Below, piece by piece: positions 1 through 64,000 of a stretch of DNA of 64,000 nt. The DNA is from Burkholderia metallica (GTDB lineage: Bacteria > Pseudomonadota > Gammaproteobacteria > Burkholderiales > Burkholderiaceae). Position numbers and translations under genes: made by a program. Every line of letters begins with the position of its first letter. The first letter of the stretch is position 1. Where the stretch lies: assembly GCF_902832845.1 (NCBI RefSeq), contig NZ_CADFDB010000001.1:1054001-1118000 (forward strand), given 5' to 3'. The notes under the pieces are model-generated. The model searched no databases. It had not been told where the DNA came from and saw only the letters and a list, made by a program, of their open reading frames with translations.

Positions 1-217
1 GCCGGTTTCGGACACGTGCCGCTCGCCGGATTCGTCTGCGGAAAACCTCGCCCGATTCGTTCGTCGTCGGAACAAGAATCGCATTCATACGACCGATTCC
101 AACCCGCTTGCCACACAATTCGCGTATCAGTAAGCTCTGCGATTGCAGTCTTCAAGCGGCCTCGTTCGCCCGGTATTCGTCCGATCACGAGGCCATCTCC
201 AGTTGCGGAATTCGACG

Positions 218-2026
218 ATGCGGGTCCGTATGTTCATCACCGAGACCGGCGATGCGCCGGCCTGTGCGCACGGTTCGGCCGACCGCCAGCCCGCGCGCGC
301 GCCGCTGCCGGAACTGGATGCCGTCTGCCGTGTCGCGCGTGCGCATTTCGGCGCCGCCGGCGCGTTCATTGCGCACACCGAAGCCGGTGCGCAACGCGTG
401 CTGGCCGCCGACGGCGCCCTGCCCGATCCGCTTTGCGCCGATGGCCTGCCGTCCCGCGTCGAGCCGGCCCTCGCTGCCGATGCCCGCTTTGCTCCGCACG
501 ACACGAATACCGACGCGCCGTGCGACGGCACCTCGCGTCGCTCGTTGCGGATCGTCGCAGCCAGCGACCTGAGCGCATCCGATGGCGCGACGCTCGGCAC
601 GTTGTGCATCGTCGACGACCAGCCCTCCGCGCTCGACACCGCCAGACGCGCGCTGCTGCGCGACCTCGCAGCGCTGGCCGCAAGCGCGCTTGCCCGCGCG
701 CTCGAAGCCGCCGCGCTGCGCGAACGTCTGCGCAGCGTCGAGGAGCACGGCACGCTGACCACGCTCGCGCTCACCGAGAGCGGCACCGGCGTGTGGGATC
801 GCAACGTGGAAACCGGCGAGATCCATTACTCGCCGGCGTGGAAGGCGATCCTCGGCTACGCGCCGCACGAGCTCGGCACCCGGATCGAGGACGCGTACGA
901 ACGGCTGCATCCGGACGACGTCGACGACGTGAAGGCCGCGATGCTCGCGCACTTCGAGCGCCGCACCGACTGCTACGCGGTCGAGCACCGCATCCGCTGC
1001 AAGGACGGCACGTACAAATGGATCGTCAGCCGCGGCAAGGTGATCGCGCGCGACCGCAACGGCCGCGCGCTGCGGATGGTCGGCACGACCACGGACATCA
1101 CCGCGCTGCGCGAGCTCGCCGCGCGGTTGCGCGATTCGGCCGCGCTCGTCGCGGATCTCACCGACCAGGTGCCCGGGCTCGTGTTCCAGCTGCGGCAGGC
1201 GGCCGACGGGCGCCGCTTCTTTTCCTATGCGAGCGCGGGTGTCCGCGACATCTACGAACTGACGCCCGAGCAGATCGCCCATAGCGCGCAGGCGGTCGAG
1301 ACGCGGATTCATCCGGCCGACCTCGCCGCGTATCGGCAGTCGCTGCACGACTCGTCGGTACGGCTCACGCCGTGGCGCCTCGAATATCGCGTGCTGCTGC
1401 CCGGCCAGGGGCTGCGCTGGCGCGAAGGCGATGCGCGTCCGCAGCGCACGGCCGACGGCGGCACCGTGTGGCACGGCTTCATCACCGACGCGACCGATCG
1501 CAAGCACATCGAAGCCGAACTGCACCGGATGGCGACGACCGACCACCTGACGCAACTGTCGAACCGCCACGCGTTCATGCGGCAAAGCGAAGCCGCGCTG
1601 CGCAACGTGCGCGCGACCGGCTTCGCCGCCGCGGTGCTGATGCTCGATCTCGATCACTTCAAGGCGCTGAACGACCGCTGGGGCCACCCGGTCGGCGACC
1701 GCGCGCTGCGGCATTTCGCGCGGCTATTGCTCGCGGAAACCGGGCCGGACGACGTCGTCGGCCGGGTCGGCGGCGAAGAATTCGCGGTCGTGCTGCCGAA
1801 GGCGGATCTCGACGCCGCGCTGGCATTCGCGCAGCGCGTGCAGCAACGCGCGATGCACGCGCGGCTCGTGCACGAGGACCAGCAGGTCGCGCTGACCGTC
1901 AGCATCGGCATCGACGCGATGCGGACGTCGGATTTCGGCGCCTACCAGCCGCTGTCGCGCGCCGACAAGGCGCTCTATCTCGCGAAGGCGCGCGGCCGCA
2001 ACCGGATCGAGGTCAATCGGGCGTAG
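218..2026 (+). CDS. GAF-PAS-PAS-GGDEF diguanylate cyclase
   Basis: Sensor protein predicted to make cyclic di-GMP from two GTP in the cytoplasm. A GAF-like region (about residues 25-170) is followed by two PAS domains (about 180-300 and 308-430), each ending in a PAC-like strand, and a C-terminal GGDEF domain (about 440-600). The domain opens with DHLTQLSNR and its active site is GGEEF at residues 518-522, a functional variant. The usual inhibitory RxxD site five residues upstream reads GPDD, so product inhibition through that site is unlikely. No membrane segment is visible, so the signal should be cytosolic. ATG 218 is chosen; an upstream TTG at 143 adds 25 residues without domain content. 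No EAL domain is present. It is transcribed alone and converges on the MFS gene downstream. Confidence 0.9.
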   Translation: MRVRMFITETGDAPACAHGSADRQPARAPLPELDAVCRVARAHFGAAGAFIAHTEAGAQRVLAADGALPDPLCADGLPSRVEPALAADARFAPHDTNTDAPCDGTSRRSLRIVAASDLSASDGATLGTLCIVDDQPSALDTARRALLRDLAALAASALARALEAAALRERLRSVEEHGTLTTLALTESGTGVWDRNVETGEIHYSPAWKAILGYAPHELGTRIEDAYERLHPDDVDDVKAAMLAHFERRTDCYAVEHRIRCKDGTYKWIVSRGKVIARDRNGRALRMVGTTTDITALRELAARLRDSAALVADLTDQVPGLVFQLRQAADGRRFFSYASAGVRDIYELTPEQIAHSAQAVETRIHPADLAAYRQSLHDSSVRLTPWRLEYRVLLPGQGLRWREGDARPQRTADGGTVWHGFITDATDRKHIEAELHRMATTDHLTQLSNRHAFMRQSEAALRNVRATGFAAAVLMLDLDHFKALNDRWGHPVGDRALRHFARLLLAETGPDDVVGRVGGEEFAVVLPKADLDAALAFAQRVQQRAMHARLVHEDQQVALTVSIGIDAMRTSDFGAYQPLSRADKALYLAKARGRNRIEVNRA

Positions 2027-2172
2027 CTTTGCGGCACGCACGTGGCTGCTCTCCGCTTGCGCGACCCATACCTATGCGCGACCGATCGTGCAAGCCGGCG
2101 CCGCACCTCGTCCTGCTCGTCCCGCGCGGACTGTTTTCGTACGTCCACCGAACCGCGCCCCGGCCGTCCGCA

Positions 2173-3510
2173 TCACGCGTCCCGCGCACGCGGCTCCGCC
2201 CGCACGCCCAGCAGCATCGCGACCGCGCACGCGGCCAACAGCGCCGCGATCATCAGCATCGCCGGGTCCATGCTGCCGGTCCTCATGCGGATCAGCCCGA
2301 CGAGCCACGGCGTGATCATCCCGCTCGACACGCCGATGCTGCTGATCAACGCGATCCCGCCCGCCGCGCCGGCGCCCGAGAAATACGCGGACGGCACCGC
2401 CCAGAACACCGGATGCGCGGCGAAGATCAGCATCGCCGCGATCGACAGCAGCGCCATCATCGCGACGATGCTCGGCAGGTGCAGCGTCAGCAGCGCGAGC
2501 GCCACCGCGCCGCCGAACGCACAGGCGGCGAAGTGCCGGCGTCGTTCGCGTTTGCGATCCGAGCGCCGCGCGATCGCGATCAGGCCGGCCGCGCCGACCG
2601 CGTTCGGCACGACCGACAGCAGGCTGATCTGCACGACGTCGCGGATGCCGAATTCGCGGATCATCAGCGGCATCCAGAACAGCAGCATCAGCAGCGCGGT
2701 GGTCAGCGAGAAGTAGATGAACGCGAACAGATACGTACGCGGTTCGGCCAGCACCTGCCGCAGCGAGTGCGGCGCCGGCGTATCGGCACCGGCGCGGTCC
2801 GCGGCCAGGTCCGCCGCGAGCCGCTCGCGATCGGCGTCGGACAGCCAGCGCGCGTGCTCGGGACGATCGCACAGCCAGAACCACGCGATCACGCCGAGCA
2901 CGATCGCGGGCGCGCCCTCGATCGCGAACATCCATTGCCAGCCGTGCAGCCCGAGCACGCCCGACATCCCGCGCATCAGCCAGCCCGACAGCAGTCCGCC
3001 GACCATCCCGGCCACCGCGACGCCCGCGTAGAAGATCGACAGCACGGACGCGCGCCGGCGCGCCGGATACCAGTACGTCAGGTAGAACACCACGCCCGGA
3101 AAGAACCCGGCCTCGAACAGCCCGAGCAGGAAGCGCAGCACGTAGAAATGCTTCGCGCTGTCGACGGTGATCATCGCGACCGATACCGCGCCCCACAGGA
3201 ACATGATCCGCGCGAACGTGCGGCGCGCGCCGAAGCGGCGCAGCAGCGCGTTGCTCGGCACCTCGAACAGCACGTAGCCGACGAAGAACAGCACCGCGCC
3301 GAGGCTGTACATCGCGTCGGTCAGGCCGAGATCCTGCCGCATCTGCAACTGCGCGAAGCCGATGTTGCTGCGATCGAGGATCGACACGATGTAGCAGATG
3401 AACAGGAACGGCACGATCCGCGCGCCGATGCGCCGGTACAGCGCGTCGTCCGTTGCCGCGATGCCGGACACCGCGGCTCGCGCGGCGTCCGCTTGAAGAG
3501 GGGCTGACAT
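2173..3510 (-). CDS. MFS transporter, anion:cation symporter type (first of tandem pair)
   Basis: A 445-residue, 12-helix major facilitator, predicted to import an organic acid with protons across the inner membrane. It has the ACS-family pattern: a charged N-terminus, then a first helix with SILDRSNIGFAQLQM, the loop RRFGARRTFARI between helices 2 and 3, and the helix-5 region EAGFFPGVVFYLTYW. Relatives carry phthalate, tartrate, 4-hydroxyphenylacetate or glucarate; the substrate here cannot be told. The start is backed by GGAGA 7 bases upstream. It is a close paralogue of the next gene, 87 bases away, and both have the same family landmarks at the same positions. Confidence 0.92.
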   Translation of the reverse strand: MSAPLQADAARAAVSGIAATDDALYRRIGARIVPFLFICYIVSILDRSNIGFAQLQMRQDLGLTDAMYSLGAVLFFVGYVLFEVPSNALLRRFGARRTFARIMFLWGAVSVAMITVDSAKHFYVLRFLLGLFEAGFFPGVVFYLTYWYPARRRASVLSIFYAGVAVAGMVGGLLSGWLMRGMSGVLGLHGWQWMFAIEGAPAIVLGVIAWFWLCDRPEHARWLSDADRERLAADLAADRAGADTPAPHSLRQVLAEPRTYLFAFIYFSLTTALLMLLFWMPLMIREFGIRDVVQISLLSVVPNAVGAAGLIAIARRSDRKRERRRHFAACAFGGAVALALLTLHLPSIVAMMALLSIAAMLIFAAHPVFWAVPSAYFSGAGAAGGIALISSIGVSSGMITPWLVGLIRMRTGSMDPAMLMIAALLAACAVAMLLGVRAEPRARDA

Positions 3511-3597
3511 CGATCGTCTCCTCGATGGATGGGGATGCGGGGCTCGTACGGGATGCCGGTCGCCGTCGCCCGCGGGCGGCCACCGGCCGTGGCTCGC

Positions 3598-4956
3598 TCA
3601 GTCGCGCGTTACGTGCGTTACGGCTTCGCCCTTCACGCCGAGCATCAGCGCGACGCCGCTCGCCACCAGCAGCGCGGCCAGCAGATACACGGCGAGATCC
3701 ATGTTGCCGGTGCGCGTGCGGATCATCCCGATCACCCACGGGCTGACGATGCCGCTCGTGATCCCGATGCTGCTGATCAGCGCGATCCCGGCGGCGGCCG
3801 CGTTGCCCGACAGATAGCGGGTCGGCACGGCCCAGAAGATCGGCAGCGCGGCGAAGATCAGCGTCGCCGCGATCGACAGGCACGCGAGCATCGCCGCGAA
3901 GCTGTGCAGATGCAGCGTCAGCGCCGCGAGCGCGAGCCCGCCGCCGATCGTGCAGCACGCGAAGTGCCTGCGGCGCTCGCCGGTGCGGTCCGACCGGCGA
4001 GCGATCAGGATCAGCCCCACCGCGCCGACCGCATTCGGTACGACCGTGTACAGGCTCACGGCCACGACATCGGTCACGCCGAAGTCGCGGATCATCAGCG
4101 GCATCCAGAAGTTGAGCGTGAGCGACGCGCACGTCAGCGAGAAATAGATGAACGCGAACAGGTACACGCGCGGGTTGGCCAGCGCCGCCGCGAGGCTGCG
4201 CCCGTCGTGCGCGTGGCCGTGCCCGCGGCCGTCGGCGCATAGCGCGGCGACCCGCGCCTTTTCGGCGGAACTGAGCCACGCGGCATCCTGCGGCCGGTCG
4301 ACCAGCAACGTGAACGCGGCGAACGCGAGCAGGATCGCCGGCGCGCCTTCGATCGCGAACATCCACTGCCAGCCGTGCAGCCCGAGCACGCCGCTCATGT
4401 CGCGCATGATCCAGCCCGACATCAGGCCGCCGAGCACGCCGGCCACCGCGACGCCCGCGAAGAACACCGAGATCGCGGCCGCCCGCCGGTTCGCGGGGAA
4501 CCAGTAGGTCAGGTACAGCACGATGCCGGGAAAGAAGCCCGCTTCGAACACGCCGAGCAGGAAGCGCAGCACGTAGAAATGCGACGGCTGCGACACGAAC
4601 ATCATCCCGGTCGACGCGATGCCCCACAGCAGCATGATCCGCGTGAACGTGCGGCTTGCGCCGAAACGCGCGAGCAGCAGGTTGCTCGGCACTTCGCAGA
4701 ACACGTAGCCAACGTAGAACACCGCGGCGCCGAGGCCGTACATCGCGTCGCTGAAGCCGAGATCGTGCTTCATCTGCAACTGCGCGAAGCCGATGTTGAT
4801 GCGGTCGAGGAACGAGACGACGTAGCAGAGGAACAGGAACGGCACGATCCGCCACGCGATCTTGCGGAACAGCTGCGCGTCGTCCGTGGCGGCGGATACG
4901 GAAGCCGAAGCGCTCGCGTGCGCGAGCGTCGCTTCGGCGGGAAGCGATCGGGGCAT
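3598..4956 (-). CDS. MFS transporter, anion:cation symporter type (second of tandem pair)
   Basis: A 452-residue, 12-helix transporter paralogous to its downstream neighbour. It carries SFLDRINIGFAQLQM in helix 1, EAGFFPGIVLYLTYW in helix 5 and HGWQWMFAIEGAPAI in helix 6. Predicted proton-coupled uptake of an organic anion. The ATG at 4956 is preferred over an in-frame TTG at 4968 because GGAGAG lies just upstream of the ATG. It could be cotranscribed with the first MFS gene. A strong intrinsic terminator of the upstream metallo-hydrolase gene lies between that gene and this one, so this pair probably has its own promoter in 4957-5090. Substrate unknown. Confidence 0.92.
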   Translation of the reverse strand: MPRSLPAEATLAHASASASVSAATDDAQLFRKIAWRIVPFLFLCYVVSFLDRINIGFAQLQMKHDLGFSDAMYGLGAAVFYVGYVFCEVPSNLLLARFGASRTFTRIMLLWGIASTGMMFVSQPSHFYVLRFLLGVFEAGFFPGIVLYLTYWFPANRRAAAISVFFAGVAVAGVLGGLMSGWIMRDMSGVLGLHGWQWMFAIEGAPAILLAFAAFTLLVDRPQDAAWLSSAEKARVAALCADGRGHGHAHDGRSLAAALANPRVYLFAFIYFSLTCASLTLNFWMPLMIRDFGVTDVVAVSLYTVVPNAVGAVGLILIARRSDRTGERRRHFACCTIGGGLALAALTLHLHSFAAMLACLSIAATLIFAALPIFWAVPTRYLSGNAAAAGIALISSIGITSGIVSPWVIGMIRTRTGNMDLAVYLLAALLVASGVALMLGVKGEAVTHVTRD

Positions 4957-5091
4957 GTCTCTCTCCAAACAGGCTGCACGATTCGAGCGCGCAGCCGTCT
5001 CCCAGGGCGTACGTGCGCCCTGCTTTCTGATGAGATCGGATGACGGCGGAGGGGCAGGCGGCGCAACGCCGCGGCCGGTCGCCGCTTCAGC

Positions 5092-5124
5092 AAAAAGGCG
5101 GGGCGCCCTGCCGGGTGCCCCGCC
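5092..5124 (-). terminator. Rho-independent terminator of the metallo-hydrolase gene
   Basis: Arms 5097-5108 and 5113-5124 pair over 12 bp with a single G-U pair around a TGCC loop. On the minus strand the stem is followed directly by TTTTT (5096-5092). It starts about 10 bases past the stop codon of the metallo-hydrolase, separating it from the MFS pair. Confidence 0.8.
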
Positions 5125-5133
5125 CTCGGGTGC

Positions 5134-6093
5134 TCAGTCCTGCAGCGCGGCCCACATTTCCTTGTCGCGCTGCGCGGTCCAGATGCGCGGATGGGTGATG
5201 CCGCTCGCTTCGTCGTACGCACGCGACACGTCGAACGGCAAACAGTGCTCGTAGATGAACACGTGGCCGAACTTCGGGTCCATCGCTTCGCGCGTGAGCG
5301 CCATCGACGCCTTCAGGTCGAGTTTCTGCTCGACGGCCTTGCGACCCTGGGCGAGCAGCGTCGTGACGAAATCCTTCGTGTAGTCGAGCCCCTTGTTCAC
5401 GTCGGCCGGGTTCAGCAGCGCCGGGCCGCGGCCCGGCACGAGCTTCTCGGCGCCGAGCGCGCGCAGCGCCTCGAGCGTGGCCGGCCACTGTTCGAGCTGC
5501 GCGTCGCCGCAATAGCACGCGGCGTCGTATTCGACGAGGTCGCCCGAGAACAGCACCTTCTGCGACGGAATCCAGACGATCGTGTCGCCCTTCGTGTGGC
5601 CCGAGCCGACGTGCATGATCTTCACTTCGAGCTTGCCGAGGAACAGCGTGATCTCGCGCTCGAACACGAGCGTCGGCCACGTCAGGCCGGGCACCGTCTC
5701 GACACCGGCGAACAGGCGCGGGAAGCGCTCGATCTCCGACTTCATGTCGGCCTCGCCGCGCTCGACGATCATCTCGTACGTGCCGCGGCTCGCGATCACG
5801 TGCTGCGCACCTTCGTCGAAATACGCGGACGCGCCGAGCACGCGCACCGCGTGGTAGTGCGACAGCACGACGTGCTTGATCGGCTTGTCGGTCACGCTGC
5901 GGATCTTCGCGATCAGGTCCTGGGCCATCGCCGGCGTCGCGGTCGTATCGACGATTAGCACGCTGTCGTCGCCGATGATCACGCCCGAGTTCGGGTCGCC
6001 TTCGGCGGTGTACGCGTACGCGTTGTCGGACAGCTTCGTCCAGGTGACTTTCTTCTCTTCCAGATCGGCTTGGGAGGCGAATGCTTTGGCCAT
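5134..6093 (-). CDS. Metallo-beta-lactamase-fold protein with altered metal motif
   Basis: A 319-residue cytosolic protein with the MBL alpha-beta-beta-alpha pattern. Normal landmarks are present at H166 (GSGHTKGD) and D185 (LFSGDLVEYD). The signature HxHxDH is instead H79-Y-H81-A-V83-R84, so two of the usual metal-site-2 ligands are missing. The enzyme may use one metal ion, or the subfamily may use different residues. Family members hydrolyse lactones, thioesters, esters or beta-lactams; no substrate can be assigned. It is divergent from the double IclR regulator (6271) and ends in its own terminator. The neighbouring MFS pair suggests a catabolic uptake module. GGAACG lies upstream of the ATG. 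Confidence 0.85.
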   Translation of the reverse strand: MAKAFASQADLEEKKVTWTKLSDNAYAYTAEGDPNSGVIIGDDSVLIVDTTATPAMAQDLIAKIRSVTDKPIKHVVLSHYHAVRVLGASAYFDEGAQHVIASRGTYEMIVERGEADMKSEIERFPRLFAGVETVPGLTWPTLVFEREITLFLGKLEVKIMHVGSGHTKGDTIVWIPSQKVLFSGDLVEYDAACYCGDAQLEQWPATLEALRALGAEKLVPGRGPALLNPADVNKGLDYTKDFVTTLLAQGRKAVEQKLDLKASMALTREAMDPKFGHVFIYEHCLPFDVSRAYDEASGITHPRIWTAQRDKEMWAALQD

Positions 6094-6159
6094 GTTGCGT
6101 TCCGTGGCTGCGAGCCATGTGTTGAGGGGAGTGAGCGGATCATCTTCCCGCGCCGAATA

Positions 6160-6174
6160 TTTGTCAATGACAAA
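6160..6174. promoter_or_regulatory. Perfect inverted repeat, candidate IclR operator
   Basis: TTTGTCAATGACAAA is a perfect 7-bp inverted repeat around one central base. It lies in the 177-bp divergent region between the metallo-hydrolase start (6093) and the double IclR start (6271), so one bound regulator could control both. The length and spacing fit IclR-family operators, which are about 15 bp. The assignment to this regulator is inferred from position only. Confidence 0.55.
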
Positions 6175-6270
6175 GTCGCTTGCTATTGTCTAATACGGGT
6201 AAACCTGCGGGCTGGCGCGATAAATGGCGTCGGATACCATGCGGGGTTTCGTCAACGAAAGAATCATCGC

Positions 6271-7923
6271 GTGCAGAACCACGAAGTCAGCGCAGACGAT
6301 GCGCCGCCCAAGGCGCAGCGCGGGATCCAGAGTGTCGAGGTCGGCGGACGGCTGCTCGACGCGCTCGCGCGCCGGCGCAAGCCGCTCGGCCTGTCCGAGC
6401 TGGCCGCCGCGGCCGACCTGTCGACCGCGCAGGCGCACACCTATCTCGTCAGCCTGATGCGGCTCGCGCTCGTGAAGCGCGATGCGATCACCGGCAACTA
6501 CGAGCCCGGCCCGTTGTCGCTGCGGCTCGGGCTGATGTCGATCGAGCGCCAGCCGGCCTATCGCGCGGCGCTGCCGCACGCGGCACGGCTCGCCGAAACG
6601 GTCGGCCTGAGCGTCGCGCTGTCGGTGCCCGGCGTGCTCGGCCCGACGATCGTGCGCATCGAGCACGGCGGCTATCCGCTGCACGTGAACCTGCACGTCG
6701 GCTCGGTGATGTCGCTCGACACGACGGCCACCGGCCGCGTGTTCCGTGCGTTCGGCGCCCCCGCGCAACTCGACGCGATGGCCGCCAGCCAGGCCGGCGC
6801 GGGCGCGTCGCTCGCGGGCGCCGAGCAGCCGGCGCCGGACGCCGGTGTGCCGCCCGCGGACCTCGACGCGATCCGCGCGCGCGGTATCGAGCGCGGCGTC
6901 GACCTGCCGAGCCCGGGCGTCAGCGCGATGTGCGTGCCGGTGTTCGACGCGCAGGGCACGCTGCAGCTCGCGTTGACGGTGATCGGGTCGACGGGCTCGA
7001 TCGACGTCGACTGGGACGGCCCGATCGCGGCGGCATTGCGCGACGCGGCCCGGCAGGCCACCGCATCGCTCGGCGCCGCGCAGGACGCAGCGCCGCCGTC
7101 GGCGTCCGGCCCGGCGCCGGCTGCGGCGCGCGTGCCACCCGCGCTCGCCGACGATGCGAAGACGCAACGCGGGATCAACGCGCTCGACAGCACCGGCGAA
7201 CTGCTGCTCGCGCTGGTGTCGGCAGGCCGCGCGCTGCCGCTGCGCGACCTCGCGGCGGCAGCCGGCATGCCGGCCGCCAAGGCCTTTCCCCATCTCGTCA
7301 GCCTGCAGAAGATCGGGTTGCTGAGCCGCGACGACGCGGGCTGCTTCGGCGGCGGCCCGCTCGGTCAGGCGCTCGGCCTGATCGCGATGCAACGCGTGTC
7401 GCCGACGCGCGACGCGGAAGCCGAAATCGTCGCGCTGGCTGCCGCAACCGACATGAGCGTCGCGGCCGCGACGCTCGGGCCGCTCGGACCGACCGTGATC
7501 CGCCTCGAGGAATCGGCGCGGCCGCAGCACGTCAGCCTGCAGGTCGGCACGGTGATGTCGCTCGTCAACACGGCGATCGGACGCATCTTCGCGGCCGGCA
7601 TGTCCGACGACGTGCTGGCCGACCTGCTCGCCGACGAGCCCGTGCGCCTCGCGGGCCGCGCCGCCGCGCCGGCCGACGACGCATTTCGCCGGCGGCTCGC
7701 GGCGATCCGCGCCGCCGGGGTCGATTTCGCGTTCGACGCGCCGGTGCCGGGCATCGGGACGGTCGCCGCGCCGGTGTTCGATCACACCGGCAGCATCCGG
7801 CTCGTGATCGCGATCATCGGCTCGTCGCGCGGCTTCCCGCGCGGGCCGGACAGCGACCTCGCGCAAGCGTTGCTCGCCGCGACGCGGCGGCTGTCATGGC
7901 GGTTCGGGTGGATCGGCGCGTAA
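6271..7923 (+). CDS. Double IclR-family transcriptional regulator (two fused units)
   Basis: A 550-residue protein containing two complete IclR units in tandem; ordinary members are about 250-280 residues. Unit 1 starts near residue 12 (AQRGIQSVEVGGRLLDAL) with a winged HTH, then an effector domain with GPTIVRIEHGG and HVGSVMSLDTTATGRVF. Unit 2 starts near residue 298 (TQRGINALDSTGELLLAL) and repeats the landmarks as GPTVIRLEESA and QVGTVMSLVNTAIGRIF. The linker is rich in Ala and Pro. The two halves correspond along their whole length, so this is an internal duplication or gene fusion. Both HTH regions look intact, so one chain might supply both half-site readers. GTG 6271 is chosen because the frame upstream has no convincing start. 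Probable target: the divergent metallo-hydrolase and MFS genes. Confidence 0.88.
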   Translation: MQNHEVSADDAPPKAQRGIQSVEVGGRLLDALARRRKPLGLSELAAAADLSTAQAHTYLVSLMRLALVKRDAITGNYEPGPLSLRLGLMSIERQPAYRAALPHAARLAETVGLSVALSVPGVLGPTIVRIEHGGYPLHVNLHVGSVMSLDTTATGRVFRAFGAPAQLDAMAASQAGAGASLAGAEQPAPDAGVPPADLDAIRARGIERGVDLPSPGVSAMCVPVFDAQGTLQLALTVIGSTGSIDVDWDGPIAAALRDAARQATASLGAAQDAAPPSASGPAPAAARVPPALADDAKTQRGINALDSTGELLLALVSAGRALPLRDLAAAAGMPAAKAFPHLVSLQKIGLLSRDDAGCFGGGPLGQALGLIAMQRVSPTRDAEAEIVALAAATDMSVAAATLGPLGPTVIRLEESARPQHVSLQVGTVMSLVNTAIGRIFAAGMSDDVLADLLADEPVRLAGRAAAPADDAFRRRLAAIRAAGVDFAFDAPVPGIGTVAAPVFDHTGSIRLVIAIIGSSRGFPRGPDSDLAQALLAATRRLSWRFGWIGA

Positions 7924-7981
7924 GCCGCCGCCTGCCGCCGCCATCCTCCCTGCCGTTCGAATCTCCCCTTTCTTGTTTCAT

Positions 7982-8062
7982 GCGAGGCCGCTTGGGCACG
8001 GCCTCGCCGCGCCTGTCGGTTACGTGCCGGCTGCCGCTATTCATGTTGCGCGGCAGCAACAT
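7982..8062 (+). terminator. Two GC-rich hairpins after the IclR gene
   Basis: Hairpin 1 pairs 7982-7990 with 7999-8007 (9 bp, perfect). Hairpin 2 pairs 8043-8049 with 8056-8062 (7 bp, ATGTTGC/GCAACAT). Neither has a T-tract, so intrinsic termination is uncertain; they could stabilise the 3' end of the regulator mRNA. Confidence 0.35.
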
Positions 8063-8097
8063 CAAATGTCAGTAATTCTCATATAACGAAATCGCAT

Positions 8098-8141
8098 TTC
8101 ACAAAGCGGAGGCGTTTCGCTATGATTAGGGTTATCCCTAA
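8098..8141 (+). promoter_or_regulatory. Sigma-70 promoter with palindrome at the start point
   Basis: TTCACA (8098-8103) and TATGAT (8121-8126) are separated by exactly 17 bp, one and one mismatch from consensus. The -10 overlaps the palindrome TTAGGG-TTAT-CCCTAA (8126-8141), which covers the expected transcription start. A further inverted repeat GAAAT-CGC-ATTTC lies at 8088-8100 over the -35. A protein bound to either repeat would block or gate this promoter. Confidence 0.65.
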
Positions 8142-8166
8142 CTCGCCACCTCAACGGGGCTTTGTC

Positions 8167-8310
8167 ATGCAAACGTCTAACACCTCCGACCGTTCCACCG
8201 AATCCGCTGGCTGGCTCGCACGCGTGGGCGAGCTGCTCGCAGAAGCCTGGGCACTCCACCTCGAGAACTGCGAAGTCATCGCCGAAGCGCACGCCCGCCT
8301 GCCGCGCTGA
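8167..8310 (+). CDS. Small protein of 47 residues, function unknown
   Basis: I do not recognise a family. The predicted product is amphipathic, with a helix-prone core (WLARVGELLAEAWALHLENC) and no membrane segment or signal peptide. Support comes from the strong promoter just upstream, a start about 35 bases after the expected transcription start, and GC-rich third positions like neighbouring genes. An in-frame ATG at 8122 lies inside the -10 element and cannot be on the mRNA made from that promoter. Short soluble proteins of this kind are common in Burkholderia and often stress-related, but nothing here shows that. Confidence 0.5.
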   Translation: MQTSNTSDRSTESAGWLARVGELLAEAWALHLENCEVIAEAHARLPR

Positions 8311-8733
8311 ACGGCACGCCCGGCCGCCCGCCGGACGATGCCTGCCTGACCCCCGCTTGCCCGGACGCGCGCCATCAGGTCGCGGCCTCCCGGCAACGGG
8401 ATGCAACGCAAATCGCCGGTCGGGTAGTCCGGTGGAACCCGCTCCCTGTAACGGGAGCGCGATGAAGCCGCTCTGAATCGCTTCGAAGCCGAAGCCGGCG
8501 CCGCTCGGCATCGGCGCGGTTTGTCTGCCGGTTGCCCGGGCGGGCAGCCGTTGTCCAACCGGCGCGCGGCTACGCCGGATCGTCGCGCACGGAAGATTCA
8601 TCCGTTTTCCTGCCCGGGCGCCCACTCGCTCCGCACGCGCAGCCGCCCGCCCGGTTGCCGGCTTTCTCCGAGCAAGCGCGCAACACGATCCCCCGCACCG
8701 TCGTTTCAACGACGGCCGCATCCCCGCTCCCGC
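8311..8733. other. 423-bp gene-free interval with hairpins
   Basis: No frame here has convincing coding character. Two hairpins stand out: CGCTCCC-TGTAAC-GGGAGCG at 8440-8459, and CCGTCGTT-TC-AACGACGG at 8698-8715, the latter 18 bases beyond the Lrp stop codon. Neither has a T-tract. I compared 8400-8460 with known riboswitch cores by eye and found no match. Confidence 0.4.
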
Positions 8734-9216
8734 TCACACCTGAATCGACGGCACGTCCTTCATGCAGCGCAGCGCGAACATCGAGCGGCTGTGGCGGATG
8801 CTCGAAATCCTGTACAGCTTTTCGCGCAGGAAACGCTCGTAGCCGGCCGTGCCGTCCACCGCGACCTTGATCCAGTAGTCGTACTCGCCCGACACGAGAT
8901 ACGCCTCGAGCACCTCGGGCAGCGCGGCGAGTTCCTCGCCGAAGCGGGCGAGCGCATCGTCCTCGTGACGATCGAGCGTGACTTCGAGGATCACGATGTC
9001 CGCATAGCCCAGCTTGCGCTGGTTGACGAGCGCGACATAACCGTCGATGTAACCGTCCAGCTCGAGCTGCCGCGTGCGGTTCCAGCACGCGGTGGTCGAC
9101 ATGCCGATCTGTTCGGCCAGTTCGGCGTTCGACAGACGCGCGTTTTTCTGCAGCGCGCCGAGGATCTTGCGGTCCTGACTGTCGAGCGTTTTCGGCGAGC
9201 GTTCACGTGTGGCCAT
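8734..9216 (-). CDS. Lrp/AsnC family transcriptional regulator
   Basis: A 160-residue feast/famine regulator. The N-terminal HTH (about residues 11-70, with LDSQDRKILGALQKNARLSN) is followed by a RAM/AsnC effector domain (about 75-150) containing EAYLVSGEYDYWIKV. Family members bind amino acids and work as octamers or larger assemblies. It is divergent from the LysE-type exporter at 9501, the usual arrangement in which the Lrp protein controls export of an amino acid it senses. The 284-bp gap (9217-9500) should hold both promoters. The effector is unknown. Confidence 0.93.
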   Translation of the reverse strand: MATRERSPKTLDSQDRKILGALQKNARLSNAELAEQIGMSTTACWNRTRQLELDGYIDGYVALVNQRKLGYADIVILEVTLDRHEDDALARFGEELAALPEVLEAYLVSGEYDYWIKVAVDGTAGYERFLREKLYRISSIRHSRSMFALRCMKDVPSIQV

Positions 9217-9500
9217 GGCAAAAAGAATCTTCTCCTGAAAACCGGCATATTATCTGAACGCCATTCCGGATTTGTGTCGGTTTGTGTGGAAAAGCGGAAG
9301 CCTTTTAATCCGGCCCGTTGATATATTTTCATCCATGCCTGCTGTCCGGCACGTTCCCGCGACAACCCCTTCGCACCGGCACGCACGGCCGCAATCACGA
9401 GTTGCGGTGCCGGCCGGCAGGCATGCGATTCCCCGCCGCCCGCGCGCCTATCCGGCCGCGCGGCTTCGGCGCCCCTGATCCCGTTCCCGCCCTACCCGTC

Positions 9501-10166
9501 ATGTCGTTCAGGCTTTACCTGTCGTTTCTCGCTGCTTCCGCCGTTCTCGTCTACGCCCCCGGCCCCGTCAACCTCCTCACCATGAACCAGGCACTGCGCG
9601 CCGGCTGGCGCCGCGCGCTGCCGTGCGTCTGGGGCGGCACGCTCGCCGTGCTGCTGCAACTCGCGCTGACCGCGCTGTGCCTGAATTCCCTCGTGCATCT
9701 CGACGAGCGCGCGCTGACCGTGCTGCGCTGGGCCGGCGCCGCCTACCTCGTCTGGCTCGGCTGCAAGCAATGGCTCAGCCGCGCGCCGGCGGCGGCGCCT
9801 GCCGGCTCCGCCGCGGCGATGGCGGCGATGGCGGCAACCGGGGCGGCCACACCCGAGACCGACTCGCACCGCGCGCTGTTCTGGCGCGGCGTCGCAACGT
9901 CGGGGCTCAATCCGAAGACGCTGCTGTTCTTCCCGTCGTTCTTCCCGCAGTTCATCAGCCCGAGCGCAGACTGGAGCCTGAACCAGCAGTACCTGCTGCT
10001 CGCCGCGACGTTCGCGGTGCTGTTCGCGCTCGGCGTGGCGTCGATGGCGCTGTTCTCGCACCGGCTGAGCCGCGCGCTGCAGCGGCCCGCGCGGATGCGC
10101 GCGATGAACCGCGTGACGGGCGGGCTGCTCGTCGGGATGGGCGCGATCATGGCCGGCTGGAACTGA
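9501..10166 (+). CDS. LysE/RhtB family amino acid exporter
   Basis: A 221-residue inner-membrane protein of about six helices, predicted to export an amino acid or derivative. The N-terminal family signature YAPGPVNLLTMNQALRAGWR and the later SGLNPKTLLFFPSFFPQF are present. The cytoplasmic loop between helices 3 and 4 is stretched by an Ala-Met run encoded by two direct copies of GCGGCGATG plus a partial third (9813-9836), a spot where length could vary by replication slippage. It pairs with the divergent Lrp gene. The ATG at 9501 places the signature at the normal distance from the N-terminus; no strong Shine-Dalgarno is seen. Confidence 0.9.
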   Translation: MSFRLYLSFLAASAVLVYAPGPVNLLTMNQALRAGWRRALPCVWGGTLAVLLQLALTALCLNSLVHLDERALTVLRWAGAAYLVWLGCKQWLSRAPAAAPAGSAAAMAAMAATGAATPETDSHRALFWRGVATSGLNPKTLLFFPSFFPQFISPSADWSLNQQYLLLAATFAVLFALGVASMALFSHRLSRALQRPARMRAMNRVTGGLLVGMGAIMAGWN

Positions 10167-10175
10167 CAACGACCG

Positions 10176-10200
10176 GGCGGCCGGCTTCATCGCGGCCGCC
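10176..10200 (+). terminator. GC-rich hairpin after the LysE gene
   Basis: GGCGGCCG (10176-10183) pairs with CGGCCGCC (10193-10200), 10 bases after the exporter stop. The T-tract is poor, so this is a possible rather than firm terminator. Confidence 0.35.
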
Positions 10201-10265
10201 ACTTGGGTGCGTCGAAAAAGCAGCCGATCGCCGAATGCTTTAGGGTAGCGGCTGTTTTGTTGGAC

Positions 10266-11465
10266 ATGCCCGGCCGGCCGGGCGACTGGATGAAGCTTCT
10301 CACTACCCGCCTGCGGCGCGTGTTCGCGCCGATCGGCCTGCACTGGTATCTCGCCCTCCTGCTCGCGCTCGATGCGCTCATGGTGCTGCGCCCCGTCGTC
10401 GAACACGCCAGGCTCGGCCTGCATCACGCGTGGCTCGCCGATGCGCTGAATCTCGTCGCCAACGCCGGGCTCGTCGTGCTGCCGCAAGTGGTCGTCGCGG
10501 CCGGCCTCGCGACGATGGCCATCGGCATCGTGCTGCGCGCCCGCGTCGCGTGGGTGCTGTCGATCCTGCTGCTGGTCGCGGCCGCCGCGATCAGCGTGCT
10601 CGGCGGCTACCGGAGCCATGCGGTGTTCGTCTATACGGCCGTGCTGACCGTTGCGCTGCTGTACTACTGGCGGCACTTCGACCGCGCGAGCGTGGCCGCG
10701 AGCAGCCTGTTCGCGTTGCTGAGCATCGTGTCGCTGCTGATCTACGCGACCTTCGGCGTGCTGTATCTCGGCGACGAATTCACGCCGCCCGTCCACGATC
10801 TCGCCACGGCCGTCTATTTCTCGATCGTGTCGATGTCGACGGTGGGCTACGGCGACATCGTTCCGCATGCGCCGACCGCGCGCCTGTTCACCGCGTCGGT
10901 GATCGTGCTCGGCATCACGGTGTTCGCGACGTCGATCAGCGCGGTCGTCGGCCCCGTGATCGGCGGCAATCTGAAACGGATCGTCAAGGGAGGCATTTCG
11001 AACGTGATCCGCAAGCATCATTACCTGATCGTCGGCGCGACACCCGTCGCGCACGCCGTGCACGACGGGCTGCGCAAGCGCGGCTACGCGGTGACCGTCG
11101 TCGTGCCGGCCGGCGTCGAGCACAACTATCCGGCCACGACCGACCTGATCGTCGGCGATGCGACCGACCACGCGGTGCTGGAAGGCGCCGGCGCGGCGAC
11201 CGCGCGCGCGGTGCTCGCGCTGCGCTCCGACGACGCCGAGAACGCGTTCATCATCCTCGCGATCCGCGAGATCGCACCGTCGGTGCGCACGGTCGCGCTC
11301 GTGAACCAGCAGCGCAACCTCGAACGGCTGCGCCTGCTGAAGCCCGACATGGTGTTTTCGCCGCAGCAGCTCGCGGGCGAACTGCTGGCCAGCACGCTCA
11401 ACGACGAACCCGTCGACAAGTCGGTGATCTCGCACCTGCTGTTCGGCACGGCCGATGCCGCATGA
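10266..11465 (+). CDS. Potassium channel family protein with RCK/TrkA-N domain
   Basis: A 399-residue inner-membrane protein. The N-terminal half has several hydrophobic helices, then a pore loop with the selectivity filter TVGYGD near residue 192 and a last helix. The C-terminal half is an RCK (TrkA-N-like) Rossmann domain starting at HYLIVGATPVAHAVHDGL, which gates such channels in response to ligands or nucleotides. The architecture resembles E. coli Kch, with extra N-terminal helices. Translation may start at ATG 10266 or ATG 10290; neither has a clear Shine-Dalgarno. TTTAGGGT at 10240-10247 lies in the upstream region. It is probably transcribed alone. Confidence 0.9.
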   Translation: MPGRPGDWMKLLTTRLRRVFAPIGLHWYLALLLALDALMVLRPVVEHARLGLHHAWLADALNLVANAGLVVLPQVVVAAGLATMAIGIVLRARVAWVLSILLLVAAAAISVLGGYRSHAVFVYTAVLTVALLYYWRHFDRASVAASSLFALLSIVSLLIYATFGVLYLGDEFTPPVHDLATAVYFSIVSMSTVGYGDIVPHAPTARLFTASVIVLGITVFATSISAVVGPVIGGNLKRIVKGGISNVIRKHHYLIVGATPVAHAVHDGLRKRGYAVTVVVPAGVEHNYPATTDLIVGDATDHAVLEGAGAATARAVLALRSDDAENAFIILAIREIAPSVRTVALVNQQRNLERLRLLKPDMVFSPQQLAGELLASTLNDEPVDKSVISHLLFGTADAA

Positions 11466-11522
11466 ACAGGTGAATGCATGATCGTGTGAGCGTGTGCCTC
11501 ACGACCCGCGGCGCGCGCCCGG

Positions 11523-11528
11523 TATAAT
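11523..11528 (+). promoter_or_regulatory. Consensus -10 element placed for a leaderless mRNA
   Basis: A perfect TATAAT lies so that transcription would start about 7 bases later, at or next to the ATG at 11535. No good -35 is seen around 11500, and there is no Shine-Dalgarno. Confidence 0.5.
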
Positions 11529-11534
11529 CGCGCG

Positions 11535-11966
11535 ATGTCTGAATTGCTCGCTTACGGCGGCCTGTTCGCCGTGTCGATGGTCGCCGCGACCCTGTTCCCG
11601 CTCCAGTCCGAAGCCGTGCTCGCCGGCCTGCTGGTCGCCGGGCGCGAACCCGTGTGGGCGTTGGTGCTCGTCGCGAGCATCGGCAACGTCGCCGGCTCCG
11701 CGATCAACTGGGCGCTCGGGCGCGGTATCGAGCACTTTCGCGAACGCCGCTGGTTTCCCGTGAAGCCCGCCGCGCTCGCGCGCGCCGAGCGCTGGTACGC
11801 ACGCTACGGCCGCTGGTCGCTGCTGCTGAGCTGGGCGCCCGTGATCGGCGATCCGCTGACCATGATCGCCGGCGTGCTGCGCGAGCCGCTGCCGACCTTT
11901 CTGCTCATCGTGACGATCGCGAAGGTCGGCCGTTACCTGGCCGTCGCGTGGCTCGTCACGCACTGA
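11535..11966 (+). CDS. YqaA-type DedA/SNARE-associated membrane protein
   Basis: A 143-residue inner-membrane protein with four hydrophobic stretches, matching the YqaA branch of the DedA/VTT superfamily. Landmarks are LFPLQSEAVLAGLLVAG in the first re-entrant region, GNVAGSAINWALGRG, and SWAPVIGDPLTMIAGVLR. DedA proteins are linked to lipid-carrier recycling and proton motive force balance; the role of this short branch is less clear. The start at 11535 matches the family N-terminus and sits right after a consensus -10, suggesting a leaderless transcript. It lies 69 bases after the potassium channel gene. Confidence 0.87.
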   Translation: MSELLAYGGLFAVSMVAATLFPLQSEAVLAGLLVAGREPVWALVLVASIGNVAGSAINWALGRGIEHFRERRWFPVKPAALARAERWYARYGRWSLLLSWAPVIGDPLTMIAGVLREPLPTFLLIVTIAKVGRYLAVAWLVTH

Positions 11967-12116
11967 CACCCGCCTTCTCGTCGCCCACCCGCGCACTTGC
12001 CGGCGGCGCCATCGACGACGCGTCGCTAAAGATTTCGCCGAAATTGCCGTATTAACCGGTCGACTTGCGGTGACGCGTGCGTTCCGCCCCCTCTCACTCC
12101 CCACTCAGGACGTTTC

Positions 12117-14099
12117 ATGAGATCGACCCAATTGGGCCGGGTGAGCGTCGGCGCGCGTCTTGCCGCGCTGGCGTGTACGCTCGTCGCCCTGCTGTTCACC
12201 GTTTTTGCGTGGACGCTCGCCCATTTCGCCGGCCGGCAGCTCGCGGAAGAAGCCCACATGCGGATCGTCGACAAGGAGCAGTCGATCCGCGCGATGGTCG
12301 ACCTGTTCGACAAGGCGCTGTCGGCCGAAGCGAACCGCTCGATGGCGCTGTTCGCGAGCTTCCTGCCGGCCGGTTTCTCGCTCGACCCGGCGCGCACCGT
12401 CGACATCGGCGGCGTTGCCGCGCCGACCCTCTACGCGGGCGGCCAGCCGCTCGACCTCGACTATTCGATTCCCGACCAGTTCCTGACGAAAAGCGGCGCG
12501 ATCGCGACGATCTTCGCGCGCGACGGCGACGATTTCGTGCGCATCACGACGTCGCTGAAGAAGCAGGACGGCGCGCGCGCCGTCGGCACCAAACTCGACC
12601 GGGCCGGCCCCGCGTACGCACCGCTCGTGGCCGGCCGCAGCTACACGGGCCTCGCGAAGCTGTTCGGCCGGCCGTACATCACGCAGTACAAGCCGGTGAC
12701 CGATGCGACGGGCCGCGTGATCGGCGCGCTGTTCGTCGGGCTCGACATCGGTGCCGAACTGAAGCTTGTGGAAGACGGCATCCGCTCGCTGAAGATCGGC
12801 GACAACGGCTACTACTTCGTGCTCGATGCATCGCAGGGGCCGTCGCGCGGCACCTTCGTCGTGCACCCCGATGCGGCGGGCCAGCCTGCCGACGACGCGC
12901 GCGCGCCGTACGCGCGGATGCTCGCGGCCGGCGAGGGGCGGCTCGCATATACGTCGACCGATCCGGCCGCGCACGACGGCGGCCCGACCGCGAAATTCGT
13001 GTCGTTCACGACGATTCCGCAGTGGCAATGGCTCGTCGGCGGCATCGCGCTCGACGACGAGCTGCTCGCCACGATGCGCGCGACCCGCAACCGCTTCCTG
13101 ATGATCGGCGCCGTGCTCGTCGCGGCGTTCGCGCTGCTGTTCGTCATCGTGGTACGCCGCGTCGTGAGCCGGCCGCTCGATGCGGCGGCACGGGCGTCGG
13201 AGCGCTATGCGGCGGGCGACCTCAGCGTGCGCATCCGCGACGGCGCGGGCACGCGCGGTCAGGCCGGCAACGACGAGATCGGCCGGCTCGTGCAGGCGGT
13301 CGACGGGATCGGCGACGGCCTCGCGCGGATCGTCGCGCAGGTGCGCAACAGCTCCGCCGACATCGCGCGCGGCACGGTCGACATCGCGGCCGGCAGCGGC
13401 GACATCGCCGCGCGGATCGCGACGCAAGCGAGCAGCGTCGAACAGACGGCCGCCAGCATGGAACAGATTACCGCCGCCGTGCAGCAGAGCGCCGAACACG
13501 CGGCGCAAGCCAACACGCTGGTCGCGCACGCGTCAACTGCCGCGACCGACGGCGACGCCGCGGTGCAGCGCGTGGTCGCGACGATGGACGACATCGGCCG
13601 CGCGACGCGCCGGATCGCCGAGATCACCGGCACGATCGAAGGCATCGCGTTCCAGACCAACATCCTCGCGCTGAACGCGGCCGTCGAGGCGGCGCGCGCG
13701 GGCGAACACGGCAAAGGCTTCGCGGTGGTCGCGGCCGAGGTGCGCGCGCTCGCGCAGCGCAGTGCGGCCGCGGTCAAGGAGATCGACGCGCTGAGCGCCG
13801 AATCGTCGACGACCGTCGAACAGGGTTACCGGATCGCGGAGGCCGCGCGCGGCACGATGCGCGACATCGTCGCGCGCGTCGACCAGGTCCGCACGCTGAT
13901 CGGCGAGATCAGCGCCGCGTCGCGAGAACAATCGACCGGCATCGAGCAGGTGAACCTGGCCGTCACCCAGATCGGCGACGCGACGCAGCAGAACGCGCTG
14001 CTGATCTCGGATGCCGAACGCGCGGCCGTCGCGCTGCGCGACCAGGCCGCGCACCTGTCGGACGCGGTCAGCGTGTTCCGGCTCGAAGAGAAGGCGTGA
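12117..14099 (+). CDS. Methyl-accepting chemotaxis protein with large Cache sensor
   Basis: A 660-residue chemoreceptor. One membrane segment (about residues 13-35) precedes a periplasmic Cache-type sensor (about 36-320) rather than the small four-helix bundle. A second membrane segment (about 327-346) leads to HAMP and a long coiled-coil signalling domain. The hairpin tip that contacts CheA/CheW is conserved near residues 502-550 (FQTNILALNAAVEAARAGEH). There is no CheR-binding pentapeptide at the C-terminus. Cache domains usually sense amino or organic acids; the ligand here is unknown. No che genes are nearby, so it should feed the main chemotaxis array. Confidence 0.94.
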   Translation: MRSTQLGRVSVGARLAALACTLVALLFTVFAWTLAHFAGRQLAEEAHMRIVDKEQSIRAMVDLFDKALSAEANRSMALFASFLPAGFSLDPARTVDIGGVAAPTLYAGGQPLDLDYSIPDQFLTKSGAIATIFARDGDDFVRITTSLKKQDGARAVGTKLDRAGPAYAPLVAGRSYTGLAKLFGRPYITQYKPVTDATGRVIGALFVGLDIGAELKLVEDGIRSLKIGDNGYYFVLDASQGPSRGTFVVHPDAAGQPADDARAPYARMLAAGEGRLAYTSTDPAAHDGGPTAKFVSFTTIPQWQWLVGGIALDDELLATMRATRNRFLMIGAVLVAAFALLFVIVVRRVVSRPLDAAARASERYAAGDLSVRIRDGAGTRGQAGNDEIGRLVQAVDGIGDGLARIVAQVRNSSADIARGTVDIAAGSGDIAARIATQASSVEQTAASMEQITAAVQQSAEHAAQANTLVAHASTAATDGDAAVQRVVATMDDIGRATRRIAEITGTIEGIAFQTNILALNAAVEAARAGEHGKGFAVVAAEVRALAQRSAAAVKEIDALSAESSTTVEQGYRIAEAARGTMRDIVARVDQVRTLIGEISAASREQSTGIEQVNLAVTQIGDATQQNALLISDAERAAVALRDQAAHLSDAVSVFRLEEKA

Positions 14100-14131
14100 T
14101 AACGGGCGGCAGGCTGCGGCCGGCCCGCCGC

Positions 14132-15787
14132 CTACTTCTTGTCGTCGCCCGCCAGATCGATCGCCTTGTCCGATCCCACCGCATTGCGCAGCTGAAACTT
14201 CTGGATCTTCCCGGTCGACGTCTTCGGCAACTCACCGAACCGCACGGCCTTCGGCACCTTGAAGCCCGCGAGCAGCTGCCGGCAATGCGCGATGATCTCC
14301 GCCTCGGTCGCGCTCGCGCCGTCGCGCAGCTCGACGAACGCGCACGGCACCTCGCCCCATTTCGGGTCGGGCATCGCGACGACGGCCGCGACCGCCACCG
14401 CCGGATGCCGGTACAGCGCATCCTCGACCTCGATGCTCGAGATGTTCTCGCCGCCCGAGATGATGATGTCCTTCTTGCGATCCTTGATCCGGATATAGCC
14501 GTCCGGCATCAGCACCGCGAGATCGCCGGTATGGAACCAGCCGCCGTGAAACGCGTCGTCGGTCGCCTTCGGGTTCTTCAGGTAACCCTTCATGCAGATG
14601 TTGCCGCGGAACATGATCTCGCCGAGCGTCTCGCCGTCGGCCGGCACGGGCGCCATCGTGTCGGGATCGAGCACCGTCGCGCCCGCTTCCAGGTGATAGC
14701 GCACGCCCTGGCGCGCATTGAGCCGCGCGCGCTCGTCGTCGGGCAATGCGTCCCAGTGTGCCTGCTTCGCGCACACGGTCGCCGGGCCGTAGACCTCGGT
14801 CAGCCCGTACACGTGCAGCAGGTCGAAGCCGATCTCCTTCATCTTCGCGATCACGGCCGGCGCGGGCGCCGCGCCCGCGACCATCGCATGCACCGTGTGG
14901 TCGATGCCGGCACGGAATTCGGCCGGCGCGTTCGCGATCGCGCTCTGCACGATCGGCGCGCCGCAGTAATGCGTGATGCGTTCGCGGCGGATCAGGTCGA
15001 ACACCGTCTTCGCGTCGAACTTGCGCAGGCAGACGTTCACGCCCGCGCGCGCCGCGACCGCCCACGGGAAACACCAGCCGTTGCAGTGGAACATCGGCAG
15101 CGTCCACAGGTAGACCGCATGCTTCGGCATGTCCCATTCGAGGAGGTTGCTGACCGCCGCGAGATACGCGCCGCGATGGTGGTAGACGACGCCCTTCGGG
15201 TCGCCGGTCGTGCCGGACGTATAGTTCAGCGCGATCGCGTCCCATTCGTCGGCAGGCGGCGTCCATGCGTAGTCGGCGTCGCCGCTGGCCACGAGCGCCT
15301 CGTAGTCGGTCGCGCCCGCGAAGCGCGCGGGGTCGGCCGGCATCGCATCGGCCACGCTGACGATCTTCAGGCCCGGCACCTCGAGCGCCGCGCGATGCGC
15401 GAACTCCGCGTATTCGGTGTCGACGATCAGCACCTTCGCCTCGCCATGGCGCAGCATGAACAGCACCGACGACACGTCGAGCCGCGTGTTGATCGCGTTC
15501 AGCACGGCGCCGGCCATCGGCACGCCGAAGTGCGCCTCGACCATCGCCGGGATGTTCGGCAGCATCGCCGCGACCGTGTCGCCGCGCCCGACGCCGAGCC
15601 GCTCGAGCGCGCTCGCCAGCTGCTTCGCGCGCGTGTAGGTCTCGCCCCACGTGCGCCGCACGTCGCCGTGCACGATCGCGAGGCGCTCGCCGTAGACTTC
15701 GGCCGTCCTGACGAGGAAGTCGATCGGGGTGAGCGGCACGTAATTCGCGTCGCGGCGGCCGAGTCCGGCCTCGAACATCTGCGTCAT
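14132..15787 (-). CDS. AMP-binding acyl-CoA ligase (medium-chain / methylmercaptopropionate type)
   Basis: A 551-residue adenylate-forming enzyme, making acyl-CoA from a carboxylic acid, ATP and CoA through an acyl-AMP. The phosphate-binding loop reads YTSGTTGDPKGV, and the C-terminal hinge and lid contain DGYIRIKDRKKDIIISGGEN. The length and the MFHCNGW motif resemble the branch containing medium-chain fatty acyl-CoA ligases and the DmdB 3-methylmercaptopropionate ligases; the two cannot be told apart by eye. GGGAGACAGGATC precedes the ATG. It is divergent from a Crp/Fnr-type regulator and convergent with the chemoreceptor. Confidence 0.92.
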   Translation of the reverse strand: MTQMFEAGLGRRDANYVPLTPIDFLVRTAEVYGERLAIVHGDVRRTWGETYTRAKQLASALERLGVGRGDTVAAMLPNIPAMVEAHFGVPMAGAVLNAINTRLDVSSVLFMLRHGEAKVLIVDTEYAEFAHRAALEVPGLKIVSVADAMPADPARFAGATDYEALVASGDADYAWTPPADEWDAIALNYTSGTTGDPKGVVYHHRGAYLAAVSNLLEWDMPKHAVYLWTLPMFHCNGWCFPWAVAARAGVNVCLRKFDAKTVFDLIRRERITHYCGAPIVQSAIANAPAEFRAGIDHTVHAMVAGAAPAPAVIAKMKEIGFDLLHVYGLTEVYGPATVCAKQAHWDALPDDERARLNARQGVRYHLEAGATVLDPDTMAPVPADGETLGEIMFRGNICMKGYLKNPKATDDAFHGGWFHTGDLAVLMPDGYIRIKDRKKDIIISGGENISSIEVEDALYRHPAVAVAAVVAMPDPKWGEVPCAFVELRDGASATEAEIIAHCRQLLAGFKVPKAVRFGELPKTSTGKIQKFQLRNAVGSDKAIDLAGDDKK

Positions 15788-15955
15788 GATCCTGTCTCCC
15801 GTGTCCTGTCGACCGGGGCACTTTCACCCCGGATCGTTTTGATGTGGTTCAATTGCCGACAGCCTAACGGGCGCTATTGTGAGCCGTCTGTCATCGAAAC
15901 GACAGAGTGCGTGTCACGCGCTGCGCGTTATCCCTATCCTCGCAAACCCGCATCG

Positions 15956-16711
15956 ATGCACGACCCACTCGCCGCCCCGCCCGACACGCCCGTTCGCCCG
16001 GCCGACGCGCTTCCCGAACCGGCCCCGCTGCCTGCGCTCGCCACGCTGTTCGGCCAGTGCGCGTGGTTCCGTACGCTCGCGCCCGAGCACCAGGCGCTCG
16101 TGCTCGCGCAGTCGCACGTCGAGCAGTGCGAGGCCGGCGCCGTGATCGCCCGTCGGCTCGCGCCGTCGGAATACTGGATCGGCGTGCATCGCGGCTTGCT
16201 CAAGCTCGCGATCTTCAATGCGTCGGGGCGGGGCTGCACGTTCTCCGGCGTGCCGTCGGGCGGCTGGTTCGGCGAAGGTAGCGTGATCAAGCGCGAGCTG
16301 CGCAAGTACGAGGTCGTCGCGATCCAGCGCTCGACCGTGCTGTTCGTGCCGGTCGACACGTTCCACGCGCTGCTCGACACGAGCCTGCCGTTCACGCGCT
16401 TCGTGATCCACCAGTTGAACAACCGGATGGGCGAATTCATCGCGTCGATCCAGAACAGCCGGCTGCTGGACGTCGACGCCCGCGTCGCGCAGGCGCTCAC
16501 GCAGCTTTTCAACCCCGACCTGTACCCGGACACCGGCCCGTCGCTGTCGATCTCGCAGGAGGAACTGGGCATGCTCGTCGGCGTGTCGCGGCAGCGGATC
16601 AACCAGGCGCTGCAGCAGCTCGAAAAGCTCGGCACGCTGCGGCTCGCGTACAACCAGATCGACGTCGTCGATCTCGGTGCGCTCGCGCGGGTCGGCATCG
16701 AGCAGATCTGA
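15956..16711 (+). CDS. Crp/Fnr family transcriptional regulator
   Basis: A 251-residue regulator with an N-terminal cyclic-nucleotide-binding-like barrel (about residues 30-145), a dimer helix and a C-terminal winged HTH (ISQEELGMLVGVSRQRINQAL, about 195-215). It lacks the N-terminal cysteine cluster of oxygen-sensing FNR, and the barrel lacks a clear cAMP phosphate-binding signature, so the ligand is unknown. It diverges from the acyl-CoA ligase across a 168-bp region and may control it. ATG 15956 is preferred; an in-frame ATG at 15842 adds 38 poorly conserved residues. Confidence 0.88.
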   Translation: MHDPLAAPPDTPVRPADALPEPAPLPALATLFGQCAWFRTLAPEHQALVLAQSHVEQCEAGAVIARRLAPSEYWIGVHRGLLKLAIFNASGRGCTFSGVPSGGWFGEGSVIKRELRKYEVVAIQRSTVLFVPVDTFHALLDTSLPFTRFVIHQLNNRMGEFIASIQNSRLLDVDARVAQALTQLFNPDLYPDTGPSLSISQEELGMLVGVSRQRINQALQQLEKLGTLRLAYNQIDVVDLGALARVGIEQI

Positions 16712-16938
16712 GCGCGACCGATGAACGCGATCGATGCCGATGCAGCCAGCCCGTCCGGCATCGCGGCCGTTTTGCGGCCGGCGCGTCGCGCCGCGTTTCC
16801 TCTGTCGAATCGGCACCCGGCCCGCGCGCCCCAACCTGACGATTCCGCCAGTTTCGCGACAGTAACCCGTTCCACGCCGACGCCTATCATTCGGGTTCCC
16901 TTTATCCACGCCTGATCACCGCCTGTCCCGCTGCCTCC

Positions 16939-19900
16939 ATGTGGATCGTCAATCTTGCGCTCAGGCGCCCCTACACGTTCATCGTCATGGCCATCATGAT
17001 CGTGCTGGCCACCCCGCTTGCGCTGATGCGCACGCCGGTGGACGTGCTGCCCGCGATCAACATTCCCGTGATCAGCGTCATCTGGAATTACAGCGGCTTC
17101 TCCGCGACGGAGATGACGAACCGCATCACGTCCGTGCACGAGCGGATCCTGACGACGACCGTCAACAACATCCAGCACGTCGAATCGACGTCGCTGCCCG
17201 GCATCGCGGTCGTGAAGGTGTTCCTGCAGCCGGGCGCGAACGTGCAGACGGCGATCGCGCAGACGGTCTCGTCCGCGCAGGCGATCGTGCGGCAGATGCC
17301 GCAGGGCGCGACGCCGCCGCTCGTGATCACCTATTCGGCGTCGAGCATTCCGGTGATCCAGCTCGGGCTGTCGAGCAAGACGCTCAGCGAACAGTCGCTC
17401 GCCGACATCGCGCTCAACTTCCTGCGCCCGCAGCTGATCACGGTGCCGGGCGTGCAGATCCCGTTTCCGTACGGCGGCCGCACGCGCGTGGTCGCGATCG
17501 ACCTCGATCCGCAGGCGCTGCTCGCGAAAGGGCTCACGCCGGCCGACATCGTCAACGCGGTCAACGCGCAGAACCTCGTGCTGCCGACCGGCACCGCGAA
17601 GATGGGCGCGACCGAATACCGGATCGACACGAACGCGTCGGCCGACACCGTCGCCGACATCAGCAACCTGCCGGTCCAGACCGTCAACGGCGCGACGACT
17701 TACCTGCGCGAAGTGGCATCGGTACGCGACGGCTTCGCGCCGCAGACCAACGTCGTGCGCCAGAACGGCCAGCGCGGCGTGCTCATCTCGATCCTGAAAA
17801 GCGGCGACGCGTCGACGCTCAAGGTCGTGTCCGACCTGAAGGCGCTGCTGCCGAAGGTGATCCCGACGCTGCCCGAAGGGCTCACGGTCACGCCGCTGTT
17901 CGACCAGTCGGTGTTCGTCAACGCGGCCGTCCAGGGCGTGATCCACGAGGCGCTGATCGCCGCCGTGCTGACCGCGATGATGATCCTGCTGTTCCTCGGC
18001 AACTGGCGCAGCACGCTGATCATCGCGATCTCGATCCCGCTGTCGATCTTCACGTCGCTGATCGCGCTGTCCGCGCTCGGCGAAACCATCAACATCATGA
18101 CGCTCGGCGGGCTCGCGCTCGCGGTCGGGATCCTGGTGGACGACGCGACCGTCACGATCGAGAACATCGAGCGGCACCTGCATCTCGGCACGAACCTGCA
18201 TGACGCGATCCTCGAAGGCGCCGGCGAAATCGCGGTGCCCGCGTTCGTGTCGACGCTGTGCATCTGTATCGTGTTCGTGCCGATGTTCTTCCTGACCGGC
18301 GTCGCGCGCTTCCTGTTCGTGCCGCTCGCGGAAGCCGTCGTGTTCGCGATGCTCGCATCGTACGTGCTGTCGCGCACGCTGGTGCCGACGCTCGCGATGC
18401 TGCTGTTCCGCCCGCAGCAGGCGAGCACCGGCCCCGACCGTTCGACGTCGCGCTTCGCGCGCATCCATCACGCGTTCAACGCCGCGTTCGAGCGGCTGCG
18501 CGCGTGGTACATCGTGCTGCTCAGCATCCTGCTGGTGCGCCGCCGCTTCTACGCGACGTGCTTCCTCGGCTTCTGCGTGCTGTCGACGGGCCTCGTGTTC
18601 GTGCTCGGCCGCGACTTCTTCCCGAATGCCGATTCCGGCAACATCCGGCTGCACATGCGCGCGCCGACCGGCTACCGGATCGAGGAAACCGCGCGCCTCG
18701 CCGACCAGGTCGAACGCGTGATCCGCGAAACCGTGCCGTCCGACGAACTCGGCGCGATCGTCGACAACCTCGGCCTGCCGGTGAGCGGCATCAACCTGTC
18801 GTACAGCAACGCGGGCACGATCGGCACGCTCGACGGCGAACTGCTGATCGCGCTGAAGCCCGGCCACCGCGCGACCGGCCACTACGTGCACGCGCTGCGC
18901 ACGGTGCTGCCCGAGCGCTTCCCGGGCGTCGAGTTCTTCTTCCAGCCGTCGGACATCATCACGCAGATCCTCAACTTCGGCCAACCGGCCGCGATCGACG
19001 TGCAGGTGCTCGGCAACGATCTCGCGAGTAACATGACTATCGCGAGCAGCCTGATGAAAAAGTTCAGGCGAATCCCCGGCGCCGTCGACGTGCACGTGCT
19101 GCAGCGCAACGACGAACCGACCCTGCTGGCCGACATGGACCGTACGCGCATGCAGCAGCTCAATCTCTCCGCGCAGAACGTCGCGCAGAACATGCTGATC
19201 TCGCTGTCGGGCAGTTCGCAGACGACGCCGTCGTTCTGGATCAACCCGCGCACCGGCGTGCAGTACCCGCTGCAGATCCAGACCCCGCAATACACGCTCT
19301 CGTCGGTCGACGACCTGCTCGGCACGCCGATCTCGGCGAACGGGCGCACCGGCATGCCGCTGCAACTGCTCGGCAATCTCGTGCAGGTGCGCAACACCGC
19401 GAACCCGGCCGTGATCACGCACTACAACATCCGCCCGGCGATCGACGTGTACGTGAGCGTCGAGGGCCGCGACCTCGGCGCGGTCGCGGGCGAGATCGAC
19501 CGCATCGTGTCCGATGCGCGCGCGACGCTGCCGCGCGGCACCGAGCTGACGATGCGCGGGCAGATCGAGACGATGCGCACGTCGTATATCGGCCTCGGCG
19601 CGGGCGTCGCGATGGCGATCGTGCTCGTCTACCTGCTGATCGTCGTCAACTTCCAGTCGTGGCTCGACCCGCTGATCATCATCAGCGCGATGCCGGCCGC
19701 GCTCGCCGGCATCGTGTGGATGCTGTTCATCACCGGCACGCACCTGAGCGTGCCCGCGCTGACGGGCGCGATCATGACGGTGGGCGTCGCGACCGCGAAC
19801 AGCATCCTGGTCGTGTCGTTCGCGCGGCAGCGCCTGCAGGCCGGCGCGCCGCCGCTCACGGCCGCGCTGGAAGCCGGCGCGACGCGGATCCGGCCGGTGC

Positions 19901-20106
19901 TGATGACGGCGCTCGCGATGATCATCGGGATGGTGCCGATGGCGCTCGGTCTCGGCGAAGGCGCCGAGCAGAACGCGCCGCTCGGCCGCGCGGTGATCGG
20001 CGGGCTGCTGTTCGCGACCGTCTCGACCCTGCTGTTCGTGCCGCTCGTGTTCGGCGGCGTGCATGCGCGGCTGGCCCGCCGGCGTGCGCGCCTGGCCGGA
20101 CACTGA
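16939..20106 (+). CDS. RND efflux pump, inner-membrane permease
   Basis: A 1055-residue RND permease with two repeats of six transmembrane helices and large periplasmic loops. Helix 4 holds the proton-relay pair Asp-Asp in GILVDDATVTIENIERH, typical of HAE-type drug pumps. The N-terminus IVNLALRRPYTFIVMAIMI is the normal amphipathic start. It works with the adaptor and outer-membrane channel encoded next to expel small molecules using the proton gradient. Substrates are not predictable. It is the first gene of a five-gene operon that ends in a two-component system. Confidence 0.95.
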   Translation: MWIVNLALRRPYTFIVMAIMIVLATPLALMRTPVDVLPAINIPVISVIWNYSGFSATEMTNRITSVHERILTTTVNNIQHVESTSLPGIAVVKVFLQPGANVQTAIAQTVSSAQAIVRQMPQGATPPLVITYSASSIPVIQLGLSSKTLSEQSLADIALNFLRPQLITVPGVQIPFPYGGRTRVVAIDLDPQALLAKGLTPADIVNAVNAQNLVLPTGTAKMGATEYRIDTNASADTVADISNLPVQTVNGATTYLREVASVRDGFAPQTNVVRQNGQRGVLISILKSGDASTLKVVSDLKALLPKVIPTLPEGLTVTPLFDQSVFVNAAVQGVIHEALIAAVLTAMMILLFLGNWRSTLIIAISIPLSIFTSLIALSALGETINIMTLGGLALAVGILVDDATVTIENIERHLHLGTNLHDAILEGAGEIAVPAFVSTLCICIVFVPMFFLTGVARFLFVPLAEAVVFAMLASYVLSRTLVPTLAMLLFRPQQASTGPDRSTSRFARIHHAFNAAFERLRAWYIVLLSILLVRRRFYATCFLGFCVLSTGLVFVLGRDFFPNADSGNIRLHMRAPTGYRIEETARLADQVERVIRETVPSDELGAIVDNLGLPVSGINLSYSNAGTIGTLDGELLIALKPGHRATGHYVHALRTVLPERFPGVEFFFQPSDIITQILNFGQPAAIDVQVLGNDLASNMTIASSLMKKFRRIPGAVDVHVLQRNDEPTLLADMDRTRMQQLNLSAQNVAQNMLISLSGSSQTTPSFWINPRTGVQYPLQIQTPQYTLSSVDDLLGTPISANGRTGMPLQLLGNLVQVRNTANPAVITHYNIRPAIDVYVSVEGRDLGAVAGEIDRIVSDARATLPRGTELTMRGQIETMRTSYIGLGAGVAMAIVLVYLLIVVNFQSWLDPLIIISAMPAALAGIVWMLFITGTHLSVPALTGAIMTVGVATANSILVVSFARQRLQAGAPPLTAALEAGATRIRPVLMTALAMIIGMVPMALGLGEGAEQNAPLGRAVIGGLLFATVSTLLFVPLVFGGVHARLARRRARLAGH

Positions 20107-20142
20107 CCTTCGTTCCACTACCCGGTTGATTTGGTTGAATTC

Positions 20143-21384
20143 ATGGAAGAGAAACATCACAGCGCCGTCGGCATCCAGGTGGACGAACACGGCATGCACC
20201 TGCCGACGCGCACGTCGGTGTCGCGACGCGCACGCATCGTCCTGATCGTGATCGGCGTGCTGCTGGCCGCCGGCGCCGCGCGCACGGTCGTCGTCAACGT
20301 GCTGAACCGCAACCGGCTCGACGCGGTCGCCGAGCAGAACACGCGCCAGTACGTGAGCGTCGTGCATCCGGTCGACGCGGCCACCGGCGGCAAGCTGACG
20401 CTGCCCGGCACGCTGCGCGGCTTCGTCGAGGCGCCGATCTACGCGCGCGCGAGCGGCTACGTGCTGCGCTGGGAGGCCGACATCGGCACGCACGTGAAGC
20501 AGGGCCAACTGCTTGCCGAACTCGACACGCCCGAGCTGAACCAGGAACTCGCGCAGGCCACCGCGCAGCGCCAGCAGGCGCAAGCGTCGCTCGCGCTCGC
20601 GAAGACGTCGTTCGAGCGCGCGCAGCAGTTGCGCCAGCGCGATGCCGTCTCGCAGCAGGAACTCGACGACCGGCAAGGCGCGTTCAACCAGGGCACCGCG
20701 AACCTTGCCGCGGCCGACGCGAACATGCGCCGGCTCACCGAGCTGAAGGGCTTCCAGCGGATCGTCGCGCCGATCGACGGGATCGTCACGCAGCGCAACG
20801 TCGACGTCGGCGACCTCGTCAGTTCCGGCAACGCGGGCCGCGCGCTGTTCACGGTCGTGCAGGCCGACCGGCTGCGCCTCTACGTGCAGGTGCCGCAGGC
20901 CTACGCGCAACAGGTGAAGGTCGGCCAGCAGGTGAGCGTCGCGCAGGCCGAGCTGCCGGGCCGGACGTTCGACGGCACGATCACGCGCACGTCGCAGGCG
21001 ATCGACGTCGCGACGCGCTCGCTACAGACCGAAATCACGCTGCCGAATCCGGACGGCCGGTTGCTGCCCGGCGCGTACGTGCAGGCAACGCTGCCGATGA
21101 CGCCGGTCGGCCGCCTGCAGGTGCCGGCCAATACGCTGCTGTTCCGCGCCGAAGGGCCGACGGTCGCGACCGTCGACGCGAACGGCCAGGTTCGCCTGAA
21201 ACCGGTGACGGTGGTGCGCACGATCGGGCAGACGCTCGAAGTCGACGGCCCGCTCACGCCGAACGACCGCCTCGTCACCAACCCGAGCGACGCGCTCGCG
21301 AACGGCGACCCGGTGATCGTCTCGACGCCGGCTGCAACACCGGCCGCGAAGCCGGCGGCCGGCGCCGCGGAGGCGAAGTCGTGA
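20143..21384 (+). CDS. RND efflux periplasmic adaptor (HlyD/AcrA family)
   Basis: A 413-residue membrane-fusion protein linking the RND pump to the outer-membrane channel. An N-terminal membrane anchor (about residues 30-52) is followed by a lipoyl half-motif, an alpha-hairpin rich in Gln and Ala (about 125-200), a second lipoyl half, and a beta-barrel (PQAYAQQVKVGQQVSVAQ). The anchor is an uncleaved helix, not a lipobox. It lies 36 bases after the permease and overlaps the channel gene by 4 bases (GTGA). ATG 20143 is chosen over a TTG 12 bases upstream. Confidence 0.94.
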   Translation: MEEKHHSAVGIQVDEHGMHLPTRTSVSRRARIVLIVIGVLLAAGAARTVVVNVLNRNRLDAVAEQNTRQYVSVVHPVDAATGGKLTLPGTLRGFVEAPIYARASGYVLRWEADIGTHVKQGQLLAELDTPELNQELAQATAQRQQAQASLALAKTSFERAQQLRQRDAVSQQELDDRQGAFNQGTANLAAADANMRRLTELKGFQRIVAPIDGIVTQRNVDVGDLVSSGNAGRALFTVVQADRLRLYVQVPQAYAQQVKVGQQVSVAQAELPGRTFDGTITRTSQAIDVATRSLQTEITLPNPDGRLLPGAYVQATLPMTPVGRLQVPANTLLFRAEGPTVATVDANGQVRLKPVTVVRTIGQTLEVDGPLTPNDRLVTNPSDALANGDPVIVSTPAATPAAKPAAGAAEAKS

Positions 21385-22904
21385 TCGCGATGCGCGTCCG
21401 CCGGCGGCCCGCCGCCGTCTCCGTCACCGCCGTCGCGTTCGCGGCCGCCCTCGCCGGCTGCACGGTCGGCCCCGATTACCGGCGGCCCGACGTCGACACG
21501 CCGGCCGCGTGGCGGCTCGATCCGGCGGATGCCTATTGGCATCCGGCCGCGCCGGCTCGCGCGCCGCTCGACCCCGCCTGGTGGACTGCGTTCGGCGATC
21601 CTCAGCTCGATGCGCTGGAAGCCGAAGCGCTGCGCAACAACCAGACCCTGAAGGCCGTCGCCGCGCGCTACGACCAGGCGAAGGCGACACTCGCGTCGGT
21701 CGCATCGGCGCAGTATCCGGCCGTCGGCCTGAGCGCGAGCGGCCAGCGCTTCAAGATCTCGGCCGACCGGCCGCAGACCAACTACGCGACGCAAAGCATG
21801 TCGACCGTGCAGAACGACATCCAGGTCGGCGCGGCCGTCAGCTACGAGCTCGACCTGTTCGGCCGCGTGCGGCGCAGCGTCGAATCCGCGCAGGCGACCA
21901 CCGAACAGGCCGGCGACGATTTCGCGAACGCGCGGCTGGTGCTGACCGCCGATCTCGCATCGAGCTATTTCGCGCTGCGCGAATTCGATGCCGAGATCGA
22001 CGTCGTCAAGCGCTCGATCGAGCTGCAGCAGAAAGCGCTCGACTACGTGAGCGCGCGCCACGACCTCGGCGCGGTGTCGGGCCTCGACCTGCTGCAGCAG
22101 CGCTCGCAGCTCGACGCGACGCGCACGCAGGCGCAGTTGCTGCTCCAGCAGCGCGCGCAGGTCGAAACCGCGATCGCGACGCTGGTCGGCACGCCGGCCC
22201 CCGCGTTCTCGATCGCGCCGCGCGTCGTGCCGATCAACGCGCCGACGCTGCCCACCGGCGTGCCGAGCGACGTGCTGCAGCGGCGCCCCGACGTCGCGTC
22301 GGCCGAGCGCGCGATGGCCGCCGCGAACGCGCAGATCGGCGTCGCGCGCGCCGCGTATTTCCCGCGCATCACGCTGTCGCCCGACATCGGCTGGGATGCG
22401 ACGCGCTTCGCCGGCCTGTTCACCGTGCCGGCGCTGCTGTGGTCGGTCGGCGGGTCGCTCGCCCAGCCGCTGTTCGAAGGCGGCAAGCTGAAGGCCGGCG
22501 TCGATTTCGCGCAGGCGGGCTACGTCGCCGCGCAGGCCGGCTACCGGCAGACCGTGCTCACCGCGTTCCAGGAGGTGCAGAATGCGGTCACGGGATTGTC
22601 GATGCTCGCCGACGCCGCGCAGCAGGCGGCCGCGGCCGTCGACGACGCGCGCAAGCTCGTGTCGCTCGCGCAGGATCGCTACGCGGGCGGGCTGACGCCG
22701 TTCATCGACGTGCTGACGGCCCAGCAGCAGTTGCTGACGAGCGAGCGGCAGGCCGTGCAGATTCAGGGCCAGCGCGCGGCGCTCGTCGTGTTTCTCGCGA
22801 AGGCGCTGGGCGGCGGCTGGGACGGGCATGCGGCGAGCGGCCCGGCACCGGCCGAGGTCGCCACTGCGGCCCCGGCGTCGGCCCCGGCGCACCCGAGCCC
22901 TTAA
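21381..22904 (+). CDS. RND efflux outer-membrane channel (NodT/OprM family)
   Basis: A 507-residue TolC-like lipoprotein. The signal peptide ends in the lipobox ALAGC followed by TVGPDYRRP, the hallmark of the NodT subfamily. Two internally repeated outer-membrane efflux domains follow, with AAYFPRITLSPDIGWDAT in the second. It makes the trimeric outer-membrane duct of the pump. It starts at GTG 21381, overlapping the adaptor stop by 4 bases; ATG 21390 is an alternative that also keeps the lipobox. It is the third gene of the operon. Confidence 0.94.
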   Translation: MIAMRVRRRPAAVSVTAVAFAAALAGCTVGPDYRRPDVDTPAAWRLDPADAYWHPAAPARAPLDPAWWTAFGDPQLDALEAEALRNNQTLKAVAARYDQAKATLASVASAQYPAVGLSASGQRFKISADRPQTNYATQSMSTVQNDIQVGAAVSYELDLFGRVRRSVESAQATTEQAGDDFANARLVLTADLASSYFALREFDAEIDVVKRSIELQQKALDYVSARHDLGAVSGLDLLQQRSQLDATRTQAQLLLQQRAQVETAIATLVGTPAPAFSIAPRVVPINAPTLPTGVPSDVLQRRPDVASAERAMAAANAQIGVARAAYFPRITLSPDIGWDATRFAGLFTVPALLWSVGGSLAQPLFEGGKLKAGVDFAQAGYVAAQAGYRQTVLTAFQEVQNAVTGLSMLADAAQQAAAAVDDARKLVSLAQDRYAGGLTPFIDVLTAQQQLLTSERQAVQIQGQRAALVVFLAKALGGGWDGHAASGPAPAEVATAAPASAPAHPSP

Positions 22905-22932
22905 CCGGATTACCCGGACAACGGATTCGAAC

Positions 22933-23628
22933 ATGAAAGTCCTGATCGTCGAAGACGAACCGAAAGTCGTCGAATACCTGAAGAGCGGCCTGACCGAAGA
23001 AGGCTGGGTCGTCGACACCGCGCTCGACGGCGAGGACGGCGCGTGGAAAGCCGTCGAATTCGACTACGACGTGGTCGTGCTCGACGTGATGCTGCCGAAG
23101 CTGGACGGCTTCGGCGTGCTGCGTGCGTTGCGCGCACAGAAGCAGACGCCCGTCATCATGCTGACCGCGCGCGACCGCGTCGACGACCGCGTGCGCGGGC
23201 TGCGCGGCGGCGCCGACGACTACCTCACCAAGCCGTTCTCGTTCCTCGAACTGATCGAGCGGCTGCGCGCGCTCACGCGCCGCGCACGCGTGCAGGAATC
23301 GACGCTGATCTCGATCGGCGACCTGCGCGTCGACCTGATCGGCCGCCGCGCGACGCGCGACGGCACGCGGCTCGACCTGACCGCGCAGGAATTCCAGCTG
23401 CTCGGCGTGCTCGCGCGGCGCAGCGGCGAGGTGCTGTCGAAGACGACGATCGCCGAACTCGTGTGGGACGTGAACTTCGACAGCAACGCGAACGTCGTCG
23501 AAACGGCGATCAAGCGTTTGCGCGCGAAACTCGACGGCCCGTTCGCGGACAAGCTGCTGCACACGATCCGCGGCATGGGCTACGTGCTCGAGGCGCGCGA
23601 GGACGGCGACACCGAGAGGCCCGCATGA
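22933..23628 (+). CDS. OmpR/PhoB-type response regulator
   Basis: A 231-residue response regulator. The receiver domain has the phosphoacceptor Asp51 in VVVLDVMLPKLDG and the conserved Lys in YLTKPF. The C-terminal winged helix includes LDLTAQEFQLLGVLARRSG. The sequence is of the CusR/IrlR heavy-metal branch. It overlaps the kinase gene by 4 bases (ATGA), so the two are translationally coupled. It lies 28 bases after the channel gene and probably controls the pump operon it belongs to. Confidence 0.95.
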   Translation: MKVLIVEDEPKVVEYLKSGLTEEGWVVDTALDGEDGAWKAVEFDYDVVVLDVMLPKLDGFGVLRALRAQKQTPVIMLTARDRVDDRVRGLRGGADDYLTKPFSFLELIERLRALTRRARVQESTLISIGDLRVDLIGRRATRDGTRLDLTAQEFQLLGVLARRSGEVLSKTTIAELVWDVNFDSNANVVETAIKRLRAKLDGPFADKLLHTIRGMGYVLEAREDGDTERPA

Positions 23629-25064
23629 AACGCTCGATCGTCCTGCGGTTGTCGGCGATGTTCGGCATCGTGTCGCTGCTCGTGTTCACGCTGGTGGGCT
23701 GCGGGCTGTTCGTGATGATGGAGCGCCAGCTGTTCGCCGAGCTGCGCGCGACGCTCGACACGCGCACCAAGGTCGCCGAGATGATCGTGTCGCATGCGCT
23801 GACGGCCGAGCGCGGGCGTCTCATGCAGGAAAAACTCGCCGATCTCGAACCGCCCGACGGCTCGACGCGCTACCAGGTCGACAGCACGAACCCGGCCTTC
23901 CGCTTCGGCAAGCCCGTCGACGGCGTGCCCGTCGGCGAGCCGTTCGGCGCCTTCCAGCGCTACGCGCTGAACGACAGCAGCTACGACGTGATGACGAAGA
24001 CCGTCACCGTGGCCGGCAACGGCGAGCGGCCGACGCTGCGGCTGATCGTCGCCAGCTCGTGCGAACGCACGCAGCGGATGCTGCGCCGCTTCGGCTGGAC
24101 GCTTGCCGGGCTGATCGCGATCGCGACGATCGTCGCGCTGCTGCTGAGCCGCGCGGTGGCCCGCTTCGGGCTCGCGCCGCTCGACCGGCTGTCGCAGGAC
24201 GCGTCGGCGATCAGCCTCGCGAACCGCCACCAGCGGCTGCAGACCGACGCGCTGCCGGCCGAGCTGCGCGAGCTTGCCGCGTCGTTCAACGGCGCGCTGG
24301 AACGCATCCAGCAGACCTACGCGCGGCTCGAGGCGTTCAATGCGGACGTCGCGCACGAGCTGCGCACGCCGATCAGCATCCTGATCGGTCAGACCCAGGT
24401 CGCGCTGACCAGCCGCGACCGCACGGTCGAGCGGATGCAGCAGACGCTGCAGTCGAACCTCGAGGAATTCGAGCGGCTGCGCGTGATCATCAACGACATG
24501 CTGTTCCTGTCGCGCAGCGACCGCGGCGAACGCGCGACCGACCTGAAGGACGTGTCGCTCGCCGACGAGGTGCGGCGCATGCTCGACTTCCTCGAAATCC
24601 CGCTCGACGAGGCGCAGTTGCGCGCCGAGCTGCACGGCGACGCGCGCGCGGCCGTCGATCCGTCGCTGTTCCGCCGCGCGATGACGAACCTGCTGATCAA
24701 CGCGATCCAGCATTCGGCGCCCGGTGCGACGATCGGCGTGACGATCGTGCGCCGCGACACGCTCGTCGAAGTGTCCGTCGCGAACCCCGGCGAGCCGATC
24801 GATCCCGCCCGGCGCTCGCACGTGTTCGAGCGCTTCTACCGCCTCGAGGAAGCGCGCGCGAACAGCAAGGAGAACCACGGGCTCGGACTGTCGATCGTCA
24901 AGGCCGTCGCCGAAATGCACGGCGGCAGCGTATTCGTCGCGTGTTCGGGCGGCATCAACACATTCGGTTTCTCGGTCTCGACGAAGCCCTGCGCGGGCGG
25001 CCCGCTGCGGCCGGCCGACGTGCACGACACCCGGCCGGCGCACGCGCCGCGCGCGTTGCACTGA
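23625..25064 (+). CDS. Sensor histidine kinase (CusS/IrlS-like)
   Basis: A 479-residue membrane kinase. Two membrane segments (about residues 10-31 and 158-178) flank a periplasmic sensor of about 125 residues. A HAMP domain, a dimerisation domain with phosphoacceptor His244 in DVAHELRTPISIL, and an ATPase domain with NENHGLGLSIVKAVAEMHGG-like motifs (ENHGLGLSIVKA) follow. The layout fits the heavy-metal sensor branch, although the paired pump is of drug type and not CusA type. It phosphorylates the overlapping response regulator. Confidence 0.94.
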   Translation: MKRSIVLRLSAMFGIVSLLVFTLVGCGLFVMMERQLFAELRATLDTRTKVAEMIVSHALTAERGRLMQEKLADLEPPDGSTRYQVDSTNPAFRFGKPVDGVPVGEPFGAFQRYALNDSSYDVMTKTVTVAGNGERPTLRLIVASSCERTQRMLRRFGWTLAGLIAIATIVALLLSRAVARFGLAPLDRLSQDASAISLANRHQRLQTDALPAELRELAASFNGALERIQQTYARLEAFNADVAHELRTPISILIGQTQVALTSRDRTVERMQQTLQSNLEEFERLRVIINDMLFLSRSDRGERATDLKDVSLADEVRRMLDFLEIPLDEAQLRAELHGDARAAVDPSLFRRAMTNLLINAIQHSAPGATIGVTIVRRDTLVEVSVANPGEPIDPARRSHVFERFYRLEEARANSKENHGLGLSIVKAVAEMHGGSVFVACSGGINTFGFSVSTKPCAGGPLRPADVHDTRPAHAPRALH

Positions 25065-25170
25065 CGACGGCCGGCGCCCGCGCGCCGCCGAGGGCAGTTT
25101 TCTTCAATACGGGCCGGTGCGGCTTCCGTAGTCTCGATGCGACTTTCGATCATTCGCATGGAGACATCCA

Positions 25171-25758
25171 ATGAGCATGCTGGTTTCGATGGCCGCGTTC
25201 GCGCTCGCCTCGTCGATCACCCCCGGTCCCGTCAACATCGTCGCGCTCAGTGCGGGCGCGCGTCACGGCCTCGGCGCGAGCCTGCGCTATGCGGCCGGCG
25301 CGACGCTCGGCTTCGTCGCGCTGTTCCTGCTGATCGGCCTCGGGCTGCACGCGGCGCTCGCGCGCTGGCCCGTGCTGACGACCGCCACGCAGTGGTCGGG
25401 AATCGCGTTCCTGCTGTATATGGCGCTCAGGCTCGCGCTCGATGACGGCCGGCTGTCGGCCGCCCCGGACGTGGCCGGCCCGTCGGCGGCGGCCGGCGCG
25501 GCGATGCAGTGGCTGAATCCGAAGGCGTGGCTCGCGTGCGTGGCCGCGATGGGCGCGTATGCGGCCGATGGCGACCGTGCGCAGGTCTGGCAGTTCGCCG
25601 CGCTGTATCTCGTGATCTGTTTCGCGTCGATCGCGTGCTGGGCGTACGCGGGTGCGTCGCTGCGGCACCGGCTCGCGAACGCGCGGCGCATGCGCGTGTT
25701 CAACCGACTGATGGCGCTGCTGCTCGCGGGCAGTGCGCTCTTGCTGCTCGACGTGTAG
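25171..25758 (+). CDS. LysE/RhtB family exporter
   Basis: A 195-residue inner-membrane exporter of about six helices with the family signature SSITPGPVNIVALSAGARHG near the N-terminus and QWLNPKAWLACVAAMGAY in the second half. Predicted to expel an amino acid or metabolite. It converges on an AraC-type regulator 36 bases downstream, which may or may not regulate it. It is distinct from the LysE gene at 9501. Confidence 0.9.
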   Translation: MSMLVSMAAFALASSITPGPVNIVALSAGARHGLGASLRYAAGATLGFVALFLLIGLGLHAALARWPVLTTATQWSGIAFLLYMALRLALDDGRLSAAPDVAGPSAAAGAAMQWLNPKAWLACVAAMGAYAADGDRAQVWQFAALYLVICFASIACWAYAGASLRHRLANARRMRVFNRLMALLLAGSALLLLDV

Positions 25759-25794
25759 CGGGTTGGTCGCTCGGTTCGCCGCTTGGCTTGTCGC

Positions 25795-26640
25795 TCAGTT
25801 CGTCGCGCTGCGGTACTGGCCGGGCGTCGCGGCCGCGATGCGCCGGAACGCGCGCTGGAAATGCGCCTGGTCGGCAAAGCCCGCGTCGAGCGCGACGTCG
25901 GCGATCGGCCGGCCGCGACGCAGCTCGGTGCGGCCGTACTGCACGCGGCGATCGATCAGGAACGCATGCGGCGTCATGCCGTAGCGTGCGTTGAATGCGC
26001 GGATCAGGTACGACGGCGACAGGTCGGCCGCTGCACAGATCGCATCGAGCGTGACGCCCTCACGGCAATGGGCGGCGATGTAGTCGGCCGCGCGCGCGAG
26101 TCTGGCGTTGTCGTCGCCGGCGCGCGGCGTGGCCGGCTCGCGATCGAGCGCGCCGTGCAGCGCGGTGAAGAATTCGACCGCCGCGCTCTCCTTGCCGAGC
26201 GGATCGACGCCGGGTGCGACGAGCGTGCGGTAGAAGCCGCCAAACTGCGCGAACAGGTCGCGCCGTTCGGTCAACTTCGTCGAAAAGCCGTGAAAATCGC
26301 CGTTCGGGTCGCGACCCAGCGAATGCTGCAGCCGCGCGAGCCACGGCACGTCGACATAGACCATCCGGTAGGCCCACGCGTCGGGGCCGTACGGATTGCA
26401 CGCATGCACCTGCTCCGGATCGATGATCACCAGCACGCCGCGCCCGACGTGCGCCTTCGTCGCGCCGTTCACGTAGGTGCTCGTGCCGCCGACGATCGCG
26501 CCCACCGAAAACGTGTCGTGCGTGTGCTTCGCGTAGCAGATCGCGCGACCGTCGTCGACGGTGCGCGCCTCGATGAACGGCAACGCGGCATCCCGCCAGA
26601 ACGGCGACGGATCGACGGATCGGTTGGCGGTACGGCTCAC
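25795..26640 (-). CDS. AraC family transcriptional regulator
   Basis: A 281-residue activator with an N-terminal cupin-like sensing domain (KHTHDTFSVGAIVGG near residue 30) and a C-terminal double HTH with SPSYLIRAFNARYGMTPHAFL and the terminal FADQAHFQRAFRRIAAATPG. The GTG at 26640 is chosen because GGGAG lies 9 bases upstream; a TTG at 26682 would add 14 residues. It is divergent from the SDR gene at 26817 and convergent with the LysE gene. AraC-LysE pairs are a known arrangement for amino acid export. Confidence 0.88.
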   Translation of the reverse strand: MSRTANRSVDPSPFWRDAALPFIEARTVDDGRAICYAKHTHDTFSVGAIVGGTSTYVNGATKAHVGRGVLVIIDPEQVHACNPYGPDAWAYRMVYVDVPWLARLQHSLGRDPNGDFHGFSTKLTERRDLFAQFGGFYRTLVAPGVDPLGKESAAVEFFTALHGALDREPATPRAGDDNARLARAADYIAAHCREGVTLDAICAAADLSPSYLIRAFNARYGMTPHAFLIDRRVQYGRTELRRGRPIADVALDAGFADQAHFQRAFRRIAAATPGQYRSATN

Positions 26641-26816
26641 GCGGCGGGCTCCCGGTTCGGACGGCGAACGCACACCGTACAAGACTGCGGGGCGCCGCGC
26701 AACCGGATCGCAGGTTCGCAGCTCCGAAGCCGTTTCGCGCCGTTTCGCCTAAGCTTTGAATTTCATCCGCCGCGACAGCCGCGGCGGTTCCCGTTCACTC
26801 CTCTTCCGTCACGCTC

Positions 26817-27611
26817 ATGCACATCGATCTGAAAGGCAAGACCGCGGTCGTCACCGCCTCCACCGCCGGTATCGGGTTCGCGATCGCCGAAGGGCTCGCG
26901 CGCGCCGGTGCGCGCGTCGTCGTCAACGGCCGCAGCGACGCGTCGGTCCAGGCCGCGCTCGCGCAACTGCGCGCCGCCGTCCCCGACGCGGATTTCGACG
27001 GCATCGCCGCCGACCTCTCCGATGCGGCCGGCGTCGCGCGCATCACGCAGCACACGCCCGCGGCCGACATCCTCGTCAACAATGCGGGCATCTACGGCCT
27101 GAAGGCGTTCTTCGACATCGACGACGCCGAATGGGACCATTATTTCCAGACCAACGTGATGTCCGGCGTGCGCCTCGCGCGGCATTACCTGAAAGGGATG
27201 ATCGAACGCAATGCCGGTCGCATCGTGTTCATTTCGTCGGAATCGGGCCTGAACATCCCGGTCGACATGATTCATTACGGATTCACGAAAACGGCGCAAC
27301 TGTCGATCGCACGCGGCCTCGCGAAGCTCGCGGCCGGCACTCGCGTAACGGTCAACTCGGTGCTGCCGGGGCCGACGATGTCGGATGGCGTACGGGCGCT
27401 GCTGAAGGAAACGGCCGACGAAACCGGCCGCAGCATCGACGACGTGGCCGTGGAGTTCGTACGCAGCCAGCGCGCAAGCTCGATCATCCAGCGGCCGGCG
27501 ACGCCCGAGGAAGTCGCGAATATGGTGGTCTACGTGTGCTCGCCGCTCGCTTCGGCGACGACGGGCGCCGCGTTGCGGGTGGACGGCGGCGTGGTCGACA
27601 CGATCGCGTGA
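26817..27611 (+). CDS. Short-chain dehydrogenase/reductase (SDR)
   Basis: A 264-residue classical SDR. The dinucleotide-binding glycine motif is TASTAGIG near residue 15, NNAG is present, and the catalytic Ser and Tyr-x3-Lys occur in FISSESG and HYGFTKTA. It should oxidise or reduce an alcohol/carbonyl with NAD(P); the substrate is unknown. It is divergent from the AraC regulator, with a 176-bp shared promoter region, and may be its target. Confidence 0.92.
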   Translation: MHIDLKGKTAVVTASTAGIGFAIAEGLARAGARVVVNGRSDASVQAALAQLRAAVPDADFDGIAADLSDAAGVARITQHTPAADILVNNAGIYGLKAFFDIDDAEWDHYFQTNVMSGVRLARHYLKGMIERNAGRIVFISSESGLNIPVDMIHYGFTKTAQLSIARGLAKLAAGTRVTVNSVLPGPTMSDGVRALLKETADETGRSIDDVAVEFVRSQRASSIIQRPATPEEVANMVVYVCSPLASATTGAALRVDGGVVDTIA

Positions 27612-27635
27612 CGACGGGCGGGCAAGGCCGCCGCG

Positions 27636-28010
27636 CTAGCGCGACGCGGCCTTGGCTTGCTGGAGCACGCCCTTGCGGTCGGCGTTCATGCAGGAATCGA
27701 AGCCGTGCTGGGTCACGACGCCGGCCTTGTCGAACACGACGAAATACTCGCGGTGATCGTGGTCGTGTTCGATGAAGTAGTTGTAGCAGACGCCGCTGCC
27801 GTTGCGGACCATCCAGACGCTGCGCGGATTGCCGGCCGCGCGGACGACGTCGGCACGCGTCGCGCCATGCCGCGACGCGGCCCGCGCAAGCGGCGTGCGC
27901 GAGTACGAGAACGGCAGCCACGAGTCGAACCACGCGCAGCCGTGCAACATCAGGCAGCTGGCGGCCAGGGACAGCGTCGCTGCGGGACGGGCAAACGGAA
28001 TCAATCGCAT
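27636..28010 (-). CDS. Small lipoprotein, possibly BamE/OmlA-like
   Basis: A 124-residue putative lipoprotein. The signal peptide ends in MLHGC, a good lipobox, so the product should be anchored in the periplasm. The remaining part has RADVVRAAGNPRSVW, like the turn of SmpA/OmlA (BamE) domains, then a His-Asp-rich strand EHDHDHREYFVVFDKAG. It is too divergent to call BamE. It converges on the SDR gene. Nothing in the context reveals its role. Confidence 0.75.
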   Translation of the reverse strand: MRLIPFARPAATLSLAASCLMLHGCAWFDSWLPFSYSRTPLARAASRHGATRADVVRAAGNPRSVWMVRNGSGVCYNYFIEHDHDHREYFVVFDKAGVVTQHGFDSCMNADRKGVLQQAKAASR

Positions 28011-28186
28011 GCTTGGGAAATCTGCTGCGCCGTGCCGGCGCGATCGAAAACCCCATGCTACTCGACCTTTGGGTCCGGATCGAAAAGAAATGTAGAGATC
28101 TTTATCCGAATCGCTGCATTACAGGCTTGCGCACCCGCCGGATCGTCGCCCGCCGCGGCGGCCGATATGCGCCTGAACGCGCGTCG

Positions 28187-29257
28187 TCATGCGATCCATT
28201 CGGCCCACAGCATCGTCAGCACCGTCATCAGCGCGGGGCCGACGAACAGCCCGATCAGGCCGAACGTCTCGGCGCCGCCGAGGATGCCGAACAGCACGAG
28301 CAGGAACGGCAGCCGCGTGGAGCCGCCGATCAGCACCGGCCGCACGAAATGCTCGGCCACGAACACGACGACGAACCCGAGCACGGCCACGACGATCGCC
28401 CACATGGTCGCGCCCTGCACGAACAGCCAGAGCGCCGCGCCGCAGAACACGACGGGCGCGCAGAACGGCAGCATCGCGGCGACCGCCGTGACGAGGCCGA
28501 GCAGCGCCGCATGCGGGACGCCGGCCAGCGCATACGCGATGCCGAGCAGCGCGCCCTCGCCGAGCCCGACGACGACGAGCCCCGTCACCGTGCCGAACAC
28601 GGCCGCGACCATCCGTTCGATCAGCTCCGCGCCGCTGCGTCCGAACGCGCGCCGCGCGCCCTGCAGCAACGCGCCCGACAGCTTGTGGCCGGCGCGCAGG
28701 ATCACGAACAGCGTGACGAGCATGAAGCCGAATTCGAGCAGCGCGTGCGCGAGCTTCGTGCCGAACTGCCGCCCGAACGCGATGAATTTCTCGCCGTTGA
28801 CACTGTGCATCGCGGTGGACGCGTGCAGCGGATGGCCGAGGTTGGCCTGCCACCATTCGGTGATCTGCGCGGCGCCGTAAGGCAGCCGGGCGACCACGTC
28901 CGGCACCGGGATGCCGTTGTCCTGGATCGTGCGCAGCCACTCGCGCAGGTCGTGTACCTGCGCGACCGCCTGGGTGGCCGCGACGGCCACCGGCAGCACG
29001 ACCAGCAACGAGATCCCCGCCGTGATCACGATCGCGATCAGCGTCGGACGATGGCGGAACAGCCGGTGCGACTCGAAGCGTCCGAGCATCGGCCACATCG
29101 CGATGGCGATCACGCAGGCCCATGCGATGGCAGGAATGAAATCGCGGATCACCCACAGCGCGATCACCAGCAGCGCCGCATACAGCACGGCGCGGGACAC
29201 CTGCTGCACGCGCGGGCGCGCGGCGGGCTCGTGAGACGACGGGACATGTGCGCTCAT
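28187..29257 (-). CDS. AI-2E family (PerM/TqsA-like) transporter
   Basis: A 356-residue polytopic membrane protein with about eight helices. It has the family pattern: hydrophobic N-terminal pairs (AVLYAALLVIALWVIRDF, ACVIAIAMWPML), a polar central region, and C-terminal segments such as GLFVGPALMTVLTMLWAEW. Family members export autoinducer-2 or act as ion/proton antiporters; substrate unassigned. GAGG precedes ATG 29257. A strong terminator upstream isolates it from the flavin oxidoreductase gene. Confidence 0.9.
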   Translation of the reverse strand: MSAHVPSSHEPAARPRVQQVSRAVLYAALLVIALWVIRDFIPAIAWACVIAIAMWPMLGRFESHRLFRHRPTLIAIVITAGISLLVVLPVAVAATQAVAQVHDLREWLRTIQDNGIPVPDVVARLPYGAAQITEWWQANLGHPLHASTAMHSVNGEKFIAFGRQFGTKLAHALLEFGFMLVTLFVILRAGHKLSGALLQGARRAFGRSGAELIERMVAAVFGTVTGLVVVGLGEGALLGIAYALAGVPHAALLGLVTAVAAMLPFCAPVVFCGAALWLFVQGATMWAIVVAVLGFVVVFVAEHFVRPVLIGGSTRLPFLLVLFGILGGAETFGLIGLFVGPALMTVLTMLWAEWIA

Positions 29258-29275
29258 GACACCTCGGTCGAAATG

Positions 29276-29322
29276 AAAAAATGGCGGTTCGCGCAAGCCA
29301 CCGGCCTGCACGAACCGCCATT
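29276..29322 (-). terminator. Rho-independent terminator of the flavin oxidoreductase gene
   Basis: A perfect 12-bp stem (AATGGCGGTTCG at 29280-29291 with CGAACCGCCATT at 29311-29322) encloses a 19-base loop. On the minus strand it is followed by a T-run opposite 29276-29281. It lies 64 bases past the oxidoreductase stop and 20 before the AI-2E gene start. Confidence 0.82.
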
Positions 29323-29385
29323 CTATCCATCGGCGCCGAAAGGACGGCGCATATCGTGCGTGCGCCGCCCGGGCGCGATGCCCGT

Positions 29386-30495
29386 TCAGGCCACCTTGTC
29401 GGCGGTCCGGTAACGTTCGAGCCAGTGCGCGTACGGCGCGGGCAGCGTCCACGACGGGCGTTCGACGCCGAGCTGCTTGGCCGCGTAGTACGGCCAGTGC
29501 GGGTCGGCCAGATGCGCGCGGCCGACCATCACGAGATCGAGCTGTTCTTCCGCCACCACGCGGTTCGCGAGTTGCGGGGTGTCGATCCCCCACGCGGACG
29601 ACACCGGCAGCCCGGCCTCGCGGCGCACGCGCTCGGCGACCGGTGCGAGGAACGCCGGGCCCCACGGAATCTGCGCGTCGGGCGTCGAGAAACCGACCGA
29701 TACGCTCAGCATGTCGAGCCCTCCCTGCTTCAGCCGCTGCGTGAGCGCGATCGACTCGGCGAGCGTCTCTTCGTCGCGGCCGTCGTATTCGATCACGCCC
29801 AGGCGCGCGGTCAGCGGCAGATGCTCGGGCCAGACCTTGCGCACGGCCGCCAGCGTCTCGACGAGAAAGCGGCCGCGGTTCTCGGCCGAACCGCCGTATT
29901 CGTCGTCACGCCGGTTCGCATGCACCGAGAAGAAGCTCTGGGCGAGATAGCCGTGCGCGAAATGCAGTTCGAGCCATTCGAAGCCCAGGTCGCGCGCGCG
30001 CTTCGCCGATGCGACGAAATCGGCCTGCACGCGCGCGATGTCGTCGCGCGTCATCGCGCGCGGCGTTTTCGGCAGATGCGCGCCGAACGGCACGGCCGAC
30101 GGCGCGATGGTCTGCCAGCCGCGCGGATCGCCGTCGGCGATATGGTCGTCGCCTTCCCACGGACGGTTCGCGCTCGCCTTGCGGCCCGCGTGCGCGATCT
30201 GGATGCCGGGCACCGCGCCGGCCGCCTTGATCGCCGCGACCGACGGCGCGAACGCTTCGGCCTGCCGATCGTTCCACAATCCGGCGCAGCCCGGCGTGAT
30301 ACGGCCTTCCGGCGACACGGCGGTCGCCTCGGCGATCACGAGGCCCGCGCCGCCGCGCGCGATGCCGGCCAGATGCACGTGATGCCAGTCGTTGACGACG
30401 CCGTCCTCGGCGACGTACTGGCACATCGGCGGCACCGCGATGCGGTTGCGCAACGTGACATCCTTGAGTTTGAACGGTTCGAACAGGGCAGACAT
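29386..30495 (-). CDS. Old yellow enzyme, NADH:flavin oxidoreductase (YqjM class)
   Basis: A 369-residue FMN-dependent ene-reductase of the TIM-barrel OYE family, which reduces activated C=C bonds in electrophiles such as enals, quinones and maleimides. Family marks: Cys25 in VPPMCQYVAEDG (a YqjM-class trait), HAGRKAS, and LELHFAHGYLAQSFFS holding the substrate-binding His pair. ATG 30495 gives the usual N-terminus MSALFEPF; an upstream start would add 18 atypical residues. It follows a DJ-1/PfpI gene by 145 bases on the same strand. The pair resembles an electrophile-detoxification unit, as in E. coli nemA-gloA. Confidence 0.93.
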   Translation of the reverse strand: MSALFEPFKLKDVTLRNRIAVPPMCQYVAEDGVVNDWHHVHLAGIARGGAGLVIAEATAVSPEGRITPGCAGLWNDRQAEAFAPSVAAIKAAGAVPGIQIAHAGRKASANRPWEGDDHIADGDPRGWQTIAPSAVPFGAHLPKTPRAMTRDDIARVQADFVASAKRARDLGFEWLELHFAHGYLAQSFFSVHANRRDDEYGGSAENRGRFLVETLAAVRKVWPEHLPLTARLGVIEYDGRDEETLAESIALTQRLKQGGLDMLSVSVGFSTPDAQIPWGPAFLAPVAERVRREAGLPVSSAWGIDTPQLANRVVAEEQLDLVMVGRAHLADPHWPYYAAKQLGVERPSWTLPAPYAHWLERYRTADKVA

Positions 30496-30640
30496 CCACG
30501 ACTCCTTTGCTTGGTACTGCAAAATGACTGGAAACCCGCCGTGCGGCATGCACGGCGAAACGATTCGGGCCGTCGCGGGTGCGCTTGCGCTGCCCCGCGA
30601 CGGATAACGACGAGGCGCCGGCCCGGCCGGCGCCCTTGGC

Positions 30641-31327
30641 TCAACGGCGACCGAGCTGCGCGAGCAGCGCTTCGGCGGCGGGCTCCGACGACGCGGGGTT
30701 CTGCCCCGTGATCAGCAGCCCGTCGGTGACGACATGCGGCGCCCAGTCGGCGCTGCGCTCGAATTGCGCACCGTTGGTCTTCAGCATGTCCTCGACGAGG
30801 AACGGCACGACTTCCGTCAGTTCGACGGCCGCTTCCTCGCTGTTGGTGAAGCCCGTCACGCGCTTGCCGCGCACGACCGATTCGCCGGTCTGCGAATGCT
30901 TCACGTGACGCAGCACGCCCGGCGCGTGGCACACGGCCGCGACCGGCTTGCCGGCTGCGAGTGCGCGCTCGATCAGGCCGATCGAATGCAGATCCTCCGC
31001 GAGATCCCACAGCGGGCCATGGCCGCCCGGGTAGAACACGGCGTCATAGTCGTCCACGGACACGTCGGCCAGCTTGCGCGTCGACGCGAGTTCGGCCTTG
31101 GCCGCCGGATCGGCGTCGAAGCGGCGCGTCGCGTCGGTCTGGGCCGTCGGATCGCTGCTTTTCGGGTCGAGCGGCGGCTGGCCGCCCTTCGGCGACGCGA
31201 GCGTCAGCTCGACGCCCGCATCCTTGAACGTGTAGTACGGCGCGGCCAGTTCCTCGAGCCAGAAGCCGGTCTTCTTGCCGGTGTCGCCGAGCGTGTCGTG
31301 CGAGGTCAGGACAACCAGAATCTTCAT
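30641..31327 (-). CDS. DJ-1/PfpI family protein (Hsp31/glyoxalase III-like)
   Basis: A 228-residue class I glutamine amidotransferase-like protein. The nucleophile elbow is AAVCHAPGVL with Cys133-His134, preceded by the conserved FYPGGHGPLWDL and an N-terminal Glu in FWLEELAAPYY. This set matches the Hsp31 branch that turns methylglyoxal into lactate without glutathione, or deglycates proteins. It lies upstream of the OYE gene and is preceded by two TetR-like operators at 31460 and 31606. A role in reactive-aldehyde stress is inferred from both genes together. Confidence 0.9.
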   Translation of the reverse strand: MKILVVLTSHDTLGDTGKKTGFWLEELAAPYYTFKDAGVELTLASPKGGQPPLDPKSSDPTAQTDATRRFDADPAAKAELASTRKLADVSVDDYDAVFYPGGHGPLWDLAEDLHSIGLIERALAAGKPVAAVCHAPGVLRHVKHSQTGESVVRGKRVTGFTNSEEAAVELTEVVPFLVEDMLKTNGAQFERSADWAPHVVTDGLLITGQNPASSEPAAEALLAQLGRR

Positions 31328-31459
31328 GATCGGACACTCCTTCGAAAATGGGGGAACGGGTCGCGCGACCGGTATCGGCCGGCGCGGCGCGCCTGTCGGT
31401 TAGTCAGATACCGCGCGTCAACGTGCCGCTCGCGGGTCCAAAATACCGGACGATCCTAT

Positions 31460-31474
31460 TAGACCAGTCGTCTA
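31460..31474. promoter_or_regulatory. TetR-like operator, copy 1
   Basis: TAGAC-CAGTC-GTCTA has 5-bp inverted arms and lies 133 bp upstream of the DJ-1/PfpI gene. It shares TTAGACC[A/G]GTCGTCTAG with the copy 146 bp away. The sequence resembles operators of the NemR kind of TetR regulator. The interval 31328-31722 has no gene I can support. Confidence 0.65.
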
Positions 31475-31605
31475 GGAACAATCCGAAAAAAACGACGGCG
31501 TCTCGTTGCACGCTCAGCATCGCAGCGCGATATGGCATTTTCGCGTCCGCGTTGCCCGAGCCGGAGGCGTCGTCGCATTCGTCAGGCCGGATGATATCCG
31601 CAGAT

Positions 31606-31620
31606 TAGACCGGTCGTCTA
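31606..31620. promoter_or_regulatory. TetR-like operator, copy 2
   Basis: TAGAC-CGGTC-GTCTA differs from copy 1 at one base over a 17-bp stretch. It is 279 bp upstream of the DJ-1/PfpI gene and 103 bp beyond the lacI-type stop codon, on the far side of the presumed promoter. A promoter facing either way cannot be assigned to it. Confidence 0.62.
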
Positions 31621-31722
31621 GAGAACGCGGATTCATCCCTGCCCGTGTCATGGCCTTTTCGGCCGGGCGCGATCCGGCAACCTCCGCCACCGATCGCGCC
31701 CTGCCCGGATTCGTCGCGCCGG

Positions 31723-32751
31723 CTAACCGCGCAGCGGGCCGTCGGTATCGCCGGCTTCGATGACCGGCGCTTCGAGCCGATGCGCGCGTGTGCCGTCGTC
31801 CAGCCGCTTCAGCATCAACTCCGCGAGCGCGCGCCCCGACGCGTGCCCGGTCGGCTGCACGACCGCCGTCACGCGATACGGATGCGCGAGGTCCGGCGGC
31901 ACGCCGTCATAGACGATCAGCGACACGTCGTGCCCCAGGCGCAGCCGGCTGTCCACGAGCGCCCGAAACGCGCCGCTGCCCGCGATATTGTTGTCGACCA
32001 GCAGCGCCGTCGGCCGTTCGGCGCGGGCAAGCAGCGCCCGCGCGGCCTGCAACCCACCGTCGTGCGTCAGCGGACACTCGACGAGCAGCGCCGGATCCGG
32101 CTCGATACCGGCTTCGCGCAATGCCGACAGATAGCCTGCGCGACGCTGCGCGGCAAAATTCAGCGCGAGCGGCGCACTGATCATCGCGATGCGCCGATGC
32201 CCGAAACCGGTCAGCCGACGGACCGCATCGCGTGCCCCCGCCTCGTTGTCGAAATCGAACCACGCGTACGGCTCGGCGGCTTGCGTGCGGCCGTACGCGA
32301 CGTACGGAAACGCGCTCGACTGCAGGTACGCAATGCGCGGATCGTCGACCAGCGTGCGCGCGACGATCAGCCCGTCGACGAGTTTGCCGTCGACCATCCG
32401 CCGATAGGTGTCCAGTTCCGCATTCGGTCGCGCGGACGCGATGATGAAGTCGAGATTGCGCTCGGCCAGCCGCTCGGTGATGCCCGCGACGACCTCGCCG
32501 AAACGCGGATCGCCGAGATCGCCCGCGCCGAACGGATAGACGATCCCGATCACGTCCGCCCGCCCGGTCGCAAGCCGGCGCGCGGTCGGGTCCGCGACAT
32601 AGCCCATTTCCCTTGCAGCCTTCGCCACGCGTTCGCGCGTCGCCTCGCTGACGTCGTCGTAACCGTTCAACGCGCGGCTGACCGTCGTGCGCGACAGCCC
32701 GAGCGCATCCGACAGCGCCTTCAGATTCACCTTCACCGTCGCGCCTCGCAT
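31723..32751 (-). CDS. LacI family repressor of the levan operon
   Basis: A 342-residue repressor: an N-terminal HTH with hinge (NLKALSDALGLSRTTVSRALNG, then TARRLATGRADVIGIVYPF) and a periplasmic-binding-like effector domain. The second half has VRRLTGFGHRRIAMISAP, as in sugar-responsive members. ATG 32751 is given; a GTG at 32736, with GAGG 7 bases upstream, yields the more usual LacI N-terminus and may be the true start. It is divergent from the levansucrase gene with two palindromic operators between them, so it probably represses that operon. The inducer should be a fructose-type sugar or phosphate, by context. Confidence 0.92.
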   Translation of the reverse strand: MRGATVKVNLKALSDALGLSRTTVSRALNGYDDVSEATRERVAKAAREMGYVADPTARRLATGRADVIGIVYPFGAGDLGDPRFGEVVAGITERLAERNLDFIIASARPNAELDTYRRMVDGKLVDGLIVARTLVDDPRIAYLQSSAFPYVAYGRTQAAEPYAWFDFDNEAGARDAVRRLTGFGHRRIAMISAPLALNFAAQRRAGYLSALREAGIEPDPALLVECPLTHDGGLQAARALLARAERPTALLVDNNIAGSGAFRALVDSRLRLGHDVSLIVYDGVPPDLAHPYRVTAVVQPTGHASGRALAELMLKRLDDGTRAHRLEAPVIEAGDTDGPLRG

Positions 32752-32831
32752 TCGCCGGTCCGCCCGGCCGCCGTGAATCGGGTAATTATTTCCATTGGGT
32801 AAGCATTACCGTCAAATAAATATCTTTTGCG

Positions 32832-32849
32832 TTCCAAACCGGTTTGAAA
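32832..32849. promoter_or_regulatory. LacI-type operator 1
   Basis: TTCCAAACCGGTTTGAAA contains the palindromic core CAAACCGGTTTG (32835-32846) with the central CpG typical of LacI/GalR operators. It lies 22 bp centre-to-centre from operator 2. Nearby GGTAA-GCA-TTACC (32798-32810) is another short inverted repeat in the same divergent region. Confidence 0.8.
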
Positions 32850-32854
32850 TAGCA

Positions 32855-32870
32855 TCCAAACCGGTTTGGA
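32855..32870. promoter_or_regulatory. LacI-type operator 2
   Basis: TCCAAACCGGTTTGGA is a perfect 16-bp palindrome with the same core as operator 1. It ends 54 bp before the levansucrase start. The 22-bp spacing places both sites on the same helix face, so two dimers could bind side by side. Confidence 0.82.
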
Positions 32871-32924
32871 CATCGATGCCACCTTCTGCCGTTCCCTTTC
32901 ACCGTCAACTGAAACAACGTCGAG

Positions 32925-34511
32925 ATGACATACTTTCCCTTTTGCCGCGCGACCGCGGCCAAACGTTTGCTGTTCGCTGGCGCGGCACTGGCCGCCTTCG
33001 CGTCCGCTTCGTCCGTCACGCACGCGCAGAGCGCCGGCGCCCCCGCGCCCACCCCGCATACGCAGCAGGCCTACGATCCCGAAGGCAACTTCACGATGCG
33101 CTGGACCCGCGCGGACATCCGCCAGATCGTCGCACAGTCGCATACGGCGGGCGCCGACCGGAACTCGCTGCCGCAAGCACTGACGATGCCGGACATCCCG
33201 CAGGATTTCCCGCTGATCAATTCGAACGTGTGGGTCTGGGATACCTGGCCGCTGGCCGACCTGCGCGCGAACCAGCTCAGCTACAAGGGCTGGGAAGTGA
33301 TCTTCTCGCTCACCGCCGATCCGCATGCGGGCTACACGTTCGATGACCGCCACGTCCATGCGCGCATCGGCTTCTTCTACCGCCGCGCGGGCATCCCCGC
33401 ATCGCAGCGCCCGGCGAACGGCGGCTGGACCTGGGGCGGCCACCTGTTCCCGGACGGCGCGAGCGTCAAGGTGTTCGGTACCTCGCCGATGACCAACAAC
33501 GCCGAATGGTCGGGCTCCGCGCGCCTCACGCACGGCGACAACGTCAGCCTCTACTACACCGCGACGTCGTTCAACCGCTCGGCGCCCGGCGGAGCCGACA
33601 TCACGCCGCCGCAGGCGATCATCACGCGCGCCGACGGCCACATCCACGCCGACGACAAGCACGTGTGGTTCAGCGGTTTCGACGATCACAAGGCGCTGCT
33701 GCAGCCGGACGGCAACTACTACCAGACGGGCCAGCAGAACACCTACTTCTCGTTCCGCGATCCGTTCGTGTTCACCGATCCCGCGCACCCGGGCAAGACC
33801 TACATGGTGTTCGAAGGCAATACGGGCGGCCAGCGCGGCGCACGCACCTGCACCGAGGCCGATCTCGGCTACGCGCCGAACGATCCGTACAAGGAAGATC
33901 TCAACGCGGTGATGAATTCGGGCGCAGTGTATCAAAAGGCCAATGTCGGCCTCGCGGTCGCGACGAACCCGCAGTTGACGGAATGGAAGTTCCTGCCGCC
34001 GATCCTGTCGGCGAACTGCGTCGACGACCAGACCGAGCGCCCGCAGATCTACCTGAAGGACGGCAAGTACTACCTGTTCACGATCAGCCACCGGACGACG
34101 ATGGCCGCGGGCGTCGACGGGCCGGACGGCGTGTACGGCTTCGTCGGCAACGGCATCCGCAGCGACTTCCAGCCGCTGAACGGCGGCAGCGGCCTCGTGC
34201 TCGGCAACCCGACCGATTTCTCCGCACCGGCCGGCGCACCGTATTCGCAGGATCCGAACCAGAACCCGCGCGAATTCCAGTCGTATTCGCATTACGTGAT
34301 GCCGGGCGGGCTCGTCGAATCGTTCATCGATGCGATCGGCGCGCGGCGCGGCGGCACGCTCGCGCCGACCGTGAAGGTCAACATCGCCGGCACGTCGACG
34401 GCGGTCGACCGCGCGTACGGGCGCGGCGGGCTCGGCGGTTACGGCGACATCCCGGCGAACCTGCCCGCGACGGGCGCCGGCCACAACGACGGCCCGGGCA
34501 CCCGTCCGTAA
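32925..34511 (+). CDS. sacB: Levansucrase (GH68)
   Basis: A 528-residue secreted enzyme that splits sucrose, releases glucose and polymerises the fructose into levan or short fructans. The signal peptide runs to about residue 36 (AAFASASSVTHAQS). The three GH68 catalytic residues are visible: Asp106 in WVWDTWPL (nucleophile), Asp279 in SFRDPFVF (transition-state stabiliser) and Glu371 in TERPQIYL (acid/base). It also has NAEWSGSARL and RHVHARIGFF. The sequence is of the Gram-negative levansucrase kind (as in Gluconacetobacter LsdA). It is first in a pair with a GH32 fructanase and sits under twin LacI operators. No sucrose transporter is nearby. Confidence 0.95.
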   Translation: MTYFPFCRATAAKRLLFAGAALAAFASASSVTHAQSAGAPAPTPHTQQAYDPEGNFTMRWTRADIRQIVAQSHTAGADRNSLPQALTMPDIPQDFPLINSNVWVWDTWPLADLRANQLSYKGWEVIFSLTADPHAGYTFDDRHVHARIGFFYRRAGIPASQRPANGGWTWGGHLFPDGASVKVFGTSPMTNNAEWSGSARLTHGDNVSLYYTATSFNRSAPGGADITPPQAIITRADGHIHADDKHVWFSGFDDHKALLQPDGNYYQTGQQNTYFSFRDPFVFTDPAHPGKTYMVFEGNTGGQRGARTCTEADLGYAPNDPYKEDLNAVMNSGAVYQKANVGLAVATNPQLTEWKFLPPILSANCVDDQTERPQIYLKDGKYYLFTISHRTTMAAGVDGPDGVYGFVGNGIRSDFQPLNGGSGLVLGNPTDFSAPAGAPYSQDPNQNPREFQSYSHYVMPGGLVESFIDAIGARRGGTLAPTVKVNIAGTSTAVDRAYGRGGLGGYGDIPANLPATGAGHNDGPGTRP

Positions 34512-34519
34512 CGGCTGCA

Positions 34520-34585
34520 GCGGGCACCGCCCGCAAGCAGTGAGGCGGCCCACATCGCGCGTGTCGCGTGCGCGCCGCCGTTTTT
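34520..34585 (+). terminator. Hairpins with T-tract between levansucrase and levanase
   Basis: GCGGGC-ACC-GCCCGC (34520-34534) is followed by a longer hairpin whose GGCGGC (34544-34549) pairs with GCCGCC (34574-34579), then GTTTTTCTT. This looks like a partial intrinsic terminator that would lower levanase expression relative to levansucrase. A similar hairpin has been described between lsdA and lsdB in Gluconacetobacter. Confidence 0.6.
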
Positions 34586-34667
34586 CTTCCGCAGATCGCG
34601 CGTGCCGCCGTCGAAAGCGGCATGCACCCTCCTTTCCCGCTTCGCACGACGAAGCACGGACCCCCGC

Positions 34668-36314
34668 ATGACATCGACGTTCTTCCGCTTTTCCTTCCGG
34701 GTCGCCCGGCTGCTGCTCGCCGGTGCGGCGGGCGCGGCCTGCATGCACGCATCCGCCGCGACCTGCGCCGCATCGCCCGACAACGGCACGACTCAATGGC
34801 GCCCCGCGCTGCATTACACGCCGCAGCGCAACTGGATGAACGATCCGAACGGGCTCGTCTACGACAACGGCCGCTACCACCTGTTCTATCAGTACAATCC
34901 GGTCGGCAACGACTGGGGCAACATGTCCTGGGGCCACGCGACCAGCGCCGATCTCGTGCACTGGCGCGAGCAGCCGGTCGCGATGCGCGCGAACGCCACG
35001 GAGGAAATCTTCTCCGGCTCGATCGTCGCCGACACGCACGACACGTCCGGCCTCGGGTCGCCCGGACGAACGCCGCTGGTCGCGCTCTACACGAGCGTCT
35101 ACCAGGGCGGCTCGGGTCACGTGCCCGGCACGCAGGCGCAGTCGCTCGCCTACAGCGTCGACCACGGCGCGACGTGGCAACCCTACGCGCACAACCCCGT
35201 GCTCACGCTCGACCCCGAATCGAAGCAGTTCCGCGACCCGAAGGTGTCGTGGTACGCGCCGGGACGCTACTGGCTGATGACGACGGTCGTCGCCGATGCG
35301 CACGTCGTGAAGCTCTATCGCTCCGACGACCTGATCCACTGGTCGTTCCTGAGCGACTTCACGTTACCGGACGTGCCGCATGCGGGCGCATTGTGGGAGA
35401 TGCCCGACCTCGTGCCGCTGCCGCTCGACGGCGATGTTCGACGCATCAAGTGGGTAATGATCGTCAATGTGAATCCGTGGTCGATCGCGGGCGGCTCGGG
35501 TGCGATGTATTTCGTCGGCAGCTTCGACGGCCGCACATTCACGCCCGATCGCGTCGCGCCGGCCGGTTCCGATCCCGCCCGATTCCGCTGGGTCGATCAC
35601 GGCGCCGACTTTTATGCCGCCGGCACGTTCTCGGGCGCGCCGGGCACACGGCCGGTCGCGATTGCGTGGATGAGCAACTGGGATTACGCGGCGAAGGTGC
35701 CGACGACGCCGTGGCGCGGCGCGACGACGCTGCCTCGCGAACTGGCGCTGAAGACGATCGACGGCGAACCGCAACTCGTCGTCACGCCGGCCGCCGCGTT
35801 CGACGCATGGGCGGACGGCCGGCCCGCCGTGCATGAAGGCGAGCTGGCGGTCGAGTCCGCCACGCGCGAGCTGTCGGCGGCGACTCGCGGTGTCGTGCAA
35901 CGCATCACGGTGTCGATCGCGCCGCAGCGCGCGGCGCGCGCGGGCCTGATCGTGCGGCGCTCGGCGGACGGCACGACCGGCACCCGGATCGTGTATGACA
36001 CCGCGAAACGCACGCTGACGCTCGACCGCTCGCAGTCCGGCGAAACGAGTTTCACCGGCACGTTCAGCCGCGAGCACATCGTCGACCTGCCGCTCGAACA
36101 CGGGCAACTGCGGCTCGACATCGTCATCGATCGCGGGTCGGTCGAAGTGTTTGCGAACGGCGGTCGCGTCACGCTCACCGACCTGATCTTTCCGCCGCTC
36201 GACGCCGACCGCGTCGCCGTGTTCGCCGAGCACGGCCGCGCGACGTTCTCGGGGCTCACGGTGACGCAACTCGAAGCCGGCGGCGACGCGCGTAGCGCCT
36301 GCCCGGCGCGGTAG
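34668..36314 (+). CDS. Exo-fructanase/levanase (GH32)
   Basis: A 548-residue secreted glycoside hydrolase that removes fructose from levan, inulin or sucrose. Signal peptide to about residue 33 (CMHASAA). The five-blade propeller holds Asp59 in NWMNDPNG (nucleophile), Asp190 in FRDPKV and the acid/base Glu244. The usual ECP box around this Glu reads WEMPDL, i.e. Met in place of Cys. A C-terminal beta-sandwich follows (about 380-540, with DRGSVEVFANGG). It lies 156 bases after the levansucrase gene and probably degrades the polymer that gene makes. Functional counterpart of LsdB. Confidence 0.93.
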   Translation: MTSTFFRFSFRVARLLLAGAAGAACMHASAATCAASPDNGTTQWRPALHYTPQRNWMNDPNGLVYDNGRYHLFYQYNPVGNDWGNMSWGHATSADLVHWREQPVAMRANATEEIFSGSIVADTHDTSGLGSPGRTPLVALYTSVYQGGSGHVPGTQAQSLAYSVDHGATWQPYAHNPVLTLDPESKQFRDPKVSWYAPGRYWLMTTVVADAHVVKLYRSDDLIHWSFLSDFTLPDVPHAGALWEMPDLVPLPLDGDVRRIKWVMIVNVNPWSIAGGSGAMYFVGSFDGRTFTPDRVAPAGSDPARFRWVDHGADFYAAGTFSGAPGTRPVAIAWMSNWDYAAKVPTTPWRGATTLPRELALKTIDGEPQLVVTPAAAFDAWADGRPAVHEGELAVESATRELSAATRGVVQRITVSIAPQRAARAGLIVRRSADGTTGTRIVYDTAKRTLTLDRSQSGETSFTGTFSREHIVDLPLEHGQLRLDIVIDRGSVEVFANGGRVTLTDLIFPPLDADRVAVFAEHGRATFSGLTVTQLEAGGDARSACPAR

Positions 36315-36405
36315 TACGGTTCGAACGCGCGCCCCGTTCCGCATCGGACGGGGACCGTCCGCCCGGCGTTGCGCCGGCCGGGTGCGGCCCCGCCGATGGC
36401 ACGGC

Positions 36406-37155
36406 TCAGAGCAATCCCATCCCGCCCGACGCGATGATCTCCGCGCCGACGATGAACGCGGACTCCGGCGCGCTCAGGTGCAGCACCGTCGACGCGATTT
36501 CATCCGGCGTGCCGAACCGGCCGATCGGCACGAGGCCCTTGATCTTCCCGGCCGTCTCGTCGAGCGTGGCCGCATCGAGTCCGAGCTTGCCGTACAGCGG
36601 CGTCTGAACCGGCCCGGGGCTCACGACGTTTACGCGCACACCGTGCGGCAGCAGCTCCGTCGACAGCGTCTTCGCGAACGAATTGACGGCCGCCTTGCTC
36701 GCCGCGTACACCGACGAGCCGGGCATTCCGATGTGCGCGTTGATCGAGCCGTTGATCACGATCGACGCGCCGCGGTTCAGCAGCGGCACCAGCGACTGGA
36801 TCTGGAAATACGCGCCCTTCACGTTGGTGTCGAACACGAGATCCCACATGGCCTCGTCGCTGTCGGCGAACGGCGCGAGTTTCGCGACGCCGGCGTTGAT
36901 GAACACCGCGTCGAGCCGCGCGCCCGCCGACGCGATCGCATCGGCCAGCGCGCGGGCCGACGCGACGCTGCCGGCCTCGTTGCGGATCGCGAGCGCGTCT
37001 GCGCCGAGCGTCTGCCGTGCGGCTTCCAGCGTCTGCGCGTCGCGCCCGGTGATGATGACCCGCGCGCCTTCGGCCGCGAATGCCCTGGCGGCCGCCAGGC
37101 CGATGCCGCTGTTGCCGCCCGTGACGAGGACCGTCTTTCCTTCGAAGCGTTGCAT
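36406..37155 (-). CDS. Short-chain dehydrogenase/reductase (SDR)
   Basis: A 249-residue classical SDR with TGGNSGIG in the cofactor site, INAGV in place of NNAG, and the catalytic Ser (NGSINAHIG) and Tyr-x3-Lys (VYAASKAA). The C-terminal ...GAEIIASGGMGLL is standard. NAD(P)-dependent oxidation or reduction of an unknown compound. It lies 146 bases downstream of a LysR gene on the same strand, with two CGAAC boxes just upstream, so it is probably the LysR target. Convergent with the levanase gene; GC-rich inverted repeats in 36315-36405 could terminate both. Confidence 0.92.
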   Translation of the reverse strand: MQRFEGKTVLVTGGNSGIGLAAARAFAAEGARVIITGRDAQTLEAARQTLGADALAIRNEAGSVASARALADAIASAGARLDAVFINAGVAKLAPFADSDEAMWDLVFDTNVKGAYFQIQSLVPLLNRGASIVINGSINAHIGMPGSSVYAASKAAVNSFAKTLSTELLPHGVRVNVVSPGPVQTPLYGKLGLDAATLDETAGKIKGLVPIGRFGTPDEIASTVLHLSAPESAFIVGAEIIASGGMGLL

Positions 37156-37235
37156 GATGTTCTCCTGTGAACCGGTGAGTTGACCGTGAACACAGGATGC
37201 GCGCGGCGCCCGGGATTGCCGTGCGACGGGCGGCG

Positions 37236-37266
37236 CGAACACGTTCGATATTTTCGAACATGTTCG
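37236..37266. promoter_or_regulatory. Twin CGAACAYGTTCG boxes
   Basis: CGAACACGTTCG (37236-37247) and CGAACATGTTCG (37255-37266, perfect palindrome) occur 19 bp apart. They lie 81-111 bp upstream of the SDR start, in the gap after the LysR stop. The 19-bp spacing and CGAAC/GTTCG arms suggest a two-dimer operator, possibly for the adjacent LysR protein. Confidence 0.6.
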
Positions 37267-37301
37267 GGCGGGACGATTTCGTCGCGCTGTTCCGCGCCGC
37301 G

Positions 37302-38219
37302 TCAGCCGGCCACGTCGATCCCGTCGAGCAGCCGCTGCGCAAGCCTCGGTTCGCGCAATTGCTCGAGCCACCATTGCAGCGCGCGACCGTCGCGGTCGCC
37401 GTGCCACGCGACGTACAGCACGTTCGGTTCGCGCGGATCGGCCGTCTGCTTTTCGACGAGATCGCCGCGCGCCAGCAGCGACACCACGCGCCGGCGCGGC
37501 ACCCAGCCGACGCCGAGTCCGTCGCGTTGCGCGAGGATCTTCGCGCGCATCGACGGCACCGCGAGCACGGCTTGCCCGCCGAGCAGTCCGTAGACGCGGC
37601 CGGCCGCGCGCCGCGACGAATCGGCGACGACGACCGCGCGATGCGCGCCGATCGCATCGCGCGTCAGTACGTCGCTCGCGGAAGCCAGCGGATGACGCGG
37701 CGACACCGCGAACACCCACTCCATCGCCCCCAGCTCGAACCATTTGAGGCCCGGAATCGCCGGCGGCTCGTTGGTCGCGCCGACGACCAGATCCGCGCGG
37801 CCGTCGCGCAGCGCTTCCCAGGTGCCGCCGAGCACTTCGTGCGTGAAACGCAGCGACACGCCCGAGTCGAGCGCGTCGAACGCACGGATCACCGGCAGCA
37901 GCGTGTCGAACTCCAGCACCTCGTCGCTGACGATCCACAGCCGGTCTTCCCAGCCGCTCGCGACCTGCCGCACGCGCTGCGTCAGCCGCGCGACGTCCAG
38001 CGCGAGGCGCGCCGCCTCGTCGGTCAGCAACTGTCCGGCCGCCGTGAGCTGCAACCGGTAGCCGCGCCGGTCGAACAGCAGCGCGTCGAAACGCGTTTCG
38101 AGCTGGCGCGCCGCGTGCGACACCGTCGACGGCGCCTTGCCGAGCCGCGCGGCCGCGCGCGACAGGCTGCCGGTGGCCCGGATCGCGTCGAGCAGCGCAA
38201 GTTCGTCATCGGACAGCAT
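37302..38219 (-). CDS. LysR family transcriptional regulator
   Basis: A 305-residue LTTR. The N-terminal winged HTH (DELALLDAIRATGSLSRAAA, then GKAPSTVSHAARQLE) leads through a linker helix to a substrate-binding-like effector domain (VGATNEPPAIPGLKWF, LVEKQTADPREPNVLYVAW). Unlike most LTTRs it is not divergent from its likely target but is followed by an SDR gene on the same strand. It diverges from the MocR gene at 38443 across 223 bp. The start MLSDDELALL matches family N-termini. Confidence 0.9.
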   Translation of the reverse strand: MLSDDELALLDAIRATGSLSRAAARLGKAPSTVSHAARQLETRFDALLFDRRGYRLQLTAAGQLLTDEAARLALDVARLTQRVRQVASGWEDRLWIVSDEVLEFDTLLPVIRAFDALDSGVSLRFTHEVLGGTWEALRDGRADLVVGATNEPPAIPGLKWFELGAMEWVFAVSPRHPLASASDVLTRDAIGAHRAVVVADSSRRAAGRVYGLLGGQAVLAVPSMRAKILAQRDGLGVGWVPRRRVVSLLARGDLVEKQTADPREPNVLYVAWHGDRDGRALQWWLEQLREPRLAQRLLDGIDVAG

Positions 38220-38442
38220 GGGCTCGCTCCGGTGTGGGGGTGTCGTGGATCGTAAGGCAGCGGCGGGCCGAGGTCCAATCGGGTGACGCGGGCGGTGGAT
38301 GCCGATGATGCGATCGCCGGGCCGGCTTGGCCGATTTCGTGCGCCGCGGCGACCCGTGAAAGCACGCCGGCGCGCCACCGCCTCGGTCGGCTTCCGGTAT
38401 GCTGCTCGACACGAAATCAACGCAATCGAGGTAACCACTGCA

Positions 38443-39927
38443 ATGGACATCGCGATCCGCATCGAAGGCCGTCGCGACCTGACCGGGCAAATCTTCCGGC
38501 AACTGCGCACCGCGATCGTCGACGGGCGGCTCGCCGGCGGCGCACGGCTGCCGTCGACGCGCGACCTCGCGAAACAGCTCGGCGTATCGCGCAAGACGAC
38601 GCTCGACGCGTTCGAACGTCTGGTCGCCGAGGGCTACCTGAACACGCGCGCAGGCGACGGCACGTTCGTCGCCGACGGCCTCGCGCGCGTGCCGCATGCC
38701 GCAGCGATGTCGGCGCCGTCGCTGATCGACGCCACCCCGCGCGTCGACGCGGTCGATGCGCGCACGCTGTGGGACGACCTGCCCGACGCGCTCGCGATGC
38801 CCGCGCTGCACGATTCGCCCGGCTTCGACTTCCGCGGCGGCGTGACCGACAAGGCGCTGTTCCCGTTCGACGCATGGCGGCGCTGCCTGCATCACGCGCT
38901 GCGCCAGCAGATGCGCGGCCCCGCGCGATACCACGACCCGGCCGGCGATCCGCAGCTGCGCGGCGCGATCGCGCGCTACGTCGCGTTCAGCCGCGCGGTC
39001 GCGTGCGGCTGGGACGACGTGCTCGTCACGCATGGCGCGCAACAGGCGCTCGACCTGATCGCGCGCGTCGTCGTGCGGCCCGGCGACGTGGTCGCGGTCG
39101 AGGACCCCGGCTACCCGCCCGCGCGCGCCGCATTCGCGTCGCTCGGCGCGACGGTGATCGGCGTGCCGGTCGATGCGCACGGCCTCGTCACCGAACGGCT
39201 GCCCGACGACGCGCGCCTCGTCTACGTCACGCCGTCGCATCAGTTCCCGCTCGGAATGCCGATGACGCTGGACCGGCGGGTCGCGCTGCTCGAATGGGCG
39301 CAGCGCCGCCGCGCGGTGATCATCGAGGACGACTACGACGGCGAATTCCGCTTCGAGGGCCGGCCGGTGGAATCGCTGAAGAGCCTCGACCGCACGGGCC
39401 TCGTCGCGTATGTCGGCACGTTCTCGAAGACGATCTTTCCCGAACTGCGGATCGGCTACGCGATTCCGCCGCGCGCACTGCGCGGCGCGCTGGCCAAGGC
39501 GAAGCAGATCGTCGACTGGCACACCTGCACGCTGACGCAGGCGGCGCTTGCGCGATTCATGCTCGAAGGCGATTTCGCGCGGCACCTGAAACGCGTGCAG
39601 AAGCACTACGACGCGCGCCGCAAGATGCTGATCGCGCATCTGCGCGGCGAACTCGCACCGTGGTTCGACGCGATCGTGCCGACCGCCGGCATCCACCTCG
39701 CCGCGTGGCTGAAGCCGGGGCTCGACGAAGCGGCGCTGGTCCGCGCGGCCCGTGCGCAGGACATCGGCCTGTACGGGATTTCGGCGTTCCACGTCGGCGT
39801 GCCGGTGCGGCCGGGGCTGCTGTTCGGCTATGGCGGAATCGACACGCTGCGCATCGACACGGCGCTCGCTGCGCTGGCCGGCCTGCTGGGTACCGGCTCC
39901 GGCGGCGGGCCGGCACTGGTTACCTGA
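38443..39927 (+). CDS. MocR-type GntR regulator with aminotransferase domain
   Basis: A 494-residue PLP-binding regulator. The N-terminal GntR winged helix (about residues 10-75, LPSTRDLAKQLGVSRKTTLDAF) is joined to a fold-type I aminotransferase domain with DDYDGEFRFEG and the PLP-lysine motif GTFSKTIFPELRIGY. Such regulators sense PLP or an amino compound through an aldimine. It lies 94 bases before an AhpD-like gene on the same strand. It would normally act on a neighbouring promoter, either that gene or its own. Confidence 0.93.
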   Translation: MDIAIRIEGRRDLTGQIFRQLRTAIVDGRLAGGARLPSTRDLAKQLGVSRKTTLDAFERLVAEGYLNTRAGDGTFVADGLARVPHAAAMSAPSLIDATPRVDAVDARTLWDDLPDALAMPALHDSPGFDFRGGVTDKALFPFDAWRRCLHHALRQQMRGPARYHDPAGDPQLRGAIARYVAFSRAVACGWDDVLVTHGAQQALDLIARVVVRPGDVVAVEDPGYPPARAAFASLGATVIGVPVDAHGLVTERLPDDARLVYVTPSHQFPLGMPMTLDRRVALLEWAQRRRAVIIEDDYDGEFRFEGRPVESLKSLDRTGLVAYVGTFSKTIFPELRIGYAIPPRALRGALAKAKQIVDWHTCTLTQAALARFMLEGDFARHLKRVQKHYDARRKMLIAHLRGELAPWFDAIVPTAGIHLAAWLKPGLDEAALVRAARAQDIGLYGISAFHVGVPVRPGLLFGYGGIDTLRIDTALAALAGLLGTGSGGGPALVT

Positions 39928-40021
39928 ATTTTCTTGAAATTGGCCATTCAAGCAGGCCAGCATGCGTCCTAAAGTGGATCCTGTCGCGCCACCGTGCGCT
40001 CCAACCGAAAGAGGACCTGCC

Positions 40022-40459
40022 ATGCAACCGCGCCTGAACTTCTATGCCGCCAGCCCGAATGCGATCAAGGTGATGCGCAACGCCGAGGAATTCCTCGCGA
40101 AATGCACGATCGAGAAGCCGCTCGCCGAACTCGTGCGCCTGCGCGCGTCGCAGATCAACGGCTGCGCGTTCTGCGTCGACATGCACACGGCCGACGCGCG
40201 CAAGGGCGGCGAAACCGAGCGCCGCCTGGCCACCGTCGTCACGTGGCGCGAGACGCCGTTCTTCACCGAGCGCGAACGCGCGGCGCTGGAATGGACCGAG
40301 GCACTGACGCTCGTCGCCGGCAACCACGTGCCCGACACCGTGTGGGAAGCCGTGAAGCCGCACTTCACCGACGAGGAGCTGTTCGACCTGTCGATGCTGA
40401 TCGCGACGATCAACTCGTGGAACCGCTTCGCGATCGCGTTCCGCAAGATGCCCGAGTGA
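40022..40459 (+). CDS. AhpD/carboxymuconolactone decarboxylase-like peroxidase family protein
   Basis: A 145-residue small helical protein of the AhpD superfamily. The redox motif CxxCxxxH is present as GCAFCVDMH near residues 44-52, with the family pattern LVRLRASQINGC before it. Members are thiol-dependent peroxidases or adaptor proteins; true gamma-carboxymuconolactone decarboxylases lack the CxxC pair, so that activity is unlikely. It is the first gene of a pair with a periplasmic cupin and follows the MocR regulator. Confidence 0.92.
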   Translation: MQPRLNFYAASPNAIKVMRNAEEFLAKCTIEKPLAELVRLRASQINGCAFCVDMHTADARKGGETERRLATVVTWRETPFFTERERAALEWTEALTLVAGNHVPDTVWEAVKPHFTDEELFDLSMLIATINSWNRFAIAFRKMPE

Positions 40460-40469
40460 GGGGACGACG

Positions 40470-40892
40470 ATGACTCGCGCCACGCTCCGTCGCGCCGCCG
40501 TCGGCGCATGGCTCGCGGCCGGCGCCGCGCTGCTGCCGGGCACCGCCCGCGCGCACGACGCCGCCGACAACGTGCACACGATCATGCGGCAGGCCGTGCC
40601 CGAAGCGCCGGGCAAGCTCGCCGTCGTCGCGATCGTCGACTATGCGCCGGGGCAGGCTTCCGACGCGCACCGGCACCTCGGCTCGGTGTTCGCGGTCGTG
40701 TCGAAAGGCGAAGTGCTGTCGCAGGTGAACGACGGCCCGCTCCATTGCTACCGCATCGGCGAAGGCTGGTACGAAGCGCCGGGCTCGCGCCATCAGGTGT
40801 CGCGCAACGCGAGCGCGACCGAGCCCGCGCAGCTCGTCGTGTTCGGGCTGACCGGCGCAAACGTGCCGCTCACGTCGCCGATCGATCAGTAA
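40470..40892 (+). CDS. Exported single-domain cupin
   Basis: A 140-residue protein with a cleavable signal peptide (to about residue 28, PGTARA) and a small cupin barrel. Metal-ligand positions are visible in SDAHRHLGSVFAVVSKGEV and PGSRHQVSRN. No catalytic function can be given. It starts 10 bases after the AhpD-like stop, so the two are cotranscribed. A periplasmic cupin with a cytosolic thiol peroxidase may serve oxidative or quinone stress, which is a guess. Confidence 0.85.
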   Translation: MTRATLRRAAVGAWLAAGAALLPGTARAHDAADNVHTIMRQAVPEAPGKLAVVAIVDYAPGQASDAHRHLGSVFAVVSKGEVLSQVNDGPLHCYRIGEGWYEAPGSRHQVSRNASATEPAQLVVFGLTGANVPLTSPIDQ

Positions 40893-40916
40893 CATCAGTA
40901 ACCTCACCGCGTTCCG

Positions 40917-40946
40917 GGGCGCGTGCCGTCGTCGACGCACGCGCCC
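40917..40946 (+). terminator. Strong hairpin after the cupin gene
   Basis: GGGCGCGTGC (40917-40926) pairs perfectly with GCACGCGCCC (40937-40946), 24 bases past the stop. Only TT and later TTG follow, so efficiency is uncertain. The stop codon itself lies in a tandem 9-mer ATCAGTAAC (40885-40902). Confidence 0.5.
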
Positions 40947-41137
40947 TTGCGCTTGTCGACCGGGGTTCGCGCCGGTTCCACGCTGCCCCGCTCCCCGCCG
41001 GGTTCCCGCCGTTTCTCCATTAGCCGCTCCCTACACTCCGGCGCCGCGCCACGCCCCACCCTGTCACGGCCTGCGCCCGCCCCCGCTCGACGCGCGCCCG
41101 ATCGCGGTCGATCCGGGCGAAAACCCTTCCTTGAAAT

Positions 41138-41156
41138 TAACTAACTCATCAATTAG
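41138..41156. promoter_or_regulatory. Candidate TetR operator
   Basis: The AT-rich segment around 41141-41156 holds the imperfect inverted repeat CTAACT-CATC-AATTAG. It lies 11 bp before the TetR start, in otherwise GC-rich DNA, where self-repression of the operon would be expected. The arms are short and imperfect. Confidence 0.4.
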
Positions 41157-41166
41157 CGTCGATTTC

Positions 41167-41865
41167 ATGAACGCGAAATCCACCGTCGCCAGGCCGCGCG
41201 GGCGCCGCCCGTCGGTCGACGATTTCGACCTGCGCGACCACATGCTCGACGTCGCGATGCAGTTGTTCGCCGAGCGCGGCATCGCCGCGACGACCGTCGC
41301 CCAGATCGCCGCCGCCGCCGGCGCCACGTCCGCGATGGTCCACTACTACTTCACGAATCGAGAGCAACTGCTCGACGCAATCGTCGAGGAGCGGCTCGCG
41401 CAGGTGATCGCGTTCGTGTGGCGGCCGACCGAGCCGCAGATCGAAAACGATCCGTTCGCGCTCGTCGCCGAACTCGTCGATCGCTTCTTCGACGTCACGC
41501 AGCGCATGCCGTGGCTGCCGTCGATCTGGCTGCGCGAGATCGTCCACGAAGGCGGGCTGCTCCGCGAGCGGATGCTGCGGCGTATTCCGCTCGAACACGT
41601 CGGGCGCTTCGCCGAACGCATTCGCGGCGCGCAGCAGGCCGGCACGCTGAACCCCGCGCTCGAACCGGCGTTCCTGTTCCATTCGATCATCGCGCTCGTG
41701 ATGCTGCCGCTCGCGACCGCGAAGCTGTGGCAAAGCGCGCGCGGCCTGCCGCCGATCGACCGCGACGTGCTGCACCGGCATGTCCGCGCGCTGCTCGGTT
41801 CGGGCATGCAGCCGCCGGCCGCCGTGCGTCGCACGCGGGCACGTTCGCCGCGGAGACCGTCGTGA
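41167..41865 (+). CDS. TetR family regulator (CecR/YbiH-like)
   Basis: A 232-residue repressor. The N-terminal HTH (DVAMQLFAERGIAATTVAQI, then TSAMVHYYFTNREQLLDAI) is typical. The position at the head of an HlyD-ABC ATPase-ABC permease operon matches E. coli cecR (ybiH)-ybhGFSR, where the TetR protein represses the exporter. ATG 41167 is chosen over TTG 41131. It overlaps the HlyD gene by 4 bases (GTGA), so regulator and exporter are one operon. Confidence 0.92.
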   Translation: MNAKSTVARPRGRRPSVDDFDLRDHMLDVAMQLFAERGIAATTVAQIAAAAGATSAMVHYYFTNREQLLDAIVEERLAQVIAFVWRPTEPQIENDPFALVAELVDRFFDVTQRMPWLPSIWLREIVHEGGLLRERMLRRIPLEHVGRFAERIRGAQQAGTLNPALEPAFLFHSIIALVMLPLATAKLWQSARGLPPIDRDVLHRHVRALLGSGMQPPAAVRRTRARSPRRPS

Positions 41866-42839
41866 ACCCGCGCCGCCCGCTGTCGCTGTGGCTGCCGCTT
41901 GCGCTGGCCGTCGTCGCCGCGCTGCTCGCCGGCTGCCACCGGCCGACGAACGACGGCAGCACCTACCAAGGCTATGTCGAAGGCGAATTCGTGTACCTGT
42001 CGTCGTCGCAATCGGGCACGCTGACGCAGTTGTCGGTGGCGCGCGGCCAGACCGTCGCTGCCGGCGCGCCGGCGTTCTCGCTCGAGGCCGTCAACGAAGC
42101 GGCCGCACTGCGGCAGGCTCAGCATCAGCTCGCGGCCGCCCGCGCGCAGCTTGCCGACCTGCGGACGGGCAAGCGCCCGCCGGAAATCGCGGTCACGCAG
42201 GCGCAGCTCGCCCAGGCCGCCGCGCAGGCCGCGCGAGCCGCCGCGCAACTGGAGCGCGACGAACGCCAGTACGCGGCCGGCGGCCTGTCGAAGCAGCAGC
42301 TCGACGATTCGCGCACGGCCGCGCAAACCACCGCCGCGCAGATGCGCGAACTGCAGAAACAGGTCGACGTCGCGCGCCTGCCGGGCCGCACACAGCAGGT
42401 CGCCGCGCAGGCCGCGCAGGTCGACGCCGCGCAGGCGGCCGTGGCCGAAGCGCAATGGAAGCTCGACCAGAAGCGCGTCGCCGCGCCCGCCGCCGGGCGC
42501 GTGTACGACACGCTGTACCGTGTCGGCGAATGGGTGCAGGCCGGCAATCCGGTCGTGCAGATGCTGCCGCCGCAAAACCTGAAGGTGCGCTTCTTCGTGC
42601 CCGAGGCCGCCATTGCATCGCTCGCACCGGGGCGCACCGTCGCGATCCACTGCGACGGCTGTGCGGCCGACGTGGCGGCGCACATCACCTACGTGTCGAG
42701 CGAGGCCGAATACACGCCGCCGGTGATCTACAGCAACGAGAGCCGAAGCAAGCTCGTGTTCATGATCGAGGCGCGCCCCGCCGTCGCCGATGCGCCGAAG
42801 CTGCATCCGGGACAGCCCGTCTCCGTGAGCGTGCGATGA
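41862..42839 (+). CDS. HlyD-type periplasmic adaptor (YbhG-like)
   Basis: A 325-residue membrane-fusion protein with a lipobox-like N-terminus (VAALLAGC). A lipoyl half-motif (SGTLTQLSVARGQTVAAG), a long Gln/Ala-rich coiled-coil hairpin (about residues 75-200), a second half (VAAPAAGRVYDTLYRVGEW) and a beta-barrel follow. It bridges the ABC transporter and an outer-membrane channel. Start GTG 41862 overlaps the TetR stop; its end overlaps the ATPase gene by 4 bases. Confidence 0.92.
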   Translation: MNPRRPLSLWLPLALAVVAALLAGCHRPTNDGSTYQGYVEGEFVYLSSSQSGTLTQLSVARGQTVAAGAPAFSLEAVNEAAALRQAQHQLAAARAQLADLRTGKRPPEIAVTQAQLAQAAAQAARAAAQLERDERQYAAGGLSKQQLDDSRTAAQTTAAQMRELQKQVDVARLPGRTQQVAAQAAQVDAAQAAVAEAQWKLDQKRVAAPAAGRVYDTLYRVGEWVQAGNPVVQMLPPQNLKVRFFVPEAAIASLAPGRTVAIHCDGCAADVAAHITYVSSEAEYTPPVIYSNESRSKLVFMIEARPAVADAPKLHPGQPVSVSVR

Positions 42840-43795
42840 ACGCGCCGGCCGCCCCGTATGCGATCGACGTCGACCGCCTGAACAAGCGGTTCGGCGACAA
42901 GCACGTCGTGAAGGACGTGTCGCTGCGCGTCGCGCGCGGCGAGATCTTCGGCTTTCTCGGGCCGAACGGCAGCGGCAAGACCACGTCGATCCGGATGATG
43001 TGCGGGCTGCTCACGCCCGACTCGGGCAGCGGCACCTGCCTCGGCTACGACATCGTGCGCGACAGCGCGCAGATCAAGCGGCGCGTCGGCTACATGACGC
43101 AGCGCTTCTCGTACTGGGAGGACCTGTCGATCCGCGAGAACCTCGATTTCGTCGCGCGCGTGTACGGGATGCCCGACCGCAACGCGGCCGTCGCGCGCGC
43201 CCTCGACGGGCTCGGCCTCGCGAGCCGCGCGGACCAGCTCACGGGCGCGCTGTCGGGCGGCTGGAAGCAGCGCCTCGCGCTGGCCGCGTGCATGCTGCAC
43301 GAGCCCGAACTGCTGTTGCTCGACGAGCCGACCGCCGGCGTCGATCCGGCCGCGCGCCGCGACTTCTGGGAGGAATTGCACCGGCTGGCCGCGCAAGGGA
43401 TCTCGGTGCTCGTCAGCACGCACTACATGGACGAGGCCGAGCGCTGCCACAAGCTCGCGTACATCGCATACGGCGAGCTGCTCGCGCAGGGCACGTCGGC
43501 CGAGATCGTCGCGTCGCAGGGGCTCGTGACCCGCGCGATCACCGGCGCGCATCTGAGCGACCTGTCCGTCCGGCTGCGCACGCTGCCCGGCGTCGAGCAG
43601 ACGGTCGTGTTCGGCTCGGCGCTGCACGTGAGCGGCCGCGATCGCGCGCGGCTCGACGCGACGCTCGCGCAGCTCGCCGCGCACGCCGACGGGCGTGGCG
43701 AGCTGCAGATCGCGCCGATCGACACCGGTCTCGAAGACGTCTTCATCTACATGATGGGCCGCGCGTCCGCGCCGCCCGGCGGAGCGTCGTCATGA
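42836..43795 (+). CDS. ABC exporter ATP-binding protein
   Basis: A 319-residue single nucleotide-binding domain. Walker A GPNGSGKTTSIRMM, signature LSGGWKQRLALA, Walker B LLLLDEPTAGVDP and the switch His in STHYMDEAE are all present. In E. coli YbhF two such domains are fused; here one copy must dimerise. A C-terminal extension (about 245-319) follows the NBD. Overlapping starts join it to the adaptor and permease genes. Confidence 0.94.
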   Translation: MNAPAAPYAIDVDRLNKRFGDKHVVKDVSLRVARGEIFGFLGPNGSGKTTSIRMMCGLLTPDSGSGTCLGYDIVRDSAQIKRRVGYMTQRFSYWEDLSIRENLDFVARVYGMPDRNAAVARALDGLGLASRADQLTGALSGGWKQRLALAACMLHEPELLLLDEPTAGVDPAARRDFWEELHRLAAQGISVLVSTHYMDEAERCHKLAYIAYGELLAQGTSAEIVASQGLVTRAITGAHLSDLSVRLRTLPGVEQTVVFGSALHVSGRDRARLDATLAQLAAHADGRGELQIAPIDTGLEDVFIYMMGRASAPPGGASS

Positions 43796-44946
43796 ACGCG
43801 CGGACGCGCCTGCGCGACACGTTCTCGGTCGCGCGCTGGTGGAGCATCGTGCTGAAGGAATTCCTGCAGTTGCGGCGCGACCGCGTGACGTTCGCGATGA
43901 TCGTCGGCGTGCCGATCATCCAGCTCGCGCTGTTCGGCTTCGCGATCAACACCGATCCGAAGCATCTGCCGACCGCGGTGATCGTCGCCGATTCGAGCCC
44001 GTTCGCGCGCAGCTTCATCGCCGCGATGCGCAATTCCGCGTACTTCGACATCGTCCAGACGCTGCCCGACGAAGCGGCCGGCCGGCATGCGCTCGCACGC
44101 GGCGACGTGCAGTTCGTGCTGAACGTGCCGGCCGATTTCTCGCGGCGGCTGCTGCGCGGCGAGCGTCCGTCGCTGCTCGTCGAGGCGGACGCGACCGATC
44201 CTGTCGCGACCGCTTCCGCGATCGGCGCGCTGCCGGGCCTCGTGCAGCCCGTCGCGGACAAGGACCTGACCGGGCCGCTCGCGCACCTGAACGGTCGCCC
44301 GGCCGCGTTCGACGTCGTGCTGCACCGGCTCTACAACCCCGAGGGCATCACGCAGTACAACGTCGTGCCGGGCCTGATGGGCGTGATCCTGACGATGACG
44401 ATGGTGATGATGACGGGCCTCGCGATCACGCGCGAACGCGAGCGCGGCACGATGGAGAACCTGCTCGCGACGCCCGTGCGGCCGCTCGAGGTGATGACGG
44501 GCAAGATCGTCCCGTATGTATTCATCGGGCTGATCCAGGTATCGATCATTCTCGCGGCCGCGCGGTTCGTGTTTCACGTGCCGTTCGTCGGCGGCGTGTT
44601 CGCGATCTATCTGTCCGCGCTACTGTTCATCGCCGCGAACCTGACGGTCGGCATCACGCTGTCGTCGCTCGCGCAGAACCAGTTGCAGGCGATGCAGCTC
44701 GCGGTGTTCTACTTCCTGCCGAACATCCTGCTGTCGGGCTTCATGTTCCCGTTCGCCGGGATGCCGAAGTGGGCGCAGCTCATCGGCAACCTGCTGCCGC
44801 TCACGTACTTCAACCGGCTCGTGCGCGGCATCCTGCTGAAAGGCAACGGCTGGAGCGACCTGTGGCCGTCGGTGTGGCCGGTCGCGCTGTTCACCGTCGT
44901 CGTGATGGGCATCGCGCTGCGCTTCTACCGGCGTACGCTCGATTAG
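43792..44946 (+). CDS. ABC-2 type exporter permease (YbhS/YbhR-like)
   Basis: A 384-residue membrane protein with an N-terminal helix, a periplasmic domain of about 140 residues and five C-terminal helices. The ABC-2 motif is in TRERERGTMENLLATPVRPLE. YbhS and YbhR are heterologous pairs in E. coli; only one permease is encoded here, so it probably forms a homodimer. The start overlaps the ATPase gene by 4 bases. Confidence 0.93.
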   Translation: MNARTRLRDTFSVARWWSIVLKEFLQLRRDRVTFAMIVGVPIIQLALFGFAINTDPKHLPTAVIVADSSPFARSFIAAMRNSAYFDIVQTLPDEAAGRHALARGDVQFVLNVPADFSRRLLRGERPSLLVEADATDPVATASAIGALPGLVQPVADKDLTGPLAHLNGRPAAFDVVLHRLYNPEGITQYNVVPGLMGVILTMTMVMMTGLAITRERERGTMENLLATPVRPLEVMTGKIVPYVFIGLIQVSIILAAARFVFHVPFVGGVFAIYLSALLFIAANLTVGITLSSLAQNQLQAMQLAVFYFLPNILLSGFMFPFAGMPKWAQLIGNLLPLTYFNRLVRGILLKGNGWSDLWPSVWPVALFTVVVMGIALRFYRRTLD

Positions 44947-44956
44947 GGGCCGTGCG

Positions 44957-46468
44957 ATGAAACCCGCTTCACGTCTCCGCGCCCACGCCGCCCGCCGCTG
45001 CACGCTGGCCGCCGCCGCGCTGCTCGTGGCCGGATGCGCGGTCGGGCCGGATTTCCGCGCGCCCGATGCGCCTGCCGCGCAGCACTATACGCACGGCGAG
45101 CCGCCCGCGACGACGGCCGCCGCTGCCGGGCCGGCCGGCGACGCGCAGACGTTCACAGCGGCCGAGCACACGCCGCGACGCTGGTGGACGCAGTTCGGCG
45201 CCGAACCACTGAACCGGCTCGTCGACATCGCGTGGCGCAACAGCCCGACGCTTGCCGTCGCCCGCGCGCGGCTCGACGAAGCGCGGCAGAACCATGCGGC
45301 CGAAACCGGAGCGACGATGTTGCCGAAAGTCGACGCGAGCCTGTCCGCCACGCGCGAGCAAGTCGATACGACCGCGTTCGGGCTGCCGGCCAGCGTGCCC
45401 AGCCCGGGGCCGTTCACGCTGTACGACGCGTCGGTGAGCGTGTCGTACGTGCTCGACGTGTTCGGCGGCAACCGGCGTGCGCTCGAAGCGCTGCGCGCGC
45501 AGGTCGACTACCAGGCGTACACGCTCGACGCGGCGCGCCTGACGCTCGCGGGCAACGTCGTCGCGACCGCGATCCTGCGTGCATCGCTTGCGCAACAGGT
45601 CGCGCTCACGCAGCAACTGATCGACGCGCAGACGAAACAGTTGCGCATCGTCGAAGCGCGCTTCGCGGCGGGTGGCGTATCTCAAGCCGACGTGCATGCG
45701 CAACGCGCACTGCTCGCGCAGACGCAGGCGTCGCTGCCGCCGCTCGCGGCCCGTCTCGCGCAGTCGGGCCACCGGCTCGCGATCCTGCTCGGCGCGCCGC
45801 CCGCCGACGCGATGCTGCCCGACCTCACGCTCGATGCGCTCGCGCTGCCGCGCACGCTGCCTGTTGCGCTGCCGTCGACGCTCGCACGCGAACGCCCCGA
45901 CATCCGCGCGGCCGAAGCCGTGCTGCACCAGGCGAGCGCGAACGTCGGCGTGGCCACCGCGAACCTGTATCCGCGCTTGTCGATATCGGCGGGGATCGGC
46001 TCGGAGCGCACGCGCATCGCGGATCTCGTGAGCGGGCTCAATGTGTGGAACGTCGGCCTTGGCCTGACGCAACCGCTCTTTCACGGCGGCGAGTTGCACG
46101 CGAAGAAACGTGCGGCCGAAGCGGCATACGACGCCGCGTTCGCGAGTTACCGGGAAACCGTGCTGGAAGCGCTGCAGCAGGTGGCCAACGCGATGCGCGC
46201 GGTCGAGCACGACGCGGTTGAACTGCAGGCGCGAGACACGGCCGCGCAGGAAGCAGCGGCCAGCAACCGGATTGCCGGTGAGCGCTATGCGGCGGGCGGG
46301 ATCAGCACGTTCGATCTGCTCGACGCGCAGCGGCAGACGCTGCAGACGGCGCTCGACCGGACGCGCGCGCAAGCGGACCGCCTCGCCGATACGGCGGCGC
46401 TGTTTCAGGCGCTGGCGGGAAGCTGGACGGATGACGATGCTGCGGAGTCGACGACCGGACGACACTAG
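44957..46468 (+). CDS. Outer-membrane efflux channel (NodT family)
   Basis: A 503-residue TolC-like lipoprotein with lipobox LLVAGC and the NodT start AVGPDFRAPDA. Two efflux repeats follow, including ASANVGVATANLYPRLSISAGIG. It completes a tripartite ABC export system, which E. coli ybhGFSR lacks in its own operon. It lies 10 bases after the permease. Related to, but clearly different from, the channel at 21381. Confidence 0.93.
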   Translation: MKPASRLRAHAARRCTLAAAALLVAGCAVGPDFRAPDAPAAQHYTHGEPPATTAAAAGPAGDAQTFTAAEHTPRRWWTQFGAEPLNRLVDIAWRNSPTLAVARARLDEARQNHAAETGATMLPKVDASLSATREQVDTTAFGLPASVPSPGPFTLYDASVSVSYVLDVFGGNRRALEALRAQVDYQAYTLDAARLTLAGNVVATAILRASLAQQVALTQQLIDAQTKQLRIVEARFAAGGVSQADVHAQRALLAQTQASLPPLAARLAQSGHRLAILLGAPPADAMLPDLTLDALALPRTLPVALPSTLARERPDIRAAEAVLHQASANVGVATANLYPRLSISAGIGSERTRIADLVSGLNVWNVGLGLTQPLFHGGELHAKKRAAEAAYDAAFASYRETVLEALQQVANAMRAVEHDAVELQARDTAAQEAAASNRIAGERYAAGGISTFDLLDAQRQTLQTALDRTRAQADRLADTAALFQALAGSWTDDDAAESTTGRH

Positions 46469-46604
46469 CGCGGGCCGGACACTGCCGGCCTACACGCGAT
46501 GCATCGTATGAACGGCGCACGTATCGGGTTCGGCCGCCGTCGCGGCCCGCTTCCATTCGATACCCGCCGATGACCGAACCCGCGATACGTGCAACGCGTC
46601 ACGC

Positions 46605-46633
46605 AAATAAAAAACCGGCCCGAAGGCCGGTTT
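46605..46633 (-). terminator. Rho-independent terminator of the porin gene
   Basis: A perfect 9-bp stem (AAACCGGCC/GGCCGGTTT, 46612-46633) with a 4-base loop (TTCG on the minus strand) is followed on the minus strand by TTTTTTATTT. It lies 44 bases past the porin stop codon. The efflux operon ends on the other strand at 46468 and may share it. Confidence 0.9.
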
Positions 46634-46676
46634 CTCATACCGCATGCCGCAAGCGGCGCTCGCGCGCCGCGCGACA

Positions 46677-47891
46677 TCAGAAGCGGTGGATCAGGCCGAC
46701 GCCGACGCCGATCTGGTTCTGCTTCGAACCCGCGCCCACGCCGTCGCCGATCGACGTCGTTGCAGCGATGATCTTGCCGGCGTTGAGCGTGTTGCCGCTC
46801 GAGTGCTGGTAAGCCTCAACCGCGTACAGTCCCGTGCGCTTCGACAGGCTGTAGTACTGCGACAGCGTGACCTGGTGGTACTTGGCCGAGCTGGTGATGC
46901 CGTTCGACTGCGTTGCCGCCGTGTACGAGTAACCTGCCGCGAAGTCCCACTGGGCAGCCGCCTTCCAGTGCAGCACGGCGCCTGCCGTGTTGAAGATTGC
47001 GGTGTTGCGGAACGACGAGCCGACGCCCGGCGTGTACTGGACGTTCGAGTACGACGCCGAAATGTCCCATGCCGGCGTGAACTGGTAGCCCGCCGTCACG
47101 GCGATACGCTGCTGCGATTGCGCGGTGGCATAGCCGTTGTTGATCGACGACACGGCCGGCTGGTTGCCGTCGCCCGATGCCGTCAGGCCGTTCTGGACCG
47201 TCGAGTTCGCGCCCCACACGCCGCCGCCGAGCGTCGAGTTGTTGACCTTCTGGTAGCCGACCGCGATGCCTGCCGGGCCGTTCAGGTACTGGATCGCCGC
47301 GCTCCACGTCGAGCCGCGGTTCGTCGCGCCTGCGACGCCGCCGAACGAGTACGAACCGCCGACCGTGAAGCCGTAGAACTTCGGCGACATGTAGACGAGC
47401 GAGTTGTTCGCGCGGTAGCTGGTATCCAGCGAGTCGATATCGCCCGGGTGCGCGCCGTAGTAGCCGGTCAGCCAGGTCGTCGGGCTGTACGGCGACAGCA
47501 GCGTGTAGTACGCGGTGTACTGGCGGCCGGCCGTCAGCGTACCGTACGTGCTGTTGGTCAGGCCCACCCACGCCTGACGCGTGAAGATGCCGTTGGTCCA
47601 CTGCGACGAGCCGTTAGCCGTGTTGACGCCGGCTTCCAACTGGAAAATCGCCTTCGTGCCGCCGCCGAGATCTTCGCTGCCCTTCAGGCCGAAGCGGCTG
47701 CCTGCCCACACGCCGGTGGACATCTGCACCTTCGAGTGACCGCCCGACGTTGCACCGACTGCCGACGAGTTGTTCTGGTAAGCCAGACCGTTATCGACGA
47801 TCCCGTACAGGGTCACGCTGCTCTGGGCGTGGGCGGCGGTAGCGGCTGCAAGGCCCACTGCCGTCATGGCGAAAGCGACGCGCTTTTTCAT
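46677..47891 (-). CDS. Outer-membrane porin (Burkholderia Omp/OpcP type)
   Basis: A 404-residue general porin. The signal peptide (MKKRVAFAMTAVGLAAATAAHAQ) is followed by SSVTLYGIVDNGLAYQN, the standard first strand of beta-proteobacterial porins, then 16 predicted strands and the obligatory terminal Phe in LIHRF. It has a PEFLGG-like loop landmark in KAIFQLEAGVN and GTLTAGRQYTAYYTL. It allows diffusion of small solutes. Codon choice and AT content of the upstream region suggest strong expression. GAGGACGGAGA precedes the ATG. Confidence 0.95.
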   Translation of the reverse strand: MKKRVAFAMTAVGLAAATAAHAQSSVTLYGIVDNGLAYQNNSSAVGATSGGHSKVQMSTGVWAGSRFGLKGSEDLGGGTKAIFQLEAGVNTANGSSQWTNGIFTRQAWVGLTNSTYGTLTAGRQYTAYYTLLSPYSPTTWLTGYYGAHPGDIDSLDTSYRANNSLVYMSPKFYGFTVGGSYSFGGVAGATNRGSTWSAAIQYLNGPAGIAVGYQKVNNSTLGGGVWGANSTVQNGLTASGDGNQPAVSSINNGYATAQSQQRIAVTAGYQFTPAWDISASYSNVQYTPGVGSSFRNTAIFNTAGAVLHWKAAAQWDFAAGYSYTAATQSNGITSSAKYHQVTLSQYYSLSKRTGLYAVEAYQHSSGNTLNAGKIIAATTSIGDGVGAGSKQNQIGVGVGLIHRF

Positions 47892-48387
47892 TGATTCTCC
47901 GTCCTCAAAGAATGATTTCTTTTCTGGTGTGGTTTTATGACTGACACATGTGCGAGTACATGCCGACGCGATTCTGACGGATTACCGATTATTTCCCAAC
48001 ATGTGCAGTCGGTCATCGTATGATCGACGCAACGCGCGGGTTCACCAAACGGTTACATGACAGCCGAAAACGCTTACGCGGCGGGCCTCTCCGGCATTTC
48101 ACGGTGAAAACCCTAGCTTTACATTTTTACGGGTGCGACGCGACCGTCGGATGTCGTCAGATGCCTTCGGCGAAATACATCTTACAAATGCGCGACGCGG
48201 CTGACGCCGCGATTCACGCCGCCGCGAAGGATCGCTGACGTTCATGACACCCACGTTTCGCGACACGAAATAATGAAAACGTTTTTAGTCGCGGCGCGGG
48301 GAGCGACGACCGGCAGGAGAACGACCCGGCGAATGCGGGCCGACGGGCGATGCAGGCGCCTGTCGTGCCTGCATCGTTCAGTCCGAT
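47892..48387. other. AT-richer 496-bp interval upstream of the porin
   Basis: No gene is supported; a 72-codon frame at 48020-48238 has neither start context nor coding character. The segment is visibly richer in A/T than the rest of the window. It contains palindromes CACATGTG (47945-47952), a repeat of ACATGTGC at 47946-47953 and 47999-48006, and TTTCAC-G-GTGAAA (48097-48109). The porin promoter must lie in its left part. Confidence 0.45.
48348..48376 (-). terminator. Hairpin after the squalene synthase gene
   Basis: CGATGCAGGC (48348-48357) pairs perfectly with GCCTGCATCG (48367-48376) and begins 12 bases past the stop codon. No T-tract follows on the minus strand. Confidence 0.4.
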
Positions 48388-49452
48388 TCAGCGCGTGGCC
48401 GGTTGCGCGAGATGCGCACTCACCGCATCGGCGAGCGCGGTCAGGCGCGCGCGAATCGCGGCGTTCGAGCCGACCAGCGCGAGCGACGACGCCATGATCC
48501 GGTAGACGCGCTTTCTCGGCACCTTGGCCGGCTTCGCCGGATCGAGCCACGCCGCGTTGCCGGCCAGCAGCTCGAGCGTTTCGAGGCCGATCATGATCGG
48601 CCACAGGCACGCGAGCCGCAGCCGCACGAAGCGGCGCGGGATCGCGAGCGTGTACAGGCACGCGTCGCGATACTGGTCGAGCGTCACGCGCAGCAGGTCG
48701 ACGAGCACGCCGCGCGCACGCGCCGACGCATCGGGCGCCATCAGGTCGGCAACATCGAGCTCGTGCGCGCGCAGCACGTCGTCGGGCAGATAGCAGCGGC
48801 CGATGCGCAGATCCTTCCCGCAGTCGCGCAGGATGTTGGTCATCTGCAGCGCCTTGCCGAAACGAATGCCCTTCTCGCACATGTCCGCGAGGTTCCAGCT
48901 GCGCGCGGCCCGCGTGTGCATGCCCGTCATGTCGGTCCAGAACTCGCCCACGCAGCCCGCGACGAGATACGTGTAGCGGTCGAGCTCGTCGCGCGTCGGC
49001 AGCGACGCGACGCGCCCCGACTGCTCGTCGGGGAACGTGCGCAGGTCGAACACCATCCCCGCCGTCAGCGTCGAGACGACCTTGCGGATCGACGCGCGGT
49101 CGGCATCCGGCTGCGTGCGCAGCAGCGCGAGCATCGGCTCCACCGAGCCGAGCAGCACGTGTTCGTGCGAGTCGGTCTGCATCCGCGTCACGTCCTCGAG
49201 CGCACGCGACAGCGCGGCGCCGTCGCCGAGCCGCTCGACCTCGTCGCGCAGGTCGGTCAGCAGCGCCGCCCGCCGGTCGGGCGCGACGAGCGCGGTGTCG
49301 GCGATCGTGTCGGCCGCACGCGCGAGCAGGTACGCGAGGCCGACCGGGTCGCGCATGCCGTCGGGCAGCACGCGCAGCGTCAGGTAGAAGGAGCGGGAAA
49401 CGTTCTTCAGCAGATCGCCGAGCAGGAAAGCGGAATCGGTTCGAGTCGTCAT
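48388..49452 (-). CDS. Squalene/phytoene synthase family protein
   Basis: A 354-residue all-helical prenyltransferase that would join two farnesyl or geranylgeranyl diphosphates head to head. Both Asp-rich motifs are visible: LARAADTIADT and TNILRDCGKDLRIGRCYLP. The order and spacing resemble true squalene synthases (about 350 residues) more than the shorter HpnC/HpnD pair (about 280). No hopanoid or carotenoid gene is next to it. There is no Shine-Dalgarno before ATG 49452; instead an intrinsic-terminator-like hairpin with TTTTT lies immediately upstream. Confidence 0.88.
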   Translation of the reverse strand: MTTRTDSAFLLGDLLKNVSRSFYLTLRVLPDGMRDPVGLAYLLARAADTIADTALVAPDRRAALLTDLRDEVERLGDGAALSRALEDVTRMQTDSHEHVLLGSVEPMLALLRTQPDADRASIRKVVSTLTAGMVFDLRTFPDEQSGRVASLPTRDELDRYTYLVAGCVGEFWTDMTGMHTRAARSWNLADMCEKGIRFGKALQMTNILRDCGKDLRIGRCYLPDDVLRAHELDVADLMAPDASARARGVLVDLLRVTLDQYRDACLYTLAIPRRFVRLRLACLWPIMIGLETLELLAGNAAWLDPAKPAKVPRKRVYRIMASSLALVGSNAAIRARLTALADAVSAHLAQPATR

Positions 49453-49460
49453 GGGTCGGG

Positions 49461-49517
49461 AAAAATCGGCCGGCGCGGGCCCCGGGCACACACGGGCGCC
49501 GGGCGCCCGCGCCGGCC
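49461..49517 (-). terminator. Attenuator-like terminator in the squalene synthase leader
   Basis: A perfect 13-bp GC stem (49468-49480 with 49505-49517) with a 24-base loop is followed on the minus strand by GATTTTTCCC and, 8 bases after the T-run, by the start codon. As no minus-strand gene lies upstream (the next gene runs the other way), its place fits transcription attenuation or translation blocking of this gene. Confidence 0.6.
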
Positions 49518-49706
49518 CGCGAGTCGCCGCATCGTCGCGCCGGACGGGCGTCGGCCCCGGCGCGGCGATGCAAAATTCCCGCAAGTTTAGTGCATCCGGC
49601 GCGCGGCCTGCCCGAGACGGCCGGAATGCGTCGCCGGCAGGCCGCCGTCGATCACGCCGCCGCCGGCATCGCGCCCTGAAATCAGACAACGGAAAGGCCG
49701 AAGTAA

Positions 49707-49716
49707 TACATATGTA
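49707..49716. promoter_or_regulatory. Short palindrome in the divergent promoter region
   Basis: TACATATGTA, flanked by TAA and ATTA, stands in an AT-rich patch 110 bp before the phosphodiesterase gene. The 373-bp gap 49453-49825 otherwise contains the attenuator hairpin and a possible minus-strand -10 TAAACT near 49585. Confidence 0.35.
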
Positions 49717-49825
49717 ATTATTCGGTGCGACGATCGCGTCCCGTTCGACTCCACGCGACACGGCACGACAGCCGCGCCGTCCGAGCGAGCCCCCTTTCCG
49801 ACTTCCGTTTCGAAGGTTCACCGAC

Positions 49826-50968
49826 ATGCTCTTCAAGCGCCCGACCTCCCTGCGCTACGTGCCGTTCGCCTGTGCGGCCGCGTTCCTGCTCGCCGCATGC
49901 GGCGGCGACGACGTCGCGTCCGATCCCACCCAGCCGATTTCCGCGAAGGTCCAGGTGGTCGGCCATCGCGGCGCGAGCGCGCTGCGCCCCGAACACACGC
50001 TCGCGTCGTACCGCAAGGCGATCGAGGACGGCGCGGACGTGATCGAGCCCGACCTCGTGTCGACCCGCGACGGCGTGCTCGTCGCGCGGCACGAGAACGA
50101 GATCTCGGGCACGACGAACGTATCGACGCTGCCGCAGTTCGCGAGCCGCAAGGCGACGAAGACGATCGACGGCGCGGAACTGACCGGCTGGTTCACCGAG
50201 GATTTCACGCTGGCGGAACTGAAGACGCTGCGCGCCCGCGAGCGCATTCCGCAGGTGCGCCCCGCGAACACCGCGTACAACGACCAGTTCGAGATCCCGA
50301 CGTTCGACGAGATCGTCGCGCTCGCGAAGCAGATGTCCGCGCAGACCGGCCGCACGATTCACCTGTATCCGGAAACCAAGCATCCGACCTACTTCCAGTC
50401 GATCGGGCTGCCGCTCGAGGACCGTCTCGTCGACGCGCTGCTGAAGGATCCGTACACGGCGCGCACCGCGACCGTCTATATCCAGTCGTTCGAGGTCGCG
50501 AACCTGAAGACGATCCGCAACCGGATCAAGTCGAGCCAGCCGAACTGGAAGCTCGTGCAGCTGATGGACGAAGCCGGCCAGCGCCCGTACGACTTCGTGA
50601 AGGCGAACGACAAGCGCACCTACGGCGACCTGTCGACGCGCGACGGCATGCGCGAGATCGCGACCTATGCGAACGGCGTCGGCCCGTACAAGACGTCGAT
50701 CATCGCGGTCGCCGCGGACGGCACGCTGCAACAGCCGACGCCGTACGTGCGCTACGCGCACGAAGCCGGCCTCGTCGTGCATCCTTACACGTTCCGCCCG
50801 GAGAACAACTTCCTGCCCGCGTCGCTGAAGGACGGCGGCACGCCGGCCACGCGCAACACGGCCGGCTCGGTGCGCGAGATCCAGGCGTACCTGCGCGCGG
50901 GCATCGACGGCTTCTTCACCGACGATCCGGCCGTCGGCCGCGCGGCCGTCGATACGTTCAAGCGCTGA
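49826..50968 (+). CDS. Secreted glycerophosphodiester phosphodiesterase (GlpQ-like)
   Basis: A 380-residue lipoprotein: lipobox LLAAC then GGDD. The GDPD TIM-barrel follows with HRGASALRPEHTLASY (catalytic His) and IEPDLVSTRDGVLVARHENE (metal-binding Glu and Asp, second His). It hydrolyses glycerophosphodiesters from phospholipids to glycerol-3-phosphate and an alcohol, in the periplasm. The size and insertion pattern are those of periplasmic GlpQ rather than cytosolic UgpQ. GAAGG lies about 10 bases upstream of the ATG. No glp transport gene is adjacent. Confidence 0.93.
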   Translation: MLFKRPTSLRYVPFACAAAFLLAACGGDDVASDPTQPISAKVQVVGHRGASALRPEHTLASYRKAIEDGADVIEPDLVSTRDGVLVARHENEISGTTNVSTLPQFASRKATKTIDGAELTGWFTEDFTLAELKTLRARERIPQVRPANTAYNDQFEIPTFDEIVALAKQMSAQTGRTIHLYPETKHPTYFQSIGLPLEDRLVDALLKDPYTARTATVYIQSFEVANLKTIRNRIKSSQPNWKLVQLMDEAGQRPYDFVKANDKRTYGDLSTRDGMREIATYANGVGPYKTSIIAVAADGTLQQPTPYVRYAHEAGLVVHPYTFRPENNFLPASLKDGGTPATRNTAGSVREIQAYLRAGIDGFFTDDPAVGRAAVDTFKR

Positions 50969-50999
50969 CACGCGCGCAACCTGCCCGACGTGCGGCAAC

Positions 51000-51031
51000 G
51001 GGGCGCGGCACACGCCGTGCCGTCGCGCCCC
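51000..51031. terminator. Bidirectional hairpin between convergent genes
   Basis: GGGGCG pairs with CGCCCC, and inside them CGGCAC with GTGCCG around an ACGCC loop, with a 3-base bulge. It sits between the convergent phosphodiesterase and rhodanese genes. Neither side has a T-tract. Confidence 0.5.
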
Positions 51032-51046
51032 GCTGCACCGCACTGG

Positions 51047-52675
51047 TCAGATCACGTTGAAGTGATGCGTGCCGTCCCGCTTCAACTGATCGACCAGCCC
51101 GTACTCCCAGTCGAGATACGCCTGCATCGCGGCCGCCGCGTTGTCGGTGCCTTCGTACGGGCGCCGGTAGCGATCGACGCGCGGTGACGCGAGGCGCGTC
51201 TCGCCGCTTTCGAGCGGCAGTCCGGCGTCGATCCAGGCGGCCGTGCCGCCGGTCAGCACCGCGATGTGCGCCGACGCCGGCAGCAGCGCACGCGCGTCGT
51301 CCGCCGCGAACCGCGCGAGCAGGCTCGATCCGCACGTGAACACATAGCGCTTCGCGGGCGGGATCGCGGCAAGTGCTTCGCGCAACTGCGCGCGCACCGC
51401 GAACCATGCGCCCGGGATATGGCGCTTCACATAGTTCGCGCTGGCCGTCACGTCGACGACCGCCAGCTCGCCGGGCGCGGCCTCCTTCAGCCAGCCCGCG
51501 AGCGTCGCGGGCGAGACGTCCGTCACGGCCGGCGCGGCCGGCACGTCGCGCGGCGGCTGGCCGCGCTCGACGAAGCGGGCCGTGCCGCCTTCCGGTTCGA
51601 CGACGCGCACGTCCCAGCCCATCTGCGCGAGCCACGATGCGGTCATGTCGGCGCGCACGCCGTCGTCGTCGGCGAGCACGATCCGCGCGCCGCGCACGGC
51701 CGCGTGATGATCGGTCTCCTGCACAAGCTGGCCGCCCGGCGTGCTCAGGAAGCCCGGCAGATGGCCGGCTTCGTATTCCTCCGGCGTGCGCACGTCGAAG
51801 CGGTACAGCGTGCGGCCCGGTTCGGCGAGCGCGTCGACGTCGGCGAGCGCGATGCGCGGCACGCCCGCGCGTTCGGCCACCGCGCGCGCCGCCTTGCGGG
51901 CGTCGGCGCGCTGCGTTGCGTCGATGGCGTCCGGGAAGCGCCGCGCGGCGCCGCGCTCGAGCGTCTGGCCCGCGAGCGTCCAGCCGATCGTGCCGTTGCG
52001 CAGCGCGGCGACCGGATTCGGCAGCCCCGCGTTGACGAGCGACTGCGTGCCGATGATGCTGCGCGTGCGGCCCGCGCAGTTGACGATCACCCGGGTCGCC
52101 GGGTTCGGCGCGAGCGCGCGCACGCGCAGCACGAGTTCCGCGCCCGGCACGCTCGTCGAGGTCGGGATGTTCATCGTCTGGTATTCGTCGAAACGGCGCG
52201 CGTCGACGATCACGACATCCGCCTTCGCGTCGATCAGCGCCTGCACCTCCTGCGCGGACAGCGACGGCGTGTGCCGCTCGGCCTCGACCCATTCGCCGAA
52301 CGACTTGCTCGGCACGTTCACGTCGATGAACAGTTCGCCGCCCGCGGCGACCCAGCCCGCGAGGCCGCCGTCGAGCAGCCGCACGTCGGTATAGCCGAGC
52401 TGCGCGAGCTTCGCGGCCGCGCGCGGCGCGAGATCCTCGCCGCCCGCTTCGCCGAACACGACGATCGGCGTGTCGCGGCGCGGAATCCGCGTCCACGCGT
52501 CGAGTTCGAGTTTCGACAGCGGGAAGTTCGCGGCCCACAGCGGATGGCCCTGCGCGTACGGATCTTCCTCGCGTACGTCGATCAGCGCGAGCTCGTCACG
52601 GGCAAGCAGGCGGGCGCGCACGTCCTGGTACGACGCGACGGGAAAGCGGGAGGTGGAGTCGGCGGATTGCGTCAC
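51047..52675 (-). CDS. Four-domain rhodanese sulfurtransferase
   Basis: A 542-residue cytosolic protein with four rhodanese modules at about residues 12-115, 135-245, 265-365 and 385-480. The active-site Cys occurs only in modules 2 (Cys200, NCAGRTRS) and 4 (Cys448, FTCGSSLLAR). In modules 1 and 3 the loop reads VFGEAGGED and LADDDGVRAD, with no Cys. Inactive-active alternation repeats the two-domain plan of classical rhodaneses, twice. It would carry persulfide sulfur from a donor to an acceptor thiol. It is followed upstream, 90 bases away, by a thiol dioxygenase gene on the same strand. Confidence 0.92.
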   Translation of the reverse strand: MTQSADSTSRFPVASYQDVRARLLARDELALIDVREEDPYAQGHPLWAANFPLSKLELDAWTRIPRRDTPIVVFGEAGGEDLAPRAAAKLAQLGYTDVRLLDGGLAGWVAAGGELFIDVNVPSKSFGEWVEAERHTPSLSAQEVQALIDAKADVVIVDARRFDEYQTMNIPTSTSVPGAELVLRVRALAPNPATRVIVNCAGRTRSIIGTQSLVNAGLPNPVAALRNGTIGWTLAGQTLERGAARRFPDAIDATQRADARKAARAVAERAGVPRIALADVDALAEPGRTLYRFDVRTPEEYEAGHLPGFLSTPGGQLVQETDHHAAVRGARIVLADDDGVRADMTASWLAQMGWDVRVVEPEGGTARFVERGQPPRDVPAAPAVTDVSPATLAGWLKEAAPGELAVVDVTASANYVKRHIPGAWFAVRAQLREALAAIPPAKRYVFTCGSSLLARFAADDARALLPASAHIAVLTGGTAAWIDAGLPLESGETRLASPRVDRYRRPYEGTDNAAAAMQAYLDWEYGLVDQLKRDGTHHFNVI

Positions 52676-52765
52676 GATGTTTCTGTCTCGAATGCGTTGA
52701 AGTCGGTGAAGAAAGCGAAAAAGGATGAGTCAGGGGCCTGCCGGCGCAGGCCGGCCGGCGCTGCA

Positions 52766-53332
52766 TCAGGCGTTCGAATAGCCGGACACGAACGGCTTCA
52801 CGGTCCCGTCGTCCTGGTACACCGCGCGCTCGACCTTGCCGATGTTCGCACCGTACACGTGGATGCTGATCGATACCTGGTCGGCGAACGCGTTGGTCAC
52901 GCGATGGACGTCGCCGATGCGCGGCGACACGGCTTCGATTTCGCCCGGCCGCAGCCGCACGGCTTCGCCGGACGCCACCGGCCGGCCCGCAGCGTCGAAC
53001 CGGTACGGCTGCGAGAATTCGCCGCCGCGCAGCATCCCGATCAGCCCCCACACCGTGTGGTTGTGGATCGGCGTCGTCTGGCCGGGCCCCCACACGAAGC
53101 TGACGACCGAGAACCGCTCGTCCGGGTCGAGATGCAGCAGGTACTGCCGATAGCGCGCGGGGTCGGGCTGCGCGAACGCGTCGGGCAACCAGTCGTCGTG
53201 TTCGACGAGCGCGGCGAGCAGCGCGCCGCCTTCGTCGAGGATGCGCGCCTCGTCCGCGCCGGACGCGAGCAGCGCGCCGAGACCGTCGACGAACGGACGC
53301 AGCGGCGTCCGATGCAACGAAAGCGTACTCAT
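52766..53332 (-). CDS. Cysteine/thiol dioxygenase (cupin)
   Basis: A 188-residue iron-dependent cupin that should oxidise a thiol to a sulfinate. The Fe ligands are in PIHNHTVWGLIGMLRGG (two His) and DVHRVTN (third His). The Cys of the mammalian Cys-Tyr crosslink is absent (Gly), as in bacterial 3-mercaptopropionate dioxygenases, so the substrate may be cysteine, 3-mercaptopropionate or another thiol. ATG 53332 is chosen; upstream codons are atypical. It precedes the rhodanese gene in a likely operon and is divergent from a LysR gene. Confidence 0.92.
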   Translation of the reverse strand: MSTLSLHRTPLRPFVDGLGALLASGADEARILDEGGALLAALVEHDDWLPDAFAQPDPARYRQYLLHLDPDERFSVVSFVWGPGQTTPIHNHTVWGLIGMLRGGEFSQPYRFDAAGRPVASGEAVRLRPGEIEAVSPRIGDVHRVTNAFADQVSISIHVYGANIGKVERAVYQDDGTVKPFVSGYSNA

Positions 53333-53344
53333 CGGCTGACTCCT

Positions 53345-53367
53345 CGAATATGATGCCGAATATGATG
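53345..53367. repeat. Tandem CGAATATGATG in the divergent promoter
   Basis: CGAATATGATG occurs at 53345-53355 and 53357-53367, a 12-bp period, in the 74-bp gap between the dioxygenase and LysR starts. It may be part of the LysR binding site or of both promoters. Confidence 0.55.
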
Positions 53368-53406
53368 GATCGTCATGATGCACCCGAAAGACCATGCAGA
53401 ACAAAC

Positions 53407-54324
53407 ATGAAAATTAGCGATATCGACGCTTTTGCAGCGGTCGTCCGCTGCCAGACACTGAGCCAGGCCGCGGCCGAGCTCGGGATGACGCAGCCCGCGA
53501 TCACGCGGCGCGTCCAGAATCTCGAGGAAGCGCTCGGCGTGACGCTGCTCGATCGCAACACGAAGCCGCCGCGCCCGACCGACATCGGCCGGCGCGTCTT
53601 CGAACAGTGTCGCGCGATCCTGCGCGAAGTCGATGCGCTGCGCGAGCTGACGGCCGGCGAGCAGCCGCCCGCCGGCGAATTCCGGATCGGGCTCACGCAG
53701 GGCCTCGGCGAGCTGATGCTGCCCGCGCTGATCGCCGCACTCGCCGAGCAGTGGCCCGCGCTCGCGACACAGGTCACGACCGCGTGGGGCGGCATGCTCG
53801 TCGAGCGCGTCGCCCGTCGCGAACTCGATGCGGCGCTCGTCTTCCTCGCGCGCGAGATGGTGCTGCCCGCGCAGGTCGAGGGCGAACGGCTGCTGGCCAC
53901 GCGGCTCGTCGCGGTCGGCCGCAAGGGCGACTGGCCACGCCGCAGTTACCGGCTCGCCGATTGCCGCGCGCACGGCTGGGTGCTCAATCCCGACGGTTGC
54001 GGCTTTCGCGCGGGCTTGCGGCGCGCGCTCGACGCGCAGGGGCTGCCGATGCCGGTCACGCTCGACACCTACGGCCGCGACCTGCAACTGCAGAGCGTCG
54101 CGAACGGCTTCGGGATCGGGCTGATGCCGCTGCCGCTCGTCGAAGGCAGCCCGCTGCGCGATGCGCTCGACATCGTGCCGCTCGTCGATTTCAAGCCGCA
54201 GATCGATCTGTGGCTGCTGCGCCGGCACGATGCGGCCCGCTTCGACGCGCCGCTCGCCGCCGTTGCCGCACAGGCGCGCGCGGCATTCGCGCTGCCCGAG
54301 CAGCGGCACGGCAAGGCTGCGTGA
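53407..54324 (+). CDS. LysR family regulator of the thiol dioxygenase genes
   Basis: A 305-residue LTTR with HTH MKISDIDAFAAVVRCQTLSQ, ...MTQPAITRRVQNLEEALG, and an effector domain (FRIGLTQGLGELMLPALIAAL, NGFGIGLMPLPLVEG). Start ATG 53407 gives the usual N-terminus. It diverges from the dioxygenase-rhodanese pair, the classic LTTR layout. It converges on the acyl-CoA dehydrogenase-like gene and may also act on that cluster. The inducer is unknown; CysB and Cbl relatives sense sulfur status, but this protein is not clearly of that branch. Confidence 0.92.
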   Translation: MKISDIDAFAAVVRCQTLSQAAAELGMTQPAITRRVQNLEEALGVTLLDRNTKPPRPTDIGRRVFEQCRAILREVDALRELTAGEQPPAGEFRIGLTQGLGELMLPALIAALAEQWPALATQVTTAWGGMLVERVARRELDAALVFLAREMVLPAQVEGERLLATRLVAVGRKGDWPRRSYRLADCRAHGWVLNPDGCGFRAGLRRALDAQGLPMPVTLDTYGRDLQLQSVANGFGIGLMPLPLVEGSPLRDALDIVPLVDFKPQIDLWLLRRHDAARFDAPLAAVAAQARAAFALPEQRHGKAA

Positions 54325-54385
54325 TCCGGCCGGGCGGTGCAGGCATCGCGCCGCCCGCTCGACACCTGCGCGCGGTGCGCTCCGC

Positions 54386-55717
54386 TCACGCATCGACGCG
54401 GCCGCGTCGGGTGTCGTCGAGTGGCGCGGCGCTTTTCGTTTCGCCCTTCGACTCGCCCCTTCCCGCCGCTTCGAGTACCGCGCGCCCGGCCGCCACCGCG
54501 ATCGCGTCGTCCTGCGGCGTATGCACGCGGCTGCACAGCACGTCGCGATAGTGGCGTTCGAGCGGATTGGCGCGGCTCAACCCGTGATTGCCCGACAGCT
54601 TCAACGCCTGCTCGACCGTACGAATCGCGTGCTCGGTTACCGTCCGCTTGACGAGGCCGCTCGTCGTGACCGGCGGCGCATTGCCCGCGTCGGTACGTGC
54701 GATGTGATCGTCGAGCAGCACGCGGTTCGAGTGCAGCCAGCCCTCGATGTCGCCGACCGCTTCCTGCACGCGCGGCAGCGTCGCGAGCGGCGCGCCCAGC
54801 CCGCTCGGCGCACGCGTCGTCGCGAACCCGACCAGCCAGTCGCGCGACGCGCGCGCCACCGCGTCGTACAGGCTGCCGAGCAGCGCGACCATCCACGCCT
54901 GCTGGTCGGCCTGCGCATCGGCATCCGCATGGGATGCGGCCGACACGGCCCATGCGTCCGGTGCGCGTACGTCGACCGCATGATCGGCCGGCAGCCGCAC
55001 GTCGTCGAACACGACTTCATGGCTGCCTGACGCACGCAGGCCGAGGTGATTCCAGCTTTCGATCACGCGGATGCGGTCGCCATCGGCATCGGGTTCGCGC
55101 GGCACGAGAAACACGCCGACCCGCGGCGCCGGCTCGTCGGTGCGCGCCCACACGGCCAGCCAGCGCAGCGCCGGGATGCCGGTGCAGTACAGCTTGTGAC
55201 CGGACAGCCGCCAGCCGTCGCCGTCGCGACGCGCGATGGTTTCCGGCAGGCCGCCGCGCGACGGCGAACCGAGCGCGGGCTCGACGCGCAGCGCGTTGAT
55301 CAGCGCGCCTTGCGCGACCGCGCTGTCGAACACCTCGCGCCGGAGCCGCGCCGGCCAGCGGTTGTCGGCGCGGCCGAGCGCGCGATGCTGCAGATAGGTC
55401 ATCGTCAGCACCAGCGCGGTTGTCGGATCGGCGCGCGCGACGGCCGCCACGATCCGGCTCGCCTGCGCGAGCGTCGCCCCGGCGCCGCCGAACGCGCGCG
55501 GCACGACCTGCGCGATCAGCCCCGCGCGCTGCAGCCGCGCGAAGTTTTCATGCGGAAAGCGGCCATCGGCATCGTTGCGGGCCGCATCGGCGGCAAGGGC
55601 CGGCGCGAGACGGTCGAGCAGCGCGGCGACGCGTGCGTCGTCGGCATCGTCGGTGGGCAACAGGCGCAGCGAAGGCGGCGGCTGCGACGGCGAGGAAGCG
55701 GCAAGGCTGGCGGACAT
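54386..55717 (-). CDS. Acyl-CoA dehydrogenase-fold flavin monooxygenase (SfnB/DszC-like)
   Basis: A 443-residue protein of the acyl-CoA dehydrogenase fold in the branch of SfnB and DszC, which use reduced flavin in organosulfur use rather than acyl-CoA oxidation. Signs: ALVLTMTYLQHRAL, SGHKLYCTGIPALRWLAVWAR, and SWNHLGLRASGSHEVVFDD, with no clear catalytic Glu. It is divergent from an SsuD-like monooxygenase operon. Start MSASLAAS at 55717 is chosen; an upstream in-frame start adds 19 residues. The C-terminus is charged and disordered. Confidence 0.88.
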   Translation of the reverse strand: MSASLAASSPSQPPPSLRLLPTDDADDARVAALLDRLAPALAADAARNDADGRFPHENFARLQRAGLIAQVVPRAFGGAGATLAQASRIVAAVARADPTTALVLTMTYLQHRALGRADNRWPARLRREVFDSAVAQGALINALRVEPALGSPSRGGLPETIARRDGDGWRLSGHKLYCTGIPALRWLAVWARTDEPAPRVGVFLVPREPDADGDRIRVIESWNHLGLRASGSHEVVFDDVRLPADHAVDVRAPDAWAVSAASHADADAQADQQAWMVALLGSLYDAVARASRDWLVGFATTRAPSGLGAPLATLPRVQEAVGDIEGWLHSNRVLLDDHIARTDAGNAPPVTTSGLVKRTVTEHAIRTVEQALKLSGNHGLSRANPLERHYRDVLCSRVHTPQDDAIAVAAGRAVLEAAGRGESKGETKSAAPLDDTRRGRVDA

Positions 55718-56023
55718 CGGCACGGATTCCCTGGGACATGCGGAAAAGGACAGGCCGCGACGACGCAACGGCAATCGGTCGCCGCGCGTCGCGGTCTTTC
55801 ATGAAGTCGACGATCGGGCGCGTGCAGTGGTTAGGTTCGCCGGCGCCCGCGCGCCCGATCGTTCGTGAGCCCACAGCGTAGGCGCAGCGCCCCGCCGCCC
55901 AAACCATGCAAATCTGATATTCAAATCGGGATTGATTATTTCCGTTCCGCATGATCCCGGCGTTAACCTGCGCTCCATTCCTGCCCGGCCGTGCGCCGGG
56001 ACATCCCCGCACCGGAGACCCAG
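55718..56023. promoter_or_regulatory. Divergent promoter region of the organosulfur genes
   Basis: 306 bp without a gene. The right half has an AT-rich patch (55905-55950) with direct repeats of CAAATC at 55909-55914 and 55922-55927, a likely activator site of LysR type upstream of the monooxygenase operon. No sigma-54 -24/-12 pair is seen. Confidence 0.5.
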
Positions 56024-57109
56024 ATGAGCGTCGAATTCATCGGCATGATCCAGAGCCAGAAGCAGTCGGAAATCCACCCGCCGTCCGGCCCCGTGGTCGA
56101 TCCCGACTACGTGCGCGACTTCGCGCGCGCCCACGAGACGGCCGGCTTCGACCGGATCCTCGTGCCGCACCACTCGACCGGCCCGTCGGCGACGCTGACG
56201 ATCGCGTTCGCCGCGGCCGCGACCGAGCGCATCCACTTCATGCTCGCTCATCGTCCGGGCTTCACCGCGCCGACGCTCGCCGCGCGCCAGATCGCGACGC
56301 TCGACCAGTTCAGCCGCGGCCGGCTCGCCGTGCATTTCATCTCCGGCGGCTCGGACAGCGAGCAACAGCGCGACGGCGATTTCCTCGACCACGACGCGCG
56401 CTACGCGCGTACCGACGAATACCTCGGCATCCTGCGGCGGATCTGGACCGAAGCGCAGCCGTTCGATCACGACGGCGCGCACTACCGGTTCAAGCAGGGC
56501 TTTTCGGAAGTGAAGCCGCTCCAGCAGCCGCATGTGCCGATCTACTTCGGCGGCGCATCGGAGGCCGCGCTCGCGGTGGCCGGCAAGCACGCGGACGTCT
56601 ACGCGCTGTGGGGCGAATCGCTCGACCAGGTGCGCGACCTGACCGCGCGGGTGCGCGCCGAAGCCGCGCGGCACGGCCGGCAGGTGCGCTTCTCCGTGTC
56701 GTTCCGCCCGATCCTCGCCGCGACCGAGGACGAAGCGTGGGCGCGTGCGCATCGCATCCTCGACGAGACGCGCCGGCTGCGCGAAGCGGCCGGCCTCGGC
56801 GCCGGCGGCCCGCAGCAGAGCGAAGGCGCGCGCCGCCTGCTCGCCGCGGCCGAACGCGGCTCGCGCGTCGACAAGCGGCTGTGGACCGAGATTGCGAAGC
56901 TCACCGGCGCGCGCTCGAATTCGACGGCGCTGGTCGGCACGCCCGAACAGGTCGCCGATGCGCTGCTCGACTACTACGACCTCGGCGTGACGACGTTCCT
57001 GATCCGCGGCTTCGATCCGCTGGAAGACGCGATCGACTACGGCCGCGAACTGATTCCGCGCGTGCGTGCCGCGGTCGCCGCACGCGACGCGGCGCGCCGC
57101 GCAGCCTGA
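56024..57109 (+). CDS. LLM-class flavin monooxygenase (SsuD-like)
   Basis: A 361-residue luciferase-like TIM-barrel enzyme, predicted to cleave a C-S bond of an alkanesulfonate with reduced FMN and oxygen, giving sulfite and an aldehyde. Similar to SsuD in PHHSTGPSATLTIAFAAAA, HRPGFTAPTLAARQIATLDQ and FISGGSDSEQQRDGDFLDHD. It needs a flavin reductase, which is not encoded here. GGAGAC precedes the ATG. It is the first gene of an operon with an aldolase and an ABC importer. Confidence 0.93.
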   Translation: MSVEFIGMIQSQKQSEIHPPSGPVVDPDYVRDFARAHETAGFDRILVPHHSTGPSATLTIAFAAAATERIHFMLAHRPGFTAPTLAARQIATLDQFSRGRLAVHFISGGSDSEQQRDGDFLDHDARYARTDEYLGILRRIWTEAQPFDHDGAHYRFKQGFSEVKPLQQPHVPIYFGGASEAALAVAGKHADVYALWGESLDQVRDLTARVRAEAARHGRQVRFSVSFRPILAATEDEAWARAHRILDETRRLREAAGLGAGGPQQSEGARRLLAAAERGSRVDKRLWTEIAKLTGARSNSTALVGTPEQVADALLDYYDLGVTTFLIRGFDPLEDAIDYGRELIPRVRAAVAARDAARRAA

Positions 57110-57132
57110 GCCCGACGGAGCGACACACGATC

Positions 57133-57972
57133 ATGTCCGCCGTCCTTGCCTCCCCCGCCCGCACCGCATCGGGCCTCGAACTCGCCGAAGCGCCGCGCCA
57201 GCATTTCTGGTTCGATCCGCCGGCGCCGCGCGTCGACGTCGCCGCCGAGCGCCGTCACCGTCAGGAACGGCTCGCCGCCGCGTTCCGCCTGTTCGCGCGC
57301 TTCGGCTTCGCACAGGGTCTCGCCGGCCACATCACCGCGCGCGACCCCGAACTGCCCGACCACTTCTGGGTGAATCCGCTCGGCCTGCATTTCTCGCAGA
57401 TCAAGGTGTCCGACCTGCTGCTCGTCAACGCACGCGGCGAAACCGCGATCGGCACGCGGCCGCTGAACAAGGCCGCATTCGCGATTCACGCGGCGATTCA
57501 CGACGCGCATCCGCACGTCGTCGCCGCCGCGCACACGCATTCGACGTACGGCAAGGCGTGGTCGACGCTCGGCCGGCCGCTCGATCCGCTCACGCAGGAC
57601 GCGTGCGTGTTCTACGAGGATCACGCGCTGTTCGACGACTTCACGGGGATGGTCGTCGACACGAGCGAAGGCGCGCGGATCGCCGCTGCGCTCGCGAAAC
57701 CGGACGGCACCACGCACAAGGGCGTGATCCTGAAGAACCACGGCATCCTGAGCGTCGGCCCGACGGTCGAGGCGGCCGCGTGGTGGTACATCGCGCTCGA
57801 CAATGCCGCGCACACGCAGTTGCTGGCCGAAGCGGCCGGCACGCCGCAGCCGATCGATCACGCGACCGCGCGGCACACGCACGGCCAGATCGGCGGCCCG
57901 GAGGGGGCACTGCATGCGTTCGACAGCCTGTTCGCGCGCGTCGTCGCCGACGAACCCGACCTGCTCGACTGA
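57133..57972 (+). CDS. Class II aldolase/adducin family protein
   Basis: A 279-residue Zn-dependent aldolase or epimerase of the AraD/FucA fold. Metal ligands are visible in VVAAAHTHSTYGKAW (two His) and later KNHGILSVGPTVEAA. It may split or rearrange the carbon product left by the monooxygenase, such as a hydroxy-aldehyde, or decarboxylate it. It lies 23 bases after the LLM gene. Substrate unknown; no kinase is adjacent, so the substrate may be non-phosphorylated. Confidence 0.9.
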   Translation: MSAVLASPARTASGLELAEAPRQHFWFDPPAPRVDVAAERRHRQERLAAAFRLFARFGFAQGLAGHITARDPELPDHFWVNPLGLHFSQIKVSDLLLVNARGETAIGTRPLNKAAFAIHAAIHDAHPHVVAAAHTHSTYGKAWSTLGRPLDPLTQDACVFYEDHALFDDFTGMVVDTSEGARIAAALAKPDGTTHKGVILKNHGILSVGPTVEAAAWWYIALDNAAHTQLLAEAAGTPQPIDHATARHTHGQIGGPEGALHAFDSLFARVVADEPDLLD

Positions 57973-58004
57973 GCACCTTTGCGCACGACCGGAGACCCGA
58001 CCAC

Positions 58005-59048
58005 ATGACCCGAACCACCGCACCCGTGCCCGCCGATGCGCACGACACGCACGACGACAAACGCCGCAAGCTGCTGCGCGCAGCCGGCGCCGCCGCACTC
58101 GCCGCGCCCGCGATCACGCTCGGCCGCAAGGCCTGGTCCGCGCCACCGCTGAAGAAGCTCACGTTCGCGTGGAACCAGAACGCGTTCTGCCTGACGCCGA
58201 TCGTCGTCGCGCAGGAGCGCGGCTTCTTCGAGAAGAACGGCCTGAAGGTCGAGCTGATCAACTACAGCGGCTCGACCGACCAGCTGCTCGAATCGATCGC
58301 GACCGGCAAGGCCGATGCGGCGGTCGGCATGATCCATCGCTGGCTCAAGCCGCTCGAAGCCGGCTTCGACGTGAAGATCATCGGCAGCTCGCACGGCGGC
58401 TGCGTGCGGCTGGTAGGCGCGAAGGCGGCCGGCGTGACGACGCTGCAGGCGCTGAAGGGCAAGACGGTCGGCGTCAGCGATCTGGCCGCGCCCGGCAAGC
58501 ATTTCTTTTCGATCCTGCTCGCGAAGAACGGGATCGATCCCGAACGCGACATCACGTGGCGGCAGTATCCGGCCGATCTGCTCGGCGTCGCGGTCGACAA
58601 GGGCGAGATTCACGCGATCGCCGACGGCGACCCGAATCTCTATCTGCTCGAAAAGCGCAGCAACGGTGCGTACACCGAACTGGCGACGAACCTGTCCGGC
58701 GAATACGCGCACAAGGTGTGCTGCGTGATCGGCGCGCGCGGCGACCTCGTGCGCAACGACCGGCCGTCGGCGGCCGCGCTCGCGCGCTCGATCGTGCAGG
58801 CCACCGAATTCACGCACGACAATCCGAACGAAGCCGCGAAGGTGTTCGCGAAGTATTCGCCGAAGATCAGCCCCGACGACCTGCGCAAGCTGTACGCGAC
58901 GCTCACCTACACGCACCATCCGACCAACGTCGACCTGCAGCAGGAAATCGCGTTCTACGCGGACGATTTCCGCCGCATCAGCGTGCTGAAGAAGAGCACC
59001 GACCCGCAGCGCTTCGCGCAGCAGGTCTATGCGAACGTGCTGGGGTGA
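58005..59048 (+). CDS. ABC importer substrate-binding protein (NitT/TauT type)
   Basis: A 347-residue periplasmic protein. The long N-terminus has a Tat-type motif KRRKLLRAAG (residues 19-28) and a hydrophobic stretch to about 45. The mature part is NMT1/SsuA-like: FAWNQNAFCLTPIVVAQERG, LESIATGKADAAVGM. Such proteins bind sulfonates, taurine, nitrate or pyrimidine precursors. GGAGA precedes the ATG. It lies 32 bases after the aldolase and 4 before the permease. Confidence 0.92.
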   Translation: MTRTTAPVPADAHDTHDDKRRKLLRAAGAAALAAPAITLGRKAWSAPPLKKLTFAWNQNAFCLTPIVVAQERGFFEKNGLKVELINYSGSTDQLLESIATGKADAAVGMIHRWLKPLEAGFDVKIIGSSHGGCVRLVGAKAAGVTTLQALKGKTVGVSDLAAPGKHFFSILLAKNGIDPERDITWRQYPADLLGVAVDKGEIHAIADGDPNLYLLEKRSNGAYTELATNLSGEYAHKVCCVIGARGDLVRNDRPSAAALARSIVQATEFTHDNPNEAAKVFAKYSPKISPDDLRKLYATLTYTHHPTNVDLQQEIAFYADDFRRISVLKKSTDPQRFAQQVYANVLG

Positions 59049-59052
59049 CGCG

Positions 59053-60147
59053 ATGTCGACGATCGAACACGCGCCCGCCGCACGCACCCCATCCGCGCCT
59101 TCCGGCGGCGATGCCGTCGCCCCCGCGGCACGCATCGCCTGCACGGCCTGCGAAGCCACGCTGGCCGCCGAGGCTCGCCGCGCCCGCACCTGGCCGACCG
59201 GCATCGCGGCCGCGCTCGCGTGGGCCGCACTCGGCGCGCTCACGCAGCTGTGGCCGAACCGCGTGGTCGGCTTCACCGACTGGGCCTACACGGACACGTT
59301 CGGCACGGCCGCGTGGACGATCGCCGCGCTGCTGCTCGCCGCCGCGACGCTCGGCCAGCTCGCTCCCGCGACGCGCACGCCGCTCGCGCGCGTGCGCGCG
59401 GCCGGCCCATGGCTCGTCGCGCTGCCGCTCGCGCTCGCCGCGTGGGAAATCCTCACCGCGAAAACCGGCTGGCTGCCGACGCCGTTCTTCGCGCCGCCGC
59501 AGGCGCTGATCGAGGTCTACGTCGACGACTGGCCGCGCCTCGCCGGCAGCGCCGGCAACACGCTGAAGCTGCTCGCGCTCGGCTTTGCGTACGGCGTCGC
59601 GGTCGGCTTCGCCGTGGGCGTGGCGATCGGCTGGTCGCGCCGGATCGGCTACTGGGTGCATCCGGTGCTGCGCGTGCTCGGCCCCGTGCCGGCCACCGCG
59701 CTGCTGCCGCTCACGTTCTACTTCTTCCCGTCGAGCTATTCGGCCGCCGCGTTCCTGATCGCGCTCGCGACCGGCTTCCCGGTCGCGGTGCTGACGTGGT
59801 CGGGCGTCGCGAGCGTCAACAAGCAGTATTACGACGTCGCGCGCACGCTCGGTGCGAATGCGCGCTTCCTCGTGCTGCGCGTCGCGATTCCGGCCGCGCT
59901 GCCGCACGTGTTCGTCGGCATCTTCATGGGGCTGAGCGCGTCGTTCACGGTGCTGGTCGTCGCCGAGATGATGGGCGTCAAGTCCGGGCTCGGCTGGTAC
60001 CTGAGCTGGGCGCAGGGTTGGGCGTCGTACGTGAACATGTATGCGGCGCTGATCGTGATGGCGCTGCTGTTTTCCGGGCTGATCGCGCTGCTGTTCGCGG
60101 TGCGCGACCGCGTGCTCGCGTGGCAGAAAGGAACCGTCAAATGGTGA
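59053..60147 (+). CDS. ABC importer permease (SsuC/TauC type)
   Basis: A 364-residue permease, longer than SsuC (about 260) by an N-terminal extension of about 100 residues holding two or three extra hydrophobic segments and a cytosolic Cys pair (CTACEAT). The core has the EAA loop DVARTLGANARFLVLRVAIP, which docks with the ATPase. It imports the substrate delivered by the binding protein. It overlaps the ATPase gene by 7 bases. Confidence 0.93.
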   Translation: MSTIEHAPAARTPSAPSGGDAVAPAARIACTACEATLAAEARRARTWPTGIAAALAWAALGALTQLWPNRVVGFTDWAYTDTFGTAAWTIAALLLAAATLGQLAPATRTPLARVRAAGPWLVALPLALAAWEILTAKTGWLPTPFFAPPQALIEVYVDDWPRLAGSAGNTLKLLALGFAYGVAVGFAVGVAIGWSRRIGYWVHPVLRVLGPVPATALLPLTFYFFPSSYSAAAFLIALATGFPVAVLTWSGVASVNKQYYDVARTLGANARFLVLRVAIPAALPHVFVGIFMGLSASFTVLVVAEMMGVKSGLGWYLSWAQGWASYVNMYAALIVMALLFSGLIALLFAVRDRVLAWQKGTVKW

Positions 60148-60962
60148 GCGTCGCCGTACCCGAATCGTCCGTTGCCGCCGCCGCGGCTCCCGCCGTCACG
60201 CCGCCGCGCGGCGCGCGCATCGACATCCGCCGCGTGAGCCACGCATTCGATGGCCCCGGCGGCGCGCTGCCGGTGCTGGACGACGTCACGCTGTCGGTCG
60301 CGGCCGGCGAATTCGTCGCGCTGCTCGGCCCGAGCGGCTGCGGGAAATCGACGCTGCTGCGCCTCGTCGCGGGGCTCGACGCCGCGCGGCAAGGCACGAT
60401 CGCGCAGGACGGCGTGCCGATCGCGCAACCCGATCCGTCGCGCATCGTCGTGTTCCAGGACCCGACGCTGTACCCGTGGCGGCGCGTACGCGCGAACGTC
60501 GCGCTCGGTCTCGAGGCGCGCGGCGTCGCGCGTGCGTCGCAGCATCGCGTCGACGAGGCGCTCGCGCGCGTCGGGCTGCAGGAATTCTCGAACGTGTTCC
60601 CACATCAGTTGTCCGGCGGGATGGCGCAGCGGGTCGCGCTGGCCCGCGCGCTCGTCAACGATCCGCGCCTGCTGATTCTCGACGAGCCGCTCGGCAAGCT
60701 CGATTCGCTCACGCGGCTCACGATGCAGGCCGAACTCACCGCGCTGTGGCGACGCGACGGGTTCTCCGCGCTGCTCGTCACGCACGATGTCGAGGAAGCG
60801 CTGTTCCTCGCGCAGCGGGTGATCGTGTTCGGGCCGCGACCCGCGCGGATCGTCGCCGAATTGCGCGTCGACCTGCCCTACCCGCGCCATCGCGGCGACC
60901 CGCGCCTCGCCGAACTGCGTCACGACGCGCTGCGGCACCTCGGGCTCGATGCGAGCTGGTAG
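60141..60962 (+). CDS. ABC importer ATP-binding protein (SsuB/TauB type)
   Basis: A 273-residue ATPase with Walker A GPSGCGKSTLLRLV, signature LSGGMAQRVALARAL, Walker B LLILDEPLGKLDSLT and switch His in VTHDVEEAL. It drives the importer. It starts at ATG 60141, overlapping the permease stop, and is followed 50 bases later by the cytochrome gene, so the operon continues. Confidence 0.94.
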   Translation: MVSVAVPESSVAAAAAPAVTPPRGARIDIRRVSHAFDGPGGALPVLDDVTLSVAAGEFVALLGPSGCGKSTLLRLVAGLDAARQGTIAQDGVPIAQPDPSRIVVFQDPTLYPWRRVRANVALGLEARGVARASQHRVDEALARVGLQEFSNVFPHQLSGGMAQRVALARALVNDPRLLILDEPLGKLDSLTRLTMQAELTALWRRDGFSALLVTHDVEEALFLAQRVIVFGPRPARIVAELRVDLPYPRHRGDPRLAELRHDALRHLGLDASW

Positions 60963-61012
60963 ATGCGCGGTGCCGCTCGACGATGGGCCGCCGCGCGGCG
61001 CGAAGGGTGCCG

Positions 61013-62197
61013 ATGAACGCGCCGACGTTCGCCGACTGGGCACTCGTGTTCCTGCAAGCGCTGTATCGCACGCAGATCGCGCTCGCGCACGGGCTGCATG
61101 CGCTCGGCCTGACGGGCGATGCCGACGGTCAGCCCGCGTGGCCGTGGGCGCGCCGCGTCGCGCTCGAAACGCTGCGGATCGACGCGGGCCTCACGCGGCA
61201 ACTCGCGTTCGCCGCCGCGGCGACGGCGCTGGCCGTCGCGCTCGCGTCCGTCGCGTTCGCTTCGCGCAAATGGCGTATCGCGTCGGCGCTCGCTGCGCTG
61301 GCCGCCTGCTGGTTCGCGCCGTGGCCGCCGGCCGCGCTGTGGCTCGCACCCGCCGTGCCAACGAGTTTCCAGCGCGATCCCGCGCCGTTTTCCGTCTCGA
61401 ACGTAATGCGCGGCGCACACCTGTATGCGCAGCACTGCGCGGCCTGCCACGGGACGGACGGCCGCGGCGAAGGGCCGCTCGCGGCCACGCTCGCGCACTG
61501 GCCGCCGACCTTCGCCAGCGCGCTGCTCGCCCGGCGTCTCGACGGCGAACTGTTCTGGCGCGTGCGTCACGGCATGCACGACGAACGCGGCGCGCCGACG
61601 ATGCCCGGCTTCGCCGCGACGCTCGGGCCGCAGGACACCTGGGCCGTGCTCGACTACCTGAAAGCGCTCGCGGCGGGCAGCGGCGCGCAGGCGGAAGGCG
61701 CGTGGCCCGTGCCCATCCCGCTGCCGGCGCTCGACGTACGTTGCGGCGCCGCCGCGCCGCAGCCGCTCGAGCGCTGGCGCGCAGGCCAGCGCGTGCGCAT
61801 CGTCGCGCTCACGCCGGGCGCGACGCCGCCGCCGGAAGACGCACGCTGGCAAACCCTGCTCGTCACGGCACACGGCGCGCCCGTGCCGCCGGCGGCCGGC
61901 ACGACGCGCGCCGATTGCGTCGCCGCGACGCCCGATGCGTGGCGCGCGTTCGCGACGATCGCCGGCGTGGCGCCCGACGCGCTCGGCGGCACGCAGCTGC
62001 TCGCCGATCGTCGCGGCTGGCTGCGGGCGCGTGCGTTGCCGGGCAACGCCGGCTGGTCGGATGCCGACCTGCTGTGCCGCGCGGACGGCCGCGCACGACC
62101 CGCCGGACCGGCCGCGAGCGGCGATCCGCTGACCGCGCTGCTGCTGCGCGTCGACTCGGAGCCCGTGCGCGACGTCCAGGCCGGGCTGCCGCACTGA
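61013..62197 (+). CDS. Membrane-anchored cytochrome c, monohaem
   Basis: A 394-residue protein. Two hydrophobic segments (about residues 63-83 and 88-112) precede a periplasmic class I cytochrome c domain with haem motif C142-A-A-C145-H146 and the likely axial ligand Met197 in APTMPGF. An unassigned C-terminal domain (about 240-394) follows, with ARWQTLLVTAHGAPVPPAAG. No cognate oxidase subunit is next to it. Cytochromes are not part of known sulfonate importers, so it may accept electrons from a periplasmic sulfite or sulfur-compound dehydrogenase encoded elsewhere. Confidence 0.9.
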   Translation: MNAPTFADWALVFLQALYRTQIALAHGLHALGLTGDADGQPAWPWARRVALETLRIDAGLTRQLAFAAAATALAVALASVAFASRKWRIASALAALAACWFAPWPPAALWLAPAVPTSFQRDPAPFSVSNVMRGAHLYAQHCAACHGTDGRGEGPLAATLAHWPPTFASALLARRLDGELFWRVRHGMHDERGAPTMPGFAATLGPQDTWAVLDYLKALAAGSGAQAEGAWPVPIPLPALDVRCGAAAPQPLERWRAGQRVRIVALTPGATPPPEDARWQTLLVTAHGAPVPPAAGTTRADCVAATPDAWRAFATIAGVAPDALGGTQLLADRRGWLRARALPGNAGWSDADLLCRADGRARPAGPAASGDPLTALLLRVDSEPVRDVQAGLPH

Positions 62198-62233
62198 ATG
62201 CATGCTGAACCTCTCTTCTCACCGACTTTCACG

Positions 62234-63187
62234 ATGAATCCGACCCGACGCCACTTCCTCGCACAAGCGAGCGCCCTTGCCACGATCGCCACGGCCCCGG
62301 CCGCGCTGCGCGCACAGACGGGCACGCGGCCGCTGCTGCGCGCCGGCGACCAGAAAGGCGGGCTGCGCGCGCTGCTCGAAGCGGCCGGCGAACTGAACGG
62401 CCTGACGTACGACATCGCGTGGACCGAATTCCCGGCCGCCGCGCCGCTCGCCGAAGCGCTGAACGCGGCCGCCGTCGACTGCGGGCCGATCGGCGACGCG
62501 CCGGTGATCTTCGCGCTCGCGTCGGGCGCCCGCATCAAGGTGATCGGCGCGAACCGATCCGACCCGTACGGCACCGCGGTGCTCGTGCGGCCCGATGCGC
62601 CGCTGAAAGGCCCGGCGGACCTGAAAGGCAAGCGCATCGGTACCACGCGCGGCTCGATCGGCCATTTCGTCACGCTGAAGGCGCTCGATGCGGCCGGCCT
62701 GCCGCCCGACGCGGTATCGTTCCGCTTCCTGCCGCCGGCCGACACGATGCTTGCGCTCGCAACCGGTTCGATCGATGCGTGGGCGACGTGGGAGCCCTAT
62801 ACCGCGCTCGCGGAAACCGGCGGCCGCGCGCGCGTGCTCGTCAACGGCCGCGGGCTGTGGTCGGGCCTCAGCTACCTCGCGGCGACCGACGCGGCGATCG
62901 TGTCGAAGCGCGACGTGCTGCACGATTTCCTGCGGCGCGTCGTGCGCGCGCAGGCGTGGTCGTACCGGCACGTCGACGCGTATTCCGCCACACTCGCCCG
63001 CATCATCGGCATTCCTCCGGCGGCCGCGAAGCTGCAATTCGAACGCCGCAACACACGCTGGCTGCCGATCGATGCGACGATCGTCGCCGAGCAGCAGCGC
63101 ACGGCCGATTTCTACCTGAAGGCGGGCCTGCTGCGCCAGCCGCTCGCCGTGCGCGCGACGTTCGACGCGGGCTTCCCGCTCGCGTGA
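62234..63187 (+). CDS. Second ABC substrate-binding protein (SsuA type)
   Basis: A 317-residue periplasmic binding protein with a Tat-type signal TRRHFLAQA and cleavage near ALRAQ. The mature part has VDCGPIGDAPVIFALASGA, PADLKGKRIGTTRGSIGHF and the SsuA landmark TGSIDAWATWEPYTALAE. It is more SsuA-like than the first binding protein and is the last gene of the operon. It could widen the substrate range of the single permease-ATPase set. Confidence 0.92.
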   Translation: MNPTRRHFLAQASALATIATAPAALRAQTGTRPLLRAGDQKGGLRALLEAAGELNGLTYDIAWTEFPAAAPLAEALNAAAVDCGPIGDAPVIFALASGARIKVIGANRSDPYGTAVLVRPDAPLKGPADLKGKRIGTTRGSIGHFVTLKALDAAGLPPDAVSFRFLPPADTMLALATGSIDAWATWEPYTALAETGGRARVLVNGRGLWSGLSYLAATDAAIVSKRDVLHDFLRRVVRAQAWSYRHVDAYSATLARIIGIPPAAAKLQFERRNTRWLPIDATIVAEQQRTADFYLKAGLLRQPLAVRATFDAGFPLA

Positions 63188-63275
63188 CCGGCCGCGCGGC
63201 GGCACGCAGCCGCCCGAACGGTTGCGGCGCGATCTGGCACAATCGCGATCTCGTCATCCGCCTTCAGCCAGCGTC

Positions 63276-64000
63276 ATGCCAGCCATCGCCGAACTCTTCG
63301 TCTACCCGATCAAATCCTGTGCCGGCATCGCGCTGTCGCGCGCGCAACTGCTCGAAACGGGCCTCGCGTACGACCGCCACTGGCTGATCACCGACCCCGC
63401 CGGGCAGATGATCACGCAGCGCACGCACCCGCGCCTCGCGCTGATCCGCACCGCGCTCGACAGCGAGGCGCTCGTGCTGAACGCGCCGGGCATGCGCGAA
63501 CTCCGCACGCCGCTCGACGGCGACGTATCGCCCGCCACGCCGAAAATGGCCGCGACCGTGTGGCGCGACACCGTCGACGCGATCGACACGGGCACAGAAA
63601 CAGCCGCATGGCTCACCGAATTCCTCGGCACGCCCACGAAGCTCGCGCGCTTCGCGGCCGACGCGCGCCGCGGCTGCAACCGCAAATGGACCGGCGACGT
63701 CGATACGCACACGCAGTTCGCCGACGGCTACCCGCTGCTCGTGATCGGCCAGTCGTCGCTCGACGACCTGAACGCACGGCTCGCCGCGAAAGGCGCACCG
63801 GCGATTCCGATGAACCGCTTCCGTCCTAACATCGTCGTGTCGGATCTCGACGCGTACGAAGAGGATTTCGTCGAACATTTCGACGCGGAAGGTGCGACGC
63901 CCGTGCGGCTGCGCCTCGTGAAGCCGTGCACGCGCTGCCCGATGCCGACGATCGATCAAGTCACCGGCGCGCCCGATCCCGCGTGGCCGCATGAACCGAC
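63276..64000 (+). CDS. MOSC-domain protein, YcbX-like (3' end outside window)
   Basis: The first 241 codons are present; the frame runs off the right edge. The N-terminal MOSC beta-barrel (ELFVYPIKSCAGIALSRAQL, DRHWLITDPAGQMITQR) is followed by the MOSC core with GCNRKWTGDV and LVIGQSSLDDLNARL. The conserved Cys expected to bind molybdopterin is in KPCTRCPMPTID. YcbX-type proteins reduce N-hydroxylated bases and related compounds. It lies 88 bases after the binding protein and need not belong to that operon. Confidence 0.9.
   Translation, partial: MPAIAELFVYPIKSCAGIALSRAQLLETGLAYDRHWLITDPAGQMITQRTHPRLALIRTALDSEALVLNAPGMRELRTPLDGDVSPATPKMAATVWRDTVDAIDTGTETAAWLTEFLGTPTKLARFAADARRGCNRKWTGDVDTHTQFADGYPLLVIGQSSLDDLNARLAAKGAPAIPMNRFRPNIVVSDLDAYEEDFVEHFDAEGATPVRLRLVKPCTRCPMPTIDQVTGAPDPAWPHEP

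Follow-up and report, generated by a model that had tools for sequence, protein, structure and literature searches.

Gene content and conservation of the locus

Within the window (the whole 64,000-nucleotide stretch of DNA that was analyzed), profile searches and open reading frame limits delineate a set of eleven genes at 51047-63187 (Table 1). An earlier note, made from the letters alone, had counted ten genes here; the families, strands and limits that it gave are confirmed, apart from corrections of naming. A promoter scan found no sigma-70-like site, and a terminator scan returned 12 terminator-like sites (5.7 in shuffles), none where the set ends.

Table 1. Genes and putative site of the locus, listed 5' to 3' with positions in the window
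Feature	Position	Strand	Basis
Four-domain rhodanese (sulfurtransferase)	51047..52675	-	PF00581, 155 bits, four stretches
Thiol dioxygenase, predicted 3-mercaptopropionate dioxygenase type	52766..53332	-	phmmer against solved structures
LysR-type regulator	53407..54324	+	PF00126 and PF03466; divergent from dioxygenase gene
Acyl-CoA-dehydrogenase (ACAD)-fold flavoprotein, putative monooxygenase or desulfinase	54386..55717	-	Pfam ACAD domains
Putative regulatory site upstream of LLM gene	55916..55941	+	AT-rich, alike across several genera
LLM flavin-dependent monooxygenase	56024..57109	+	PF00296, 257 bits
Class II aldolase-fold protein, NovR-like, putative Fe(II) oxygenase/decarboxylase	57133..57972	+	PRK06208 and NovR match
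Substrate-binding protein 1, NMT1/THI5 type	58005..59048	+	PF09084, 76 bits
ABC permease	59053..60147	+	PF00528, 60 bits
ABC ATPase	60141..60962	+	PF00005, 117 bits
Membrane-anchored c-type cytochrome with C-terminal thioredoxin-fold domain	61013..62197	+	PF13442, 48.5 bits
Substrate-binding protein 2, SsuA family	62234..63187	+	TIGR01728

The comparison of gene order across Burkholderia genomes that the earlier note had suggested shows that order and set are kept. Of 54 same-genus loci, 53 contain all the genes other than that for LysR; the lone exception is a locus covered by only 8 kb of sequence. The LysR gene is present in 51 of 54. Because the flanking genes are likewise kept within the genus, the argument for co-conservation rests on other genera. 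The set is also found in Variovorax, Xenophilus, Ralstonia and Cupriavidus; in further genera and on one Paraburkholderia plasmid, the gene order is changed but the genes are still together. Among 25 loci of other genera or plasmids that contain the LLM gene, we found rhodanese in 22, the ACAD-fold protein in 20, the dioxygenase and binding protein 2 in 19 each, the aldolase fold in 15, the cytochrome in 12, and LysR in 8. Across the 63 named loci of at least 19 kb, the corresponding counts are 59 for the ACAD-fold protein, 54 for rhodanese, 52 for the dioxygenase, 49 for the aldolase fold (missing in 14), and 42 for the cytochrome. Based on these comparisons of sequence, the earlier proposal of a distinct organosulfur locus with co-conserved genes is supported.

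Within this framework, smaller groups of genes travel together. The rhodanese gene pairs with the dioxygenase gene across loci (phi 0.77), the aldolase-fold gene co-occurs with binding protein 2 (phi 0.83), and binding protein 1 co-occurs with the permease, ATPase and cytochrome (phi 0.72-0.78). The aldolase fold and binding protein 2 are both missing in four loci (L085-L087 and L089) and in six Cupriavidus/Ralstonia loci, and locus L088 contains the LLM gene with no other gene of the set. These modules are gained and lost separately: in seven independent pairs of loci that differ in the cytochrome, the aldolase fold follows in 0.1 on average. Such independent variation makes it unlikely that the genes form one pathway to which each of them is essential. 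In five distant class members with the dioxygenase, the LLM, aldolase-fold and rhodanese genes are not nearby, although three of these lie on contigs of 5-9 kb. On one Comamonadaceae plasmid record, an ssu operon and a CysB-family regulator gene adjoin a partial set that lacks the permease, ATPase and cytochrome; a CysB-family gene is present in 14 of the 63 named loci of at least 19 kb.

Predicted enzymes and the site upstream of the LLM gene

Using phmmer, the best match of the thiol dioxygenase was 4qma, titled cysteine dioxygenase type I (E 1.9e-81), followed over 181 residues by the 3-mercaptopropionate dioxygenases 3uss and 4tlf (7.9e-78) and 4wvz (1.3e-76). Gln63 aligns to Gln62 of 3uss, and this residue is Gln in 58 of 59 named loci and Arg in one; we take Gln at position 62 to be the mark of 3-mercaptopropionate dioxygenases. 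Kinship and the Gln agree, and the protein is classified by sequence as a dioxygenase of the 3-mercaptopropionate type. It is the only CDO_I match found in the genome.

The ACAD-fold protein had been called SfnB-like, which proves loose: it scores 98.5 bits against the SfnB model TIGR04022 (cut-off 430.9), and its higher score of 108.2 against the 3-sulfinopropanoyl-CoA desulfinase model NF042439 (cut-off 600) also fails. Its closest solved chains are 5z8t (E 1.4e-56) and 5gj7 (E 1.6e-56). Neither this protein nor the LLM protein reaches the cut-off of any NCBIfam model listed for it.

For the LLM protein, these include the SsuD model TIGR03565 (239.8 bits, cut-off 518.2) and the SfnG model TIGR04021 (163 bits, cut-off 382.95). 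SsuD has Arg226, His228 and Tyr331, which we take to be its sulfonate-site residues; the LLM protein carries Ser226, Arg228 and Phe330 in their place, and Ser/Arg/Phe is found in all 82 ortholog rows and in all 80 named loci. Arg-x-His and Tyr are kept in the five SsuD/MsuD-type alignments shown (SsuD twice, MsuD, and two methanesulfonate-type chains). Elsewhere, the genome encodes its own SsuD (623.5 bits) and, as another LLM protein, SfnG (639.4 bits), both over cut-off. Because the LLM protein lacks Arg-x-His and Tyr and the genome has SsuD and SfnG elsewhere, the sulfonate or sulfone substrate proposed earlier is unsupported. The statement that no flavin reductase is encoded holds for the 64,000 nucleotides, in which none was seen, but not for the genome, where an MsuE-type FMN reductase gene adjoins that of SfnG. 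Homologues of the LLM protein with about 59-64% identity occur outside Burkholderiales in Klebsiella, Microvirga, Paracoccus, Nostoc and other records.

An alignment of LLM upstream regions identified a putative regulatory site, which is not seen in two loci, L122 and L123; in these, the LLM gene follows a gene for a binding protein. The site pattern occurs without mismatch only at this place in the genome; at ≤3 mismatches it occurs at 35 places, versus 7 for the reversed pattern. Eight loci from among those 35 places were inspected (L134-L139, L143 and L149), one of which is the LLM site itself, and by eye only L149, with two overlapping sites, precedes a cystine-type binding-protein-like gene. 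A weight matrix, hand-made from 17 sites of which one was entered one base out of register, scored 20.4 before SsuD, 20.8 before the second pair of LLM and binding-protein genes, and 23.0 before the gene of cystine type, and it also gave 25.3 elsewhere in L105. In L154, L155, L157 and L158, the highest scores were 7.3 to 16.6 and lend no support. Given the mismatch places and matrix scores, we rejected the motif as too weak for proof of a sulfur regulon.

The aldolase-fold protein (translated from 57154) scores 441.9 against PRK06208 (cut-off 255). Its best solved match by E-value is the decarboxylase NovR, 9ryg (E 8.5e-64, 124/261 identical, 47.5%), with a near-equal match to 4xxf, titled fuculose-1-phosphate aldolase (E 4.8e-63, 111/228 identical, 48.7%). 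The metal histidines His134, His136 and His203 are kept. Kinship and the three-histidine site both agree with the NovR/CloR type, but they do not discriminate, as 4xxf fits equally well. We therefore use “aldolase” as the name of a fold, for a protein that by sequence is closest in E-value to NovR, of the Fe(II)- and O2-using CloR/NovR type. The earlier class II aldolase assignment stands as a name for the fold. Because NovR has the best E-value, a retro-aldol step, and with it the proposed splitting of a hydroxy-aldehyde, is not our first choice, although the near-equal 4xxf fits as well. An argument from Glu73 of FucA was dropped because the available portion of a paper on pyruvic oxime dioxygenase places the equivalent Glu at another sequence position (PMC11841055).

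Around lone aldolase-fold homologues (L107, L108 and L111-L116), we found no partner common to their surroundings. In one case, L110, a D-2-hydroxyacid dehydrogenase gene lies between the LLM and aldolase-fold genes, and another single case, L108, has a flavoprotein oxidoreductase gene.

The importer and its cytochrome

For binding protein 1, the only matches were to broad Pfam models; none was to an NCBIfam model. Binding protein 2, for which an earlier start is possible at 62198, passes the SsuA family model TIGR01728 when translated from that position (203.1, cut-off 163.5).

The conserved residues of the cytochrome are CAACH at 142-146, Met197, Cys244, Cys302, Cys355 and His394. AlphaFold2 models reached pLDDT 87.5 for the whole protein and 85.5 for its C-terminal part, and fold searches identified the C-terminal domain as a thioredoxin fold. 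This domain does not contain the CxxC redox motif of thioredoxin; the only CxxC is that of the haem-binding CAACH, and Cys244, Cys302 and Cys355 are each single. In the 63 named loci, 42 have both cytochrome and ATPase, 21 have neither, and none is mixed; 7 of 7 supported independent pairs also agree. The cytochrome-ATPase agreement is inflated in that adjacent genes can go in one deletion. The cytochrome was not found at E 1e-10 in 9 of 65 same-genus genomes.

Proposed function and comparison with known systems

We consider it probable, from the sequence comparisons above, that this is a modular sulfur-scavenging locus of Burkholderiales for organosulfur acids other than sulfonates. The ABC importer, with its two binding proteins, permease and ATPase, would take up organosulfur compounds that are carboxylated, in preference to simple sulfonates. 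A periplasmic redox step on the substrate, tied to the importer, may fall to the membrane cytochrome and its thioredoxin-fold domain. In the cytoplasm, the LLM and ACAD-fold flavoproteins would perform oxygenation and C-S bond splitting with reduced flavin supplied by the MsuE-type reductase encoded elsewhere, and the NovR-like enzyme could oxidatively shorten a keto or hydroxy acid using Fe(II) and O2. The dioxygenase would convert a released thiol to a sulfinate, the rhodanese may handle sulfane sulfur, and the presumed end product, sulfite or sulfide, would enter cysteine synthesis.

A more specific version of this reading is tentative. It combines two candidate novelties: a redox-coupled importer, in which the cytochrome c-thioredoxin-fold fusion, as fixed partner of an SsuA/NMT1-type ABC importer, would oxidize or split the substrate periplasmically during uptake; and an undescribed route by which the NovR-like Fe(II) oxygenase and the LLM clade with Ser-x-Arg and Phe might open the C-S bond of a carboxylated organosulfur compound. 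A literature search, with subscription papers mostly outside its coverage, found no title or abstract opening that names the gene set. Annotations in several Burkholderiales genera treat the genes one by one, under the names “LLM class flavin-dependent oxidoreductase,” “class II aldolase/adducin family protein” and “acyl-CoA dehydrogenase.” If our reading is true, the LLM clade seen here should not carry a sulfonate label, oxygenase becomes a candidate role for a widespread group with the class II aldolase fold, and the cytochrome-linked ABC importer would represent a new coupling of uptake to redox chemistry.

It is also possible, with a lesser probability than the scavenging locus, that the locus consists of several unrelated scavenging units, adjacent and under sulfur control but each with a substrate of its own: dioxygenase with rhodanese, LLM with ACAD-fold protein, importer with cytochrome, and NovR-like protein with binding protein 2. 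The separate gain and loss of modules is consistent with this, as are the five distant dioxygenase carriers (three on short contigs) and Pseudomonas protegens, in which the dioxygenase and sulfurtransferase genes apparently form a transcription unit of their own, according to the available portion of PMC12947264. However, the genes stay together across Burkholderia, Variovorax, Ralstonia, Cupriavidus and Xenophilus, and even after rearrangement in further genera and on the Paraburkholderia plasmid.

We regard as unlikely the earlier pathway in which C-S cleavage of a sulfonate or sulfone gives a hydroxy-aldehyde that the aldolase splits. Membership of the LLM protein in the SsuD/MsuD/SfnG superfamily, the SsuA-family match of binding protein 2, and the aldolase title of 4xxf, the solved structure that along with NovR is nearest to the aldolase-fold protein, argue for it; the invariant replacement of the SsuD residues, the over-cut-off SsuD and SfnG elsewhere, and an aldolase-fold protein that is nearest NovR by E-value and missing in 14 of 63 named loci argue against it. 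Less probable still is a mainly non-sulfur locus, with NMT1/THI5-type import of another small molecule and oxygenases for carbon catabolism or detoxification. The absence of NCBIfam assignments for binding protein 1 and for the two flavoproteins would fit such a role, but the set includes a thiol dioxygenase, a rhodanese and an SsuA-family binding protein, ssu genes are its neighbors in one record, and 14 of the 63 loci include a CysB-family regulator gene.

The alkanesulfonate system ssuEADCB and msuEDC share with this locus an LLM monooxygenase fold, an ABC importer with an SsuA-type binding protein, and a need for FMN reductase; here, however, the LLM protein lacks the sulfonate-site Arg/His/Tyr, no reductase is seen in the locus, and a dioxygenase, rhodanese, NovR-like protein and cytochrome are added. 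The sfn genes for dimethylsulfone, which include those for SfnB and SfnG, likewise pair one ACAD-fold with one LLM flavoprotein, but the proteins here are far under both cut-offs (98.5 against 430.9 and 163 against 383). The P. aeruginosa genes PA2594-PA2604 were considered as a sulfate-starvation cluster. The main text of PMC12581299 contains none of the names PA2594, PA2600 and PA2602. In the 3mdo-tst genes of pseudomonads (PA2602/PA2603), a dioxygenase of the 3-mercaptopropionate type and a sulfurtransferase likewise appear to be encoded in one transcription unit, whereas here the two are joined to LLM, ACAD, importer, cytochrome and NovR-like genes. Thiol catabolism in Advenella and Variovorax involves mdo-acd, or msdo with rhodanese, and a LysR gene nearby, and thus resembles this locus in placing a thiol dioxygenase with an ACAD-fold desulfinase or rhodanese; the main text of PMC5373536 does not contain the words luciferase, monooxygenase, aldolase or cytochrome. 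The aldolase-fold protein, NovR-like by sequence, shares with NovR 47.5% identity over 261 residues and three metal histidines but lies in an organosulfur locus. Three predicted parts are unlike the sulfur-uptake systems compared: the LLM protein, which lacks the known sulfonate site, the protein that resembles an aldolase, and the cytochrome linked to the importer.

Composition and conservation within the genus

The window corresponds to G000:C1:1054001-1118000 (contig C1 of its own 7.55-Mb genome, G000); among named organisms, its proteins have their closest relatives in Burkholderia. We counted eleven genes between 51047 and 63187; the gene families named in the earlier note were all recovered, and its total of ten genes was revised to eleven. 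The locus is real. Intergenic gaps in the plus-strand run, calculated from the sequence with chosen starts, are 23, 32, 4, -7, 50, and 36 bases; because they span only -7 to 50 bases, the run is likely a single operon.

Features of the locus and of related sites (L numbers, retrieved loci)
Feature	Coordinates	Strand	Remark
Thiol dioxygenase, then four-domain rhodanese		minus	Pair divergent from LysR gene
Acyl-CoA-dehydrogenase-fold (ACAD) flavoprotein	54386-55717	minus	Divergent from plus-strand run
LLM flavin monooxygenase	56024-57109	plus	Starts the run
Aldolase-fold protein, binding protein 1, permease, ATPase, cytochrome c, binding protein 2		plus	Rest of the run
Squalene/phytoene-synthase-like and GDPD genes	48388-50968		Adjoin the set
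MOSC-domain protein	63276-63998		Directly downstream of the set; gene extends past window edge
AT-rich block	55916-55941		Upstream of LLM; only zero-mismatch match to its pattern in the genome
Second binding-protein and LLM pair	G000:C1:884458-886627 (L105:8459-10628)		LLM 60% to window LLM, same Ser/Arg/Phe signature; next to it are one more binding-protein-like ORF, a match to an ABC ATPase, and an additional LLM
LLM, D-2-hydroxyacid dehydrogenase, aldolase-fold gene	L110:4878-7924		Contiguous; other family of the order
Aldolase-fold homologue (68%)	L108:7621-11760		In genome G191, between SsuA-like binding-protein match and PNPOx/FAD/NAD/2Fe-2S flavoprotein
Two overlapping copies of the LLM-upstream motif	G000:C7:284137-284181 (L149)		3 mismatches each; precede a gene that, by visual inspection, resembles one for a cystine-type ABC binding protein

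The cytochrome protein is the least conserved part of the set; at E 1e-10, it was detected in 56/65 same-genus genomes (the window's own included) and in 0/56 sampled genomes outside the genus. We compared 54 of the 55 other cytochrome-bearing loci in the genus, and the set is kept together across them in the gene order of the window, as the earlier note's proposed check required. The ATPase, permease, cytochrome, and binding protein 2 are present in 54/54 loci, and the rhodanese, dioxygenase, LLM, aldolase fold, binding protein 1, and ACAD protein in 53/54, the single exception being a stretch of only 8 kb; LysR is present in 51/54. Flanking genes outside the set are also retained (MOSC, 53/54; phytoene-synthase-like, 48/54; GDPD, 43/54), so gene order inside the genus is, by itself, weak proof.

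Distribution beyond the genus and modular structure

Other genera of the family carry LLM orthologues with 72-87% identity, and homologues with ~59-64% identity occur in records outside Burkholderiales. Among 25 selected loci beyond the genus or on plasmids (three plasmid loci included; LLM present in all by choice), we found rhodanese in 22, ACAD in 20, dioxygenase and binding protein 2 in 19 each, binding protein 1 in 18, permease and ATPase in 17 each, aldolase fold in 15, cytochrome in 12, and LysR in 8; one locus (L088) has LLM and no other set gene. Several are rearranged relative to the window. L098 and L099 share the order LLM, aldolase fold, dioxygenase, rhodanese, LysR, binding protein 2, ACAD, and second LLM, with the importer on the opposite strand; L100 lacks only the second LLM match, and a Paraburkholderia sprentiae plasmid resembles these three loci. 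On a Comamonadaceae plasmid, the rhodanese, dioxygenase, ACAD, binding proteins, LLM, and aldolase fold adjoin ssuE, ssuD, ssuC, and a CysB-family regulator gene; the permease, ATPase, and cytochrome were unmatched there above the thresholds used. Within the class, LLM was found in 0/368 other genomes (E 1e-110) and the dioxygenase in 5/368 (E 1e-30); LLM, aldolase fold, and rhodanese were not found near those five dioxygenases, three of which lie on 5-9 kb contigs.

In a scan of named genomes, we took the best 80 of 406 ranked by likeness to a Variovorax LLM, so Variovorax predominates. The commonest order (17 of these best 80) is that of the window minus LysR, plus one extra binding protein. 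Gene counts rest on the 63 loci of at least 19 kb from the best 80 of 406: ACAD 59, rhodanese 54, dioxygenase 52, binding protein 1 50, aldolase fold 49, binding protein 2 47, permease 44, ATPase and cytochrome 42 each, CysB-family regulator 14, and ssu genes 2. In the same 63, no locus has only one of ATPase and cytochrome (both in 42, neither in 21); aldolase fold and binding protein 2 are concordant in 59, as are dioxygenase and rhodanese.

The cytochrome changes state 12 times on the LLM tree. Seven independent pairs that differ in the cytochrome sit on supported branches: the ATPase follows the cytochrome in 7/7 (sign test p 0.016), against means of 0.1 of 7 for the aldolase fold and 1.9 of 7 for the dioxygenase. 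The dioxygenase and rhodanese change in the same direction in 3.7 of 5 pairs (p 0.125); for the aldolase fold and binding protein 2, only two pairs are supported (0.7 same, 0.1 opposite). Because one deletion can remove adjacent genes, the cytochrome-ATPase agreement marks a unit, not a mechanism. Genomes G458 and G524 carry binding protein 1, permease, ATPase, and cytochrome as a group ~13 kb from LLM, with other genes in between. The locus is conserved and modular.

The AT-rich block upstream of LLM aligns across several genera; it was not seen in L122 or L123, which carry a binding-protein gene ahead of LLM. At ≤3 mismatches, its pattern occurs at 35 places in the genome vs. 7 for the reversed pattern. 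The block weakly suggests a shared regulator.

Predicted chemistry and comparison with known systems

The earlier note proposed a sulfonate or sulfone pathway in which C-S cleavage yields a hydroxy-aldehyde for the aldolase. The nearest solved structures to the LLM are SsuD/MsuD, and its scores fall below the cut-offs for both SsuD (239.8 vs. 518.2) and SfnG (163 vs. 383). At the positions of SsuD Arg226, His228, and Tyr331, which we take to be catalytic, the window LLM has Ser, Arg, and Phe. This signature recurs in 82/82 ortholog rows of at least 70% identity (some genes entered twice), 11/11 rows of 50-65% identity, and 80/80 named loci (best 80 of 406). SsuD Arg297 aligns with Thr, Ser, or Ile; an adjacent Arg may substitute, so we place no weight on this position. 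G000 also encodes an SsuD (623.5) and an SfnG (639.4) over cut-off and thus already has the customary enzymes for sulfonates and sulfones; next to SfnG lies an FMN reductase of the MsuE type, also over cut-off (264.6), and reduced flavin for the locus can therefore come from elsewhere.

The aldolase-fold protein passes subfamily model PRK06208 (441.9 vs. 255). Its best solved match is the decarboxylase NovR (E 8.5e-64, 124/261 identical), whose name is also borne by P0150, a close database homologue; TqaM follows NovR and 4xxf. PMC13111500 describes CloR/NovR as 3-His non-haem iron oxygenases that perform oxidative decarboxylation of a keto acid, and PMC5216522 and PMC11841055 describe pyruvic oxime dioxygenase as another Fe(II) enzyme of the aldolase fold. 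Given the NovR kinship and these Fe(II) enzymes, oxygenase or decarboxylase chemistry would be our first choice. The protein may instead be a true aldolase: 4xxf, an entry titled fuculose-1-phosphate aldolase, matches nearly as well as NovR (E 4.8e-63, 48.7%), and His134, His136, and His203, kept in 59 or 60/60 loci (one row without a letter), are expected in a Zn aldolase too. The L110 arrangement would fit a keto or hydroxy acid as substrate.

The dioxygenase aligns along almost all of its length with the 3-mercaptopropionate dioxygenases 3uss/4tlf (E 7.9e-78); its best match, 4qma, bears the title cysteine dioxygenase type I. Gln62 of 3uss, presumably a position with a functional role in 3-mercaptopropionate dioxygenase, is kept in the window protein and in 58/59 named loci (from the best 80 of 406). 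In Pseudomonas protegens, according to PMC12947264, genes for a dioxygenase and a sulfurtransferase apparently share one transcription unit, and dioxygenase loss raises 3-mercaptopropionate. For the ACAD protein, the top family score is 3-sulfinopropanoyl-CoA desulfinase (108.2 of 600 needed), and SfnB is second at 98.5 of the 430.9 needed, far from warranting the earlier name "SfnB-like"; its best solved chains are 5z8t/5gj7, and it may be a monooxygenase or a desulfinase.

Given an LLM without the SsuD residues, the usual SsuD and SfnG encoded elsewhere, and the NovR kinship, we consider the sulfonate/sulfone pathway with an aldolase less likely; the locus is better read as a putative sulfur-scavenging set for non-sulfonate organosulfur acids. 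This kind of locus is already known, and what is new is its make-up: the LLM clade, the NovR-like protein, and the importer-bound cytochrome.
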